This document shows, one piece after another, positions 1-64,000 of a stretch of DNA of 64,000 nucleotides. The number at the start of each line of letters is the position of its first letter. Position 1 is the stretch's first letter. Under the pieces are notes generated by a model, which was not told the origin of the DNA, searched no databases, and saw only the letters and a list, made by a program, of their open reading frames with translations. This DNA comes from Micromonospora sp. NBC_01796 (GTDB taxonomy: Bacteria > Actinomycetota > Actinomycetes > Mycobacteriales > Micromonosporaceae), in the NCBI RefSeq assembly GCF_035917455.1, contig NZ_CP109078.1, positions 8,416,001 to 8,480,000 of the forward strand. The letters run 5' to 3'. The position numbers were made by a program, and so were the translations under genes.

Positions 1-43
1 ACCAGGATCCGCTTGCCTGTCAGGTTCTCTCTCATGACCGCGA

Positions 44-79
44 CGGTATACATTTGCTACCGGTATCTTCAACGCTACC
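44..79. promoter_or_regulatory. Tandem GGTA-N9/10-TACC sites upstream of the HxlR-type gene
   Basis: Two adjacent imperfect repeats, CGGTATACATTTGCTAC (44-60) and CGGTATCTTCAACGCTAC (61-78), each contain an inverted GGTA...TACC pair. They end just before the ribosome binding site of the downstream HxlR-family gene. Dimeric winged-helix HxlR regulators commonly bind such inverted sites in their own promoter, so this is probably an autoregulatory operator; that role is inference. Confidence 0.45.
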
Positions 80-89
80 GGGAGGACCC

Positions 90-494
90 ATGGGTAAGGC
101 GTACAACGTCATGGCGGCGACGTGCCCGAGTCGCACCGTGCTGCACCGCATCGGGGCGCGTTGGACGGTGTTCGCCGTCAACGCACTGGAGGACGGACCG
201 ATGCGGTTCACCGAGCTCAAAGCGCACATCCGCGGAATCACCCCCAAGGCCCTCACCGAGACGCTGCGCGCCATGGAGGCCGACGGCCTGCTCACCCGTA
301 CCGACCTGGGCGGTAACCCGCCCCACGTCGAATACGCCCTGACCGAACTCGGCCGCTCCCTGCTGGTTCCGCTGCGTGCCGTACGACAGTGGGCCGAGAC
401 GCACGTCCCGGACATCCTCGCCGCGCGCGAACGAGCCGGCGTCCGGGAAGGCCTCAGCCTGACGATGCCTTCCCGGACGGCTGAGAACCACTAA
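90..494 (+). CDS. HxlR-family winged-helix transcriptional regulator
   Basis: This 134-aa protein is a cytoplasmic DNA-binding regulator of the HxlR/MarR-like type. The N-terminal part has the family pattern: a cysteine close to the start (MAATCPSRTV), the VLHRIGARWTVFAV helix, then RFTELKAHIRGITPKALTETLRAMEADGLLTR, which contains the recognition helix, and a beta-wing ending in VEYALTELGRSLL. The length is normal for the family. The start was set at ATG 90 because GGGAGG lies 7 nt upstream; an earlier in-frame ATG at 54 has no such site. The early Cys is the kind used for redox or quinone sensing in some HxlR members, but that is not demonstrated here. HxlR genes are often divergent from the gene they control, which would lie left of the window. 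Confidence 0.85.
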   Translation: MGKAYNVMAATCPSRTVLHRIGARWTVFAVNALEDGPMRFTELKAHIRGITPKALTETLRAMEADGLLTRTDLGGNPPHVEYALTELGRSLLVPLRAVRQWAETHVPDILAARERAGVREGLSLTMPSRTAENH

Positions 495-659
495 CCAAGA
501 TCGCCGGAAACACCCTCCACGAGGCAGACCCACCTAACCTGGTTGTCTGATGAGCCGACAGTGGCAAGTCAGCATGCCAGCGATGGTGGCGAGAGCTTCG
601 AGGTGACCCCTCCTCCCCAACAGCGCTCCCGTGTCGACCGGTCCTGCCGCTGTCACCTA

Positions 660-695
660 CCGGCACCTCCCCGACCGCGGACCGGGAGGTGCCGG
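660..695. terminator. Hairpin between convergent genes
   Basis: A perfect 12-bp stem (660-671 with 684-695, CCGGCACCTCCC/GGGAGGTGCCGG) with a 12-nt loop lies between the end of the + strand HxlR-type gene and the end of the - strand TauE/SafE gene. The position fits a bidirectional terminator; there is no clear T tract. Confidence 0.6.
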
Positions 696-702
696 CACTG
701 GG

Positions 703-1617
703 TCAACTGGGCCGAGATTCTGAGTCGCTACCGATCGCGACCGGATGCCGTTGCTGCTCCGTCAGGTGTTGACGGATCGAGTGGGCGACGGCGGCCGCCC
801 ATACCGCGCAGACGACCGTGTAACAGCTGTAACGAACGGTGGCCGGGGCATCGAACCAGTCACTGCGAAGCAGGGTTCGGCTGTTGGTGAGCACGATCAT
901 GCCGCCAACCGCGGAGCCGAGCACCCGGGGCGGGACCTTGCGTACGAGCCAGGCCGCGACCGGCGCGGCGACCACCCCGCCGATGAGCAGCGCGGTGACC
1001 CAGCCGAAGTTGATGTTCTCCGCACCGATCCCGAGCAGGAAGCCGAGGCTCGCCGCGACCGCGACCAGGAACTCGCTGGTGTCGATCGATCCAATGACCT
1101 TGCGTGGTTCGAGCCTCCCGCTGGCCAGGATCGCCGGGGTGCCGATGGGGCCCCAGCCACCGCCACCGGTGGCGTCGACGAAGCCGGCGAGCAGGCCCAG
1201 TGGACCGAGGAATCGCTTGCGAAGCGGCTTGCCCACGTTGCCCTGCGGCAGACCGAAGGTGGTGAAGCGAACCAGGAGGTAGCTACCGAGGGCAAGCAGG
1301 ATCAGCGACATGATCGGGGCCGCCGCGTCGGTGGAGAGGCTGGACAGGAAGGTCGCGCCGGCGAAGGCGCCGACCGCACCCGGAATGCCGATCCGAGCGA
1401 CGACCTTCGCGTCGACGTTGCCGAACCGCCAGTGGGCGGCACCCGAGGCGAGGGTGGTGCCTATCTCGGCGAGGTGCACGGTGGCCGAGGCAGCGGCGGC
1501 ATGGACGCCGACGGCGAGCAGCAGGGTCGTCGAGGTCACGCCATAGGCCATGCCGAGGCTGCCGTCGACCAGTTGGGCGCCGAGACCAACCAGGGCCAGC
1601 AGGAGGATTTTGCGCAT
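703..1617 (-). CDS. TauE/SafE-family (sulfite/sulfonate exporter-like) membrane permease
   Basis: The 304-aa integral membrane protein has the features of the TauE/SafE family (COG0730), whose characterised members move sulfite, sulfoacetate or related anions out of the cell. Hydrophobic segments run through the whole chain. The family's first repeat starts with LGAQLVDGSLGMAYGVT and the second with GLLAGFVDATGGGGWGPIGTP, the two internal glycine/aspartate repeats of this fold. Start ATG 1617 was chosen because homology to the family begins there; the in-frame sequence upstream (to 2070) is low-complexity and looks untranslated. There is no strong ribosome binding site. Being close to a sulfotransferase and sulfate-activation genes makes a sulfur-related substrate plausible, but family members have diverse or unknown substrates. 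Confidence 0.8.
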   Translation of the reverse strand: MRKILLLALVGLGAQLVDGSLGMAYGVTSTTLLLAVGVHAAAASATVHLAEIGTTLASGAAHWRFGNVDAKVVARIGIPGAVGAFAGATFLSSLSTDAAAPIMSLILLALGSYLLVRFTTFGLPQGNVGKPLRKRFLGPLGLLAGFVDATGGGGWGPIGTPAILASGRLEPRKVIGSIDTSEFLVAVAASLGFLLGIGAENINFGWVTALLIGGVVAAPVAAWLVRKVPPRVLGSAVGGMIVLTNSRTLLRSDWFDAPATVRYSCYTVVCAVWAAAVAHSIRQHLTEQQRHPVAIGSDSESRPS

Positions 1618-2440
1618 GAGGGACCACCAGTTCGTCGGAGGAGGTGGAAGCGGGGAGTTGAGGGCTCGGGTTGGACAGGCGGGTGGGCCGACCGTCCGAC
1701 AAGGCCTTGCCGGTCCGGTCACCGCCGACGCGCACCCGGCGTCGCCGCTGGACGCGCGCAGGCGTGGCGGCCCATCGGTACCCGGGGGTGTCGAGGAAAG
1801 GGCGTACGGGGGTCGCGTCGGGCTTCCGCCCTGGGGGATTCGCGAGGCACTGCGGCGCGGCCCGGTGGAGCGGACCGGCGTGTCGGCGGTGGTCGGTTCA
1901 GTGACGGTGGCCGGGCCGCCAGGTGCGATGACGAGGCCTTTTGTGAGCCGATTTCCCTCCTCTCCGGTCGGTGTTCCGACCCATTCGGCAGGACTCACCC
2001 GGACCATTTTCATACTCACTAGATAGGAATGGTTCCGCGAACCAAACCGACCAGACAAGAGTGCTTTCACAATTCAGATCGGCAAGAAGATAGTGATCGA
2101 CGTCACTCTTTTTGGGTGGCAGGCAACATCTTGGCAATCAAAGTAGGTCGATATTTAACACGATGACCCGATGCCGGACAGAAACCTGCCAGCTTCCTGC
2201 CCAGGTCAGCGCGACGCGTCCTCGACTGGCGGCAGATATCCGGCATACCGGCGGACTCACCGGAAAAACCCTCAGGCCCACGCTCTAGTTAGGGAGATTT
2301 AACTGAGCCGTAACTAAGCTGGCCTAACTTAATTGGAGCCCGAGATCGATTAGCGCCAATTATCTACGGGTCACCTCGGTTGATCATTTGATTGATTCGG
2401 TCGCATCCGAGAAACCGCCGCCCCATGAAGTGGGAGTCCG
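1618..2440. other. Long noncoding region between divergent tauE-like and PKS genes
   Basis: No convincing gene was found in these 823 nt. The GC-rich part next to the TauE/SafE gene (about 1618-2030) has no family-like coding sequence and may be a long 5' leader. The stretch 2040-2440 is distinctly AT-richer than its surroundings (for example around 2080-2160 and 2286-2400), so it probably holds the promoters for both divergent transcripts. I could not assign a riboswitch. Confidence 0.6.
2287..2330 (+). promoter_or_regulatory. Cluster of TAACT repeats upstream of the PKS operon
   Basis: Three direct TAACT copies start at 2300, 2311 and 2325, the first two one helical turn (11 bp) apart. An inverted pair AGTTAGG (2287-2293) / CCTAACT (2323-2329) brackets them. 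The cluster is about 110-150 bp before the PKS start codon in an AT-rich patch. This layout suggests a cooperative operator or activator site; the regulator is unknown. Confidence 0.4.
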
Positions 2441-5400
2441 ATGAGCCCTGCACCGAACACACGCGATCTGGTGATCGCGATCAGCGCCGGTAGCCTCCTC
2501 GAACCCAGTCCCCGGATCGCCACAGCCGCCCGCCACGGCGGCGGTCACGGCGTCCTGGACCTCGCCTCCGGCGACAGCTGGACACTCACCGGCCTGGCCC
2601 AGGCCACCGCCGGATCAAGCGAGCCGATCGGCGTACGCGTACCGGCCGGCTGCACCGCCACACCGGCCGATGTGGACCGGGCGGGGCACGGTCGGGTCGA
2701 CCTGGTCGTCGTACCGCTGGACACACCCTGGCCACTGGCCGAGGTGGTCGACAGGTACCGGGTGCTGGTCGAGGTGACCAGCCTCGACGACGCCCGGCTG
2801 GCCGCCGCCGCCGGGGCGCACGGGCTCATCGCGCGGGGCATGGAGGGCGGCGGCAGGGTCAGCGAACTCAGCTCGTTCGTCCTGCTCCAGCAACTGGCCG
2901 CGGCCGACGGCATCGACCTGCCGATCTGGGTCGCCGGCGGCATCGGTCCCCGCACCGCCGTCGCCTGCGTCATCGGCGGGGCGACCGGGGTCGTCCTGGA
3001 CAGCCAGCTCACCCTCATGCCGGAGTCCGAGCTGCCGGCGGACGTACGGGGCACTATCCGCCGGCTGGACGGGTCCGAGACGGTCCTGGTCGACGGTGTA
3101 CGCGGGATCCGCCGGGGCGGCCCGCACGACAGCGCCTCGCAACTGCTGCCGATCGGCCAGGACGGCTGGCTCGCCGCCGTCTTCGCCCAGCGTTGGCCCG
3201 ACACCGCAGCCGCCGTACGCGGAATCCGCGCCACCCTCCTCGAAGCGATCGCCGAACCGGCCGCCGGTGACGCCCTGGCGCCGGGTGCCGCCCTCGCCGA
3301 CGCCCTCAACGTCCGGATACCCGTGGTGCAGGGCCCGATGACCCGGGTCAGCGACGAGGCCCCGTTCGCGGCCGCGGTCGCCGCCGACGGTGCGCTGCCC
3401 TTCATCGCGCTCGCCCTCTCCGGCGCGGAACAGTCCCGTCGGGTGCTCCGGGAGACCGCCGACCGGCTGGGCGACCGGCCCTGGGGCGTCGGGGTGCTGG
3501 GCTTCGCGCCCGATGAGCTGCGCGCGGCACAACTCGAAGCGATCCGCGAGATCAGGCCCGCCTGCGCGATCATCGCGGGCGGGCGCCCGTCCCAGGCCAC
3601 GGTGTTGGAGCAGGACGGGATCAACACCTTCCTGCACGTACCGTCACCTGGGCTGCTGCGGCAGTTCCTCCGGTCGGGTGCGCGCAAGTTCGTCTTCGAG
3701 GGCGCGGAGTGCGGCGGCCACGTCGGGCCACGGGCGAGCTTTCCCCTGTGGGAGGCGCAGCTGTTGGTACTGGAGGAGTTCCTGGCGGACAAGCCGGACG
3801 ACGCCGGGCGGTTGCAGCTACTGTTCGCGGGCGGCATCCACGACGCGCGGTCGGCGGCGATGGTCGCCGCCATGGCCGCGCCCCTGACCGGGCGCGGGGC
3901 GCGGATCGGGCTGCTGATGGGGACCGCCTACCTCTTCACTTCCGAGGCGGTCGAAGAGGGCGCCATCCAGCCCCTGTTCCACCAGCAGGCCATCGCGGCC
4001 ACCGGTACGTCGCTGCTGGAGACCGCGCCCGGACACGCGACCCGGTGCCTGCCGAGTCCCTTCGTCGACGACTTCCACGGCGTACGGGAGGAACTGGAAT
4101 CGGCCGGGGTGGAGAACCGCCAGGTCTGGGAACAGCTGGAGCTGCTGAACGTCGGCCGGCTGCGGATCGCCAGCAAGGGCGTACGCCGGGAGGAAGACGG
4201 CCTGGCGCGGGTCGACGAGGCGGTCCAGGCGGTCGAGGGGATGTTCATGGCCGGCCAGGTTGCCGTGCTGCGCCACGCGCCGACCACGGTCGCGGAACTG
4301 CACGCGCAGGTCACCACCGAGGCACGGGAGTTCCACGCGGTACGGGCCGCCGCGCTGCGCGCCGAACTCACCCCGCCGGCCACACCGGTGGAGGAGCCCC
4401 CCGCGCCGCTGGACATCGCGATCGTCGGCATGTCCTGCATCCTGCCGGGCTCCCCCGACCTGCACAGCTTCTGGCAGACCGTGCTCGGCGGCGCCGACGC
4501 GGTCACCGAGGTGCCGACCGACCGGTGGGACGTCGACACGTACTACGCACCCGAGGTCGGCCCCGGACAGGCGGGGCGGATCAGCGTCTCCCGGTGGGGC
4601 GGGTTCATCGATCCGGTCCCGTTCGACGCGATCCGCTACGGGATCCCCCCGGCGGCGCTGAGCAGCATCGACCCGACCCAGTTGCTCGCGCTGGAGGTGG
4701 CGCACCGGGCGCTGGTCGACGCCGGATACCCGTACGACGCGGCCGGCGCGGACCACAGCCAGACCGGGGTGGTGTTCGGTGCCGAGGCCGGCAGCGACAT
4801 GGGCCACGCCCAGACGCTGCGGACCATGCTCCCGGCCTACCTGGGTGACGTGCCGACCGAGTTGGAGGACCAACTTCCCACGGTCACCGAGGACAGCTTC
4901 CCCGGCGTGCTGGCCAACGTCATCGCCGGCCGGGTCGCCAACCGTCTCGACCTCGGCGGCCCCAACTACACCATCGACGCCGCCTGTGCCTCCTCGCTGG
5001 CCGCGATGGACGCCGCCTGCAAGGAACTCAGCGCCGGCAGCAGCGACCTGATGATCTGCGGTGGCGCCGACCTGCACAACGGCATCAACGACTACCTGAT
5101 GTTCACCTCCGCGCACGCCCTCTCCCCGACCGGGAGGTGCCGTACGTTCGACAGCACCGGCGACGGCATCGCCCTCGGTGAGGGGGTGGCGTGCGTCGTA
5201 CTGAAGCGGCTGGCCGACGCCGAACGCGACGGCGACCGGATCTACGCCGTGATCAAGGGCGTCGGAAGCTCCAGTGACGGACGCGCGCTCGGACTCACCG
5301 CGCCGAGGGCGAGCGGGCAGCGGCGTGCCCTCGACCGGGCCTACCACCGTACCGGCGTCTCCCCCCGACAGGTCGGCCTGGTCGAGGCGCACGGCACCGG

Positions 5401-8400
5401 CACCGTGGTCGGCGACCGTACCGAGCTGGAGACCCTGACCCGGTTCTTCGACGAGGCCGGCGCGGAGCCCGGTAGTTGCGCGCTGGGCTCGGTGAAGTCG
5501 CAGATCGGGCACACCAAGTGTGCCGCCGGCCTGGCCGGCGTGATCAAGGCGAGCCTGGCGCTCTACACCGGAGTCAAGCCACCCACGATCCACCTGACCC
5601 GCCCGAACCCGGCGTGGAGCCCGGAACGCAGCCCGTTCGCGTTCTACACCGGTGCCCGCCCGTGGACGGCGCCGGCAGCCGAGCGGCTGGCCGGGGTGAG
5701 CGCGTTCGGCTTCGGCGGGACGAACTTCCACACCGTGCTCAGCGCGTACCCGAACGGCCCGGAGCCACGGCACACCCGGCAGTCCTGGCCGGCGGAACTC
5801 TTCTGCTTCCGCGGCGCCGACCGCCCTGCCGCCCAGTCGCGGGTACGGCGGCTGGTGGAGATGCTCGCGACCCGCGACGAACTGGGCCGACCGTGGTCAC
5901 TGCGTGACCTGGCCGCATCCCTGGCCGGCGAGGCGGATCACCGGGCGGGCGCGGTCCGGATCGCCGTCGTCGCCCGTGACCGGGACGAACTCGCCAAGCT
6001 GTTGGACCGGGCCCTGGCCGGCGAGCACGATCCGGCGCGGGGACTGGTCCAACCGCCGGACGACCCGGAGCCGGGCAAGGTGGCCTTCCTCTTCCCCGGT
6101 CAGGGCAGCCAGCGACCCGGAGCGCTCGCCGAACTGTTCGTGGCGTTCCCCGAGTTGCGGCACTATCTGCGCCTCGGTGACGAGTGGGCGGACCTGCTCT
6201 TCCCGCCGTCGGCGTTCGACCCCGAGACAGTGCGCGAGCAGGAGGACCGGGTACGCGACACCCGGGTCGCCCAGCCCGTACTGGGCATCGGCGGGCTGGC
6301 GGTCGACCACCTGCTGCGGCGGCTGGGCGTGCGGCCGGACCTGGCCGGTGGACACAGCTACGGGGAACTGGTCGCGCTCTGCGTGGCCGACGCGTTCGAT
6401 CCGGAGACCCTGCTCGCGCTGAGCCGGCAACGGGCCGACGCGATCCTCGCCGCGACCGGCGACGATCCGGGCACCATGGCGGCGGTCACCGGCACCGCCG
6501 AGCAGGTCGGCCGGGTACTCGCCGAGGCGGGACTGGCCGGCGAGGTGGTACTGGCCAACCGGAACACGCCGACCCAGGTGGTCATCTCCGGTCCGACGCC
6601 CGCGGTCGGATCGGCAGTGGCGGCGCTGCGCGAGGCCGGGCTGACTGCCCGGGGACTCTCCGTCGCGTGCGCGTTCCACAGTCCGGTGGTGGCCGGCGGG
6701 ACCGCACGTTTCGCCGAGGCGCTGGCGGCCAGCACGGTACGCGAGCCGGCGATCCCGGTCTGGTCGAACCACACCGCCGCCCCGTACGACGGCGACGCCG
6801 ACCGGGTACGTGAACGACTCGCCGCGCAGATCGGCGCACCCGTGCGTTTCGTCGAACAGGTCGAGTCGATGTACGCCAGCGGCGCCCGGATCTTCGTGGA
6901 GGCCGGCCCCGGTCAGGTCCTCACCAAACTGGTCCGGGCCGTCCTCGGCGACCGGCCGCACCTCGCGGTCGCTGCCGAACCGCGCCCCGAGGAAGGGCTG
7001 CGCGGCTTCCTCGTCGGCGTCGCCCAGCTTGCCTGTGCCGGCGTACCGGTCCGGACCGGTTGGTTGTTCCAGGGCCGCGACACGGTGGACCTCGCGACGG
7101 TCGAGCCGGCCCGGCGCCCGTTCTGGACCGTCGACGGCCAGCTCGTACGCGACCAGTTCGGGAACAGCCTGCCCGGCGGGATGACGCCCCCACGACGGAT
7201 CAAGGAGTTGTCGATGACCGCATCGAACGAGACCACTTTCGGTGGCCGGGACGGCCGCGACGAGTTGTTGAGCGAGTTCCTGCGCACCAGCCGGGACATG
7301 ATCGCCTCGCAGCGGGACGTGATGCTCGCGTACTTCGGCGAGGGTGCCGGTGGGCGGCTCGTGTGGCAGCCCACCGAGGCGTACCCGCCGGTGGTGCTTC
7401 CCGGTCATGGAAACGAGGTCGCACCGGTCACGACGACGGCGCTGGTGGCCGTGTCTCCGGCCGCACCGGCGGGCGCGGTCGACGTGGCTGCCGTGCCGGT
7501 CGCCGCGTCCGGTCCCGACTTCCAGACCGCGATCCTCGACGTGATCAGCGAACGCACCGGCTACCCGGTCGACCTCATCGAACTCGACCTCGACCTCGAA
7601 GCCGACCTCAGCATCGACTCCATCAAACGCGCCGAAGTCGCCGGCGAGGTCGCCGCACGACTACGCCTCGCCGTCGAAGGCGACGAAGCCGAACTCGAAG
7701 ACCTCGTCAAAGCCCGCACCGTACGCACCATGGTCGACTGGCTCAACCACAAGATGCGGTCGACGGCGGGCACGACCGTGATCCACGCGACCGCCGTACT
7801 CGGACCGGCGAGCGGGTCGGCGCACTCCGGCGGTTTGGTCGCGACCGGCACGGTCGTGGTGGCCCGACCCGACTTCCAGACCGCGATCCTCGACGTGATC
7901 AGCGAACGCACCGGCTACCCGGTCGACCTCATCGAACTCGACCTCGACCTCGAAGCCGACCTCAGCATCGACTCCATCAAACGCGCCGAAGTCGCCGGCG
8001 AGGTCGCCGCACGACTACGCCTCGCCGTCGAAGGCGACGAAGCCGAACTCGAAGACCTCGTCAAGGCCCGCACCGTACGCACCATGGTCGACTGGCTCAA
8101 CCAGAAGATGCAGGGGGAGGCCGTTGCCGCACCGTCGGTGGGCAACGGCGCGCTGGCCCCGCCGCCCGCACCACGCGCGCTCACCACCGCCGCACCCGCA
8201 CCGATGGCGGCGCCATCCACGCCGGCCACGATGAGTCCGGCCATCGCACCCGCGCCCGTCCCCGCCGTCGCCGTCGCCGACACCGTGACGGTCGCTGCCG
8301 AGGTCACCACCGGGGCCCGGGCGGGGATCACGCCGAAGCGGCTCCTGCCCCAGGCGAAGGTGATCGCGGGACCTTCCGGCGCGGACGCCGGTGCCCCGCT

Positions 8401-9814
8401 CGCCGGGCAGCCCGTCGACGTGCTCGCCGGGACCAGTTTCCTCATCACCGGCGCCAGTCCGGCGCTGGCCTACCTCGCCGAACTCCTCCAGGAGCATGGG
8501 GCGGGTGGGCAGACCGGTGTAGCGGACGGGAAGCAGGCCGGTCAGCTCGGCGGCTTCGACGGGCTGATCCTGCTCGACGGGTTGACCGGCGCCGGAGCCC
8601 CTCTGCTGCCCGAGATCTTCCCGTTCCTCAAGCAGGCGCTCGCAGCCGGTCCACGCTGGCTGCTGGCGGCGGGACCCGTTGGCGGGACCGACCGTACCGA
8701 TGGACTGGCCGGCCTGTTCCGTACCATTGCCAGGGAGTACCCGCAGGTCACGGCCAGGTACGTCGAGGTCGACGCGGCCGCCGACCCGCAGCGGATCGCC
8801 CGACACCTGCTCGACGAACTGCTGGCCGGCGGGGACGCACCGGTTGTCGTACGGGGCGAGACCGAGCGGACCACGGTCGACCTCGCACCGGTGGCGCTGG
8901 GAGCGGTGGCGACGAGCGGTGCCGGGCCGGCCGGCGACGGCGCCTCCGAGGCAGCGGCGATCGGCCTCGACCGGGACTCGGTGGTCGTCCTGGTCGGTGG
9001 GGCGCGCGGGATCACGCCGTGGTTCGCCCGTGCGGTGGCCATGGCGAGCCGCTGCCGGATCGAGCTGGTGGGTCGCACGCCACTGCCGACCGAGCCGGAG
9101 GATCCGGACCTGGTGTCGGCCCGGGACAGGGCGTCGTTGCGGGCCGCGCTCGCCCGCCGGGGTCTACGGTCACCGGCGGAGATCGAACGCACCGCGCAGG
9201 CGGTCCTGGCCGCCCGCGAGGTCGAGGCGACCCTCGGCGAGCTGCGCGAGTTGGGCAGCGAGGTGCGCTACCACGCCCTCGACGTGCGGGACGCGTCGGC
9301 GACCCGGAGTCTGCTGCTGGACATCGAGCGTACGCACGGCCGGGTCGACGGCGTCGTGTACGCGGCCGGGGTGATCGAGGACAAGCTGATCGCGGAGAAG
9401 GACCCGCAGTCGTTCGCCCGGGTGTTCGGCACCAAGGTGGAGGGCGCCCGCTCGGTACTGGCCGGCCTGGACGAGCTGGGCTCGGCGCCCCGCTTCGTGG
9501 TGCTGTTCGGCAGCATCGCCGCGGCGTACGGCAATCGGGGTCAGGGCGACTACGCCGCGGCGAACGACGCGATCGACGCGATCGGCGCCCGGTGGGCGGC
9601 CGGCACCGGCAACCGCTGCGTGACCGTGCACTGGGGTCCCTGGGCGCCGGGCGCCGGGCACGGCGGGATGGTCAGTGCCGAGCTGAGCCGGGAGTACGCC
9701 AGGCGCGGCATCGAACTGATCGACCCCGAAGCGGGCGCGCTGAGTCTGTTGAGCGAGTTGGCCTGGGGCGACCCGAAGATCAACTCCGTGGTCTACACCG
9801 CCTCGGGCTGGTGA
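2441..9814 (+). CDS. Pfa-like type I polyketide/fatty acid synthase: NMO-like, NMO/ER, KS, AT, ACP, ACP, KR
   Basis: A 2,457-aa iterative-type megasynthase. Domains in order: a nitronate-monooxygenase-like half (about 5-230); a second, better conserved NMO/2-nitropropane-dioxygenase domain (about 293-500) like the PfaD enoyl reductase, with VQGPMTRVSD and EGAECGGHVGPR; KS (657-1104; Cys849 in DAACASS, His984 in HGTGT, His1024 in GHTKCAAG); AT (about 1214-1506; Ser1306 in GHSYGE); two ACPs with the Pfa-type DLSIDSIKR motif (Ser1727, Ser1845); a KR structural half (about 1895-2120) and catalytic KR (about 2179-2457; GGARGIT, Ser2358, Tyr2371). It should condense malonyl units and reduce the beta-keto and enoyl groups, with dehydration coming from the next protein. 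The start has GGGAG 5 nt upstream. KS-AT-ACPn-KR is the PfaA order; fusion of the ER to its N-terminus is unusual against the separate PfaD of marine bacteria. Product unknown. Confidence 0.92.
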   Translation: MSPAPNTRDLVIAISAGSLLEPSPRIATAARHGGGHGVLDLASGDSWTLTGLAQATAGSSEPIGVRVPAGCTATPADVDRAGHGRVDLVVVPLDTPWPLAEVVDRYRVLVEVTSLDDARLAAAAGAHGLIARGMEGGGRVSELSSFVLLQQLAAADGIDLPIWVAGGIGPRTAVACVIGGATGVVLDSQLTLMPESELPADVRGTIRRLDGSETVLVDGVRGIRRGGPHDSASQLLPIGQDGWLAAVFAQRWPDTAAAVRGIRATLLEAIAEPAAGDALAPGAALADALNVRIPVVQGPMTRVSDEAPFAAAVAADGALPFIALALSGAEQSRRVLRETADRLGDRPWGVGVLGFAPDELRAAQLEAIREIRPACAIIAGGRPSQATVLEQDGINTFLHVPSPGLLRQFLRSGARKFVFEGAECGGHVGPRASFPLWEAQLLVLEEFLADKPDDAGRLQLLFAGGIHDARSAAMVAAMAAPLTGRGARIGLLMGTAYLFTSEAVEEGAIQPLFHQQAIAATGTSLLETAPGHATRCLPSPFVDDFHGVREELESAGVENRQVWEQLELLNVGRLRIASKGVRREEDGLARVDEAVQAVEGMFMAGQVAVLRHAPTTVAELHAQVTTEAREFHAVRAAALRAELTPPATPVEEPPAPLDIAIVGMSCILPGSPDLHSFWQTVLGGADAVTEVPTDRWDVDTYYAPEVGPGQAGRISVSRWGGFIDPVPFDAIRYGIPPAALSSIDPTQLLALEVAHRALVDAGYPYDAAGADHSQTGVVFGAEAGSDMGHAQTLRTMLPAYLGDVPTELEDQLPTVTEDSFPGVLANVIAGRVANRLDLGGPNYTIDAACASSLAAMDAACKELSAGSSDLMICGGADLHNGINDYLMFTSAHALSPTGRCRTFDSTGDGIALGEGVACVVLKRLADAERDGDRIYAVIKGVGSSSDGRALGLTAPRASGQRRALDRAYHRTGVSPRQVGLVEAHGTGTVVGDRTELETLTRFFDEAGAEPGSCALGSVKSQIGHTKCAAGLAGVIKASLALYTGVKPPTIHLTRPNPAWSPERSPFAFYTGARPWTAPAAERLAGVSAFGFGGTNFHTVLSAYPNGPEPRHTRQSWPAELFCFRGADRPAAQSRVRRLVEMLATRDELGRPWSLRDLAASLAGEADHRAGAVRIAVVARDRDELAKLLDRALAGEHDPARGLVQPPDDPEPGKVAFLFPGQGSQRPGALAELFVAFPELRHYLRLGDEWADLLFPPSAFDPETVREQEDRVRDTRVAQPVLGIGGLAVDHLLRRLGVRPDLAGGHSYGELVALCVADAFDPETLLALSRQRADAILAATGDDPGTMAAVTGTAEQVGRVLAEAGLAGEVVLANRNTPTQVVISGPTPAVGSAVAALREAGLTARGLSVACAFHSPVVAGGTARFAEALAASTVREPAIPVWSNHTAAPYDGDADRVRERLAAQIGAPVRFVEQVESMYASGARIFVEAGPGQVLTKLVRAVLGDRPHLAVAAEPRPEEGLRGFLVGVAQLACAGVPVRTGWLFQGRDTVDLATVEPARRPFWTVDGQLVRDQFGNSLPGGMTPPRRIKELSMTASNETTFGGRDGRDELLSEFLRTSRDMIASQRDVMLAYFGEGAGGRLVWQPTEAYPPVVLPGHGNEVAPVTTTALVAVSPAAPAGAVDVAAVPVAASGPDFQTAILDVISERTGYPVDLIELDLDLEADLSIDSIKRAEVAGEVAARLRLAVEGDEAELEDLVKARTVRTMVDWLNHKMRSTAGTTVIHATAVLGPASGSAHSGGLVATGTVVVARPDFQTAILDVISERTGYPVDLIELDLDLEADLSIDSIKRAEVAGEVAARLRLAVEGDEAELEDLVKARTVRTMVDWLNQKMQGEAVAAPSVGNGALAPPPAPRALTTAAPAPMAAPSTPATMSPAIAPAPVPAVAVADTVTVAAEVTTGARAGITPKRLLPQAKVIAGPSGADAGAPLAGQPVDVLAGTSFLITGASPALAYLAELLQEHGAGGQTGVADGKQAGQLGGFDGLILLDGLTGAGAPLLPEIFPFLKQALAAGPRWLLAAGPVGGTDRTDGLAGLFRTIAREYPQVTARYVEVDAAADPQRIARHLLDELLAGGDAPVVVRGETERTTVDLAPVALGAVATSGAGPAGDGASEAAAIGLDRDSVVVLVGGARGITPWFARAVAMASRCRIELVGRTPLPTEPEDPDLVSARDRASLRAALARRGLRSPAEIERTAQAVLAAREVEATLGELRELGSEVRYHALDVRDASATRSLLLDIERTHGRVDGVVYAAGVIEDKLIAEKDPQSFARVFGTKVEGARSVLAGLDELGSAPRFVVLFGSIAAAYGNRGQGDYAAANDAIDAIGARWAAGTGNRCVTVHWGPWAPGAGHGGMVSAELSREYARRGIELIDPEAGALSLLSELAWGDPKINSVVYTASGW
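7514..7757 (+). repeat. Direct repeat encoding ACP1 (copy 1)
   Basis: This 244-bp stretch is repeated at 7868-8111 with only two mismatches (an A/G in the Leu-Val-Lys-Ala stretch and a C/G at 7750/8104). It encodes the whole first ACP domain. Near identity including silent positions indicates recent duplication or ongoing gene conversion. Confidence 0.95.
7868..8111 (+). repeat. Direct repeat encoding ACP2 (copy 2)
   Basis: Second copy of the ACP-encoding repeat, offset by 354 bp (118 codons) from copy 1. The inter-ACP linker is not repeated, so the unit is the domain itself rather than domain plus linker. Confidence 0.95.
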
Positions 9815-9887
9815 TCGTGCACGAGGTGCGGCAGCGGCTGAGCCGTACCCCCGGTAGGCCCGTCGACGGTGGAGCGAGAGGTCGAAG

Positions 9888-12800
9888 ATGAACACGAGCA
9901 CCGATCGGCGCGACCCGGTCGCGATCGTCGGGATGGCGGCGGTGATGCCCGGCGCCGGCAACCTGGAAAACTACTGGCGCAACCTGGTCGACGGCGTGGA
10001 CGCGATCACCGACGTGCCGGCGCACCGGTGGGACGACGAGTTCTACGACCCGGACCAGGCCCACCGACCGGACAGGATGTACTGCCGGCGCGGCGGGTTC
10101 GTGGACGAGTTCGCGAGCTTCGAGCCGCTGCGGTTCGGCATCATGCCCGCATCGGTGGCGGACATCGAGCCGGACCAGCTCATCGCCCTGAACGTGGCCG
10201 CTGCCGCGATCGACGACGCCGGCGGGGCGGACCGGCTGCCCGACGGCGACCGGGTGGGCGTGATCCTCGGGCGGGGCGGCATCCTCAGCCCGGCCCAGGC
10301 CCGCTATGCCCAACGGGTACGGATGTCGAGCCAGGTCATCCAGGTCCTGCGGGAGTTGATCCCGGAACTGGACCAGAGCCGGCTCGACCTGGTACGCGAG
10401 AAGTTCGACGAGCGGCTCGGCCCGTACCAGCCGGAGGGGACGATCGGGCTGGTGCCGAACCTGGCCGCGTCCCGGGTGGCCAACCGGCTCAACCTGCGCG
10501 GTCCGGCGTACACCCTGGACGCGGCCTGCGCCTCGTCGCTGATCGCGGTCGACCAGGCGATCACCGAACTGACCAGCGGACGGTTGGATGCCGTACTCGC
10601 CGGCGGGGTGCACCACGTGCACGACATCAGCTTCTGGTCGGTGTTCAGCCAGTTGCGGGCGCTGTCCCGGCGTGGGGAGAGCCGGCCGTTCCACCGGGAG
10701 TCCGACGGGCTGCTGATCGGCGAGGGCACCGGTGTGGTCGTACTGAAGCGGTGGTCCGACGCGGTCCGCGACGGCGACCGGGTATACGCCGTCATCCGGG
10801 GCAGCGGTATGTCCAGCGACGGCCGCTCGGCGAGCATGTTCAACCCGGCCTCCTCCGGACAGGTGCTGGCCATCCGGCGGGCCTGGGAGGCGGCGGGGCT
10901 GGATCCGACCGCGCCGGACTCGCTGGGGTTGCTGGAGGCCCACGGCACCGGTACGCCGACCGGCGACGCGGCCGAACTGGTCTCGGTCGCCGAGGTGTTC
11001 GGCCCACACGGCGGTGACGGACCGCGCCCGGTGATCGGCTCGGTCAAGTCGATGATCGGGCACACCATGCCGGCTGCCGGCATCGCCGGCCTGATCAAGG
11101 CAACGCTCGCGGTGCACCGGGGGGTGCTGCCGCCCACCCTGCACTGCGACGACCCACGCCCGGAGATGACGGCGACCCGGTTCGCCCCGGTCGCCACCGC
11201 CCGCCCCTGGGAGAGCGACGGGCCACGTCGCGCCGGGGTGAACGCCTTCGGCTTCGGCGGCATCAACGCACACGTCATCGTCGAGCAGGCACCCGAGCCG
11301 GCCGGCGTACGGAACCGGCTGGCCGGCGGGGTCCCGGTGACAGCGGGCGGTGCGGGTGTCGGAGGAGGCGTGGCCTCGACCGTGGCCGGCTCGACGGTCG
11401 AGGTGACCGAGCCGGACCAGGTGCTCTGGCTCGCCGCGCCGGACCCCGTCCGGCTGGCCGGCCTGCTCTCCCGCGACGACCACGAGGTACGGGCCCTCGG
11501 CATCGAACGGGCCCGGAGCAACCGGCCCGCGACCGAGGGCGAGCCGTGCCGGATCGGCATCGTCAACCCGACCGACAAGCTGCTGGCGGTCGCCCGCAAG
11601 ACCGTGGCCCGGGGGCAGGCGTGGCGCGGTGGTCGGGACATCTGGTTCAGTCCGTCGCCGCTGTTGGCCGCCGGCACCGGGCGCCTCGCCTTCGTCTTTC
11701 CCGGCCTGGAGGCGGAGTTCGCCCCGCGTACCGCGGATATCGCCGCGCACTTCGGGCTGCCGGACCGGCAGTGGTCCGCGACGGACCTGGGCCGGCACGG
11801 CGCCGGGCTGATCGAGGTGGGCAAGCTGCTCGATGAGGCGCTGCGCCGCGTCGGCGTGCTGCCGGACACGGTCGCCGGACACAGCATCGGCGAGTGGACC
11901 GCCGCCGCGACCAGTGGACAGATCAGCACGGCGGCGATGGACGAGTTCCTGGAGCTGTTCAACGCCGACTCGGTCGAGGTCTCCGGGTACGTCTTCGCCG
12001 CCGTGGGAGCCGGTGCCGAGCGCGTCACCCCGATGCTGGGCGACTTCCCCGGGGTGGTGCTCTCACACGACAACGCCCCGGCACAGTCGGTGGTGAACGG
12101 CCCCGAATCCCAGGTGGACCGGCTCGTCGAAGCGCTGCGTACGGAGAACGTGCTGTGCCAGAAGCTGCCGTTCCGGTCGGCCTTCCACACTCCCGTGTTC
12201 GCCGACGGCCTGCAGTCGATCGGTGCGGCGCTGCGCCGGTGGGAGGTGCACCCGACTCGGATACCGGTCTGGTCGGCGACCCTGGCGGCACCGTTCCCCG
12301 CCGACGAGGCGCAGGTCAACGCCCTGTTCGTCCGGCACATGATGGAGCCGGTCTGGTTCCGTCAGACCGTGGCGGCGATGTACGACGCCGGCGTACGGGT
12401 CTTCCTCCAACTCGGCGCCGGACAGCTCGCCTCGCTGATCAGCGACAACCTGCGCGGGCGTGACCATCTCGCGATGCCGGTCAACGTGAAGCACCGCAGC
12501 GGGCTGGACCAGCTCCGCCGGGTCGCCACCGCGATCTGGGTGGAGGGCGGCAGCCCGAACCTGACCGCGCTCGACCCGCGACCAGCGAAGACGCCCGCGA
12601 AACCGGTACGGCGTGGCCCGTCGGTTCCGCTGGACCTGGGTGGACCACTGGTCCGGCTCGGTGCCGGTGCCGCCGGTCTGCTCGGCGTCTCGGTGGGCGG
12701 CGTCCAGCCGCACCATCTGTCCGGTGCGACGGACAACGGTCCGGCCGTGCCGGTCGACGCGTCGGCGACAGGTGGGGCGGGACGCCAGCCGGAGCCGGCA

Positions 12801-14711
12801 GGTACCGGCGGTAACCCGGCGGCGGCGCTGGCCGCACTGCACCGGTTGGCCGGGCGGTCCAGCGCGGCGGCGGAGCTCGCCGCACTGTTGCAGGACACGG
12901 CGCGGGACGCGGTCAGCGTGCTGGACGCCGCCGCACCGGCGCACCGCGCGCAGCGACCGGCTCCGCCGGTGGTGCCGCGGCCGGTTGTCGGGCAGCCCCC
13001 GGTCGCCCCGCCGGCCGGGACCATCCGAACCACCGGCCCCCACACCCCCGGCAACGGCAACGGCACCACGGCCAGCGGGGTCGGTCCGGCCAACATGTCC
13101 GACACCGGGAGGGAGGCCAACGGCGGCAACGGCGGCCGGGGTACGGTTCGGCGGATCACGTTGCGGGTCTCGGTCGAGACCATGCCGTACCTGAGGGACC
13201 ACTGCTTCTTCGTCCAGCCACCGGACTGGCCGAACATGGAGGACCGGTGGCCGGTGGTGCCGGCGACCACCCTGGTCCAGCACATGGTGGACGCGGCGGA
13301 GCAGGCGGTGCCCGGTATGCGGGCGGTGGCCGTACGCGAGGCCAGGTTCAACCGTTGGCTGATAGCCGAGCCGGGTCAGGACGTCGAGATCACGGTGAAG
13401 CCGACCGGTGACGGCCTGGTCTCGGTCACCTTCGGCCCGTACGCCCGGTCGACGGTGGAACTCGCCACGGACTATCCGGCGGACCCGCCCGAGGTGTGGC
13501 GGCACGATCCCGCGACCGAACGGCCGCCACGGATCAGCGCCGAGGAGATGTACGCGGAGCGGCTGATGTTCCACGGCCCCCGGTTCCAGGGTGTCACCGC
13601 CGTACACGCCCTCGGGGACATGCACGTACGGGGCGTGGTCACCGCACCCGTACCGCCGGGCGCTCTGCTGGACAACGCGCTGCAGCTGATCGGCAACTGG
13701 CTCATCACCACGCAGCCGTTCCGTACCGTGGCGCTGCCCGTGGGCCTGGGGCACATCCGGTACTTCGGGCCACCGCCGCAGCCCGGTACGGCGTTCGAGT
13801 GTGTCGCCCGGGTGCGCTCGATCGACGACGCCCAACTCGTCGCGGACACCCAACTGGTAGTCAACGACCGGGTGTGGGCGCAGATCGAGGGCGCGGTCGA
13901 CCGCCGTTTCGACAGCCATCCGCAGGCGCGGCCAGCGGAACGGTTCCCCGAGCGGCATCCGATGTCGCTGATCCAACCCGAGGGCTGGACGATGGCCTTC
14001 GACTGCTGGACCGACCTGGTCACCCAGGGCATGGCCGCGCGCGGCATCCTGGGCTCGGCCGCGTACGCGGACTACGAACGGCAGCCCGCCAAATCCCGCA
14101 AGCAGTGGCTGTTGGGCCGGATCGCGGTGAAGGACGCCGTCCGGTTCCGGTTGTGGGAGGACGGGCACAGCGACATCTACCCGATCGAGCTGACGGTCGG
14201 CAACGATCCGGACGGGCGGCCCCGGGTGTACGGACGTCCGGGCCGTGACCTGCGCGACTGCGACGTCTCGCTGGCGCACTGCGCCGAGATCGGCGTCGCG
14301 GTCGCGAAACCCCGCGATTCGGCGTCGCCACCCGACGCGCCGGGCGTCGGCATCGACGTCGCCGAGATCACCGACCATCCGGAGAGCACCCTGCGCTTCG
14401 CCCTGTCCGACGGGGAGACCGCCCTGCTGGACTCACTCGGCGGCGACGCCGAGGACCGGCGACGGTGGTTCACCCGGTTCTGGGCCGCCAAGGAGGCCGT
14501 CGGCAAGGCGGAGGGAACCGGACTCGACGGGCGCCCGCGCCGGTTCGTCGTGACGAGTGCAACGGACACGGTGCTGACCGTCCACGTCGACGATCGGATC
14601 TACCCGGTGGAGCACCGCGAGGTCGGCAATCCCGACGACCTACCGCCCCGACGCTACGTCGTCGCCTGGACCTGGGGCCCGCGAACCGGCGCCGTGGCTG
14701 ATCAACCGTGA
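9888..14711 (+). CDS. Pfa/PKSE-like synthase: KS, AT, DH, in-cis phosphopantetheinyl transferase
   Basis: A 1,607-aa partner of the upstream synthase, 73 nt downstream with GAGAGG before ATG 9888. Domains: KS (about 5-470) with intact Cys214 (DAACASS), HGTGT and GHTMPAAG; AT-like domain (about 600-870) with Ser666 in GHSIGE; a low-complexity Pro/Gly/Ala linker (about 900-1085); a PKS-type double-hotdog DH (about 1088-1360) with His1105 in YLRDHCFF and Asp1262 in LLDNALQ; and a C-terminal PPTase (about 1400-1600) with Asp1490 in GIDVAEI and Lys1535/Glu1536 in FWAAKEAVGK. The PPTase would load the ACPs of this locus. It has no ACP, KR or chain-length-factor domain, so it must work in trans with the first protein. 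The DH-PPTase tail recalls enediyne PKSE, while the split over two proteins recalls PfaA/PfaC. There is one DH, not the tandem FabA-like pair of PfaC. Confidence 0.9.
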   Translation: MNTSTDRRDPVAIVGMAAVMPGAGNLENYWRNLVDGVDAITDVPAHRWDDEFYDPDQAHRPDRMYCRRGGFVDEFASFEPLRFGIMPASVADIEPDQLIALNVAAAAIDDAGGADRLPDGDRVGVILGRGGILSPAQARYAQRVRMSSQVIQVLRELIPELDQSRLDLVREKFDERLGPYQPEGTIGLVPNLAASRVANRLNLRGPAYTLDAACASSLIAVDQAITELTSGRLDAVLAGGVHHVHDISFWSVFSQLRALSRRGESRPFHRESDGLLIGEGTGVVVLKRWSDAVRDGDRVYAVIRGSGMSSDGRSASMFNPASSGQVLAIRRAWEAAGLDPTAPDSLGLLEAHGTGTPTGDAAELVSVAEVFGPHGGDGPRPVIGSVKSMIGHTMPAAGIAGLIKATLAVHRGVLPPTLHCDDPRPEMTATRFAPVATARPWESDGPRRAGVNAFGFGGINAHVIVEQAPEPAGVRNRLAGGVPVTAGGAGVGGGVASTVAGSTVEVTEPDQVLWLAAPDPVRLAGLLSRDDHEVRALGIERARSNRPATEGEPCRIGIVNPTDKLLAVARKTVARGQAWRGGRDIWFSPSPLLAAGTGRLAFVFPGLEAEFAPRTADIAAHFGLPDRQWSATDLGRHGAGLIEVGKLLDEALRRVGVLPDTVAGHSIGEWTAAATSGQISTAAMDEFLELFNADSVEVSGYVFAAVGAGAERVTPMLGDFPGVVLSHDNAPAQSVVNGPESQVDRLVEALRTENVLCQKLPFRSAFHTPVFADGLQSIGAALRRWEVHPTRIPVWSATLAAPFPADEAQVNALFVRHMMEPVWFRQTVAAMYDAGVRVFLQLGAGQLASLISDNLRGRDHLAMPVNVKHRSGLDQLRRVATAIWVEGGSPNLTALDPRPAKTPAKPVRRGPSVPLDLGGPLVRLGAGAAGLLGVSVGGVQPHHLSGATDNGPAVPVDASATGGAGRQPEPAGTGGNPAAALAALHRLAGRSSAAAELAALLQDTARDAVSVLDAAAPAHRAQRPAPPVVPRPVVGQPPVAPPAGTIRTTGPHTPGNGNGTTASGVGPANMSDTGREANGGNGGRGTVRRITLRVSVETMPYLRDHCFFVQPPDWPNMEDRWPVVPATTLVQHMVDAAEQAVPGMRAVAVREARFNRWLIAEPGQDVEITVKPTGDGLVSVTFGPYARSTVELATDYPADPPEVWRHDPATERPPRISAEEMYAERLMFHGPRFQGVTAVHALGDMHVRGVVTAPVPPGALLDNALQLIGNWLITTQPFRTVALPVGLGHIRYFGPPPQPGTAFECVARVRSIDDAQLVADTQLVVNDRVWAQIEGAVDRRFDSHPQARPAERFPERHPMSLIQPEGWTMAFDCWTDLVTQGMAARGILGSAAYADYERQPAKSRKQWLLGRIAVKDAVRFRLWEDGHSDIYPIELTVGNDPDGRPRVYGRPGRDLRDCDVSLAHCAEIGVAVAKPRDSASPPDAPGVGIDVAEITDHPESTLRFALSDGETALLDSLGGDAEDRRRWFTRFWAAKEAVGKAEGTGLDGRPRRFVVTSATDTVLTVHVDDRIYPVEHREVGNPDDLPPRRYVVAWTWGPRTGAVADQP

Positions 14712-14746
14712 CCGGCACCCAACCCCCATCCGAAGGAGTAGATCCC

Positions 14747-15085
14747 ATGGCCGCCTCGCACGCCGACATCCTCGCCGAACTCACGGGAATCATCGACGCG
14801 GTACTCGGCGACTTCGCCACCGATGCCCCGATCACCATGGACACCACCTTCCGCGACGAGCTCGGCATGGAGAGCATCGACGTCGTCTCCCTCGCCGGCC
14901 GGTTGCAGGCCCGGTACGGCAACACCGTCAACTTCGCGCACTTTGTCGCCAAACTGGATCTGGAGACCGTGGGCGAGCTGCGGGTCGGGCAACTGGTCGA
15001 GCACATCGCACACTCCCTCGACGCGGCCGGCCGGGACAGGCCGGCCGACGCCAGTCCCACCGTTGTCGAGGCGGTCCGCTCGTGA
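14747..15085 (+). CDS. Free-standing acyl carrier protein
   Basis: A 112-aa carrier protein. The phosphopantetheine-attachment region reads FRDELGMESIDVVSLAGRL, with the serine in the MESID motif, followed by helix 3 around the KLDLETVGELRVGQLVEHI segment. The start is ATG 14747, preceded by GAAGGAG 9 nt upstream; an in-frame GTG at 14708 overlaps the end of the PKS gene but lacks a binding site. It differs clearly from the tandem ACPs of the megasynthase (DLSIDSIKR type), so it probably has a separate job, such as starter supply or carrying the finished chain to the following hydrolase and sulfotransferase. Its stop overlaps the next start (GTGA), which couples their translation. Confidence 0.9.
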   Translation: MAASHADILAELTGIIDAVLGDFATDAPITMDTTFRDELGMESIDVVSLAGRLQARYGNTVNFAHFVAKLDLETVGELRVGQLVEHIAHSLDAAGRDRPADASPTVVEAVRS

Positions 15086-15927
15086 CGATGATCCGGGCCA
15101 ACGGAATCGAGATGCACGTCGAGCGACTCGAGCCACCGGACGGAGGGGCGGGCGCGGGCCGCACCGGCCGGAATGACGGGCCGGCCACCCTCGTGATGAT
15201 CCACGGGATGGCCTCCGACAGCCTCGCGAGCTGGTATTTCACGGTGGCCAAGCCGCTGGCCGACGCCGGGCTGCGGGTGCTGATGTACGACCTGCGGGGG
15301 CACGGCCACAGCGAGCGCCCACCCACCGGCTACGCCCTCGACGACTTCGTCGACGACCTGTCGGCGATGCTGACCGAACTCGACGTCGCCGGTCCGGTGC
15401 ACCTGCTCGGGAACTCGTTCGGCGGCACGATCGCGTTCGCGTACGCGGTCCACCACCCGGACCGGGTCGCCTCCGTCACGGCGATCGAATCGTCACCACC
15501 GACCAGGGCGTGGATGGCCCGGGTCGCGCGCCGGCTGGACCGGGCCGCCAATCTCCTGCCCCGGCCGGAGGCGCTGGCACAGATCAGCGCCGGTCGGGGG
15601 GAACGGGTGGCCCGACGGGCCCGGGCCACCGGCGAGATGCTGGTCACGACCACCCTGGCCAGGGACCTTCCGGCCAGTGCCCTGCCCAGCTCCGCGCAGA
15701 TCAGCGCGATCGGCGTACCGGTGCTCTGTTTGTACGGCGCGAACTCCGCGGTCGTCGAGCTGGCACCTGCTGTGGTCCGGCTACTACCGCAGACGCGGAC
15801 CGTCGTCCTACCCGGCGAGAAACACACCGTCCTGATCGACCGCCCGGAGGCGGTACGCCGGCTCGTCCTGGCCTGGCTCCGCGAGGAGTGCGCCGTCGAG
15901 GTGGCCGAGGCCGCCACCACCCCGTGA
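15082..15927 (+). CDS. Alpha/beta-hydrolase, possible CurM-like thioesterase
   Basis: A 281-aa soluble alpha/beta-hydrolase overlapping the ACP stop by 4 bp (GTG 15082; ATG 15088 is an alternative). Visible are the oxyanion-side HGMASD (about 41), YDLRGHGHS (69-77), nucleophile Ser112 in GNSFGG and catalytic His248 in GEKHTV. The position after strand 7 where most family members carry Asp (YGxxD) reads LYGANSAV, without an acid. A Glu136 sits after strand 6 (TAIESSPP), exactly 24 residues past the Ser, the spacing recalled for the Ser-Glu-His triad of the decarboxylating thioesterase of CurM. With the next gene a sulfotransferase, this could be the TE half of a split ST-TE release pair. A generic release thioesterase or ester hydrolase remains possible. 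Confidence 0.8.
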   Translation: MTMIRANGIEMHVERLEPPDGGAGAGRTGRNDGPATLVMIHGMASDSLASWYFTVAKPLADAGLRVLMYDLRGHGHSERPPTGYALDDFVDDLSAMLTELDVAGPVHLLGNSFGGTIAFAYAVHHPDRVASVTAIESSPPTRAWMARVARRLDRAANLLPRPEALAQISAGRGERVARRARATGEMLVTTTLARDLPASALPSSAQISAIGVPVLCLYGANSAVVELAPAVVRLLPQTRTVVLPGEKHTVLIDRPEAVRRLVLAWLREECAVEVAEAATTP

Positions 15928-15953
15928 CAACCCATCGTGCAGGAGGTCTTCGG

Positions 15954-16916
15954 ATGGACACCCCGGTCCCCGGCAGGTCGATCATCATCAGCAACGGCCG
16001 GTGCGGCTCGACGCTGCTCTCGGACCTGATCGCGGAGCAGCCCGAGACTCTCTCGGCGCAGGAGTTCTTCATGTCCGTCGCACCCTGGGCACGCAGTTCC
16101 GAGGTGCTCACCGGTGCCGCGTACTGGGCGGTGCTGAGCAGCCCCAAGGCGGAACTCGCCACCCTCTTCCGGATCGGGCTGCCGCCGAAGGAGGTGCGCT
16201 ATCCGGCGACCGGCCGGTGGGCGGACCGGATGACCGAACTGCCGCGGATCCTCGCCATCACCCTGTCGAAGCTGACCGCCGACCCGGACCGCCTGTTCGA
16301 CCAACTCGCCGAGCGGGTGCCGGACTTCCCGACGCAGTCGGTCGGTGACCACCACCGGATGTTCCTCGACCTGCTGGCCGTGGTCACCGGCAAGCGGCGC
16401 TGGGTCGAGCGTTCCGGCGGGTCGAGTCACGTCGCTCCGTACCTGTTGCGGGCGTTTCCCGAGGCGAAGGTGGTGTACCTGACCCGCGACCGGGAGGCTA
16501 CCGCCCGGTCGATGAGCCGGCACTCGTCGTTCCAGCTGATCCAGCTGCGGGTGGAGTTCCTCGGCCGGTGCGGGCTCGATCCTTTCCGGATCGAGCCTGG
16601 CCAGTCGGTGCCCGAGGATCTGGAACGGTATCTGCCGGACCGGCTCACCGCCGACCTGCTCCGGGAGCGGGGACAGGACCTGCGCCGCTACCTCGGTCTG
16701 AGCGCGTTCCTGACCAGCCAGGCCGAGCAGGCGCTCACCGACCTGCCTCCGCGACACCTGCACCGGATGAGCTACGAGGACCTGGTCGCCGACCCGGTCG
16801 GGCAACTCGGCCTGCTGGCCCGGTTCCTTGAGTTCGAGGACTGGGAGGACTGGGCGCGGCGGGTCGCCGGGCGGGTCGTCGCGCCCGTCCGGTCCCGAGA
16901 GGTCGCCGCGGCCTGA
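15954..16916 (+). CDS. PAPS-dependent sulfotransferase
   Basis: A 320-aa cytosolic sulfotransferase. The 5'-phosphosulfate-binding loop is at residues 11-20 (ISNGRCGST, standing for the RxGST of bacterial enzymes), and the 3'-phosphate-binding region is at about 172-193 (KVVYLTRDREATARSMSRH, with Arg178 and Ser186). AGGAGG lies 7 nt before ATG 15954, giving a strong start 26 nt after the hydrolase. It would move a sulfuryl group from PAPS to a hydroxyl. In this setting the acceptor is most likely the beta-hydroxyl of an ACP-bound chain (as in CurM/Ols) or a hydroxyl of the released lipid. The PAP phosphatase and ATP sulfurylase genes 5-7 kb downstream on the same strand match its cofactor need. 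The acceptor cannot be told from sequence alone. Confidence 0.88.
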   Translation: MDTPVPGRSIIISNGRCGSTLLSDLIAEQPETLSAQEFFMSVAPWARSSEVLTGAAYWAVLSSPKAELATLFRIGLPPKEVRYPATGRWADRMTELPRILAITLSKLTADPDRLFDQLAERVPDFPTQSVGDHHRMFLDLLAVVTGKRRWVERSGGSSHVAPYLLRAFPEAKVVYLTRDREATARSMSRHSSFQLIQLRVEFLGRCGLDPFRIEPGQSVPEDLERYLPDRLTADLLRERGQDLRRYLGLSAFLTSQAEQALTDLPPRHLHRMSYEDLVADPVGQLGLLARFLEFEDWEDWARRVAGRVVAPVRSREVAAA

Positions 16917-16971
16917 CCGCATACCTGACCCCACCGAACGTCGTGACTCCGTCGAACGAGAGGAACCATTG

Positions 16972-18792
16972 GTGAAACCATTCCGGATGTCGGGCCGGCG
17001 ACCGCTCGCCGCGGCCGCCGTACTGGGACTGCTGTACGTGCTGGCGGCGCCGTCGCCGGTCACCGCCGCCCCGATCGGGACGGACGCACCGGGTACGGCC
17101 GGACACCAGCCGACGTACGAGCGGAAGCTGATCGGAAAGGGCACCCCGGACGAGTGCTTCGCCGGTGTCGGTGTGGCCTATCCGACCGGTCCCCCCTGCG
17201 CGACCGGGCAGTCGAAGGTGAACCAGTCCTACCTGTGGGGCATGACCCAGACCGAGCAGAGCCTGTGGTTCGGCACCGGCGCGAACGTCAACTGCCTGAC
17301 CAGCGGGCGCAACCTGCGCAACACGACGCCGAACCTGAACGATGACTGGGTCTGCGAGTACGGCGAGAGCCAGATCGCGAAACGCAACCCGACCCTGCCC
17401 GCCACCCTCGGCGACCATCGCCCGCCCCGGCTGTACACGTACGACAAGCGTTCGCGGCGGTTGACGGAGAAGACCGACGCGGTCAAGAACGCCTCCACCA
17501 CCGACGCCAACCGGCTGAGCACGACCGCTGGAATCCGCTCCGCCGGCACCCATCAGGGCGTGGCGTTCCTCGGTGGGCCCGCCCTGGGCGAGAGCATCAA
17601 CCTGTTCGCCTTCGACACCCACACCGGAGCCTTCCTCGGCTCGGTCAACCTCCCGGCGTACGGCAACATCCGCCACTTCGTGGTGGCCGACGGCGCGCTC
17701 TACGCGGGTGTCGGGGTGGGCGCGAACGGCGGCAACCGGGGGCACGTGCTGCGCTGGACCGGCTCTCGGAGCAACCCGTTCAGCTTCGTCGAGGTCGCGA
17801 ACCTGCCGGCCCAGGCGGCGGACCTCACCGTGCACGACGGACGGATCTTCGTCACCACCTGGACGGGTTCCGGTGACGACGCCCTGGCAGCCGCGGTACC
17901 CGGCACGACCGACGAGCCGCTGTCCGGGGTCGCCGGGGTGTGGATGAGCCCGAAGCTGTCGCACGGGGAACGCGGCCTCACCCCGGCCGACGCCGACAGC
18001 TGGGCCCAGGTCTGGTCGGTGGACGGGTACGAGCCCGATCCGGTCGTCGCCCGCACCTACGCCCTGGGTGGACTGGCCTCGTTCAACGGTTACCTCTACT
18101 GGGGCACGATGCACGTGCCGATGAAGGCGACCACGGTGCACATCGCGACCTACCCACCGGCGAACGAGGCCGCGCTGCGCGCCTCGGTACGCGGCACCCA
18201 GCGGGCGATCAGCATCTTCCGCGGTAAGAGCTTCGGCGACCGCCACCAGCGGGTGGACCTGCTGTACGGCGCACCCCAACTGCCCGCGTACGACCCGGCC
18301 GGTAACGGTGGCGCGGGCGCGTGGGCCGCCGCGCCGACCGGCTACACCCCGCTGTACGGCCCGTCGGGCATGGGCAACCCGTACAACAACTACACGTGGA
18401 AAATGGCGGTGGCGGGCGGGAAACTCTACGTGGGCACCATGGACTGGAGCTACATCTCCAAGGACCTGGGCCAGGACACCGCCCGGGTGTTGGGTGTCAC
18501 CGGCCCGGCCGCGGCCGAGTTCGGCGACGCCTCCGTGCTGGCCGACGACCCCCCGCCGGCACCGGTCTACGGCGGTGACCTGTTCGTCTTCGACTCGACC
18601 AGCAAGCCGGCCACGGTGGTGGACAACAGTGGGCTCGGCAACTACCTGAACTACGGGATCCGCAACATGGTCGCCGACGGGTCGACCCTCTACCTGGGCA
18701 TGGCCAATCCGATGAACCTGCGTACGGACCCGGATGACGACGTCCCCGAGGGCGGCTGGGAACTGATCCGGCTGAGTATGCAGCGCTGTTAG
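16972..18792 (+). CDS. Large secreted protein of unknown function
   Basis: A 606-aa exported protein starting at GTG 16972, 55 nt after the sulfotransferase, with GAGAGG upstream. The N-terminus is a classical signal peptide: basic MSGRRP, a hydrophobic stretch LAAAAVLGLLYVLAAP, and probable cleavage after VTAA. The mature part has repeated beta-rich blocks of the style NLFAFDTHTGAFLGSV, HFVVADGALYAGVG, DLTVHDGRIFVTTW, MAVAGGKLYVGTM and NMVADGSTLYLGM, which look like blades of a beta-propeller. Five cysteines, four of them within the first 150 residues, suggest disulfides. I do not recognise the family. As the last gene before a strong hairpin it appears to belong to the PKS operon, perhaps acting on or binding the exported product. 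Confidence 0.8.
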   Translation: MKPFRMSGRRPLAAAAVLGLLYVLAAPSPVTAAPIGTDAPGTAGHQPTYERKLIGKGTPDECFAGVGVAYPTGPPCATGQSKVNQSYLWGMTQTEQSLWFGTGANVNCLTSGRNLRNTTPNLNDDWVCEYGESQIAKRNPTLPATLGDHRPPRLYTYDKRSRRLTEKTDAVKNASTTDANRLSTTAGIRSAGTHQGVAFLGGPALGESINLFAFDTHTGAFLGSVNLPAYGNIRHFVVADGALYAGVGVGANGGNRGHVLRWTGSRSNPFSFVEVANLPAQAADLTVHDGRIFVTTWTGSGDDALAAAVPGTTDEPLSGVAGVWMSPKLSHGERGLTPADADSWAQVWSVDGYEPDPVVARTYALGGLASFNGYLYWGTMHVPMKATTVHIATYPPANEAALRASVRGTQRAISIFRGKSFGDRHQRVDLLYGAPQLPAYDPAGNGGAGAWAAAPTGYTPLYGPSGMGNPYNNYTWKMAVAGGKLYVGTMDWSYISKDLGQDTARVLGVTGPAAAEFGDASVLADDPPPAPVYGGDLFVFDSTSKPATVVDNSGLGNYLNYGIRNMVADGSTLYLGMANPMNLRTDPDDDVPEGGWELIRLSMQRC

Positions 18793-18798
18793 CCGGTT

Positions 18799-18837
18799 GG
18801 CCCCGCCCGTGCATCGTGGGCAGCCACGGGCGGGGCC
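18799..18837 (+). terminator. Hairpin ending the PKS-sulfotransferase operon
   Basis: A perfect 13-bp GC-rich stem (18799-18811 with 18825-18837, GGCCCCGCCCGTG/CACGGGCGGGGCC) with a 13-nt loop starts 6 nt after the stop of the secreted protein. It probably ends transcription of the PKS operon before the next gene set. Confidence 0.7.
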
Positions 18838-18906
18838 GGCCACACGGATACTCCAAACACCTCGGATCCTTACATATCCCGAACATCACTATGTCATGGT
18901 GCGAAT

Positions 18907-19929
18907 ATGATGGAAATCTGTAGATCTTGGATAGGTCATGCGGGACCGCGCACCCGGTGGCGGCACCTGCTCACGGTCGTTCCGCTCGTCGGAGCGCTCA
19001 CCCTGCTGGCCGGTTGCGGGCTGTTCCGGGACGACCCGGAGCAGCACGAGGTCGGGCCGGTGTCCACGATGCCGAGCGGCTCCTCGGCGCACACCCTCGT
19101 GGTCGACGGGCAGGAGCGCGACTTCCGCCTCTACCAGCCGGCGAACCTCACCCGGTCGACCGCGGTGCCGCTCGTGGTCATGCTGCACGGTGCCCTCGGC
19201 ACAGGCGCCCAGGCGGAAAACTCGTACGGCTGGAACACCGAGGCGGACCGGGAGGGCTTTGTCGTCGCGTACCCGGACGGGGTGAGCCGTTCCTGGGCGG
19301 TGAGCCCGGACTGCTGCGGCCCACCGGCCCGCGACGGCGTGGACGACGTGGCCTTCATCCAGCAACTGGTCTCCACCGTGGCCGACCGGCTTGCGGTGGA
19401 CCGCAACCGGATCTACGCCACCGGGATCTCCAACGGCGGAATGCTCGCATACCGACTGGCGTGCGACACGAAGCTGTTCGCCGCGATCGGGCCGGTGGCC
19501 GCGACCCAACTCGGCCCGTGCCCGTCACCGGCACCGACCTCCGTGATCCACATCCACGGGACGGCGGATCAGACAGTGCCGTTCGGCGGTGGTCCGGGCA
19601 AGCGGGACAACGACGGGACCGGGCGTAATCCGGTCAAGATCGACGGTCCGCCCACCCCCGACCTGCTCGGCCAGTGGCGTACGACCGGCGGTTGCGGCGC
19701 TCCGGCGACCACCGCCTCGGGCCCGGTCAGCACCTCGGTCGCCACCTGTCCCGGGGGACGGGCGGTCGAGTTGGTCACCGTCGACGACGCGGGCCACCAG
19801 TGGCCCGGTGCCGCCGGCCCCGAACCGGCGGCGCAACGCCTACTCGGCCTGGATCCACCCTCGACCGCGCTGGACGCGACCGAGACCATCTGGCGTTTCT
19901 TCGACGCACATCCCCGAACCGGCGGCTGA
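18907..19929 (+). CDS. Lipoprotein esterase of the PHB-depolymerase/LpqC family
   Basis: A 340-aa alpha/beta-hydrolase lipoprotein. The N-terminus has basic residues, a hydrophobic run (LTVVPLVGALTLLAGC) and a lipobox LAGC, so it should sit on the outer face of the membrane. Family marks: VVMLHGALGT, FVVAYPDGVSRSW, nucleophile Ser in GISNGGMLAYRL, IHGTADQTVPF with the acid, and the His in DDAGHQWPG. A disulfide-like SPDCCGPPARDGVDDVAFI segment matches LpqC-type polyhydroxybutyrate-depolymerase and feruloyl-esterase relatives. Its start has no obvious binding site, and it begins 114 nt after the previous gene, beyond a hairpin. The ABC exporter follows 47 nt later, so it may process an exported ester or lipid; the substrate is unknown. 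Confidence 0.82.
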   Translation: MMEICRSWIGHAGPRTRWRHLLTVVPLVGALTLLAGCGLFRDDPEQHEVGPVSTMPSGSSAHTLVVDGQERDFRLYQPANLTRSTAVPLVVMLHGALGTGAQAENSYGWNTEADREGFVVAYPDGVSRSWAVSPDCCGPPARDGVDDVAFIQQLVSTVADRLAVDRNRIYATGISNGGMLAYRLACDTKLFAAIGPVAATQLGPCPSPAPTSVIHIHGTADQTVPFGGGPGKRDNDGTGRNPVKIDGPPTPDLLGQWRTTGGCGAPATTASGPVSTSVATCPGGRAVELVTVDDAGHQWPGAAGPEPAAQRLLGLDPPSTALDATETIWRFFDAHPRTGG

Positions 19930-19976
19930 CCGAACCGGCGCCCATCCACCCCACAGTTCAGGACAGGGAGCAGCAG

Positions 19977-21116
19977 ATGCCCAGCAGTGGTGGCAGCCCG
20001 CCCGCGGTCGAGGTCGCCGACCTCGTCAAACGCTATCCCGCAAGCACGACCGCAGCCGTGGACGGGCTGTCCTTCACCGTGGCCCCCGGCGAGATCTTCG
20101 GGCTGCTGGGACCGAACGGCGCCGGCAAGTCGACCACCATCGGCATCCTCACCACCCGGCTGCGGGCGTCTGCGGGCCGGGCGCTGGTCGGTGGGGTCGA
20201 CGTGGTCGGCGACCCGGTCGCGGCCCGTGCCCAGTTGGCCGTCGTGCCCCAGCACAACAACCTGGACCGGTCGCTGACGCCACGACAGAACCTGCTGTAC
20301 CACGCCGCATACCACGGTGTCGGGCGCGCCGACCGCAAGGCCCGGGCCGACGTACTGCTGGACCGTTTCGGCCTGACGGATCGGGCCGACAAGCGGATCG
20401 AGGCGTACTCGGGCGGGATGGTGCAACGGCTGATGATCGCTCGTGCGCTGATCCACGAGCCGGCGGTGCTCTTCCTCGACGAGCCCACCAACGGTCTGGA
20501 CCCGCAGTCCCGGCGGCTGATCTGGGGCCGGATCCGCGAGATGCGCGGGCGCGGCGTGACCATCGTGCTGACCACGCACCAGATGAACGCGGCCGCCGCC
20601 CTGGTCGACCGCGTCGGCATCGTCGACCACGGTCGGCTGCTCACCCTGGACACGCCGGGCAACCTGGTCAAAGGGCTCGCCGGACGATCGATCCTCGATC
20701 TGACGGTCACCCCGGCCGTGCTCGACGAACCGGACGAGCTTCTGCGTGCACTTACCGAGGTCTCCGGCGTACGCAAGGGTGAACGGCTCGCCGTGGCGTC
20801 GCCGCCCGGCGCCGGGGCCGCCAACCTTCGCTCCGGCCTCGGCCTGGGCGGCGGCGCGGCGCTCGGCGCGGGTGTGCCGGCTGCTGCACTGGCCGCGCTG
20901 GCCCGACGGGAGCGGGCGGTCGCCACGCTCACCCCCGACCCCGGTGGGCGCCAGCGCGTCAGGATCCGGCTGCATCTCGCCACCGACCCCGCCACTGTGC
21001 TCGGGCCGGCTCTCACCATCCTGACCACGCGGTCGGCGACCCTCACCGACGTACACATCGCCGAGCCGAGCCTCGAAGACGTCTTCATCGGACTGACCGG
21101 AAGGGATCCACGGTGA
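19977..21116 (+). CDS. ABC transporter ATP-binding protein (DrrA-like)
   Basis: A 379-aa ATPase of the drug/lipid exporter (DrrA/CcmA-like) type. It shows Walker A GPNGAGKST (about 50), a Q-loop (VVPQHNNLDRSLTPRQ), signature YSGGMVQRL, Walker B AVLFLDEPT and the switch His in TTHQM. The C-terminal part carries the DUF4162-like tail common in DrrA proteins (LEDVFIGLTGRDPR end), interrupted by a Gly/Ala-rich insertion of about 40 residues (around 275-315, with LGLGGGAALGAGVPAAAL), which is unusual. ATG 19977 has AGGGAG upstream. The stop overlaps the permease start by 4 bp, so the two form one exporter. Its place between the PKS genes and sulfate-activation genes suggests export of the product. 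Confidence 0.9.
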   Translation: MPSSGGSPPAVEVADLVKRYPASTTAAVDGLSFTVAPGEIFGLLGPNGAGKSTTIGILTTRLRASAGRALVGGVDVVGDPVAARAQLAVVPQHNNLDRSLTPRQNLLYHAAYHGVGRADRKARADVLLDRFGLTDRADKRIEAYSGGMVQRLMIARALIHEPAVLFLDEPTNGLDPQSRRLIWGRIREMRGRGVTIVLTTHQMNAAAALVDRVGIVDHGRLLTLDTPGNLVKGLAGRSILDLTVTPAVLDEPDELLRALTEVSGVRKGERLAVASPPGAGAANLRSGLGLGGGAALGAGVPAAALAALARRERAVATLTPDPGGRQRVRIRLHLATDPATVLGPALTILTTRSATLTDVHIAEPSLEDVFIGLTGRDPR

Positions 21117-21943
21117 CCGACCTCGACGCCCCGCCGGTAGCGGCAACGAGCACCACGGCGGCGCCCGTGAGACCCGGCGCCCACCGGGTCTTCCTGGCCA
21201 TCCTGCGCCGGGACCTGCTGGTCACCGGCAAGGAACTCTGGGTCATCCTGGTCCAGGTCGGCCTCACCCCGCTGTTCATGCTCTTCGTCTTCGTCAAGGT
21301 GCTCGGCGGGCAGGGCATCGTCGACCGGAACTTCGCCGACCTGTTCCTGCCCGGCATCATCGCGCTCGCCGCGCTCACCACCGCGCTGCAGAGCGTCGCG
21401 CTGCCACTGGTCAAGGAGTTCGGCTTCACCCGGGAAATCGAGGACCGGCTGCTCGCCCCGCTGTCGACAAACCTGGTCGCGGTCGGCAAGCTCGTGGTCG
21501 CGATGCTGCGCGGCCTTATCGCCGCGGCCCTCATCTACCCGCTGGGTGCACTGATGGTCGGCTCAGCCCCGTTGCAGCCCGAACGGCTGCCGATGGTCCT
21601 GCTGACGGTCCTGCTCGGCGGATGGATCGGGGGCGGCATCGGCATGACGCTGGCGACGATTCTGCCCATCCAACGGATCAACATCACGTTCTCGCTGGTC
21701 GTGACCCCGATCATCTGGACCGGTTGCATCCACTACCCGTGGCCACGGCTCTCCTCGATGCCCTGGTTCCAGACGGTCACCGCCCTCAACCCGATGACCT
21801 ACGTCTCCGAGGGCGTACGGGGGGCCATGTTGCCCGGCGTCGCACACATACCGGCCTGGGTCTGTCTCCTGGTCCTGGCCGGCGTGGCCGCGATGGTCAC
21901 GTTCACCAGCGTACGAAGCTTCAGTCGGCGTGCCGTCCAGTGA
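21113..21943 (+). CDS. ABC-2 type transporter permease (DrrB-like)
   Basis: A 276-aa membrane permease with six predicted hydrophobic segments (LWVILVQVGLTPLFMLFVFV, LFLPGIIALAALTTAL, an amphipathic REIEDRLLAPLS segment, the MLRGLIAAALIYPLGALMVG stretch, ILPIQRINITFSLVVTPIIW and a C-terminal CLLVLAGVAAMVTF). The EFGFTREIEDRLLAPLS element is the conserved cytoplasmic segment of DrrB-type ABC-2 permeases. GTG 21113 overlaps the ATPase stop (GTGA), so the pair is translationally coupled. It should form a homodimer with two ATPase subunits and export a hydrophobic substrate. Confidence 0.9.
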   Translation: MTDLDAPPVAATSTTAAPVRPGAHRVFLAILRRDLLVTGKELWVILVQVGLTPLFMLFVFVKVLGGQGIVDRNFADLFLPGIIALAALTTALQSVALPLVKEFGFTREIEDRLLAPLSTNLVAVGKLVVAMLRGLIAAALIYPLGALMVGSAPLQPERLPMVLLTVLLGGWIGGGIGMTLATILPIQRINITFSLVVTPIIWTGCIHYPWPRLSSMPWFQTVTALNPMTYVSEGVRGAMLPGVAHIPAWVCLLVLAGVAAMVTFTSVRSFSRRAVQ

Positions 21944-21980
21944 ACGGCACGATCCACGCGTCTACCGGAGGTGCTCGTCG

Positions 21981-22844
21981 ATGAACGTGCTGGAACCCCC
22001 CAGGTCCGAAGCCCCCGCGTCTGATGGTGCGTTCGCCGCCTGGTTGGCCGACCGGGCCGGCCGGCTGCTGCTGCGCGTACGCGCGGAGCACGGTCACGAC
22101 GACCCGGCCGCGTTGAAGCGCGCGGGTGACCGGGCGTCGCACCAACTGCTGCGCGATGAACTGGCCCGGTGCAGGAGCGCCGACGCCGTGCTCTCGGAGG
22201 AGGACGACGGCGCCCGGCAGGCATGGGCCACGGGTACGGCCGGACCCGCGCCGGACCGGCTGGGCGCCGACCGGGTGTGGATCATCGATCCGTTGGACGG
22301 AACCCGTGAGTTCTCCGAGCCGGGCCGGACGGACTGGGCGGTACATGTCGCACTCTGGCAACGGAACGCGGCTACGGAGCACCGTCTCATTGCGGGCGCC
22401 ATCGCCCTGCCCGCCCAGCACCGTACCCTCGGCACCGCGACACCCCCACCCCGGCCGACGACGGTCAGCGGTCGGACGATCCGGTTGGCGGCGAGTCGGA
22501 GTCGGCCGCCGGCGTTCCTCAGCGAGTTGGCGGACGAGGTCGGTGCGGAGTTGGTGCCGATGGGGTCGGCCGGGGCGAAGATCGCGGCGGTGATCAGTGG
22601 TGAGGTCGACGCGTACGTGCACGCGGGCGGGCAGTACGAGTGGGACTCGGCCGCGCCGGTGGCTGTGGCGACGGCCACGGGGCTGCACGCTTCCCGAATC
22701 GATGGTTCTGCGTTGAAATACAACGAGGCCGATCCCCGGTTGCCGGACCTGGTGGTCTGCCAGCCGGAGCTGGCCGCACCGCTGCTCGCAGCGCTGCGGC
22801 AACACCTGACCCTCGTGCCGGCAACGGCCACGGCAGTCGGCTGA
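21981..22844 (+). CDS. cysQ: 3'(2'),5'-bisphosphate nucleotidase, PAP phosphatase of the inositol monophosphatase family
   Basis: A 287-aa metal-dependent phosphatase. The family motifs are all visible: LSEEDD (first metal site), the DPLDGT box in IIDPLDGTREFSE, and WDSAAPVAV near the C-terminus. Extra residues after DPLDGT (REFSEPGRTDWAVHVAL) match CysQ/Hal2-type enzymes that hydrolyse 3'-phosphoadenosine 5'-phosphate rather than inositol phosphates. The start was set at ATG 21981 behind CGGAGGTG; an in-frame ATG at 21930 overlaps the permease gene. PAP is the inhibitory by-product of PAPS-using sulfotransferases, so having this gene 6 bp before cysD and in the same strand run as a sulfotransferase points to a dedicated PAPS cycle. 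The exact substrate is inferred. Confidence 0.85.
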   Translation: MNVLEPPRSEAPASDGAFAAWLADRAGRLLLRVRAEHGHDDPAALKRAGDRASHQLLRDELARCRSADAVLSEEDDGARQAWATGTAGPAPDRLGADRVWIIDPLDGTREFSEPGRTDWAVHVALWQRNAATEHRLIAGAIALPAQHRTLGTATPPPRPTTVSGRTIRLAASRSRPPAFLSELADEVGAELVPMGSAGAKIAAVISGEVDAYVHAGGQYEWDSAAPVAVATATGLHASRIDGSALKYNEADPRLPDLVVCQPELAAPLLAALRQHLTLVPATATAVG

Positions 22845-22850
22845 CCCGCG

Positions 22851-23777
22851 ATGGACACGGTGGACATGACCAGTCCGGCGGCGTACCGGGTGTCGCATCT
22901 GGATGCGCTCGAGGCGGAGAGCATCTTCGTCATGCGTGAGGTGGTGGCCGAGTTGGAACGCCCGGTGTTGCTGTTCTCGGGTGGCAAGGACTCGATCGTG
23001 ATGTTGCGGTTGGCGCAGAAGGCGTTCGCGCCGGCGCGGATCCCGTTTCCGGTGATGCACGTCGACACCGGGCACAACTTCGCCGAGGTTCTCGACTACC
23101 GGGACCGGCGGGTGGCGGAGTTGGGTTTGCAGTTGGTGGTGGCGAGTGTGCCGGAGGCGTTGGAGTCCGGCCTCGTGCGGGAGTCCGCCGACGGGATGCG
23201 GAACCGGATCCAGACGCCGGTGTTGTTGGCGGCGGTGGAGAAGTACCGGTTCGATGCGTTGTTCGGGGGTGCGCGTCGGGACGAGGAGAAGGCTCGGGCG
23301 AAGGAGCGGGTGTTCTCGTTCCGGGACGATTTCGGGCAGTGGGATCCGAAGAACCAGCGGCCGGAGTTGTGGTCGTTGTACAACGGGCGTCATCATCCGG
23401 GTGAGTCGATCCGGGTGTTCCCGTTGTCGAACTGGACCGAGCTCGACATCTGGCACTACATCGCCAGGGAACAGTTGTCGTTGCCGTCGATCTACTACGC
23501 GCACGAGCGTGAGGTGATCGAGCGGGACGGGATGCTGTACGCGGTGAACGAGTTCATCGCGCCCCGTGGCGCCGAGGAGCCGTTCGTGACCCTGGTGCGG
23601 TACCGGACGGTCGGTGACGCCTCGTGCACCGCCGCGGTCCGGTCGGTCGCCGACACCGTGGAGTTGGTGATCGAGGAGGTCGCCGCGACCCGGATCACCG
23701 AGCGTGGGGCGACCCGTGGCGACGACCGGGTCAGTGAGGCCGCGATGGAAGACCGCAAACGGGAAGGCTACTTCTGA
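22851..23777 (+). CDS. cysD: Sulfate adenylyltransferase subunit 2
   Basis: A 308-aa PP-loop ATP pyrophosphatase, the catalytic subunit of ATP sulfurylase, which forms adenosine 5'-phosphosulfate from ATP and sulfate. The PP-loop SGGKDS is at residues 43-48, followed by IPFPVMHVDTGHNF, the RRDEEKARAKER segment and the C-terminal EDRKREGYF end typical of CysD. The length is standard. It follows cysQ after 6 bp and overlaps cysN by one base in a TGATGA arrangement, so the two subunits are co-translated. The base pattern shifts towards G/T-ending codons here (gcgttg, gtgttg) compared with the neighbours. Confidence 0.95.
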   Translation: MDTVDMTSPAAYRVSHLDALEAESIFVMREVVAELERPVLLFSGGKDSIVMLRLAQKAFAPARIPFPVMHVDTGHNFAEVLDYRDRRVAELGLQLVVASVPEALESGLVRESADGMRNRIQTPVLLAAVEKYRFDALFGGARRDEEKARAKERVFSFRDDFGQWDPKNQRPELWSLYNGRHHPGESIRVFPLSNWTELDIWHYIAREQLSLPSIYYAHEREVIERDGMLYAVNEFIAPRGAEEPFVTLVRYRTVGDASCTAAVRSVADTVELVIEEVAATRITERGATRGDDRVSEAAMEDRKREGYF

Positions 23778-25084
23778 TGAGCACCACGGCGGTCACCGTC
23801 ACCGAGACCGGGCCGGTCGAGGGTCGGGCGATGGACCTGTTGCGTTTCGCGACGGCGGGCAGTGTCGACGACGGTAAGTCGACCCTGATCGGCCGGCTGC
23901 TCTACGACACGAAGTCGCTGTTCACCGACCAGTTGGCGGCGGTCGAGGCGGTCTCCGCCGCGCGTGGGGACGAGTACACGAACCTGGCGTTGCTGACCGA
24001 CGGCCTGCGGGCGGAGCGGGAGCAGGGCATCACCATCGACGTGGCGTACCGGTACTTCGCCACGCCGAGGCGGAAGTTCATCATCGCCGACACCCCCGGG
24101 CACATCCAGTACACCAGGAACATGGTCACCGGGGCCTCGACCGCCGACCTGGCGCTGATCCTGGTCGACGCCCGCAAGGGTCTGGTCGAGCAGTCCCGCC
24201 GGCACGCGTTCCTCTGCTCCCTGCTGCGGGTCCCGCACCTGGTGCTGTGCGTGAACAAGATGGACCTGGTCGACTGGTCCCAGGACGTCTTCGAGCGGAT
24301 CTCCGACGAGTTCACCGCCTTCGCCGCGAAACTCGAAGCCCCCGACCTGACCGTGGTCCCGATCTCCGCGTTGCGCGGCGACAACATCGTCACCCGGTCC
24401 GAACACACCCCCTGGTACGAGGGCCCGTCGCTGCTGCACCACCTGGAACGGGTGCACATCGCCTCCGACCGGAACCTGGTCGACGTACGGTTCCCGGTCC
24501 AGTACGTGATCCGCCCCCAGTCGACCACCATCACCGACTACCGCGGGTACGCCGGACAGGTCGCCTCCGGCGTACTCAAGCCGGGTGACGAGGTGATGGT
24601 CCTCCCGTCCGGGTTCACCAGCAGGATCGCCGGCATCGAGACCGCCGACGGACCCGTCGCCGAGGCGTTCCCCCCGATGTCGGTCACCGTCCGGCTCACC
24701 GACGAGATCGACATCTCCCGCGGCGACATGATCTGCCGGCCGAACAACGCCCCCGCCGTCGCCCAGGACATCGAGGCGATGATCTGCTGGATGGACGAGA
24801 GCACCCCGCTGCGCCCCGGCGCCAAGTACGCCATCAAACACACCACCCGTACCGCCCGAACCGTCATCCGCGAACTGCACTACCGCCTCGACGTGAACTC
24901 CCTGCACCGCGACGAGACCGCCACCGAACTCGGACTCAACGAGATCGGCCGGATCCGCCTCCGCACCACCGTCCCCCTCCTTGCCGACGAGTACCGGCGC
25001 AACCGCACCACCGGCGGTTTCATCCTCATCGACGAGACCACCAACCGCACCGTCGCCGCCGGCATGATCGTCGACACCAACTGA
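23777..25084 (+). CDS. cysN: Sulfate adenylyltransferase subunit 1 (GTPase)
   Basis: A 435-aa translation-factor-like GTPase that drives APS formation by CysD. G1 is AGSVDDGKST (about 28-37), G3 DTPGH with QYTRNMVTGAS, G4 VNKMDLVDW and G5 PISALRGDN; EF-Tu-like beta-barrel domains follow. It stops after the barrel (ETTNRTVAAGMIV) and lacks the C-terminal APS kinase domain found in CysNC fusions, so PAPS formation needs a CysC from elsewhere. A strong hairpin follows the stop. It completes a cysQ-cysD-cysN set sitting beside a sulfotransferase, PKS and exporter. Confidence 0.95.
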   Translation: MSTTAVTVTETGPVEGRAMDLLRFATAGSVDDGKSTLIGRLLYDTKSLFTDQLAAVEAVSAARGDEYTNLALLTDGLRAEREQGITIDVAYRYFATPRRKFIIADTPGHIQYTRNMVTGASTADLALILVDARKGLVEQSRRHAFLCSLLRVPHLVLCVNKMDLVDWSQDVFERISDEFTAFAAKLEAPDLTVVPISALRGDNIVTRSEHTPWYEGPSLLHHLERVHIASDRNLVDVRFPVQYVIRPQSTTITDYRGYAGQVASGVLKPGDEVMVLPSGFTSRIAGIETADGPVAEAFPPMSVTVRLTDEIDISRGDMICRPNNAPAVAQDIEAMICWMDESTPLRPGAKYAIKHTTRTARTVIRELHYRLDVNSLHRDETATELGLNEIGRIRLRTTVPLLADEYRRNRTTGGFILIDETTNRTVAAGMIVDTN

Positions 25085-25092
25085 CCCACGGG

Positions 25093-25136
25093 AAGGGCCC
25101 CTCCCGCCACCGGAAATCGGAGCGGGAGGGGCCCTT
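25093..25136. terminator. Bidirectional terminator between cysN and the S8 protease gene
   Basis: A perfect 15-bp stem (25093-25107 with 25122-25136, AAGGGCCCCTCCCGC/GCGGGAGGGGCCCTT) and 14-nt loop lie between two convergent genes. The A/T edges make it usable as a Rho-independent terminator from both sides. Confidence 0.85.
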
Positions 25137-25145
25137 TGTCACGTC

Positions 25146-27008
25146 TCAGAGGGTAAGGGTCCAGGTGTTGATGTAGCCGGTGTCACCGGCGAAGACGTCT
25201 CGCACCCGGAGCAGCCAGGTGCCGTTCGCCGCCTCGCTGGAGAGATTCGCGGTGTAGGTGGTGTTGACGTTGTCGGCGCCGTCGAAGAAGCTCTGGTTCT
25301 TCAGCCGGTAGGCCGTACCGTCCGGGGCTACCAGGTCGATGATCAGATCGCCGCGGAAGGTGTGCACGATGTTCACCGCCACCGTGGACGCCGAGGAGGC
25401 GCTACGGTTGCAGCCGGCGATGACGATGCTGCTGGTCACCGCCGTGTTGCTGTCCGGAATCGCCACATCGGTGCCGTTCGTGCCCGAGCAACCGCCGCCA
25501 CCCGAGCCGGTCACCGTCAACGAGTACGTGGCGCTGCGCGTACCCGCGGTGCCAGTGCCGGTGACGCTGACGCTGTAGGTGCCGGAAGGCGTGCTCGCCG
25601 AGGTGGCGATGGTGAGCGCGGACGAGCCGCCCGAGGTGACCGTGGCCGGACTGAACGAGGCGGTGGCGCCGCTCGGCAGGCCGCTCGCCGAGAGGCTCAC
25701 CGACTGCGCCGAGCCGCTGGTGGTCGCGGTACTCACGGTGGCACTGACCGAGCCGCCCGGCGCGGTCGAACCGGCCGTCGGCGAGACACCGACCGAGAAA
25801 TCGTTGGCCGGCGGCGTGCCGTCGTTGACCACATAGAGCAGCTTGTTCGGCGAGCCGGTTCCGGGATTGGTCACCACGTTGTTGGTGGCGTTGTTGAACA
25901 GATAGTCCCGGACCTGCTGCGGGGTCCAGGTGGGGTTGGCGGAGGCGACCAGGGCGGCGGCGCCGACCACGTGCGGGGTGGCCATCGAGGTGCCGCTGAT
26001 CGTGTTGGTCGCGGTGTTGCTGGTGTACCAGGCCGACGTGATCGACGAGCCAGGCGCGAAGATGTCCAGGCAGGTACCGATGTTGGAGAAGGACGACCGG
26101 GCGTCGGTGCTGGTGGTCGAGCCGACCGTGATCGCCTCTGCCGTCCGGGCCGGCGAGGTGTTGCAGGCGTTGGCGCCGTTGTCGTTGCCTGCGGCGAGAC
26201 CGTAGGTCACGCCCGAGTTGATCGAGTTGCGGACCGCCGTGTCGAGCGAGGCGTTCGCGCCGCCGCCGAGGCTCATGTTCGCCACGGCCGGCTTGATCGC
26301 GTTCGCGGTGACCCAGTCGACGCCGCCGATCACACCGGCGTTGGTGCCGCTGCCGGAGCAGTTGAGCACCCGTACGCCGACCAACTGCACGCCCTTGGCC
26401 AGGCCGTAGGAGGAGCCGCCGACGGTGCCGGCGACGTGCGTACCGTGCCCGTTGCAGTCGTCGGCGGAGCCGCCGTCGACCGCGTCGAAGCCGCTGGTGG
26501 CCCGGCCGCCGAAGTCGTTGTGGGAAAACAGGATGCCCGTGTCGATGATGTACGCGTGCACGTTGGTCGCCGTGTTCGGGTAGGTGTACGAGCTGTCGAG
26601 CGGTAGGTTGCGCTGGTCGACACGGTCCAGACCCCACGACGGGGGGTTCGGCTGCGTGCCGGAGATCCGGACCGTGTGGTTCTGCTCGACGTACGCGACG
26701 TCGGGGTGCGCGGCGATCCTGGCCGCCGCCTTGGCTCCGGCCGTGATCTCGAAGCCGCGCAGCGCGGCGGAGTACGTCCTGGCGACCGCTCCGTCGTGCC
26801 TGTCGGCCAACGCGCTGGCCGTGGTGCCGACCTGCGCCCGACTCACCGCGCTCTCCTTGAACACCACGATGTAGCTGTCGGCGACAGCCGTGGCACCGCC
26901 GGCACTACGGATGACACCCTCCGGTTCGGCCGCCACCGCCGGCGCGGCCGCCGTCAGTAGCAGCATCGCGGCGGCGCCCACCACAAAAGATCTTCTCGGG
27001 AGACTCAT
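25146..27008 (-). CDS. Secreted subtilisin-like serine protease with I9 propeptide and P domain
   Basis: A 620-aa exported peptidase of family S8. A signal peptide ([23 protein letters not shown], cut near 27) is followed by an inhibitor I9 propeptide (about 45-112, [11 protein letters not shown] to [10 protein letters not shown]) and the proteinase K/aqualysin-like catalytic domain: Asp156 (IIDTG), His188 (GHGTH), oxyanion Asn275 (AAGND) and Ser341 (GTSMATPHV). A Ser/Thr-rich Ig-like module (about 400-500) follows, then a C-terminal P/homo-B domain (about 505-620) ending in [16 protein letters not shown] precedes ATG 27008. It is convergent with cysN and has no obvious tie to either neighbouring system; general extracellular proteolysis is likely. 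Confidence 0.93.
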
Positions 27009-27738
27009 TCTCCCCTCCCTTCGATCGGCACTCGTTCGTCCACTCGCCCACGACGAGAGATCGACGGTGACCGATTGAGAAGAGATTACTCAATGATGGC
27101 GGCAAAAGACAGATGTCGAATCCTCTATACCGATCGAAAGATGGAGGTCAAGGTATGGCAATTCATTCCACATCACAGGGAATGGTGATCAACCTAAGCC
27201 GCGCTATCGATTCTTCGACAGCGCCGCGCCCGAGAGGCGCCAGGCATGCGTACCAGGTGTCCTTGACGGGCAGACCTTGGTGTACTCGGTCGGCGTGTCG
27301 CCAATTAGATTGACTGCCCGAACATCTTGCGCCGCAGGGCGGGGATCGCTGTGCCGAGCAGAGAAGGGCACGGAACCCGGTCCGGTTCCGTTGTGTGACG
27401 AGAGCGGCGTTGGTGGCGTTTCGGGCGGTGATGGCCCGGCACGGTTGGTGGAACGCTCATCGCGGTTTCGTAGACACCGATGCCGCTTTGCGGATCGGCG
27501 TTGGCGGTGAGGGCTCGGCGACGTTTGTCGGCGCTGCGCTGCGCAGGGCGAGGAGATTGGCAGGACGAGGGCCAGGACCGGGCATCCGGCCAGCCCGACG
27601 GCGGGGATGGCCCGAGCCGGACGGCTTTCGAGCACCAGGACGGCCACGACGGCCAGCTCGGCGCGGTGTGGCGCCTTGAACCGAGGATGGACGGCGGCCA
27701 GGGCATGTAGCCGGTGCCGGTCTGAGCCGGTCGCGAGG
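27009..27738. other. Intergenic region with a gene remnant
   Basis: Apart from the protease promoter (an AT-rich patch near 27060-27220) and the permease remnant described separately, I see no intact gene. A short hairpin, ACGGAACC/GGTTCCGT, is at 27370-27391. The region looks like decayed sequence. Confidence 0.5.
27558..27710 (-). pseudogene. Remnant of an APC-type amino-acid permease C-terminus
   Basis: Reading the - strand gives RLHALAAVHPRFKAPHRAEL followed by AVVAVLVLESRPARAIPAVGLAGCPVLALVLP. These match, as I recall them, the conserved loop before TM8 (LAAVHPRFxVPHRAELAVG) and the end segment (VGLxGCLVLAFxLP) of actinobacterial APC-superfamily amino-acid permeases, but with the roughly 60 residues between them missing and no start or flanking membrane segments. 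It is best read as a deleted, decayed copy just downstream of the response-regulator gene. Confidence 0.45.
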
Positions 27739-28431
27739 CTATGGGGTGACGAGCCCGGTCCGGTAGGCGATGACGACCAGTTGCGCGCGGTCGCGCGCAC
27801 CGAGTTTCACCATGGCATGGCTGACGTGGGTGCGGGCGGTGGCCGGACTGAGAAACAGCGCGGCGCCGATCTCGTCATTGCTCATGCCCTGACCGACGAG
27901 CGCCAGGACCTCACGTTCTCGTGCGGTGAGGACGGAGAGCCGCTTTTCGGCGACCTCGTCGGCAGTCCTCCGGGCGGTGAACTGGGCGATGAGGCGGCGG
28001 GTGATACGCGGCGCGAGCAGCGCGTCTCCGGCGGCGACCACGCGGATGCCGTGCAGGAGTTCGGCCGGGCCGGCGTCCTTGAGTAGGAACCCGCTGGCTC
28101 CGGCTTGCAGGCCCTCGAAAACGTAGGCATCGGTGTCGTACGTGGTCAGGATGAGGATGCGAACATTCCGCAGCTCGTTCGCGGCCGTGATCGCTCGGGT
28201 GGCCTGGATGCCGTCCATCTTCGGCATGCGGATGTCCATGAGCACGACATCCGGGCGCGTGGCTCGGGCCCGCTCCACGGCCTGGGCGCCGGTGGTGGCC
28301 TCCCCCACCACCGTGATGTCGTCCTCAATGTCGAGCAGGAGCCGGAAGCCGGATCGCACCAGCTGCTCGTCATCGACGAGAAGCACTCTGATCGGGGCAT
28401 CATCGTTGCATGCGCCTGTCGTGGTGCTCAT
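27739..28431 (-). CDS. NarL/LuxR-type response regulator
   Basis: A 230-aa two-component response regulator. The receiver domain (about 14-130) has acidic Asp20/Asp21, phospho-acceptor Asp66 in VLMDIRMP, Thr in LILTTYDTD and Lys in GFLLKDAG. The C-terminal HTH_LuxR domain (about 160-222) reads LTAREREVLALVGQGMSNDEI and then the SPATARTHVSHAMVKLGARDRAQLV recognition region. ATG 28431 overlaps the kinase stop in an ATGA, so the two are co-translated. Its targets are unknown; the divergent DUF6223-like membrane gene on the other side of the kinase is a candidate. Confidence 0.95.
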   Translation of the reverse strand: MSTTTGACNDDAPIRVLLVDDEQLVRSGFRLLLDIEDDITVVGEATTGAQAVERARATRPDVVLMDIRMPKMDGIQATRAITAANELRNVRILILTTYDTDAYVFEGLQAGASGFLLKDAGPAELLHGIRVVAAGDALLAPRITRRLIAQFTARRTADEVAEKRLSVLTAREREVLALVGQGMSNDEIGAALFLSPATARTHVSHAMVKLGARDRAQLVVIAYRTGLVTP

Positions 28432-29642
28432 ACGCTCGCCGTTCCGTTCGAGGCCAGCGGCAGCCGGGCGGTGACTGCGAAGCCCCCGCCCGCACGTGGA
28501 CCGGCGTCGAGATCCCCGCCCAGCAGGTGACAACGCTCCCGCATTCCCAGAATCCCGCTGCCCGGGTGGCGAGGGGCGGCTTCCTCAGCTTCCGGACCCT
28601 GATGTGGACCGTCGTCGGTCACGCGCATTTCCACCGAGTCGGCGCCGTAGTCCAATGCGACCGTGACTCGGGTCGGTCCGACATGGCGAATCACATTGGT
28701 GATCGACTCCTGCAGGATCCGGTACAGAGCGCTGCCCACCGCGCTCGGCACCGGCGACGGTGACGAGGCCACTCGCAGCTCCACGTCGAGGCCGGCTTCG
28801 CGGCCCTGGGTGGCAAGCTCGCCGATCTGCCCGAGCCCGGGATGCGGGACACGGCCGTCGTCAGCATCGCGCAGTACCCCGAGGATGGCCCTCATCTCCT
28901 GCAACGCCCGCGAGCTGGTCTGCTCGATAGCCTCCAGGGCGTCGCGTGCCCGCTCCGGTCGCTGGTCGAGTACATGCGCGGTGACACCGGCCTGGATGTT
29001 GATGACGGCGATCGCATGCGCGACCGTGTCGTGGACCTCCCGCGCGATCCGGAGTCGTTCCTCGTCTACCCGCGCGCGGGTCTCCTGCTCACGAGTCCGC
29101 TCCGCCAGCTCGGCGCGCTCCACCGCCTCGGCAGCGATGACCCGCCGGGAACGGACACTATCCCCGAGGGCCGCGCTCATCACCGAGGCGCCGATCCGGA
29201 AGAACACCCAGCCGATGGCGGCTCGTGGCTCAATGTCGGCCGCGGCGATCAGCCAGCAGGCGGCCAGCGCGGCGATCCCCACACCGGCCATCACCGGCGA
29301 ACGCCGTCCGTCGCCGAGGGCGGTCAGCGTGTAGATGGCCACGAACAGTCCGAGCCACCCGGGCCCGTCCGGGAAGTCGAGGGCGTAGTAGACCATGCTG
29401 GCAAGCGCGGTCACCGCGAACACGGCGACGGGCCAGCGGCGGCGCACGGCCACGACAACGCCGCCCACGATCAACAGCAGATATCCGAGATGCCCGAGAT
29501 CAGCCAGAGGCCGCACCATGGATCCTGGATCTCCATGGGTACGCGAGACGGTGCCCTGGACCTGCATCACGGTGATGAATAGCGCCACCAGCAGGTCCTG
29601 CGCCCAGGCCGGCAATCGGAACGACGTGACGCGGTCCCGCAT
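28428..29642 (-). CDS. NarL-family sensor histidine kinase
   Basis: A 404-aa membrane sensor kinase. The N-terminal part (1-165) has several hydrophobic segments with short loops and no large extracellular sensor domain, so it probably senses a membrane signal, as in DesK/LiaS-like kinases. A coiled segment (about 168-195) leads to the HisKA_3 dimerisation domain with phospho-acceptor His204 in ERLRIAREVHDTVAH. The HATPase domain has the N-box ILQESITNVIRH, MRVTDDGP and GSGILGMRERCHLLGG. The kinase is the first gene of the pair with the response regulator. The 179-nt gap to the divergent small membrane gene holds the promoters. Confidence 0.95.
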   Translation of the reverse strand: MRDRVTSFRLPAWAQDLLVALFITVMQVQGTVSRTHGDPGSMVRPLADLGHLGYLLLIVGGVVVAVRRRWPVAVFAVTALASMVYYALDFPDGPGWLGLFVAIYTLTALGDGRRSPVMAGVGIAALAACWLIAAADIEPRAAIGWVFFRIGASVMSAALGDSVRSRRVIAAEAVERAELAERTREQETRARVDEERLRIAREVHDTVAHAIAVINIQAGVTAHVLDQRPERARDALEAIEQTSSRALQEMRAILGVLRDADDGRVPHPGLGQIGELATQGREAGLDVELRVASSPSPVPSAVGSALYRILQESITNVIRHVGPTRVTVALDYGADSVEMRVTDDGPHQGPEAEEAAPRHPGSGILGMRERCHLLGGDLDAGPRAGGGFAVTARLPLASNGTASV

Positions 29643-29821
29643 GCCGCGATCCTACGGCTTGCAGCCGGGCGGCTCATACGTCGAGCAGCGCGATCCCGCG
29701 CGAGCCGACTACCCCGAACTGCGTATCCGCTGCCGCTTGCCGGCCGAGGACGCCTCTGCCCGCGAAACGCGACGATCGTCTCCGTCGACAAGACGACCGA
29801 CTCGATCGAAGGGACGCCCCC

Positions 29822-30187
29822 ATGTCTATCCTGCACACGCTCGTCGCGCCGCCGGCCAGCTACGTCTCGGCCGCCGGATACGAGCTCGGCTCCGGGCGGC
29901 TCGTGCCCACCGCAGCCGCCGTGGTCGGGCTGGCCAGCGTGGTGATCGGTGGGCTGGCGCTGACACGCCCCAGTCGTACCGGCAACGGGCGCGTCAGGAC
30001 TGTCCTTGCTCTGGTTGCAGGGCTGATCGGCGCTGTCGTCGGCGGCCTGCACGCGGCCAACTCCGCCGGCGGCCTCGGAACTGGCAACGGCCTGGCCGGA
30101 GCTGTCATAGCCGTAGCGTTGGGACTGATCGGCACGGCCATCGCTGTGCTGGCTCTGGCCCGCTCCCGCCGCCGCCGCCATGCATAG
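29822..30187 (+). CDS. Small membrane protein, DUF6223-like
   Basis: A 121-aa protein with three hydrophobic segments (VPTAAAVVGLASVVIGGLAL, VLALVAGLIGAVVGGLHAAN, GAVIAVALGLIGTAIAVLAL) separated by Gly-rich GTGNG/RTGNG turns, ending in a basic SRRRRHA tail. The repeat of a GTGNG-then-helix unit matches proteins annotated DUF6223 in actinomycetes, as I recall them. The function is unknown. It lies divergent to the two-component system, a common arrangement for a regulated target or accessory sensor. The start ATG 29822 follows GGGACG, a weak binding site. Confidence 0.7.
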   Translation: MSILHTLVAPPASYVSAAGYELGSGRLVPTAAAVVGLASVVIGGLALTRPSRTGNGRVRTVLALVAGLIGAVVGGLHAANSAGGLGTGNGLAGAVIAVALGLIGTAIAVLALARSRRRRHA

Positions 30188-30518
30188 TCGAAGGACCGCC
30201 GCGCACCCCATCTCAGGCCATCCACGGGTCAGTTGTAGGACCAGAGCGTAGCCGGCGACCACGGCAGCGGAGACGACAATGTGGCCCGGGCTGAAATCCC
30301 GCGTTGCGCCGACCCGCCCCCACGGTGTCGGCGTAGCGGCCGGGGCGGAGCGACGAATACGGCTATTGGTCCTGGTTCGCCATTGGTGACATCACGGGGC
30401 GGCCGGGTGAAGGTGCACACACACCGCCGACGGTTGCCGTTCTTGTCGTCCGACTCTCGGCGGTCTGCCCCGTCGACATTGACGAGCGCCTCGTACGGGT
30501 CAGCGGGCTGGTCGCGGG
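30188..30518. other. Intergenic region, nothing recognised
   Basis: These 331 nt lie between two convergent genes. I see no gene-like reading frame with family resemblance and no strong hairpin. Confidence 0.5.
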
Positions 30519-31088
30519 TCAGGCGGTCTTCAGTTCCGCCGCCCCGAACGAGACCGCGAAGCGTTTGCACCAGATCGAGACGCTGCGGAAGTCCGCCGGA
30601 TCGATCGACGGCGGCAGCTCGTACACCTGGTCACCTCGATTGCCCTTGAGTCGCGCCACCTCGAACCACTCGCCATCGTCGAACAACCGCCAGCCTGCCG
30701 TACCCGCGACCACCCGTTGATCGGTCAGCCAGACTCTCAGGTCCGGCCCATTCGACGTGTCGAGGTCGTGCAGCACGAGCAGGTTCGGGCCCTCGGGCTG
30801 ACGGACGATCTCCGCGCGCCCCGTCGTCGCGTGCTCGTGCGTGATGAAGACCCCTGCGGCCAGTACCTGGTTCCCTGCTGGCGCGCCGGACGCCGGAGCA
30901 GCCGTGGCCGTGCCGGATGGGCCGGGTGCGGCCTTCGTTGTCGCCAGCCCAACGGGTAGGGCGTCATCGACATAGGTGTCCGTGACCAGCTTCCACGGCT
31001 GGAACCAGTAGAGGCCGAACGCCGCCAAGATGCCGAGAAGCACCACACCGGCCCAGGCGAGCGGTGACCGGAAGACCCGTTTCAACAT
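30519..31088 (-). CDS. Membrane-anchored DM13-domain protein
   Basis: A 189-aa protein with one N-terminal membrane anchor (AWAGVVLLGILAAFGLYWF), a short Ala/Pro/Gly-rich linker (about 50-75) and a C-terminal DM13 domain (about 80-185): GVFITHEHATTGRAEIV, LLVLHDLDTSNGPDLRVWLT, VYELPPSIDPADFRSVSIWC and FAVSFGAAEL. The domain has the conserved single Cys (SIWCKRF) associated with proposed electron-transfer roles of DM13. It should face the outside of the membrane. ATG 31088 was preferred; an in-frame GTG at 31112 is possible, and neither has a clear binding site. No functional link to the glycosidases upstream is evident. Confidence 0.8.
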   Translation of the reverse strand: MLKRVFRSPLAWAGVVLLGILAAFGLYWFQPWKLVTDTYVDDALPVGLATTKAAPGPSGTATAAPASGAPAGNQVLAAGVFITHEHATTGRAEIVRQPEGPNLLVLHDLDTSNGPDLRVWLTDQRVVAGTAGWRLFDDGEWFEVARLKGNRGDQVYELPPSIDPADFRSVSIWCKRFAVSFGAAELKTA

Positions 31089-31541
31089 TCGTCGAGAATA
31101 CGGCGACGGCACCGGCGGAAATGGCCATAGCCATTGCGAGAGTCTTACGGCGCGACGTTCCGGTTAGTGGGTGACGTCGACCGCCTTGGTCACACGCGAC
31201 CGGGCACGTCACGCCGCTCACGCGCCGGTCAGCCGCGCACCCGCTGCTGCCCGCGCGGGCGCGACGGGAGACATCGGCCGCGCGAGGTGGAGCAGGCGCG
31301 CACTGCTCCCGGTCGCCGCCCCGGGCGCGACGACCGCCGACGGGTACGGGTACGGGATGGTCACCGGCCGGCGGTTCGGCGTACCACCGGCCGGTGACCG
31401 TACCGGGTGGGGCCGGCGGCTCCGGCCCACCCGGCGGACTGGGACGAGATGGCTCGGTCGAACAGTCGAGACCGCGATAGGCGCCGAGATGCTCTGCACG
31501 CAGGTTCGGTCCAGCGGAGCCTGAAGAGCCGTCGTACCGAA
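31089..31541. other. Intergenic region with a terminator-like hairpin
   Basis: These 453 nt between the DM13 gene and the GH95 gene contain no gene I can support. The only clear structure is the hairpin at 31359-31399. Confidence 0.5.
31359..31399 (-). terminator. Hairpin downstream of the GH95 gene
   Basis: A perfect 13-bp stem (31359-31371 with 31387-31399, GGTCACCGGCCGG/CCGGCCGGTGACC) and a 15-nt loop, about 140 nt past the GH95 stop. It probably terminates the GH127-GH27-GH95 transcript before the DM13 gene. Confidence 0.55.
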
Positions 31542-34307
31542 TCAGCTCGTCGTGCAGGTGAGGTTGGTCGGTGGGCTGTTGGTTCCGTTTGCGGTGGCGA
31601 CAAAGCCGAGGGTGGCGGATCCACCTGCGGGCAACGACCCGTTGTAGTCGACGTTCGCCACCGTCACGTTCGCCCCGCTCTGCGTGTACGAGCCGCTCCA
31701 CATCTGGCTGATGACCTGTCCGTTGGGAAAGGCCCAGGACACGGTCCAGCCGCGGATCGGGGCCGAGCCGGCGGTCACGGTGACCTCGCCCTGGAAGCCG
31801 CCCGACCACGAGTTCGTCACCGTGTACACCGCCCGCGCGCCGGACGGCGAGGGAGTGCTGGTGAGGGTCGGTGACGGTGACACGCTGGTCCGCGCCACGC
31901 GGTAGGTGTGGCCGGCGCGGACGTTGAGTTGGACGACATCTGCCTCAGGTCGCGTGGTGGCCGGTGTGCTGCCGTCGGTGACGTCGACGAGTGTGAAGCT
32001 TCCCGTGAGGAGCCGAGCCCTGAGCTTCACCACGCCGTCGCGGTCCGCCCGTACCCGGATCTCGTTGGCCTGACCGTTGGTCCAGGTCATGCCGATGGTG
32101 TATCCGCCTCGACCTCGCAGTCCTGCGACCTGCCCCGCGGGCCACGCGGTCGGCAACGCGGGCAGCACGTGCAACTCGCCGTTGTGGCTCTGTAGCAGCA
32201 TTTCGGTGATACCGGAGGTAGCGCCGAAGTTGCCGTCAATCTGGAACGGTGGGTGCAGGTCGAACATGTTCGGCGCGAGCCGATCGGTTCGTACCAGATC
32301 CCGGATGAGCTTGTGGGCGCGGGCGGCTTCCTCCATCCGGGCCCAATAGTTGATCTTCCAGGCGAGGGACCATCCGGTTCCGTCGTCGCCGCGTAGCTCC
32401 AGCGTCCGGCGCGCGGCCTCGTACAACTGGGGCGTTCCGCGCCTGGTGATCTGGTTGCTGGGGTGCAGCCCGTACAGGTGGGAGATGTGGCGGTGGGTCC
32501 GCTCCGGCTCGATCCAGTCGGCGAGCCACTCCTGGATGTTGCCGCGAGAGCCGACGCGCATCGGCGGGAGCCGGTCCCTCGCCGTGCGCACCTGCGATCG
32601 GAATGCGGTGTCGACGCCGAGAACCTCGCTGGCTCTGGCTGCGGCCTCGAACAGGTCGCGCAGGATCTGGTTGTCCATCGTCGGGCCCGCGCATACGCTG
32701 ACGTTCGCGTGGTGAGCGAGTTCCGGCGAGTTCGACGGGTTCGTGACCAGGTATCCGAGCGTCGGATGGGTGACCAGGGTGTCGAGGAAGAACTGGGCGG
32801 CGCCCTTCAGAGCCGCGTAGTTGGACCGGAGAAGATCCACGTTCCCGTTGAACAGGTAGTGCTCCCAGATGAGGGTGGCCAGCCATGCGCCGCCGGTCTG
32901 CCACATTCCCCACAGGGCCCCGTCGACGACCGAGGCACCACGCCATCCGTCCGTGTTGTGGTGGGTGACCCAGCCGCCGGCTCCGTACTGGGCCTGGGCG
33001 ACCCGCGCCCCGGTCACGGACAGGTCCTTGACCATGTCAAAGACGGGGAGCATGCACTCGGCCAGGTTCGTGGTGTCAGCGGGCCAGTAGTTCATCGGCA
33101 GGTTGGCGTTGATGGTGTACTTCGAGTCCCAGGGCGGAGCCATCGACTCGTTCCAGATGCCCTGCAGGTTCGCCGGTTGAGTGCCCGCCCGCGATGAGGA
33201 GATCAGCAGATATCGCCCGAACTGGAACAGTAGGGCGGAGAACTGTGGGTCGTCGGTGCTCGCGTGTTGCGCGATCCGTACGTCGGTCGGCTGGTCGGCC
33301 GCGGCTGTGCGGCCCAGGTTGATGGTCACCCGGTTGAACAGCCCCTGGTAGTCGGCGAGGTGGCGACTACGCAGCTGATCGAGGCCCACGTTTCGGGCGG
33401 CACCGAGGCGGGCACGTGCGGTGCCCTGGTAGTCGCCGTTGACGGTGCGGTAGTTCACGTAGCTGGAGCCGATCGAGATCAGCAGGGTCACGCTCGTGGC
33501 ACCGGCCACCCGCAGCGTGCCGCCGGAACTGCTGACCGTGCCGCCGGTTGCGACAGCATTGGCCAGGGCGAGGAACCGTACCGAGCCGTTGACACCCTCC
33601 ATGTTGCCGGAGACGCCGTCGACGGCGATGGTCGCGGCGTCCGGGCTCGACATGGCCGTCCGTTGAGGACTGTCGAAGGTGGCGTTGAACGTGATCGAGC
33701 CGGTCCGGTCGGCGGTCAGCCGGATCACGATCACCTGGTCGGGTGCGCTGGCGAACACCTCACGCTGATACCGAACACCGTTGAGCACGTACGTTGTGGT
33801 GACGGTGGCGGTGGTGAGGTCGAGCGTCCGGTTGTACTGTGACACGCCGCCGGAGGAGCCGAAAGCCAACCGAAGGTTGCCCACGGGCTGGTAGGCGAGC
33901 TGCCCGCCCGGGGTTCCCATCATGGTCTGATTGACCAGGTCCTGCGCCTGGGTCCACTGGTCCGCGAAGACCTGGCGCCGGATCTCGGCCAGGGTGGCCG
34001 CGCCCCGGCCGTTGGCGGAGTCGTACGGGCCGCCGGCCCAGATGGTGTCCTCGTTGAGCTGTAGCCGCTCGGTGTTGACGTTGCCGAACACCATGGCGCC
34101 GAGGCGCCCGTTGCCAATCGGCAGCGCGCGAAGCCAGTCGGTGCCGGCCTCCTCGTCGTACCACAGCGCCATATCGCCCGCGGCGAGCACCTGCGGCGGC
34201 GGCACCGAGCCGGCCCTGGCGGTGGCGCTCCAGGCGGCCGGCAGCAACGCGGCTCCGGTCCCCACGGCCCCTGCCCTGAGCACATTCCTTCGTGTCACCT
34301 TCGGCAT
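31542..34307 (-). CDS. Secreted GH95 glycoside hydrolase (alpha-L-fucosidase/galactosidase type) with CBM2
   Basis: A 921-aa exported enzyme. A Tat-like signal (TRRNVLRAGAVGTG) precedes the GH95 N-terminal beta domain (WLRALPIGNGRLGAMVFG, LNEDTIWAGGPYD), the catalytic (alpha/alpha)6 barrel (NANLPMNYWPADTTNLAEC, HRHISHLYGLHPSNQI, GDDGTGWSLAWKINYWAR, NFGATSGITEMLLQSH) and a C-terminal beta sheet. A Ser/Pro/Thr linker leads to a family 2 carbohydrate-binding module (about 820-921, YTVTNSWSGGFQGEVTV to TCTTS). GH95 enzymes invert alpha-1,2-L-fucosyl or L-galactosyl linkages, found in plant xyloglucan, pectin and arabinogalactan-protein side chains. The start ATG 34307 follows GGAG. It is 79 nt behind the GH27 gene, probably in one operon with it and GH127. 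Confidence 0.92.
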   Translation of the reverse strand: MPKVTRRNVLRAGAVGTGAALLPAAWSATARAGSVPPPQVLAAGDMALWYDEEAGTDWLRALPIGNGRLGAMVFGNVNTERLQLNEDTIWAGGPYDSANGRGAATLAEIRRQVFADQWTQAQDLVNQTMMGTPGGQLAYQPVGNLRLAFGSSGGVSQYNRTLDLTTATVTTTYVLNGVRYQREVFASAPDQVIVIRLTADRTGSITFNATFDSPQRTAMSSPDAATIAVDGVSGNMEGVNGSVRFLALANAVATGGTVSSSGGTLRVAGATSVTLLISIGSSYVNYRTVNGDYQGTARARLGAARNVGLDQLRSRHLADYQGLFNRVTINLGRTAAADQPTDVRIAQHASTDDPQFSALLFQFGRYLLISSSRAGTQPANLQGIWNESMAPPWDSKYTINANLPMNYWPADTTNLAECMLPVFDMVKDLSVTGARVAQAQYGAGGWVTHHNTDGWRGASVVDGALWGMWQTGGAWLATLIWEHYLFNGNVDLLRSNYAALKGAAQFFLDTLVTHPTLGYLVTNPSNSPELAHHANVSVCAGPTMDNQILRDLFEAAARASEVLGVDTAFRSQVRTARDRLPPMRVGSRGNIQEWLADWIEPERTHRHISHLYGLHPSNQITRRGTPQLYEAARRTLELRGDDGTGWSLAWKINYWARMEEAARAHKLIRDLVRTDRLAPNMFDLHPPFQIDGNFGATSGITEMLLQSHNGELHVLPALPTAWPAGQVAGLRGRGGYTIGMTWTNGQANEIRVRADRDGVVKLRARLLTGSFTLVDVTDGSTPATTRPEADVVQLNVRAGHTYRVARTSVSPSPTLTSTPSPSGARAVYTVTNSWSGGFQGEVTVTAGSAPIRGWTVSWAFPNGQVISQMWSGSYTQSGANVTVANVDYNGSLPAGGSATLGFVATANGTNSPPTNLTCTTS

Positions 34308-34386
34308 GCCTATCTCCAAGCCGATCGTAGGGACGGCACCCGCGGCGCCGAGGGGAGACGCGACGTCGAACCCCGCACAGGTGTCG

Positions 34387-36027
34387 TCATGTCCGGGACC
34401 ACCGCTGGTTCGCGCCGGTGTGGCAGTTCCAGACGATCACGGCTGTGCCGTTGGTGGTGGCGGCTCCGCTCACGTCGAGGCAAAGGGTCGGCGCCCGCAC
34501 GCTGCTTATCGTGCCGTTGCCGTTGAGACTCCACTGCTGGTTGGTGCCGCCGTTGCAGTCCCAGATCTGTACCTGCGTGCCGGCGGTCGCGCTCACCGGG
34601 ATGTCCAGACACTTGCCGAGGACCTGGAGAGTCTGACCGCTCTGGCTGAACATCTGGTTGCCATTGTTGTGGCAGTCCCAGATCACCGTCGGGGTCCCGT
34701 TCGTCGACGACCCCGAATTCACGTCGAGACACCGGCCGGACGATTCGCCGCGCAGTCGGAATGTCGGCGGTGGCTCGACCGTACCGCCACCGCTCACCCG
34801 GTAGACCACCGTCCCGTGGGCGGGGACGTTGGCGGAGATCGTGCTGGACGTGGTGGTGGTCGCGTTCGTCCACGCGTCGTGCAGGCTGAACGAGTTGCCG
34901 GTCTTGCCGACCGTCGCCGCCGTCGTGGAGACGGTCGTGGTGGAGCTGCCCTGGTTGAACAGGGCCACCGCGACGTCCCCGTTGGAAAGCCGTTTGGCCA
35001 GCACACGCCTGGTCTGGTCGTTCGACACCTGCACCGCCTGGAGGGCGAGGGAGTCCTGGTTGATGGCGATGAGGTGCTGGTTGCGCAGGATCGTCAGGGT
35101 GGCCGAGTCGGCGGAGCGCAGGTCGTTCCCGGCCATCAGGGGCGCCGCCATGATCGCCCAGAGGGCGAAGTGGCTGCGCATCTCGGTGTCGGTCATGCCG
35201 CCCCGACCCACCTCGAGCATGTCGGGATCGTTGAACGACCCGGGCCCGGCGTACGAGGACAGTGGGACGTTGACGTTGACAATGTTCTGGATTCCCATCG
35301 GGTATCCGTTCGTCTGTCCGCTGTTCCACGTGTTGGTGATGTCCTCGGTGGTACGCCACAGGTTGGCCACATCGCCCCAGTTGCGCATCGGCCCGGTCTT
35401 CTCGTGGATGCTGTTCGAGTTGATGCTGTAGACGATCGGTCGACCGCTCGCGGCCAACGCGTCGCGCATCTTCGCGAACGCCACAACCTGGTCGTTTATC
35501 GATCCAGCGGGCGAACACCAGTCGTACTTCAGGTAATCCACGCCCCACGCGGCGAACTGCCGGGCATCCTGGACCTCGTGGCCGAGGCTCCCGGTCGAGC
35601 CGGGGAAGGCGTCGAAGTACTGGGCGCAGGTCTGGTCCATGGGCGACTGGTAGATGCCGAACAGCAGGCCACGGGCGTGCAGATAGTCACCCAACGCTTT
35701 CATTCCGCTCGGGAAGCGACTCGGATGGGCCTGCAGATTGCCTTGTGAGTCCCGGTTGGGGTCGAACCAGCAGTCATCGACCACAACGTATCGGTAGCCG
35801 AGATCGCGCATTCCGTTGGTTACCATGGTGTCTGCCATCTGCCTGATCAACGTCTCGTTGATGTTGCAGCCGAACGTGTTCCAGGTGTTCCAGCCCATCG
35901 GTGGAGTACGAGCGACACCGTTGTTGAGTGCCCACGCCGATCGTGGCGAGTGCGTCCCGACGACTGTGGCCGCCACGGCCACCACCACCAGGCTCAGGAC
36001 CGACAACCATCGCGACTTCCACTTCAT
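34387..36027 (-). CDS. Secreted GH27 glycosidase with ricin-type CBM13 (alpha-galactosidase or beta-L-arabinopyranosidase)
   Basis: A 546-aa exported enzyme with a signal peptide ending near AWA, a GH27 TIM barrel (about 35-310), a C-terminal beta domain and a ricin B-type lectin module (about 425-546, with repeated QxW motifs such as NQQWS and NQRWS). Catalytic residues: nucleophile Asp169 in YLKYDWC and acid/base Asp269 in FNDPDML. Classical alpha-galactosidases have a GIYSDAGxxTC loop; here it reads GIYQSPMDQTC, so the pocket differs. A GH27 plus CBM13 with such changes recalls streptomycete beta-L-arabinopyranosidase, which would fit the arabinose theme, but alpha-galactosidase cannot be excluded. 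GAGGAGG precedes ATG 36027. Confidence 0.9.
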   Translation of the reverse strand: MKWKSRWLSVLSLVVVAVAATVVGTHSPRSAWALNNGVARTPPMGWNTWNTFGCNINETLIRQMADTMVTNGMRDLGYRYVVVDDCWFDPNRDSQGNLQAHPSRFPSGMKALGDYLHARGLLFGIYQSPMDQTCAQYFDAFPGSTGSLGHEVQDARQFAAWGVDYLKYDWCSPAGSINDQVVAFAKMRDALAASGRPIVYSINSNSIHEKTGPMRNWGDVANLWRTTEDITNTWNSGQTNGYPMGIQNIVNVNVPLSSYAGPGSFNDPDMLEVGRGGMTDTEMRSHFALWAIMAAPLMAGNDLRSADSATLTILRNQHLIAINQDSLALQAVQVSNDQTRRVLAKRLSNGDVAVALFNQGSSTTTVSTTAATVGKTGNSFSLHDAWTNATTTTSSTISANVPAHGTVVYRVSGGGTVEPPPTFRLRGESSGRCLDVNSGSSTNGTPTVIWDCHNNGNQMFSQSGQTLQVLGKCLDIPVSATAGTQVQIWDCNGGTNQQWSLNGNGTISSVRAPTLCLDVSGAATTNGTAVIVWNCHTGANQRWSRT

Positions 36028-36106
36028 TCCGCCTCCTCAAGAGACGATCGACGGCAGGCGTCGATCATTGGGGGTGACCCTCACCGGAAATTGACACCAA
36101 CAAACC

Positions 36107-38437
36107 TCAGCTGACGCGCTGGAGGCGCCAGCGGTTGTCGGAGCTGGCATTGTCGGCATCCTGCACGACCTGCGCACCCCAGGCGGTGTTTCCATTGAGG
36201 ACGCCGAGAACCTTGCCACTGTTGACGTTGCGGATCTTGTGAGTGCCGTCGCCGTTGTCAGTCAGCGTCCAACGATGGTCGGCGGTACCGTTGTCCGACC
36301 ACTGCAACACCACGGCGTTGTCGGCGGTCGACATGTTCTCCACGCCGAGCACCTTTCCGCTGTTGACGTTTCTGAAACGAACAGCATTGCCGTCGGCCAC
36401 CATGACCCACTGGTGGTCGGCGGTCCCGGTGTCTCCCCACATCACGGCCAGACCGCCGTCGGCGGTGGACATGCCCTGCACCCCGAGCACCAGGCCGCTC
36501 GCCGCGTTGACCAGTTTGTAGGTGTTGCCGGTGCCGCCACCCGAGCCGGTGTTCCAGTAGACGGTGTAGTTGAAACCGTGCGCGTCGCGGAACGGCACGA
36601 GGTTGACGGTGGACCCGTTCGCGGTCGCGGTGAACGTCAGCGCGCTCGCGCTGGTCCGGGTGATCGAGGAGACTGTCAGCGCGGGTAGCGAACCGACGGT
36701 GGAATTGCCGTAGTTGCCACACAGCACCTCCGGCCCATAGGTAATCGCCTGGACGTTGGCATTGTCGTTCGCCGCCTGCATGATGACGCGCATGGGCAGA
36801 CGTACGGTGATCGTGTCACCTGCGGCCCAGGTCCGGGTGATCGTGGCATAGCTACCCGTCGCCACGCTCTGCACCTGACCGTTGACGCTGATCGTCGCGC
36901 CGTTGGTCCACCCGGGAATCCGTACCCGGATGCTCCACGATCCGCTCATCGTGCCGCCGAGCGTCAGGGTCGTCGTGTCGCTGGCCGGATAGGCGGTGCT
37001 CTGCGTGACCGTGATACCCCGTTGCGACCAGGTCAACACCGACGGCACGAACAGGTTCACCGTGAGCGTGGTGCCGTTGTGGAAGTAGATGGAGTCCATC
37101 AGCTTCGTGTTCGTCTCGATACCGGCACCCTGGCAGCACCAGAACGTGGTGTAGTCGGTGCTCCAGGTGCCACCACCCCAGGCCGGACCCACCCCCCGGC
37201 GACCGCCGGGGTTCAGCGGCGTGAAGTAGGTGATGTGGCCGTGGCTGTCGGCCGGATTCTGTGCGCCGACCAGGTGGTTGACCAGTGCCCGCTCGTAGTA
37301 GTCGAAGTAGGTCGACTGGGTCGGGTCGAGCAGCCACAGCTCACGGGTCAGCTTCAGCATGTTGTAGGTGTTGCACTGTTCGCAGGCGTCGCTGCTGAGG
37401 TATCCCGCGATGGCGTTCGGCGGACGGAAGTGCTCGGCCTGACTGTTGCCACCGATGACGTACGTGTGCGCGTTGACGGTGAAGTTCCACGCGTTGCGGG
37501 CGATGTCACGGTAGCGGGTGGTGCCGGTGGCCTTGTACTCGCGCGCGGCGCCCACCCACTTGGGCACCTGCGTGTTCGCGTGCAGCCCGCTGAGCTGGTC
37601 CTGGTTGTTGGCGAGCGGGTTGAACACCGCGGCATGGTCGAACCGCTGTGCGGCGGTGAGCCAGCGAGCGTCGCCGGTCTGCTGGTAGATGTCGGTCAGC
37701 ACGGCGTTCATTCCGCCGAACTCGGTGCCCAGCATCGCCTGCATCTGGCTCGTGGTCAGCCGCGCGGTACGGGTGTCGACCCAGCCGGCGAGCGCCAGCA
37801 ACACCGTACGCGCCTGAGTGTTTCCGACGTACCGCCACACGTCGAGCAACCCTGCCAGCGTCTTGTGGATGCAGTAGTAGGGAACGTTGCCGTTGTTCAG
37901 GGTGCGCGCCTCAAGGGCGGTGAAGTCGGACTCCGGGAAGCCGGAGAGATAGCCCGTGCCGAACCCGGCGGCCCCGTTGTTCGCCTGGCACTTGGCCATC
38001 TCGGCGACCATGTAGTTGGCCTTGTCCCGGCACGTCGTGTCACCGAGCACCGCATATGCCTGGGCCCATGCGGTCAGGAAGTGCCCCTGCATGTGGGTCC
38101 GGAACGGGAACGTGGGCGCGTCCCAGCCGCCGGTCGCAACCGCGCCGTTGGTCGACAACCGGTGGTTGGCCCGGAAGTTGTAGAGCAACCGCTCCACGTC
38201 CACGAATCGCAGGTAGTTCAACGTGCGGGTCTGGTTGTCCAGGAACCGCCCGGCGGTGAACCGAACCTGACCCAGCGCAAACGGGTACGCCGAGACCCCG
38301 ATGTCCGCGCGGGCCGGCGGGAGTTCGGCGGCCATCGCCGGGAACGAGCCGAGGAGTTCGGCACCGGTCGCCGAGGCCAGCACACCGCCGGCCGCGGCGC
38401 CCAGTACGTGACGCCGGCTTAGGCGCAGGGATGACAT
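36107..38437 (-). CDS. Secreted GH127-type beta-L-arabinofuranosidase (DUF1680) with CBM13
   Basis: A 776-aa exported enzyme with a Tat signal (SRRHVLGAAAGG) and a DUF1680 (alpha/alpha)6 barrel. The zinc-thiolate site of the family is visible as Glu353-x-Cys355 (CEQCNTYNMLKL) and the Cys434-Cys435 pair (FWCCQGAGIETNTK), where one Cys acts as nucleophile in GH127/GH146. A beta-sandwich follows, then a ricin-type CBM13 (about 650-776) of three repeats. GH127-type enzymes release beta-L-arabinofuranose from extensin-type or pectic glycans. The start was set at ATG 38437 because GGAGG lies 5 nt upstream; the longer frame to 38533 has no support. Operator-like palindromes lie 82 and 261 bp upstream, and GH27 follows after 79 nt. 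Confidence 0.92.
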   Translation of the reverse strand: MSSLRLSRRHVLGAAAGGVLASATGAELLGSFPAMAAELPPARADIGVSAYPFALGQVRFTAGRFLDNQTRTLNYLRFVDVERLLYNFRANHRLSTNGAVATGGWDAPTFPFRTHMQGHFLTAWAQAYAVLGDTTCRDKANYMVAEMAKCQANNGAAGFGTGYLSGFPESDFTALEARTLNNGNVPYYCIHKTLAGLLDVWRYVGNTQARTVLLALAGWVDTRTARLTTSQMQAMLGTEFGGMNAVLTDIYQQTGDARWLTAAQRFDHAAVFNPLANNQDQLSGLHANTQVPKWVGAAREYKATGTTRYRDIARNAWNFTVNAHTYVIGGNSQAEHFRPPNAIAGYLSSDACEQCNTYNMLKLTRELWLLDPTQSTYFDYYERALVNHLVGAQNPADSHGHITYFTPLNPGGRRGVGPAWGGGTWSTDYTTFWCCQGAGIETNTKLMDSIYFHNGTTLTVNLFVPSVLTWSQRGITVTQSTAYPASDTTTLTLGGTMSGSWSIRVRIPGWTNGATISVNGQVQSVATGSYATITRTWAAGDTITVRLPMRVIMQAANDNANVQAITYGPEVLCGNYGNSTVGSLPALTVSSITRTSASALTFTATANGSTVNLVPFRDAHGFNYTVYWNTGSGGGTGNTYKLVNAASGLVLGVQGMSTADGGLAVMWGDTGTADHQWVMVADGNAVRFRNVNSGKVLGVENMSTADNAVVLQWSDNGTADHRWTLTDNGDGTHKIRNVNSGKVLGVLNGNTAWGAQVVQDADNASSDNRWRLQRVS

Positions 38438-38518
38438 GAATCCTCCAGAGTGCTTCGCCGGGGACGGGTGGGACGGAGCGGAGACAAACGCCGAACCCTG
38501 CCTCACGATCCTCACGAA

Positions 38519-38532
38519 AGTGAGCGCTAACA
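38519..38532. promoter_or_regulatory. LacI-type operator upstream of GH127
   Basis: AGTGAGCGCTAACA, a 13/14 match to the shared motif TGTGAGCGCTAACA, 82 bp upstream of the GH127 start. A second palindrome, ACATG...CATGT, overlaps at 38531-38546. Probably the operator of the GH127-GH27-GH95 transcript. Confidence 0.65.
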
Positions 38533-38697
38533 TGTGTCATACATGTTACGTCTGGTCGCCCTGACATTCAAGAGAGTCAGTACGACACACCTCTTCACGA
38601 AGGTGATCCCGCTGGCCAGGAGCGGCTTTGCATCCGCACATCAAGCGGATCCGGCACACCGGCAGAACCTGGCATCCCGCGAGGCCGACAGCACCCT

Positions 38698-38711
38698 TAT
38701 TATCGTTAACA
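38698..38711. promoter_or_regulatory. Second, weaker LacI-type operator upstream of GH127
   Basis: TATTATCGTTAACA differs at two positions from the TGTTATCGCTAACA copy upstream of the large GH43 gene. It lies about 180 bp upstream of the first GH127 operator, a distance that would allow looping. Confidence 0.45.
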
Positions 38712-38735
38712 TCCCAGGATCCATGCCTTCGGAGG

Positions 38736-39830
38736 TCACCGCGTACCCGGTTGCCGGCGAGCGTCGCCCTGGCCGGGTTCACCACCGGAGGGTGAACCCG
38801 CGACGAGCACGGACTCCCGACCCTCCTGCCGACCCTCCTCCCGAGCGCGGGCGACCAGCCCGGCCAGCCGCCGTCGGCGGCGCCAGGCTGTGGCCCGCAG
38901 GCCGAGGAGCAGCGCGGCGAACAGGATCAGCAACGCGAGCTGGGCCCACGGTAGGGCCCAGGTGGTGACGCTGGCGGAAACCTGCCGGAGGTCCGCGTCG
39001 GCCTGGTCGTCGCCGAGCAGGGTCGGGGTCGTGGTGACGGTTGTTCGTAGGCGTCCCAGCGCCCAGACGCCATCAACGCGGATTTTGGCCTCCCGGCTGC
39101 CGCCCGGAAGCAGTTCCTCGACGTCACCGGTGGCGTCGTGGCTGCTCAGGCCGAGGATGTCGGAGACCGCTACCCGGCTCCTTCCGGTGACCCAGGCGTT
39201 GCCGTCGTTCGTCACGGTGTAGCGGACCCGAACCGTGCCGCCCGCGAAGGGATTCCACGACGGGGTGTAGGTGGCACTGAGGCTCTGGACGGGCAGGGCC
39301 GCCTGAACGGTGCCGTTGACCCGCACCATGACGCGGAATCCGACTCGACTCTCGACGTTGACCGTACCTCCGGTGCTTGTGACGGTCGCGGCGATGCCGG
39401 CCGGGTGGTCACCCGGCGTGGCGCTCCGGGGCACGGTGATGGTGAACGGGACCACCTTCGTCTCGTTGGCGCCGACGGTGACCTTCCCCTGCACGTCGAT
39501 CCAGGTGCCACCGTCGACCGAGGGGCGGTCGGACGGCAGCATGTTGAAGCGGCCCTTGTCGGTGAGGTAGGCGTCGGCGGCCTTCAGCGCGAAGACGACG
39601 GCGGTGCGGCTGAAGTTTCGTACCGCCAGGTGTTCGGTCACGACCTCTCCCGGGTCGAGGCTGGTGTTGATCCACCGCCGCTCGTCCGGCCCGCTCGGGG
39701 TGGCCGGCTGGATCGTCCAGGTCAAGGCTTTCGGGTCCGGTTCGGCCACCGCCACGGTTGGCGCGGTGGCGATCGTGAGGATCGCGGCGGCGAGGATGGT
39801 GAGCGTCCGGCGCAGCGGGGTGACGGTCAT
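38736..39830 (-). CDS. DUF916 (WxL peptidoglycan-binding type) surface protein with C-terminal membrane anchor
   Basis: A 364-aa exported protein with a signal peptide (TLTILAAAILTIATAPTVAVA), a beta-sandwich DUF916 domain (LTWTIQPATPSGPDERRW, ATPGDHPAGIAATV, GFRVMVRVNG), a second Ig-like domain (about 190-300) and a C-terminal membrane helix (LPWAQLALLILFAALLLGL) with a basic cytoplasmic tail. In firmicutes, DUF916 proteins sit beside WxL proteins and hold them on the wall; here the WxL-like gene is directly upstream (56 nt). ATG 39830 is preferred over 39887, since the extra part is Gly/Pro-rich. Being downstream of two GH43 genes suggests an extracellular attachment platform for glycan use. 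Confidence 0.82.
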   Translation of the reverse strand: MTVTPLRRTLTILAAAILTIATAPTVAVAEPDPKALTWTIQPATPSGPDERRWINTSLDPGEVVTEHLAVRNFSRTAVVFALKAADAYLTDKGRFNMLPSDRPSVDGGTWIDVQGKVTVGANETKVVPFTITVPRSATPGDHPAGIAATVTSTGGTVNVESRVGFRVMVRVNGTVQAALPVQSLSATYTPSWNPFAGGTVRVRYTVTNDGNAWVTGRSRVAVSDILGLSSHDATGDVEELLPGGSREAKIRVDGVWALGRLRTTVTTTPTLLGDDQADADLRQVSASVTTWALPWAQLALLILFAALLLGLRATAWRRRRRLAGLVARAREEGRQEGRESVLVAGSPSGGEPGQGDARRQPGTR

Positions 39831-39886
39831 GACGGCGGCCCTTCGACCCAGGCCGGCGGGGCCTGGTCCAGGCCCCCGCCGAGCCA

Positions 39887-40519
39887 CTACTCGAACAGGG
39901 AGAGCGTGAGCGTGGAGCTGTACTCACCGGCGGCGACGTCCGCCGGGGTGCGCAGGTACAGGTCGGCGTTGACGGAGTACGAGTCGCTGGCTACCGCCTC
40001 GGAGTCGAAGGCCGAGACCAGCAGTTCCTGGTCGACCAGGCCGACATTGTTGCCGGGCAGGGTCTCCTCGTCGAGGACGGTCACGACCTCTTCGCCCTCG
40101 GTGACCAGACCGGTGTCACCGCCGTCGAGCAGACGCGGCTTCCAGCCGAAGTGTTCGGCGCTGATCGGATCCTGGCCGGAACCGCCGTCGAAGTCGGTGG
40201 CGCTGCCGAGCACGGCCCAGCTCGCGCCGTCGGGCACCTCGTCGGCGACGCGGGTGTCGGTGACCGTCACGGTCGGCAGCGTGCCGACGAACTGACGAAC
40301 CAGCAGGGTCGAGCCGTCCTCGGCCAACGCGACGGCGTCACCGGCGATCGACAGGGCGAGCACCCCCGGTTCCCTGATCTCGTCGATGTCGACCGTCACC
40401 CGCACGCCGGCGTCGTCACCGGGCTCGGCCACGGCGGGCGACGGCAGCACCGCAGCCCCGGCCAGAGCGGCACCGACGGCGCAGGCCGCGAGCACCTGCC
40501 GTCGTTTACCTGTGTTCAT
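39887..40519 (-). CDS. WxL-domain-like secreted surface protein
   Basis: A 210-aa exported protein: signal peptide cut near SPAVA, then a beta-rich domain with the VTDTR...GASWAVLGSATDF segment typical of WxL domains, where the Trp-containing strand follows the VxDxR turn, and a C-terminal YSVNADLYLRTPADVAAGEYSSTLTLSLFE strand pair. It lacks a membrane anchor, as expected for a protein held non-covalently. The DUF916 partner is next in the operon and the shorter GH43 gene is 44 nt upstream. Role inferred: cell-surface attachment or carbohydrate contact. Confidence 0.75.
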   Translation of the reverse strand: MNTGKRRQVLAACAVGAALAGAAVLPSPAVAEPGDDAGVRVTVDIDEIREPGVLALSIAGDAVALAEDGSTLLVRQFVGTLPTVTVTDTRVADEVPDGASWAVLGSATDFDGGSGQDPISAEHFGWKPRLLDGGDTGLVTEGEEVVTVLDEETLPGNNVGLVDQELLVSAFDSEAVASDSYSVNADLYLRTPADVAAGEYSSTLTLSLFE

Positions 40520-40563
40520 GTGATCTCCGTTGTCATCGTTGGTTGACAGGGGACGTGGTGGGC

Positions 40564-40851
40564 CTATTCGCCGCAGGTGATGGCGGGATGCTGCACGGTG
40601 CGTACGGTCGTCACGTCGCTGCCGCCGAGCGCCCCGGTCACCCGGACCGTCACCGACCCGGCCGGCACGGAGGCGGCTCGCGTGTTGAACGACTGGTACA
40701 CGTTCGACCCCGGCGCCACACCCTCGAACGACCGCTCCCCGTATGGGGTCTCCAGACCGATCCCGACCGAGCCGTCATGATCGTTGCGAGCCTGCACCGC
40801 CACGTACGCCCTGCCACCCAGGCACCGCGCCTGCGCGCTGACCGTGACGGG
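40564..40851 (-). repeat. Shared C-terminal domain repeat (copy 1)
   Basis: This 288-bp segment encodes the last 95 residues of the GH43 protein and is over 90% identical to 43126-43413, in the same orientation and position at the end of the upstream gene. The protein copies differ at about nine residues. Confidence 0.95.
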
Positions 40852-42990
40852 CAGTTCGGGCTGGCCCGTCGCGGCTTCGAAGGCCCAGGAGTCGATCTCG
40901 AAGAGGTCGACGCCGGTTGGGCCGGCGAAAGTGAAGTAGACGTCGTGCACGCCGCTCACGCCGTCGAGCTCGGCGGTCACCTCGGCCCATTCGCCGGACG
41001 GTGTGTCGACCGGAATCGTGCCGACCACGGGGCCGGTGAGCTGATCCAGCCGCACCTCGATACGCGCGCCGGCCGCGAGCGCTCGCACCTTTGCCGTCAC
41101 GCTCCGGGCGCCGTTGTCGCCGAAGTCCACCGACGACAGTGCGGTCCAGTCGCCGTTGTCGATGTCGCGTACCACCAGGTTCGGCGCCGCGGCGCCGAAC
41201 TGAGCGGAGCCGCCGTCGACCTTCCGGGTCGAGACACCCTTGCTCCAGCCGAAGGTCTCGGCCTCGAAGACACGGTACGGGTCGAAGTTCCGGACCTGGT
41301 TGACGCCGGCATAGGTGCCGACGACCTGCTGGATCGTGCCATCCGGGTTGAAGGTCAGCTCTTGGATGTGCGGGCTGCGGTACCCCTGGGTGGTGTTCCC
41401 GTTGATGCGTTTGTTCAGCGTCGGAGCATGGTAGGTGAAGTAGTATTTGCCCTCGAACTCGAACACCGACTGGTGGTTGTTGCCACCGGTGCCGGCGCCG
41501 AAGAACTGTGACTGGTTCGGGAACAGCACGCCGGCATAGGTCTCCTTCGGCCAGGACATCGGATCGTCGGAAATCATGTACCCGATCTGGCCGCCGCCGG
41601 GGTAGCCGGGAAGCGGCGTCTGCGGGCCGCCGAAGTCGTTCCCGCCGAAGTGCGAGGAGTACGAGAAGTAGTACCTGCCCTCGCGCTTGAAGACGTGGCC
41701 CGCCTCGAAGGCGACGGGAGCGTCGACCACCGCGGCCGATCCCTCGGTCGAGACCATGTTGTCGCCGAGTTCGATCGCCCGGATGTTCTTCGGGTTGTTG
41801 AAGCGCTCGGCCGGCGGCATGCTCGTCGACGCGGGACCACCGCCGAAGTAGAGGTACGGCTGGCCGTCGTCATCGACGAAGGGAGCCGGGTCGAACTTCC
41901 ACGCGACATCCTCGGCACCGGGAGTACTGCCGTTGATCAGCGTGCTCGTACGCTCGCTGATCCACGGACCGAGCGGCGACCCACCCGTGATCACGTTGCT
42001 GGAGCCGCCGCCGTTGGCGTAGTAGAGGAAGAACTTCTCCTCGCCGTTCACCACCTTCTTGGTCATACCGGGCGCCCACGAGTTGCCGGTGAACGGCGCC
42101 ACCCCGTTCGGGCCCGCGACCTGGATCTCGCCGTGATCCGTCCAGTTCACCAGGTCCGCGGAGGAAATCACCGTGATCTGGTTGATGTCGCCGTAGTTGA
42201 TGCCCGGCGAGACGCCGGTGACGGGGTCGGGAGCGTAGCCCTGGGTGTCATTGGTCAGGTACATGTACACCCGGCCGTCGTGCACGAAGCCGAATCCATC
42301 GGCACCGAACTTGTGCCCGATCAACGGGTTGTGCTCCCCCGGCAGCTTGCCGACGACCTCGATCGTCTTCGACGGCGCCGCCGGTGGCGCGGCGCCGACC
42401 ACCGAGACGTCATCGAGCTTGAAATCCATGAGGTGCAGGTTCGGATCCGAGGACGGGGTGCTCGTCCACGGCGTCTCGAAGAACAGCCGCGCCGTCGAGA
42501 CGTTCTGCGTCGCCGGAATCGTGAACGTTCCGTTGAACTGCGCCCACTGGCCCTTTGTCGCGACCACGCTGACGAGGTTGGTGTAGGTGGCAGCGCCGTA
42601 GTGCATCGTGGCGAAGAACTGCTTGGTCGCCGGCCCGCTCGGGTTCTCGTACTTGATGCGGGCCGTCAGCACGTAGGTCTGCCCCGCCTGCACCTTCCCG
42701 CTCAGGTCCTGCATCGGACCGGATCCGGTCGTGGTCCGGCTGGCGACGAGCGCGGCGCCCTGACCGGAGTAGGCATCCGAGGTCACCGACAGTTGGCCGC
42801 CGTCGGCGGAGTTCCCGTTGTTGACGAACCAGTTGGCCAGGCCCCCCTCGAACCCGCCGTTGACAATGAGATTCGTGTCGGCGGCGTGGACGGGTGCCGT
42901 TTTGGCGAAGATTCCTGCGGCCAGGACCATGCCGACCGTCGCGATCACCGCGATCCCTCCTCGGGTCGCCCGTCGCATGTGTTGTTCCAC
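40564..42990 (-). CDS. Secreted multidomain GH43 glycosidase (CBM4_9-GH43-CBM6-shared C-terminal domain)
   Basis: An 808-aa exported enzyme starting at GTG 42990 with AGGAGG upstream. After a signal peptide (ending HAA) come a CBM4_9-like module (about 38-200, NLIVNGGFEGGLANWF to DDVSVVG), a five-bladed GH43 propeller (about 205-555) with the putative catalytic acids in HNPLIGHKFGADGFGFV, KFDPAPFVDDDGQPYLYF and EAGHVFKREGRYYFSY, a CBM6-like module (about 565-700, FEAETFGWSKG to DSWAFE) and a 95-residue C-terminal domain with two Cys that recurs in the upstream GH43 protein. GH43 members of this shape act on alpha-L-arabinofuranosyl or beta-xylosyl links. It is 135 nt downstream of the larger GH43 gene and likely in one operon. 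Confidence 0.9.
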   Translation of the reverse strand: MEQHMRRATRGGIAVIATVGMVLAAGIFAKTAPVHAADTNLIVNGGFEGGLANWFVNNGNSADGGQLSVTSDAYSGQGAALVASRTTTGSGPMQDLSGKVQAGQTYVLTARIKYENPSGPATKQFFATMHYGAATYTNLVSVVATKGQWAQFNGTFTIPATQNVSTARLFFETPWTSTPSSDPNLHLMDFKLDDVSVVGAAPPAAPSKTIEVVGKLPGEHNPLIGHKFGADGFGFVHDGRVYMYLTNDTQGYAPDPVTGVSPGINYGDINQITVISSADLVNWTDHGEIQVAGPNGVAPFTGNSWAPGMTKKVVNGEEKFFLYYANGGGSSNVITGGSPLGPWISERTSTLINGSTPGAEDVAWKFDPAPFVDDDGQPYLYFGGGPASTSMPPAERFNNPKNIRAIELGDNMVSTEGSAAVVDAPVAFEAGHVFKREGRYYFSYSSHFGGNDFGGPQTPLPGYPGGGQIGYMISDDPMSWPKETYAGVLFPNQSQFFGAGTGGNNHQSVFEFEGKYYFTYHAPTLNKRINGNTTQGYRSPHIQELTFNPDGTIQQVVGTYAGVNQVRNFDPYRVFEAETFGWSKGVSTRKVDGGSAQFGAAAPNLVVRDIDNGDWTALSSVDFGDNGARSVTAKVRALAAGARIEVRLDQLTGPVVGTIPVDTPSGEWAEVTAELDGVSGVHDVYFTFAGPTGVDLFEIDSWAFEAATGQPELPVTVSAQARCLGGRAYVAVQARNDHDGSVGIGLETPYGERSFEGVAPGSNVYQSFNTRAASVPAGSVTVRVTGALGGSDVTTVRTVQHPAITCGE

Positions 42991-43125
42991 GAGACATCCT
43001 CCTTTTCATCTCTGACTGGGTCATCGGTGTACGGAAGACCGTTGGGAATGCGTCCTCGGGCGGCTTCGGATGCGGGTCGGCCGCCGTCACCGGCTCGACC
43101 GGTGAGTCGAGGACTCGCGCCGGGG

Positions 43126-43413
43126 TTATTCGCCGCAGGTGATGGCGGGATGCCGCGCGGTGCGTACGGTCGTCACGTCGCTGCCTCCGACCGCCCCGGT
43201 CACCCGGACCGTCACCGACCCCGCCGGCACGGACGCGGCACGCGTGTTGAACGACTGGTACACGTTCGACCCCGCCGCCACACCCTCGAACGACCGCTCC
43301 CCGTACGGGGTCTCCAGACCGACCCCGACCGGACCGTCATGATCGTTGCGAGCCTGCACCGCCATGTACGCCCTGCCACCCAGGCACCGCGCCTGCGCGT
43401 TGACCGTGACGGG
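43126..43413 (-). repeat. Shared C-terminal domain repeat (copy 2)
   Basis: Second copy of the C-terminal-domain sequence, offset by 2,562 bp from copy 1. Both end in an ITCGE tail, with Cys residues at both ends of the domain that could form a disulfide. Confidence 0.95.
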
Positions 43414-46059
43414 TATCGCCGCGAGCACGCCGAGCCGGGCCAACCGGTAGCTGAGCGCTCGCTCCGGCGCGTCGATCTGGTTCTGGGTACCGAACCGTCC
43501 GGCCCGCGCCGACCTGGCCTGCGCGAGAGCGGACTGCGCCGCGGCCCAGGCATCCGCCGGGTAGTGGCGCCCGTCGAGCGTCCCCGCATATGCGATGGCC
43601 GCGTCGAGGGCGCTGGTGTCCAGCGGCCGGGCCTGCGCGGTCAGCGTGTCGCTGAGCAGGTAATGGTCGAAGTCGACCCGCCCGCCGGTCTCCTGCGTCG
43701 CGTAGTTGAACAGGCCGATCCGGTGACCCATGAAGTGCGCGAGGCTGCCGTCCAGAGTCTGCGGGCCGACACGGCTGCCCAGCCGGGTCCACTCCAGCCC
43801 GTCGAGGCTGTAGTAGAACGTCGTCCACAACTGACCGACCGGCGAGGCGAAGTCGAGATCCGCCTTGACGTGCACCTGGGTCGCGTCACCCAGCGACACC
43901 GTCGTGCCCGGCACGAAGGCCTCCAGCGTCGACTGGTCGAGGTCGACCGCGAAAGGCGAAACCCGGTTGACCACGCCGACCGTGTTGACACCGCCGACGC
44001 GCTTGACCGCCACGTACGAAAATCCGCGGTTGTAGGCGGCCAGACCGGCGACGTCGCCGTTCTTCATCGCGGAGATGTCCATCCTGGTCTCCACCGACTG
44101 CCTCGGCCCGAAGGTCCGCTGCGAGAGCGTGTTGCGTGCCTCCTCGAACCAGGCCAACTCGGCTCGGTTGGACAGTTTCGTGTAGACGTACTGGCCGGTG
44201 ACCACCTTGCCGGTCGTCAGCCGCAGCCATCCGTCCCGGTCGGTGAGCGACCAGTGGCGGTTGTCGGGAGCGTGGTTCCACTCCCACGCCAGGTCCAGCC
44301 GCGATCCGTTGGGGGCGACCTCGGCCTCGGTCGGGTATTCGGTCGTTGACGGCTGCCCGACAATCGAGACGTCGTCGATCAGGTACTCCACGCTCGACGA
44401 CGGCGGCTGCGGGTTCGCCCACGGGGTCTCCACGGCGAACTTGACAGTGCCGAGGTTGGCGGCCGCCGGTACGACGTACCGTCCCGACACCGTCGCCCAC
44501 TGCCCGCTCGGCACGTCCCCGGACGCCATTGTCTGGACGCCGGAACCCCAGTCCGCGGTGAGGTTGAACCGCACGGTGCCCGGACCGGACGTGTACTTGA
44601 TTTTCGCGGAGACGGCGTAGGTCACGCCGTGCTGCAGTCGCCCTCCGAGAGGCTGGGTCGGGCCGGCCCCGTTGAGCGTCCGGTTGCTCACCCGCAGCGC
44701 CGCCGCGCCGGCGGCCGGGTCGGTGGTGTCCAGGCCGAGCGTCGTGCCGAACTGTCCGGCCCACGGCGCGACCGTTCCGGCTTCGTACCCGGAATTGGTC
44801 AGCAGTTCGACGCCGATGAGCGACTCGTCGACATCGGGTGGCTCCGGAATCGTCCACTGCTCGTCCTGGTAGGCCTTCTGCGGCGCGTCGTTGGCGAAGT
44901 CGTCGGAGGCGACGATGCTCCTCTGGCGCTCGAAGACCTCCTCCTGCGGGCTGAGCCTGATCGGCTTGGCGAACACGCCGTTGACCGGCACGACCCCGTT
45001 GGCGCCGAAGGTCGGCCACCCGTCCTGCCAGGTGGCGGGGATGAGTGCCGGGATCCGCCCGGTCGGGAACGTGTCGCGGAAGAACATCCCGTGCCAGTCG
45101 GTCGCGCCGCCGTCGCGGGCGATCGGCACCAGGCTGCCCTGCGCGAAGCCGTTGGAGTTGAGCACCCCGCGCGCCTCGTAGGTGTTCACACCACCGGCGG
45201 AGGTGTAACGCCCGAGCAGCTCCCTGGAGCGAAGCATGACAACCTGGCGTCCCTGCCCGGACGGCCAGGTGATGATCACGGCGTAGTACCAGCCGTCGAT
45301 GTGGTAAAACTGGGCGCCCTCGAACAGACCGCCGATGAACGGCTGCCCCGCGTAGTTGCTCGCCGTGAAGATGTTCGGGTAGTCCTGCTCGATGGCCGTC
45401 AGGCCGGCGTTGAGCCGTACGGCGCTCGTGCCGCCGGATCCGTAGAAGATGTACGGGGTGCCGTCGACGTCGAAGAAGAGGGACGGGTCGTGGAGACCAC
45501 GACCGAGTGGTGTGCGCTGCCAGGCGCCGTCCTCGATGTCGTCCGTGCGGTAGAGGTACGCCCCACCGAGGTTGTTGGTGTTGAAGGCGACGTAGAACAT
45601 GCCGTCGTGGTAGCGCAGCGACGACGCCCACTGACCTTGGCCGTACGAGTTCTGGCCGTTGCGCAGGGAGAACGCGTCGCCGATGTTCGCCCGGTCGAAG
45701 ACGTAGTTGACGATCTCCCAGTTCACGAGATCGTAGGACTTCATGATCGGCGCACCCGGGCTCAGGTGCATGGTCGTGCTGATCATGTAGTAGATGTCCC
45801 GACCCTCGTCGTTCTCGCCGGCCGGTACGCGCTCCACGCTGATGTCCGGCACGTCGGCGTTGATCAGCGGGACCGCGTACGTGCCGGCGCCGGTGTCGGT
45901 GGAGGTGTACGACGATCGGGGCGACCATCCTTCGGCAGCATGCGCCACGGCCGGCGTTGCCACGAGGCTGGCACCGAGCAGGACGCCCACCGTTGCGAGC
46001 GTGCGCAGTGGGCCGGGCCGGCGAGCGTGAACCGTGGCGCCGATCCGTGCCATCACCAT
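43126..46059 (-). CDS. Secreted multidomain GH43 glycosidase with inserted CBM4_9, FIVAR and shared C-terminal domain
   Basis: A 977-aa exported enzyme (start ATG 46059 or 46053, without a clear binding site; the frame extends to 46215 across a likely operator). After the signal peptide (ending AHAA) the GH43 propeller (about 45-345) shows ADVPDISVERVP, GLHDPSLFFDVDGTPYIFYG and GLFEGAQFYHIDGWYYAVI. A CBM4_9-like module (about 390-545) is followed by the concanavalin-like GH43_C2 domain (about 555-755, LDLAWEWNHAPDNRHWSL), so the CBM sits between the propeller and its usual C-terminal sandwich. Then come a FIVAR-like helical segment (about 760-820, ALDAAIAYAGTLDGRHYPADAW) and the 95-residue shared domain. 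Likely an arabinofuranosidase or xylosidase acting on plant cell wall glycans. It leads the GH43-GH43-WxL-DUF916 run. Confidence 0.9.
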   Translation of the reverse strand: MVMARIGATVHARRPGPLRTLATVGVLLGASLVATPAVAHAAEGWSPRSSYTSTDTGAGTYAVPLINADVPDISVERVPAGENDEGRDIYYMISTTMHLSPGAPIMKSYDLVNWEIVNYVFDRANIGDAFSLRNGQNSYGQGQWASSLRYHDGMFYVAFNTNNLGGAYLYRTDDIEDGAWQRTPLGRGLHDPSLFFDVDGTPYIFYGSGGTSAVRLNAGLTAIEQDYPNIFTASNYAGQPFIGGLFEGAQFYHIDGWYYAVIITWPSGQGRQVVMLRSRELLGRYTSAGGVNTYEARGVLNSNGFAQGSLVPIARDGGATDWHGMFFRDTFPTGRIPALIPATWQDGWPTFGANGVVPVNGVFAKPIRLSPQEEVFERQRSIVASDDFANDAPQKAYQDEQWTIPEPPDVDESLIGVELLTNSGYEAGTVAPWAGQFGTTLGLDTTDPAAGAAALRVSNRTLNGAGPTQPLGGRLQHGVTYAVSAKIKYTSGPGTVRFNLTADWGSGVQTMASGDVPSGQWATVSGRYVVPAAANLGTVKFAVETPWANPQPPSSSVEYLIDDVSIVGQPSTTEYPTEAEVAPNGSRLDLAWEWNHAPDNRHWSLTDRDGWLRLTTGKVVTGQYVYTKLSNRAELAWFEEARNTLSQRTFGPRQSVETRMDISAMKNGDVAGLAAYNRGFSYVAVKRVGGVNTVGVVNRVSPFAVDLDQSTLEAFVPGTTVSLGDATQVHVKADLDFASPVGQLWTTFYYSLDGLEWTRLGSRVGPQTLDGSLAHFMGHRIGLFNYATQETGGRVDFDHYLLSDTLTAQARPLDTSALDAAIAYAGTLDGRHYPADAWAAAQSALAQARSARAGRFGTQNQIDAPERALSYRLARLGVLAAIPVTVNAQARCLGGRAYMAVQARNDHDGPVGVGLETPYGERSFEGVAAGSNVYQSFNTRAASVPAGSVTVRVTGAVGGSDVTTVRTARHPAITCGE

Positions 46060-46184
46060 CACGGCACATTGAAGCGCGACATTGGGGCTGTTCAACGATG
46101 ATCTGCGGTGGGGCCTGGGGACATGCGAGCGGATCGACACAGCCAAGGCGAGCTCCAAACGCGAGAGCGGCGTGAAGGCCATCT

Positions 46185-46198
46185 TGTTATCGCTAACA
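46185..46198. promoter_or_regulatory. LacI-type operator upstream of the large GH43 gene
   Basis: TGTTATCGCTAACA, the best palindrome of the set (flanked as TTGTTATCGCTAACAA), 126 bp upstream of the chosen GH43 start. Probably the operator of the GH43-GH43-WxL-DUF916 transcript. Confidence 0.7.
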
Positions 46199-46343
46199 AT
46201 GCCTGTCAAGAGCATCTATGCAACGTGCCCGAAGTATCCCCGTAACACCGCGTACCCATCCACCGGCGACGACGCGCGTTTCCCCACCCGCCGGTGCCGC
46301 CAGGGAACACGGCCGCGCGGTCGCGGTGCAGCCGACTCCAGCG

Positions 46344-47590
46344 TCAGCTGGCCGAGCCGGCTCGGCGTTTGTTGTAGACGTCGAAGGCCACGGCGACGAG
46401 CAGGACGAGTCCCTTCACCACCGACTGCGTCGACTGGTCGACGCCCATCAGCTGCATACCGTTGCTCATGACCGCCATGATCAGGCCGCCGACCATCGCG
46501 CCCACGACGGTACCCACTCCCCCGGTGACCGCCGCGCCACCGATGAAGGCGGCGGCGATCGCGTCGAGCTCGAACATGTTGCCGGCTGCGGGCTGGGCAC
46601 CGTTGGACCGCGACGAGTAGATGACACCGGCCACCGCCGCCAGGAAACCCATGTTGACGAACATCCAGAAGTTGACGGTGCGGACCCTCACTCCCGACAG
46701 CGCCGCCGCGGAGAGGTTGCCGCCGATCGCGTAGACCTGACGACCGAAGACCGTACGACGGGTGAGCAGGCCGTAGACCAGCACGAGGACCGCCAGGACG
46801 ATCAGTACGATCGGCAACCCACGGGCGTGCGCCAACTGCCAGGCGAAGTACATGAGGACCGCCCCGACCACCGCCACCCGGGCAACGAACAGCGGAAACG
46901 ACTCGACGGGCTGCTGGTAGCGGATGCGCGCGACCCGGGTACGGAAACCGCTCACCGCGTACCCGGCCACGGCTACGACGCCGATCAGCAGTGTGAAGGC
47001 GTCGTAGCCCTGCCCGCCGAGCAGTCCGTTGAGGAATCCCGCCGCGACCCGCTGGTACTCGGCCGGGAACGGCGACAGCGAGATGTTGTCGAGCACCCGC
47101 AGGGTCAGACCGCGGAACAGCAACATCCCGGCCAGGGTCACGATGAAGGCCGGGATGCCGGCGTACGCCACCCAGAACCCGTGCCAGGCGCCGACCAGTA
47201 CGCCGACCGCCAGCGCGGCCAAAATGCCGACCCACCACGGAAGGCCCTGCTGGATCACCAGGACGGCGGAGACCGCCCCGGTCAGCGCCACGACCGACCC
47301 GACCGACAGGTCGATATGCCCACCGATGATCAGGATGACCATCCCGATCGCGAGCACCAGGATGTACGAGTACTGCAGGACGATGTTGGTGATGTTCCCC
47401 GGGCTCAGCGACACCCCGTCGGTCAGGATCGCGAAAAACGCCACGATCACGACCAGGGCGACGTAGATCCCGCTCTGCCGCAGGTTGTTCAGCACCAAGG
47501 CCCGCAGGTCGCTCGTCCCGGTGTGCAGCGCGGCGGCCGGCGCGCCGTCCGGAGGCGTCGGACGCTCCGTCGAGGGGGTCTTGATGCTGG

Positions 47591-47594
<4 letters not shown>
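46344..47594 (-). CDS. mmsB: Monosaccharide ABC transporter permease (MmsB/XylH type)
   Basis: A 416-aa integral membrane permease of the CUT2 sugar family. It has the family motifs [17 protein letters not shown] and [19 protein letters not shown], the FNTVGRQVYA-type element ([15 protein letters not shown]) and [21 protein letters not shown] near the end, with about ten to twelve hydrophobic segments. It is longer than RbsC-type permeases, as usual for XylH/MmsB. ATG 47594 overlaps the ATPase stop. It should form a homodimeric channel for the sugar bound by the ChvE-like protein two genes upstream. Confidence 0.93.
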
Positions 47595-49135
<1,541 letters not shown>

Positions 49136-49208
49136 TGTCCTCTGTCCGGTTGGACGCGGTACGCGACGCCGTCGGACTCGGTCATCGTCGCCGAGCCCGA
49201 CGGATGGC

Positions 49209-50351
49209 TTACTTCTTGGCCTGACCCGCGGCGACCTCTTCCGCCGTCCAGTAGCCCGAATCGATCAGGGTGGCCTTGATGTCGTCCTTGTAGACGGTGG
49301 CGATCGGCAGCAGGTACGCCGGGACGACCTTGACACCGTTGTTGTACGTCTGCGTGTCGTTGGCCTGTGGCTGCTTGTCCTGAAGGAACGCCTCGGCGGC
49401 GAGCATGGCCTGGTCGGCCAGCAGACGGGTGTCCTTGAAGACGGTGGAGCTCTGCACGCCGTCGTTGATCAGCTTGATCGAGGCGATCTCCGCGTCCTGG
49501 CCGGTCACCACCGGGATCTTCTTACCCGCGCCGCCGTAGCCGGCGTTCTGTAGGGCGGTGATGATGCCACGGGAGATGCCGTCGTACGGCGACAGGACCC
49601 CGTCGACGCGCGCGCCGTCGTTGTAGCTGGAGGTGAGCAGGTCCTCCATCCGCGTCTGCGCGGTTCCCTGCTGCCAGCGCAGGATGGCCACCTGCTCGAC
49701 AGCGGTCTGGCCCGACTTCACCCGTAGCGTGCCGGCCTCGACGAACGGCTTCAGCGTGTCCATCGCGCCGCCGAAGAAGTACTGGGTGTTGTTGTCGTCG
49801 AGCGAGCCGGCGAAGAGTTCGACGTTCAGCGGGCCCTGGGCCGTACCCTTCGCGCCGTCCCTGGTTTGCAGGCCGAGGCCGACCAGCAGCGCGGTGGCCT
49901 GGGCGACGCCCACCTTGTAGTTGTCGAAGCTGACGTAGAAGTCGACGTTCTTGCTGCCACGGATCAGCCGGTCGTAGGAGATGACGGGAATCTTCGCGTC
50001 GGCGGCGGCCTGCAACTGTCCGCTGAGCGACGTGCCGTCGATCGCCGCGATGATCAGGACGTCCGCGCCCTGGGTGATCATCTGGTCGACCTGCTGCGAC
50101 TGGGTGGGGATGTCGTCGCCGGCGTACTGGAGGTCAACCTTGTAGCCCTTTGCCTCCAGCTTCGACTTCACCGCGTTGCCGTCCGCGATCCACCGCTCCG
50201 AGGTCTGCGTCGGCATCGAGACGCCGATGGTCAGGTCGCCGGGCTTGTCCCCGCCGGTGTCACCGCCGCCGCCCGCACCCTCGCCACTGCACGCTGCCAG
50301 GCTCATCGCCAGCACGGCGCTGCCGAGAGCAACCAGGAACCTTCTGCCCAT
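49209..50351 (-). CDS. chvE: Sugar-binding lipoprotein of an ABC transporter (ChvE type)
   Basis: A 380-aa periplasmic-binding-protein-like lipoprotein. Signal [15 protein letters not shown] contains the lipobox with the modified Cys. The mature part is a type I sugar-binding fold ([82 protein letters not shown]), the pattern of ChvE/XylF-like multiple-monosaccharide binders that take arabinose, galactose or xylose. GAGGAG precedes ATG 50351. A LacI-type operator 61 bp upstream places it in the glycan regulon. The exact ligand is inferred. Confidence 0.9.
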
Positions 50352-50677
50352 GAGTTTCTCCTCTCTGGACTCGCCCGCCGACTGCCGGGCCGACTGTCGC
50401 CTTCCGGGTAGCGTTAGCGCTCACAAAGTGAACGTCAACACTTGTTCCGAAATACCGGTGTCACGGTCTCGTAACGGAGGTGTCCCGACGAGCAGTGCGC
50501 GGGACTGCCACTCGACCTCGGACCGGACGCGGAAAGCCGCTCACCACCGTCGATGCGGGCCCCGGCCGGTGCCGTCGGCGTCGGTGACCCACCGCCGCCT
50601 GGCCGACCGGCAGTTGGCGGCGACGCGGGGGCCGGTCGAGGACGCGAACGTCGGTGCCGGGCTCCGGCCGCCTGCGA
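50352..50677. other. Promoter region of the ChvE-type transporter and 3' region of lacI-like gene
   Basis: These 326 nt contain the operator at 50412-50425 and otherwise no gene-like sequence. Confidence 0.6.
50412..50425. promoter_or_regulatory. LacI-type operator upstream of the ChvE-type gene
   Basis: CGTTAGCGCTCACA (reverse complement TGTGAGCGCTAACG), one mismatch from the motif TGTGAGCGCTAACA, 61 bp upstream of the binding-protein start and next to the regulator gene. Confidence 0.65.
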
Positions 50678-51685
50678 TCAGCGACGCGGTGGGGCGACGC
50701 TGTCCCGGGAGACCAGGGCCGGGGCGATGGTCTGGCGCAACGCACCGCCGGTGCCCGATTCGATCTGCGCCAGCAGCATCTGCAGACTCGCCCGCGCGAC
50801 CGCGCCGAAGTCCGGCCGGACGGTGGTCAGCGGCGGGATGAAGTACGCGGCCTCCGGCACGTCGTCGAAGCCGACCACGCTGATCTCGTCCGGCACCCGC
50901 CGGCCGAACTCGTGCAACGCCCGCAGCACGCCGAGCGCGAGATGGTCGTTGGCGGTGAAGACCGCGGTGACCTCCGGCATCCGCGCCAGCATCTGCCCAC
51001 ACCGGTAACCCGAGGCCGCGGACCAGTCCCCCGGCAGCAGCGGCGGTGGATCCACCCCGGCGGCCAGCAGTGCCGCCCGCCAGCCGTCGATCCGGCCGAC
51101 ACTGTCGAACCAGTCGGACGGCCCTGAGACGTGCCAGACACTGCGATGCCCGGCGTCGAGCAGGTGCTGGGTCGCCGCTCGGGCACCCGCCACCTGATCG
51201 ACCGTCACCAACGGCACCGGCCGACTCGGGTCACCGTCGACCGTGACCAGCGGAACATCCTTGGGCAGGCGCTCCAGCGCCTCACCCGCCGACTCGACCG
51301 GCGCGATGACCACGATGCCCGCGACCCGGTGCGACAGGTGCCGCTCGACGGCGGCCGAGATGGAACGATGGTCGAGGCTCTGCACGCTGCCCATACTGAC
51401 CGCGAAACCCTCCGCCGCAGCGGTCTGCTCCAACGCGGCCAGCAACGACGCCGGTCCGTAGAGCGTCGTGTTCTGCGCGACCACGCCGATGACCTGCGAT
51501 CGGCCGGTCACCAGGGCACGTGCCGCGCCGTTGGGACGGTAGCCGAGCTGGGCGATTGCCGCTCGCACCCGCAGCCGGGTCTGCTCACGGACGTTGGGGT
51601 GCCCGTTGAGCACCCGCGACACCGTCTGATGTGAGACACCGGCCAGACGAGCAACGTCCGTCATGGCAGGACCGTGGACGGCCAT
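50678..51685 (-). CDS. LacI-family transcriptional regulator
   Basis: A 335-aa repressor-like protein. The N-terminal HTH (about 8-55) is MTDVARLAGVSHQTVSRVLN, followed by the hinge helix RPNGAARALVTGRS; the rest is a sugar-binding core of the periplasmic-binding-protein type (VIGVVAQNTTLYGP, GIVVIAPVES, PLVTVDQVAGARAAT, AVFTANDHLALGVLRAL, ISVVGFDDVPEAAYF). It lies between the sugar ABC transporter and the CBM13-GH43 gene and is the obvious candidate to bind the six TGTKAKCGCTAACA-like sites in this window. ATG 51685 has a GGGGGGAG stretch upstream; ATG 51664 is an alternative. The inducer is probably an arabinose-related sugar. Confidence 0.92.
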   Translation of the reverse strand: MAVHGPAMTDVARLAGVSHQTVSRVLNGHPNVREQTRLRVRAAIAQLGYRPNGAARALVTGRSQVIGVVAQNTTLYGPASLLAALEQTAAAEGFAVSMGSVQSLDHRSISAAVERHLSHRVAGIVVIAPVESAGEALERLPKDVPLVTVDGDPSRPVPLVTVDQVAGARAATQHLLDAGHRSVWHVSGPSDWFDSVGRIDGWRAALLAAGVDPPPLLPGDWSAASGYRCGQMLARMPEVTAVFTANDHLALGVLRALHEFGRRVPDEISVVGFDDVPEAAYFIPPLTTVRPDFGAVARASLQMLLAQIESGTGGALRQTIAPALVSRDSVAPPRR

Positions 51686-52073
51686 TTCGCTCCCCCCACC
51701 ACATCGCCGGCCCGCGGCCCGTCGACGTCGACTGGAGCGGTTCGGCCCGATCCTCCTCGCTCGGTCACCACGCCGGTGCGCAATCCCAGGTGACCAGCGC
51801 TGGATGGCCTGCAGTCTACGTCAGCCAACGGCTCGGACGCGGTACCGCTTTGTCGGATCGGCGAAACGAGGGCACGGTCGCACGGAGCGATCACCGCGCG
51901 CCGGGTACGCAGACGACCGCGTGCGCCCCGCGCACCGTGGCCTGCTCCACGCTCCCGTGGACGGAGCGTGGAGCAGGCCGGCGACAGATACGACGCGGCG
52001 GCACGCCGGCACTCGCCCGGCAGGCACCTGGTTCTCCGCGCCAGCGATCAGATCAATCGCTGCTCAAGTGGTG
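51686..52073. other. Intergenic region with a strong hairpin
   Basis: These 388 nt hold the lacI-like gene's promoter and the 17-bp hairpin at 51939-51979. I see no gene. Confidence 0.6.
51939..51979 (-). terminator. 17-bp perfect hairpin downstream of the broken CBM13-GH43 gene
   Basis: GGCCTGCTCCACGCTCC (51939-51955) pairs perfectly with 51963-51979 around a 7-nt loop. It lies about 95 nt past the stop of the - strand GH43 fragment and upstream of the regulator gene, so it probably separates the two transcripts. No T tract follows. Confidence 0.65.
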
Positions 52074-53681
52074 TCATGGGGTTGTCAGACTGAACCGGCG
52101 TACGGTGACCGCGCCACCGAGCGACTGGGTGGCGTGGTTGAACATCGCGAATCGGTAGCCCATGAAGAACTGCCAGTTGTTGGCCAGGGTCAGGGCATTG
52201 CCAAGTGAGGTGAAGGTGACTCCGTCCGTGCTGTAGGAAAAGCTTGCTTGTCGGCCGGCGCCGGGTCTGATGTCGGCGTTGGCGCGCAGCCAGATCCGGC
52301 CACCGGAGACGGCGGCGCCGGCCACCTCGGTACCGGTGCTGGTGGTGTTCCAGTTGCTGTCCATCGTTAGGCCGTTCTGCATGACCAGTCGGGTGGTGCC
52401 GTTGTCACGACGGACTCCGATCCAGGCCGACGAGTTACGCAGCACCGCCAGCCCGGCGCGGTCACCATCGCGCATGGTGGAGTAGTCGAGTTCGATGGTG
52501 GCGGTGGAGCTGGGGCCCTGGATGCGATGGGTCAGCGTGTTACGTGCGGCGTACAGGTCGCCGGTGATGGTGGCGGTCTGCAGGCGCAGTCCGTCGTTGA
52601 CCGACCATTTGGTGTTGTCCGGGTTGTGGTTCCATTCCCACTGCGGGCCGAGAGTGGTGCCGGCGAAAGTGTCGGTGCCGGTCAGTGGCTTCACCACCCG
52701 AGGCGGTGCGGGCAGGTTCGGTGCGGGGTAGGAACCACCCCAGGCGCCGTTGACCGTCTGCACCACGGGCCAGCCGTCGCCGGTCCAGGTGATCGGTGCG
52801 AGAGCCGGCATCCGGCCGCCCGGATAGGCGTCCACGAAGGCCATGTAGTACCAGTCGCCGTTCTGGGTCTGCACCAGCCCACCCTGATGTGGCACACCGC
52901 CGCCGGAGATTGGCCCCGGCATGTCGAGCAGCACCTGGCGCATCTCGTACGGGCCGAACGGGCCGTTGGTCGACTTCAGGACGTACTGCCCGTTCGCCGG
53001 TCGGGTGAGCCAGATGTAGTAGTTGCCCCCGCGCTTGTAGAAACGCGCTCCCTCCAGAGTTCCGACGCTCGACGGAGTGGTGAACACCTGCTGGGCGCGG
53101 ACCTGGCTACGCCCGTCGGCGGAGAGCTGCGCCACGCTGATCGTGCCGTTTCCGTACGCCACGTACATGGTGTCGTTGTCGTCGATCAACATTCCGGCGT
53201 CGTAATAGCAGTTGTTGATGGTGGTGTGCCGGTTCCACGCGCCGTCGACGGCGGTCGCGGTGTAGATGTGGGTCTGCGCGAAGTCAATGCACCCCGCCCA
53301 GTAGAACGTCCGGTTGCTCGGACGGTAGTTCAACGTCGAGGCCCAGATTCCGTCGACGTACGCCCGGCTGCCGTTCAGGTCGTACTTCGACCCGAAGTCG
53401 AGCCGGGGCACGGAGTGACCGGCGAACTCCCAGTTCACCAGGTCGTACGAGCGCAGCACCGGTGCGCCCGGCGAGTAGTGCATGGTGGACGCCGACATGT
53501 AGTAGGTGTTGTCCACCCGGATGATGTCGACGTCGGCGAAGTCCTGCCACACGACCGGATTCGAGTACGGGGTGTTTCCGGGATGGCCGCTGCCGACGGG
53601 TACGAGCTGCCATTGCTGGTTGTTGCCGCCCCAGTCGTTGTCATGTCCCGGGTCATCTGTCAAAGGGGTGTCCCGGGACAT
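52074..53681 (-). pseudogene. 3' part of a CBM13-GH43 glycosidase gene broken by an IS481-type insertion
   Basis: This 535-codon frame begins inside the IS end (MSRDTPL...) and joins the host gene at DNDWGGNNQQWQLVPVG, the last strand of a ricin-type module whose first part lies at 54931-55488. A GH43 propeller follows (DFADVDIIRVDNTYYMS, YDAGMLIDDNDTMYVAYG, GTLEGARFYKRGGNYYIWL) and a GH43_C2 concanavalin-like domain (LGPQWEWNHNPDNTKWSV to VRRFSLTTP). All catalytic regions look intact, but the fragment has lost its promoter and signal peptide, so any product from the IS start codon would stay inside the cell. Removing the IS and one 14-bp target copy restores a continuous 697-aa frame (55488 to 52074). 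Confidence 0.9.
53625..53638. repeat. Target site duplication, left copy
   Basis: GCCGCCCCAGTCGT, identical to 54946-54959, directly flanks the left end of the IS. A 14-bp duplication is within the range known for IS481-family elements. Confidence 0.85.
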
Positions 53682-54945
53682 GTGTCAGTGGGTTGGTGTG
53701 AGTGGGGTGTAGCTCTTGCCGGGGGTGATGGTGACGTGGCCGAGGGGGTGGCCGCTGGTGGTGTAGACGGTGATGTGGTTGTTGTCGCGGATCGCGGTGA
53801 GGGTTTGGCCGTGGTAGGCGCGGCCGATGCCGATCCGGGTTTGGCCGACGTGGAGTGTGCCGGTCTCGGTGACGCGGGTGCGATGGATCGTTGCGTCGGT
53901 TTGGATCGGTAGTGCTTGGGGGCTGCCGTGCTGTGGGGCGGTGGTCCAGGCGTGGTGCGGGGTTGCTCGTCCGGGTAGGGCGCTGTGGCGGCGGTGGTTG
54001 TAGTGGTCGCGGTAGGTGTCGAGTTGGTGTTGTAGTTGTCGCAGGGTGCGGGGTTGGTGTGGTTGGGCGCGGAGCCATTTTTTGAGGGTTTGGTGGTGCC
54101 GTTCGACCTTGCCGCAGGTTTGTGGGTGGTAGGGACTGGAGTGGATCAGGCGGGTGCCGTAGTGGTGGACGGCTTTGGCGAAGCGTGAGGGGCCGGCGTT
54201 GGTGTGTAGTAGGCGGCTGGTGAATGCCAGGCCGTTGTCGGATAGCACGATCGCGGGTGGGCCGTGGTCGGTGAATGCTCGGCGGATGCTGGTGATCGCG
54301 GCGGCTGCGGTCTCTGCGGGGGCGGCTCGGCAGGCGACGAGCATGCGGGTGCAGTCGTCGAGGACGTCGAAGATGACTACGGGGGTGCCGTCGGCGAGGG
54401 TGAGGCCGGTGGCGTCGATCTGGTAGCAGTCTCGGGGTTGGGCGTAGGCGAAGCGGCGCCAGGAGCTGCGGGGTCGTTTGGCGGGATTGCGGTCGAGGAG
54501 GTCGTGGCGGGCGAGGACCCGGTTGATGGTCGATCGTGCTGGTACCGCCCAGGCGGGGGTGGTTTCGGAGGCGATGCGTTGGAGTTCGTCGCGGATGTGG
54601 TCCGCGCCGTTGTCCACACCGAGGTCGGCGCGGAGCTTGCAGATCCACGCGTCCAGTTCCGGGGGTGTGATGGAGGGGCTGTGGTGCGGTCGTCGGGATC
54701 GTTGCCGCCATGCCCCTTCGGCTTCGATGCGAGCCCGGTGTCGGTAGTAGGTGCGGGCGTTGACGCCGTTGTCGCGGCACCACTGCTGCACGTTATCGAT
54801 CTTCACGCCTGCTGCGAGCAGGGCATCCAACGCGGTCATGACCTGCCGCCGGTTCGCCATGCCCAGCAGTCATACCGCCCGGACCACTGATCTTGTGACA
54901 CATCTACCGGGACATCAACTGCGACAGATCTCATGGGACTGAAGA
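53639..54945 (-). mobile_element. IS481-family insertion sequence
   Basis: A 1,307-bp element with one transposase gene. Its ends are imperfect inverted repeats of about 50 bp: TGTCATGTCCC...ATCTGTC...GTCCCGGGACATGTGTCA on the left against TCTTCAGTCCC...ATCTGTC...GTCCCGGTAGATGTGTCA on the right (read inward). The inner part of the left end holds the perfect palindrome TGTCCCGGGACA (53670-53681). Identical 14-bp target copies on both sides show an insertion that has not been rearranged since. It split a CBM13-GH43 gene within the lectin module. Confidence 0.9.
53685..54860 (-). CDS. IS481-family transposase
   Basis: A 391-aa DDE transposase. An N-terminal helix-turn-helix (TALDALLAAGVKIDNVQQWCRDNGVNARTYYR) is followed by an integrase core with the catalytic acids in CYQIDATGLTL, IVLSDNGLAF and HPQTCGKVERHHQTL (D, D, E), then a C-terminal beta-rich domain (TETGTLHVGQTRIGIGRAYHG). 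The length and the intact triad suggest an active enzyme. It reads the same way as the gene it interrupts, and codon use in its region is poorer in G/C third-position contrast than its neighbours on the + strand view (many gtgg/ggtg runs). Confidence 0.95.
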   Translation of the reverse strand: MANRRQVMTALDALLAAGVKIDNVQQWCRDNGVNARTYYRHRARIEAEGAWRQRSRRPHHSPSITPPELDAWICKLRADLGVDNGADHIRDELQRIASETTPAWAVPARSTINRVLARHDLLDRNPAKRPRSSWRRFAYAQPRDCYQIDATGLTLADGTPVVIFDVLDDCTRMLVACRAAPAETAAAAITSIRRAFTDHGPPAIVLSDNGLAFTSRLLHTNAGPSRFAKAVHHYGTRLIHSSPYHPQTCGKVERHHQTLKKWLRAQPHQPRTLRQLQHQLDTYRDHYNHRRHSALPGRATPHHAWTTAPQHGSPQALPIQTDATIHRTRVTETGTLHVGQTRIGIGRAYHGQTLTAIRDNNHITVYTTSGHPLGHVTITPGKSYTPLTPTH

Positions 54946-55488
54946 GCCGCCCCAGTCGTCGTACTGCACCACGTTCGCGCCGTCGGCGGTCGACGCGCCC
55001 TGCACCTCCACCGCCCTGTTGCTGTTCCGATTGATCAGGCGGACGTAGCCACCGGCCGAGTCCGCCAACCGGAACTGCTGGTTGGTTCCGTTGCCGTCGG
55101 CCCACTGCACCACCGCCGCGCCGTTCGCGGTGGAAAAGTTGTAGATATCGAGCACCTTGCCCGAATGACGCGACTTCAACCGGTAGTAGCCTCCACCGGA
55201 GTCCACGAACTGCCACTGCTGCCACGCACCGTCGTTACGCGCCCACTGGGTGATCCGCGCACCGTCGGTCGTCGCCCGGTTGTAGACGTCCAGCGCCTTA
55301 CCGCTGTTGCGGTTCACCAACACGTACCAGGCATTGGTGTCGACCGTCGCGGCCGAGGCGGGTGTCGGGGCGACGGCCGCCAGCGCTCCGCCCACCACCG
55401 TCGCAACCGCTGCCGCGGCGACCCGCGACAACCACCCACGCCGCCGCGTTGGTGGCGCTACCCGGGGAACCCGATCGATGGCAACCAT
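54931..55488 (-). pseudogene. 5' part of the broken CBM13-GH43 gene (signal peptide and ricin-type lectin module)
   Basis: This 185-codon frame starts at ATG 55488 with GAGGAGG upstream and carries a signal peptide (WLSRVAAAAVATVVGGALAAVAPTPASA) and a ricin B-type module with repeats WYVLVNRNSGKALDVYN, YYRLKSRHSGKVLDIYN and YVRLINRNSNRAVEVQG. It runs into the IS after VQYDDWGGS and stops three codons later. In the uninterrupted gene the next residues would be GNNQQWQLVPVG and the GH43 domain. It keeps the native promoter and two operators, so a secreted lectin module of about 150 residues may still be made. Confidence 0.88.
54946..54959. repeat. Target site duplication, right copy
   Basis: Second copy of GCCGCCCCAGTCGT, flanking the right end of the IS481-type element. 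Confidence 0.85.
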
Positions 55489-55575
55489 GATCCTCCTCTG
55501 ACGACGCGAACCGAACGGTCTGAGGCGGTGTCCACCGCACCGGGCGGCGGCGCGAGGCTGGCGAAGCTTGCCCTT

Positions 55576-55589
55576 TGTGATCGCTAACA
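55576..55589. promoter_or_regulatory. LacI-type operator, proximal, upstream of the CBM13-GH43 gene
   Basis: TGTGATCGCTAACA, 88 bp upstream of the start of the broken gene, a member of the shared motif set. Confidence 0.7.
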
Positions 55590-55686
55590 TCACCCATCGC
55601 ACTCCGCCGCACTCTGCTGTCGCGCACGAGGAAAGACATGACCACGGGTGGACCAGCCACGGATATCGACCGTCTCAGATATAGAC

Positions 55687-55700
55687 TGTGAGCGATAACA
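55687..55700. promoter_or_regulatory. LacI-type operator, distal, upstream of the CBM13-GH43 gene
   Basis: TGTGAGCGATAACA, 111 bp upstream of the proximal site. Paired operators at this distance could support looping by a tetrameric LacI-family repressor. Confidence 0.65.
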
Positions 55701-55754
55701 CGCTCGTAGTCAAGACGCAACACAAGCGGTTCACAGTCGTGCCGAGACGCGGGC

Positions 55755-55797
55755 AGGGCGGCCCGTCCCCGCCCGCCGGACGCGGGCAGGGGCGGAC
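55755..55797 (-). terminator. Imperfect GC-rich hairpin past araA
   Basis: GTCCGCCCCTGCCCG and CGGGCGGGGAC (read on the - strand) can pair with small bulges, 35-75 nt after the araA stop. It may end the ara operon transcript. Confidence 0.4.
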
Positions 55798-55830
55798 CAC
55801 CCCGTCACGGATGCGGCGTGGCCGGGCCGG

Positions 55831-57333
55831 TCAGAGGCCGCGGGACAGCCGGTAGTATGCCTGGTTCCAGCGGATCTCGTCGGCGAACCGGCGGGGCTCG
55901 GTCTCGGCGTCGATGACGACCAGTTCGGTCCGGCTCATCTGCGCCAGGTCGTGCAACTCCTCCACTCCGACCGCCTGTGACAGCACCGTGTGGTGCGGTG
56001 CGCCAGCGGTAATCCACGCCTCCGCCGAGCTGGGCAGGTCGGGCCTCGGGCGCCACACGGCGCGGGCGACCGGTAGCCGGCGCAGCGGCTGCGGCGGAGC
56101 CACCACGTCGATCTCGTTGGCCACGAGCCGGAAGCGCTCCCCCATGTCGGCCAGCCCGAGCACCACCGCCGGGCCCGGCGCGGCGTCGAACACGAGCCGG
56201 ACCGGATCCTCCCTGCCCCCGATGCTCAGCGGATGGATCTCCACGTTCGGCACTCCGGCCGCGATGGTCGGGCAGACCTCGAGCATGTGCGCACCGAGCA
56301 CCAACTCCTCGCCCGGGGTGAGGTCGTAGGTGTAGTCCTCCATGAACGACGTACCGCCATCCACACCCACCGACATCGCCTTGAGGGTCCGGACCAGCAC
56401 GGAGGTCTTCCAGTCACCCTCACCGCCGAAACCGTAGCCGTCCGCCATCAGCCGCTGCACGGCGATGCCGGGCAACTGGCGCAGCCCGCCGAGGTCCTCG
56501 AAGTTCGTGGTGAAGGCCCGGAACCCGCCCGCGTCCAAGAAGGCGCGCATGCCGAGTTCCAGGCGTGCGGCGTACCGCAGCGAGTCGTGCCGCTCGCCTC
56601 CGGCAAGCAGCTCACCGACGATGCGGTAGGTGTCCTCGTACTCCTTGACCAGCTCGTTCACCTGCGCGTCGGTGACCTCACCGACCACCTGGACCAGATC
56701 GTTGACGCCGTACGTGTTGACCGACACCCCGAAGCGCAGCTCCGCCTCGACCTTGTCACCCTCGGTCACCGCGACGTCACGCATGTTGTCGCCGAAGCGG
56801 GCCAGGCGCAGCGACCGCATCGCCGACCAGCCGAGCGCGGCACGGGCCCACGCCCCGACGCGGGCGGTCACCCGCGGGTCGCTGACGTGCCCGGCCACGG
56901 TCTTTCGGGCCACACCGAGACGGGTCTGGATGTAGCCGAACTCGCGGTCGCCGTGGGCCGCCTGGTTCAGGTTCATGAAGTCCATGTCGATGTCGGCCCA
57001 CGGCAGCACGACGTTGGCCTGGGTGTGCAGATGCAGCAGCGGTGTCTGCAACGCGTCCAGGCCGGCGATCCACATCTTCGCCGGCGAGAAGGTGTGCATC
57101 CACGCGACAACCCCGATCGCGCCCTGCGCGGCGGCGTCGCGGCAGACCCGCAGAATCTCGCCGCTGTTGGTCAGGACCGGCTTCCAGACCACCCGGGCGG
57201 GAATCTGCGGCGATTCGTCGAGCACGGCCGCGATCAGACGTGACTGCTCGGCCACCTGCCGGAGAGTGTCCTCGCCGTACATGCCTTGGCTGCCGGTGAG
57301 AAACCAGACCTCGGGTTCGGTGTGTGATGCCAT
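55831..57333 (-). CDS. araA: L-arabinose isomerase
   Basis: A 500-aa cytosolic enzyme that converts L-arabinose to L-ribulose. Family sequences are clear: [17 protein letters not shown] at the start, [13 protein letters not shown]-like segment ([16 protein letters not shown]), [19 protein letters not shown] and FMEDYTYDL with the metal-binding Glu residues, and the His residues in [10 protein letters not shown] and [13 protein letters not shown]. Length is standard. GGAAGG precedes ATG 57333; the frame continues to 57654 but that part overlaps the permease gene. It is the last gene of the araB-araD-ytfQ-ytfR-ytfT-yjfF-araA run, 26 nt behind the permease. Confidence 0.96.
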
Positions 57334-57359
57334 GGGGCTGCCTTCCGCGAGAGGGACGG

Positions 57360-58349
57360 TCACTTGTAACGGATTCCGATGAGTCGCTGGAAGAGGATGA
57401 ACACGAAGAGCAGACCCCCGATCACAATTTTGGTCCACCAGGAGCTGAGACTTCCATCGAAAGTGATGAGAGTCTGGATCACGCCCAGGACCAGCACGCC
57501 GAGCACCGTGCCGAAGACGTACCCCGAGCCACCGGTGAGCACGGTGCCACCGATCACGACCGCCGCGATGACGTCCAACTCCATGCCGACGGCGATCAGT
57601 GGGGCGCCGGAGAGGGTGTAGAAGGACAGCAGGATCCCGCCGATCGCGGAGCACAGGCCGCTGATCGTGTAGACGGCGATCCGGGTCCGCCCCACCGGCA
57701 GGCCCATGAGCAGCGCCGACTGTGGATTACCGCCAATGGCGTACACGTTGCGGCCCAGCCGGGTGTAGGCCAGCGTGTACGCGGCGATGGCCACCACCAC
57801 CAGGGTGATCAGCACGCTGATCGAGACGAAGTTTCCGCGGGGATCACCGATCCGCTCCTGCGACATCCTGGTCCAGAACCCATCGGTGATCGGGATGGAC
57901 GAACCGGAAATGAACGTGCACATCCCTCGGGCGAAGAACATCCCGGCGAGCGTGACGATGAACGGCTGGATCTCGAAGAAGTGGATGGCGCAGCCCATCA
58001 GCAGGCCGAGCGTCGGACCGATGAGCAGCGCGATGACGAGGACGAGCCCCGCCGGCAGGCCCTCCTGGAGCAGCCAGGCCGACACCATCGCCGTCATGGC
58101 GACGACGGAACCGACCGACAGGTCGATACCGCCGGTGAGGATCACGAAGGTCATACCCACCGCGACAACGAGCAGGAAACCGTTGTCGATGAAGATGTTG
58201 AAGATGACCTGCACGTTGGAGAACGCCCGGTACTGGGACACGCCGATGCCGTACATGACCAGCAGCAGGGCGAGCGTGGCCAGGACCGGCACCTGTTTCC
58301 TCGGCAGCCGGATCCAGGACGGACGCGCGGTGATCGATCCGCTGGTCAT
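57360..58349 (-). CDS. yjfF: Sugar (furanose/arabinose) ABC transporter permease, YjfF type
   Basis: A 329-aa CUT2-family membrane permease with the motif [39 protein letters not shown] and [19 protein letters not shown]. It pairs with the neighbouring YtfT-type permease to form a heterodimeric channel. YjfF/YtfT in E. coli belong to a galactofuranose importer; inside araBAD operons the same family (for example AraUVWZ of Shewanella) imports L-arabinose. ATG 58349 overlaps the previous gene's stop. Confidence 0.93.
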
Positions 58350-59412
58350 GCCGTCACCTGCTCCTTCGGCTCGGCGGCGATGGTGCTCGGCGGTGGCGCG
58401 CTGGTCCTGCGACGACTGAACCGAGCGCGGAAGGCCGGCGCCTGGATGAGACAGACGGCGATCACGACGACCGCTTTGAACAGCAGCGAGGTCTGCGGTG
58501 AGATGTTCATGGCGTACACCGTGGTGGTCAGGGTCTGGATGATCAGCGCGCCCAGGATGGTGCCGCTGAGGAAGAACCGGCCGCCCGCGAGGGACGTGCC
58601 GCCGATGACTACCGCGAGAATGGCGTCGAGCTCCACCCAGAGTCCGGCGGCGTTGCCGTCGGCACTGGAGACGTTCGCCGTCATCATGAAACCGGCGATC
58701 GCGGCGCAGCCGGCGCTGAGCACGTACGCGAGGAACACGACCCGGCCGGAGCGGATGCCGGACAGGCGGCTGGCCTCGGCGTTACCGCCCACCGACTCGA
58801 TGATCATGCCCAGTGCGGTGCGGCGGGTGAACGCGGCGACGAGCAGGGCCGCCGCCAGCGCGATGAAGATGGCCAGCGGCAGGGTCAGCACGTGGCCCAG
58901 CCCGATCGCCCGGTACGGCTCGGAGTTGATGGTGATGATCTGGCCCTCGGTGACCAGCTGCGCGAGTCCTCGGCCGGCCACCATCAGGATCAACGTGGCG
59001 ATGATCGGTTGGATCCCGATCACGGCGACCAGCACCCCGTTCCAGGCGCCGAGCACGAGCGCGACCCCGAAGGCCATCGCGAGGGCGGTCAACACCACGG
59101 CGAGGCTGTTCTGGTCGGGTTGCCGGCTGATGTACATGCAGGCGATCGCCCCGCTGATCGCGCACAGTGAGCCGACCGACAGGTCGATTCCTCCGGTCGA
59201 GATGACCAGGGTCATGCCCAGGGCGACGAGGATCAGCGGCGCGCTCAGCCGCAGGATGTCGATCGGGGCGCCGTACAGGTGCCCGTCCTTGAGCTCGATG
59301 GACAGGAACCCCGGCCGGTAGATCGTGTTCGCGGCGAACATGACGACCAGCACGGCGGCGGGCCAGAACAGCCGGTGACCGATCATCGTCCGGTAGCGGC
59401 CCATGGTGGCGT

Positions 59413-59416
<4 letters not shown>
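58346..59416 (-). CDS. ytfT: Sugar (furanose/arabinose) ABC transporter permease, YtfT type
   Basis: A 356-aa CUT2-family permease with [47 protein letters not shown] and IGGTSLAGGRFFLSGTILGALI. The ESVGGN variation and adjacent YjfF partner are typical for YtfT. ATG 59416 overlaps the ATPase stop by 4 bp. It has a basic C-terminal tail (FRARFSRRRTSAPPPST) facing the cytoplasm. Confidence 0.93.
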
Positions 59417-60954
<1,538 letters not shown>

Positions 60955-61141
60955 CCCATCAGACCTCTTCTGGGTTGTCGACAGGGAAGGGCCGCTGCGC
61001 TCCCGTACGCCCGCCCGGTCGTCGCTGCGGATCGCCCGGGCGGGCGTGGTACGGGGGTGATCGCGGGCCACGCCCGGTCCGTTGCGGGTAAGGGGGTGAC
61101 GCAGCGGGGCCGCCACGCGAGCGCGGCGACCCCGGCGTCGG

Positions 61142-62143
61142 TCAGTACTTGCGGTTGGGCAGTGCCTCCTTGGCCTGCTCGGAGGTGAAGGTGGTCTCCT
61201 CGGTCTCGATTCGAGCCGGCACCGCCTCGCCTGCGTGGACCTTCTTCGCCAGGTCCATGAGCTGTGGGCCGAGCAGCGGGCTGCACTCGGCGATGAAGTT
61301 GAACTTGCCGTCGGCGAGGGCCTGCATGCCGTCCTTGACGGCGTCCACGGTGATGATGGTGATGTCCTTGCCGGGCACCTTGCCGGCGGCGGTGATCGCC
61401 TCCAGCGCGCCCAGCCCCATGTCGTCGTTGTGCGCGAACAGCACGTCGATCGTCGGGTTCGCCTTGAGGAACTGCTCCATCACGGCCTTACCGCCGGCCC
61501 GGGTGAACTCACCGGTCTGCGAAGCGATGACTTTCAGGTTCGGGTTGGCGGCGATTGCCTCGGCGAAGCCCTTCTTGCGGTCGTTCGCGGGCGCGGCACC
61601 GGCGCTGCCCTGCAACTCGACGATGTTCACCGGGCCCGAGGCGGTCTTCTTCTGCTCGACCAACCATTCCCCGGCGAGCCGGCCCTCCTTGACGAAGTCC
61701 GAGCCGAGAAAGGTCTTGTAGAGGGACTTGTCGGCCGAGTCGACCGAGCGGTCGGTCAGGATGACCGGGATGCCGGCGTCCTTGGCCTCCTTGAGCACGG
61801 TGTCCCACCCGGATTCCACCACCGGCGAGAAGGCGATCACGTCGACCTTCTGCTGGATGTAGTTGCGGATGGCCTTGATCTGGTTCTCCTGCTTCTGCTG
61901 CGCGTCGTCGAACTTTAGGTCGATCCCGGCGGCGGCAGCGGCGTCCTTGATCGAGGTGGTGTTCGCGGTACGCCAACCGCTCTCCGCGCCGACCTGCGAA
62001 AAGCCCATCGTGATCTTGCCGTCGTCGGTGGACCCGCCGCCGGTGTCGCTGTTGCCGCAGGCCGCCATGCTGCCGACGAGCAGCACACTGGCGACGACCG
62101 AGGCGGTACGCCATGCAGCGGAGTGCGTTCGCATCTTTCTCAT
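61142..62143 (-). CDS. ytfQ: Sugar-binding lipoprotein of the ABC transporter, YtfQ type
   Basis: A 333-aa lipoprotein. Signal VVASVLLVGSMAACG carries the lipobox, followed by a Gly/Ser linker and a type I sugar-binding fold: ITMGFSQVGAESGWRTANT, DVIAFSPVVESGWDTVLKEA, VILTDRSVD, GEWLVEQ, VLFAHNDDMGLGALEAI and FNFIAECSPLLGPQLMD. The SQVGAESGWRTANT segment is the YtfQ signature for furanose binding. AAGGAG precedes ATG 62143; a GTG/ATG further up to 62176 is less likely. It lies 132 nt downstream of araD. Confidence 0.93.
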   Translation of the reverse strand: MRKMRTHSAAWRTASVVASVLLVGSMAACGNSDTGGGSTDDGKITMGFSQVGAESGWRTANTTSIKDAAAAAGIDLKFDDAQQKQENQIKAIRNYIQQKVDVIAFSPVVESGWDTVLKEAKDAGIPVILTDRSVDSADKSLYKTFLGSDFVKEGRLAGEWLVEQKKTASGPVNIVELQGSAGAAPANDRKKGFAEAIAANPNLKVIASQTGEFTRAGGKAVMEQFLKANPTIDVLFAHNDDMGLGALEAITAAGKVPGKDITIITVDAVKDGMQALADGKFNFIAECSPLLGPQLMDLAKKVHAGEAVPARIETEETTFTSEQAKEALPNRKY

Positions 62144-62275
62144 CGGATCTCCTTGGGCTCGGTGTGGTGGATGCACCGCGCCTACCGCCGACGTGCGGGA
62201 AGTGGCATACGCGGCTGGTGCGTGCTGGTAACTCCGTGGTGCAGACCGGCGGGCTTTCGACCCGACCGCTGGCGG

Positions 62276-62968
62276 TCAGGAATCCGCCGGTGCCGCCGGT
62301 TGTTGGCCGTAGACGTTCTGGTACCGGTGGTAGAGGGCGTCGATGTCGGCCTGCGCGATCGGCACCGGCTGCCCGAGTGCGCGGGCCAGGTGCGCGGTAC
62401 GGGCCACGTCCTCGCACATGACCGCCGCCTTGACCGCCGCGCGGGCGTCGGGGCCGATGGTGAACACGCCGTGGTTGCGCATCAACACCGCGGGCGAGCG
62501 GTGCCCGACGAGCGTGCCGACGATGCCCTTGCCGATGTCGTCGCCACCGATCAGGGCGAACGGGCCGACCGGGATCTCTCCACCGAACTCGTCGGCCTGC
62601 GCCGTGAGATGGCAGGGGATCGCCTCCCCGCGGGCGGCCCAGGCGGTGGCGTACGAGCTGTGCGTGTGGACGACCCCGCCGACCTCGGGCATGGCCCGGT
62701 AGACGTAGGCGTGGGCGGCGGTGTCGCTGGACGGCGCCAGATTTCCCTCGACGAGTACGCCGTCGAGGTCGCACACCACCATGGTTTCCGCGGAGAGGTC
62801 GTCGTAGCCCACTCCGCTCGGCTTGATCACCATCAGATCCCGGCCGGGGACCCGCGCGGAGACGTTGCCGGCCGTCCAGGCGACCAGGCGATATCGGGTC
62901 AGCTCGGCGTGCAGGCGGGCGACGATTTGCCGCAGCTCGCCGATCTGTCGGCGCACCTCGGCGTTCAT
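62276..62968 (-). CDS. araD: L-ribulose-5-phosphate 4-epimerase
   Basis: A 230-aa class II aldolase-fold enzyme that turns L-ribulose 5-phosphate into D-xylulose 5-phosphate. Visible are WTAGNVSARVPGRDLMVIKPSGV, the metal-binding VHTHSSYATAWA, the acid in LVGHRSPAVLMRNHGVF (third His) and the C-terminal HRYQNVYGQ tail. GGAGGTGATCCG just before ATG 62968 is a strong binding site, located inside the end of araB, which it overlaps by 4 bp. Confidence 0.95.
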   Translation of the reverse strand: MNAEVRRQIGELRQIVARLHAELTRYRLVAWTAGNVSARVPGRDLMVIKPSGVGYDDLSAETMVVCDLDGVLVEGNLAPSSDTAAHAYVYRAMPEVGGVVHTHSSYATAWAARGEAIPCHLTAQADEFGGEIPVGPFALIGGDDIGKGIVGTLVGHRSPAVLMRNHGVFTIGPDARAAVKAAVMCEDVARTAHLARALGQPVPIAQADIDALYHRYQNVYGQQPAAPADS

Positions 62969-64000
62969 CGGATCACCTCCAGCGCGGTCTCGGGCGTGAC
63001 GGCGGCGGCATCGACCGCCTCGTTGCGGATCGCCCGGAGGCGGAGCATGACGTCGTTGCCGCCGCGTCCAAACTGGTCGTGCAGTGTCCGGTACTCGGCG
63101 TAGAGGGCGTCGTAGGCACGCACCCGCTCGGGATCGGGTCGGTAGACGGCCTCGTGCACCCGGCCCATCGCCTGCGACGCCTCGTGGATCGACGGGTATT
63201 CACCGGCGGCGACGGCGGCATGGATCGCCGATCCCAGCGCGGGACCCTGTGCGGAGCCGATGATGTTCAGTGGCCGGTTGGTGACGTCGGCGTAGATCTG
63301 CATCAACAGGGCGTTGGAGGTCAGACCGCCGGCGATCACCAGGTCGTCCACCGCCACTCCGGACGCCACGAACGCCTCGATGATCATCCGTGTGCCGTAC
63401 GCCGTGGACTCCAGCAGCGCCCGGTAGATGTCCTGCGGCCGGGTGGCCAGGGTCATCCCGACGATCATCCCGCTCAGGTCGTGGTTGACCAACAGCGAGC
63501 GGTTGCCGTTCCACCAGTCCAGCGCGATCAGGCCGTGCGCACCGACCGCCTGGCTCGCGGCCAGTTCGCTGAGACGTTCGTGCGAAGCGACGCCGGCCGG
63601 GGCCGCGTGCTCGACGAACCAGCCGAAGATGTCGCCCACCCCGCTCTGCCCGGCCTCGTACCCCCACGCCCCCGGGCTGATGCCGCCGTCGACGACGCCA
63701 CACATCCCGGCGACCTCCGCGAGGTGTGCGCCGTTGACCACGTGACAGGTGGAGGTGCCCATGATCGCAACCATCCGACCGGGCTTCACCGCCTGCGCGG
63801 ACGCCGCGGTGACGTGCGCGTCGACGTTGCCGACAGCCACCGCGATCCCCTCCGGCAGACCGGTCCACGCTGCGGCCCGGGCGGTGAGCCCGCCGGCTCG
63901 GGCGCCGAGGGGTGACAACGGACCGTCCAGCTTGCTCACGAAGTCGCCGAAGTCCGGGTTGAGCGCGGTCAGGAAGTCCCGGGAGGGATGGCGACCGTCC
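62965..64000 (-). CDS. araB: Ribulokinase, partial (5' end beyond the window)
   Basis: The last 345 codons of an FGGY-family kinase that phosphorylates L-ribulose. The frame stays open to the window edge; its first visible residues are DGRHPSRDFLTALNPDFGDF. The C-terminal FGGY domain shows VGNVDAHVTAASAQAVKPGRMV, MGTSTCHVVNG, GISPGAWGYEAGQSGVGD, GMTLATRPQDIYRALLES and VIAGGLTSNALLMQIYADV. The stop overlaps the araD start (ATGA). It is the first ara gene in view, so the operon promoter and any operator lie right of the window. Confidence 0.95.
   Translation of the reverse strand, partial: DGRHPSRDFLTALNPDFGDFVSKLDGPLSPLGARAGGLTARAAAWTGLPEGIAVAVGNVDAHVTAASAQAVKPGRMVAIMGTSTCHVVNGAHLAEVAGMCGVVDGGISPGAWGYEAGQSGVGDIFGWFVEHAAPAGVASHERLSELAASQAVGAHGLIALDWWNGNRSLLVNHDLSGMIVGMTLATRPQDIYRALLESTAYGTRMIIEAFVASGVAVDDLVIAGGLTSNALLMQIYADVTNRPLNIIGSAQGPALGSAIHAAVAAGEYPSIHEASQAMGRVHEAVYRPDPERVRAYDALYAEYRTLHDQFGRGGNDVMLRLRAIRNEAVDAAAVTPETALEVIR

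Follow-up and report, generated by a model that had tools for sequence, protein, structure and literature searches.

Organization of the operon

The genome of Micromonospora sp. NBC_01796 is contained in one contig of 8.56 Mb. The window (the whole 64,000-nucleotide stretch of that genome that was analysed) carries genes of a Pfa-like polyketide synthase (PKS), followed on the same strand by genes for acyl carriage, chain release, sulfate transfer, export and sulfate activation:

703-2070, minus strand: TauE/SafE family transporter (PF01925), divergent from PKS1
2441-9814, plus strand: PKS1, PfaD-like enoyl reductase (NMO)-KS-AT-ACP-ACP-KR (NMO, KS, AT and KR by Pfam)
9888-14711, plus strand: PKS2, KS-AT-DH-phosphopantetheinyl transferase (Pfam and motifs)
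14708-15085, plus strand: free acyl carrier protein (PF00550, PP-binding)
15082-15927, plus strand: alpha/beta hydrolase, 281 aa, with Ser112-Glu136-His248 (PF00561); probable chain-release enzyme
15954-16916, plus strand: PAPS sulfotransferase (ST), 320 aa, CurM/Ols-ST-like (PF13469)
16951-18792, plus strand: secreted-type protein of about 613 aa, approximate start; accompanies the ST
18907-19929, plus strand: extracellular PHB-depolymerase-type esterase (PF10503; NF050058 above cut-off)
19950-21116, plus strand: ABC transporter ATPase, approximate start (PF00005 in the frame 19674-21116)
21113-21943, plus strand: ABC-2 permease (exporter; PF01061)
21930-22844, plus strand: CysQ-like PAP phosphatase (PF00459; TIGR01331 at 81 bits, below cut-off)
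22851-23777, plus strand: CysD, sulfate adenylyltransferase subunit 2 (TIGR02039 at 436.5 bits, above cut-off)
23777-25084, plus strand: CysN, sulfate adenylyltransferase subunit 1, without an APS-kinase domain (TIGR02034 at 570.7 bits, above cut-off)

All component domains of a Pfa-like secondary lipid synthase are present: KS, AT, tandem ACP, KR, DH, PfaD-type ER and PPTase. The tandem ACPs of PKS1 are near-identical and were called by two DLSIDSI motifs, not by Pfam; the active-site Cys of its KS lies in DAACAS and the Ser of its AT in GHSYG. PKS2 has omega_3_PfaA as its top NCBIfam match, with a score below the cut-off, and no CLF domain was found in the PKSs of the window by Pfam scan. 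Fused ER-KS-AT-ACP-KR and KS-AT-DH-PPTase proteins, as in the window, are described among the Pfa-like secondary lipid synthases in part of the survey of Shulse and Allen (2011, PMC3098273), which places a Renibacterium cluster under Type M; a passage of PMC13291983 likens its fused pfaDA and pfaBC-PPTase to that cluster. Compared by domain order alone, the window resembles the Renibacterium description as given in those passages, from which it differs in that no CLF was seen. The word sulfotransferase is absent from the main text of both papers. The divergent TauE/SafE gene is also present in related loci L009-L012 and absent from L013 and L014.

The original prediction placed a free ACP, a hydrolase and an ST, the latter two as discrete enzymes, in order after a Pfa-like PKS. 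Pfam bears this order out (PF00550, Abhydrolase_1, Sulfotransfer_3), and hydrolase and ST are indeed separate genes; the predicted span of 15082-16916 takes in both of them but leaves the ACP outside, and the ST itself starts at 15954.

The sulfotransferase

The ST gene starts with an ATG at 15954 that is preceded by GGAGG, and a 468-aa frame from 15510 represents an upstream extension. The protein matches PF13469 (Sulfotransfer_3) with 61.4 bits against a cut-off of 27 in a frame 5 residues shorter. Its GRCGST loop, Arg178 and Ser186 are invariant across 15 ST sequences, and we take these to be the PAPS-binding residues. The closest named relative, from M. chokoriensis, is 97% identical, and all eight named records from the ST search are Micromonospora.

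Searches of the PDB with the single ST sequence gave one match, 2zq5, at 0.13, and profile A2 returned the CurM ST (0.001), the glycopeptide ST Teg14 (0.004) and the Ols ST (0.17). Foldseek placed a tick tyrosylprotein ST first (5.0e-5) and the CurM ST fourth (4.2e-4). The CurM and Ols STs rank at the top of the solved relatives only by profile A3, which includes distant relatives, some of them adjoining other PKSs, and by the VIA alignment. The enzyme is probably a polyketide ST that acts on an ACP-bound chain or on a lipid.

Sulfotransferase or glycosyltransferase behind the hydrolase

The gene that follows the hydrolase was surveyed with hydrolase profile A1, whose seed of 15 ST-linked and 2 GT-linked sequences (GT, glycosyltransferase) biases it toward the ST type. 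A search of the class (394 genomes, E <= 1e-45) found the hydrolase at 71 places in 54 genomes, and a search of the window's family, the Micromonosporaceae (354 genomes, E <= 1e-60), at 66 places in 64 genomes; two places are common to both, giving 135 in total. Neighbours were sought on the same strand from -400 to 3200 bp behind the hydrolase in the class search and from -50 to 1500 bp in the family search, with GTs recognized by phmmer using the GT of locus L090 as query. The slot is occupied by an ST at 57 places, by a GT1-type glycosyltransferase at 77, by neither at 1 and by both at 0. All 57 ST places belong to the window's family. The class search gave 68 GTs, all on the strand of the hydrolase and at most 410 bp from it save for two at 770 and 1432 bp, and two STs, both in the window's family; the family search gave the 57 STs at gaps of -3 to 566 bp (median 36), and the remaining nine places all have a GT directly behind the hydrolase. 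The five adjacent GTs that were scanned are all UDPGT/EryCIII-like by Pfam. At L179 (G199:C269), the sole exception among the 71 class-search places, neither a GT nor an ST lies within 3.2 kb behind the hydrolase.

An ACP precedes at least 31 of the 32 distinct ST-linked hydrolases and at least 74 of the 77 GT-linked ones, and all 24 GT loci that extend far enough upstream have PKS2. The actinobacterial PKS-ACP-hydrolase-GT operon, found at 77 of the 135 places, has the PKS pair, the ACP, the hydrolase and the gene order of the window; it differs in having a GT for the ST and a hydrolase lid that is mostly acidic. The ST-hydrolase pair is conserved and probably functionally coupled. Within the literature covered, which lies mostly outside subscription papers, no title concerns STs of Pfa-like clusters in actinobacteria or an exchange of ST and GT.

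Genes accompanying the sulfotransferase

Among 16 ST loci (some incomplete, the window uncounted), the secreted protein occurs in 15, the esterase in 14, the exporter pair in 12, CysQ in 11, CysD in 12 and CysN in 9. L084 has the secreted protein only, L085 is without the Cys genes, and L141 has none of the accessory genes within about 5.8 kb behind its hydrolase. The secreted protein and the PHB-type esterase were each found in 0 of 21 GT loci. CysD, CysN and the permease were likewise found in 0 of the 21, a result that is informative for the 12 loci covered to about 13 kb past the hydrolase; the nine GT loci of the window's family reach just 5.4-6 kb behind it, too short to show CysD or CysN. 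Exporters are not peculiar to ST loci, since a different ABC exporter adjoins the GT of L090; two further GT loci have an ATPase-like match, and L087 has a CysQ-like match (57%) some 13 kb away. For the secreted-type protein of the window, Pfam, NCBIfam, PHROGs and the PDB gave no match. A single APS kinase turned up in the genome, outside the cluster. The swap of ST and GT in a single slot, together with the CysQ, CysD, CysN and exporter genes of most ST clusters, suggests that the head group kept on the lipid has changed from a sugar to sulfate.

The genome carries a second cysD-cysN copy near 3.74 Mb, from which the stretch at 22876-25077 differs by 5 mismatches over 2202 bp (99.8% identity). 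The adjoining cysQ is only 83% identical to its counterpart there, and this sharp drop is suggestive of gene conversion between the cysD-cysN copies.

The hydrolase and its Ser-Glu-His triad

The hydrolase matches PF00561 (Abhydrolase_1) with 109.7 bits against a cut-off of 25.8. Its translation carries Ser112 in GNSFGG, Glu136 24 residues later in AIESSPP, the sequence YGANSAV after strand 7 and His248 in GEKHT; the three residues and YGANSAV are as originally predicted. Equally correct was the prediction that an Asp is missing after strand 7: phmmer aligns Ser222 with the Asp found in 4uhc (GQFD) and 5a62 (GSDD), both solved hydrolases, and the usual catalytic acid is thus absent. In the structural model (pLDDT 86) the strand 129-135 ends immediately before Glu136, in agreement with its predicted place at the end of strand 6, and the strand 214-219 comes before the vacant acid site.

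Ser112, Glu136 and His248 are invariant across 17 aligned hydrolases. A larger set comprises 109 distinct labelled sequences, 32 ST-linked and 77 GT-linked, with two rows that have no neighbour label excluded. Here position 112 holds Ser in 107 sequences and Cys in 2; position 136 holds Glu in 108 (32 of 32 ST-linked and 76 of 77 GT-linked) and Asp in 1; His248 is kept in all 109, and position 222 holds Ser or Gly in all 109. On these alignments, conservation of the triad is not a matter of chance. Because Glu136 is kept with or without an ST, Ser-Glu-His is a trait of the hydrolase family that is untied to the ST. The two hydrolases with a Cys nucleophile (GNCFGG) are those of L045 and L046, both in operons of the GT type.

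The TE of CurM has the same Ser-Glu-His triad, and the original prediction had read it in the window as pointing to a decarboxylating TE of the CurM type. As a marker of CurM chemistry the triad is rejected, Glu136 being the rule in ST-linked and GT-linked hydrolases alike. A spacing of about 24 residues from Ser to an acid after strand 6 also occurs in haloalkane dehalogenases and, with Asp as the acid, in type I PKS thioesterases. Nor is the CurM TE the nearest solved relative: by sequence profile that enzyme (3qit) ranks just 17th of 54 solved relatives, at 3.9e-16 against 5.4e-28 for the top match, 5a62, and the solved relatives are generic alpha/beta-hydrolases. In the VIA comparison the CurM TE falls outside the 50 matches listed, which is uninformative either way.

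Charge reversal in the hydrolase lid

Over the lid of the hydrolase (residues 138-209), the median net charge is +5 in ST-linked sequences (range -1 to 7, n=32), versus -5 in GT-linked sequences of the same family (-7 to -2, n=9) and -4 in the other GT-linked sequences (-8 to 5, n=68), among which single lids from outside the window's family reach +5. The remaining hydrolase domain has median charges of -5, -5 and -9 in these three groups, respectively. A change in the partner ACP as the cause of the lid charge is not supported, the median ACP charge being -12 at ST loci (n=31) and -12 at same-family GT loci (n=9); it is -15 at other GT loci (n=65). Three lid positions, candidates for sulfate binding, stand out. 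Arg occupies position 179 in 29 of the 32 ST-linked hydrolases and in none of the 77 GT-linked ones, and position 172 in 28 of the former and 6 of the latter; at position 151, 26 of the 32 ST-linked hydrolases have Arg, and about 1% of the GT-linked ones have a basic residue or Asn. In a quick tree all 32 ST-linked hydrolases fall to one side of a branch supported by SH-aLRT 99, and a Mann-Whitney p for lid charge is therefore overstated, as a shift in one clade is one evolutionary event. With the ACP charge equal, a lid of +5 versus -5 indicates that the hydrolase of ST operons probably receives a sulfated chain, and the simplest reading of such a substrate is that sulfation precedes release.

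Proposed pathway and alternative readings

The genes and their order, the exchange of ST and GT, the usual presence of sulfate-activation and exporter genes and the reversal of lid charge are direct observations. Upon them a pathway may be proposed in which the Pfa-like synthase would build a long acyl chain that retains a hydroxyl, the ST would sulfate this hydroxyl, probably with the chain still on the free ACP, and the hydrolase, its lid turned positive in the ST clade, would free the sulfated acid. CysD and CysN, with the APS kinase encoded elsewhere, would supply PAPS, CysQ would clear PAP, and the ABC-2 transporter would export the sulfated lipid with its sulfate kept. We lean, by a modest measure, toward regarding the operon as an altered form of a secondary-lipid operon that is widespread in actinobacteria, with an ST in place of the GT as hydroxyl-capping enzyme and with a sulfated lipid that keeps its sulfate. 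A retained sulfate head group is, somewhat more probably than the contrary, also the better-supported outcome when set beside sulfation after release or alkene formation.

Release could come first, the hydrolase freeing a hydroxy acid that the ST then sulfates. GT1 enzymes often act on free acceptors, and RhlB-type glycosyltransferases cap free lipid, so sulfation could follow release where, as here, an ST occupies the slot of a GT1-type enzyme. The opposed lid charges of ST-linked and same-family GT-linked hydrolases suggest instead that the hydrolase meets the sulfate, and the ST resembles ACP-acting STs; sulfation after release is on balance unlikely, if still worth serious consideration.

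The original prediction envisaged termination of the CurM/Ols kind in trans, in which the ST would sulfate a beta-hydroxyl on the free ACP and the hydrolase would release the chain, with decarboxylation and loss of sulfate leaving a terminal alkene. Two of its elements survive, the nearness of the ST to the CurM and Ols STs by profile A3 and VIA and the probable delivery of a sulfated chain to the hydrolase. Also in its favour are the positive lid of the ST clade, the Ser-Glu-His triad and the ST adjoining the hydrolase at 57 of 66 places in the family. The alkene itself is unsupported. Hydrolases with the equivalent Glu occur beside a GT in ST-free operons, so that the basic activity of the hydrolase is independent of sulfate; the CurM TE ranks low among the solved relatives; and the exporter and secreted proteins usual with the ST would be needless for a hydrocarbon. 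Termination of this kind is accordingly improbable for the window, and we consider it just as improbable that a split in-trans ST and a charge-adapted hydrolase on the free ACP make a long-chain terminal alkene, having evolved from a glycolipid operon by replacement of the GT with a CurM-like ST. It is very doubtful that the hydrolase is an editing thioesterase, or an ester-forming acyltransferase as RhlA is, with the lipid leaving otherwise, for although its relatives are generic alpha/beta-hydrolases, it lies between the ACP and the capping enzyme in nearly all loci examined, which seems too regular for editing.

Relation to known systems

In heterocyst glycolipid and rhamnolipid systems, a dedicated synthase or an ACP pool provides a long acyl chain whose hydroxyl then receives the head group. 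These systems have a sugar where the window would have sulfate, and they use other release enzymes. A PKS-linked pairing of PAPS ST and hydrolase is also found in the CurM ST-TE of curacin A biosynthesis and in the Ols olefin synthase, according to parts of PMC3903477 and PMC6274090. In those systems a single PKS module contains both ST and TE, whereas the window has separate genes, a Pfa-type synthase with DH and ER, and CysQ, CysD, CysN and exporter genes; the hydrolase family of the window also stands beside a GT without any ST.

For many actinobacterial types of Pfa-like synthase no product was known in the 2011 survey, in the part of it drawn on here (PMC3098273). On the present comparison, one type of synthase is predicted to serve products of two classes, glycolipid and sulfolipid, and the near-complete one-for-one swap of sugar and sulfate enzymes over 135 places points to where the head group enters the pathway. 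The ST clade may also serve as a natural experiment on the adaptation of a release enzyme to a substrate that has become an anion.

Sulfotransferases of the family outside the operon

The ST profile also picks up distant STs outside the operon, in 6 of the 8 genomes matched across the class and at 17 of the 74 places matched across the family; the ST family is thus broader than the ST-hydrolase pair. At L139 (5615-7610, minus strand) an ST about 63% identical to that of the window adjoins a TauE/SafE transporter gene, with no PKS or hydrolase in the surrounding 12 kb. At L074 (9527-16409, minus strand) and L075 (9433-16334, minus strand) a discrete ST from this family, 40-41% identical, stands behind a KS-AT-KR-ACP-TE PKS (by Pfam for L074), so that the domain set of the CurM module is present with its ST in trans. 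The TE motif of these PKSs is of the ordinary Ser-Asp type. The two loci may be more promising ground for split chemistry of the CurM kind.
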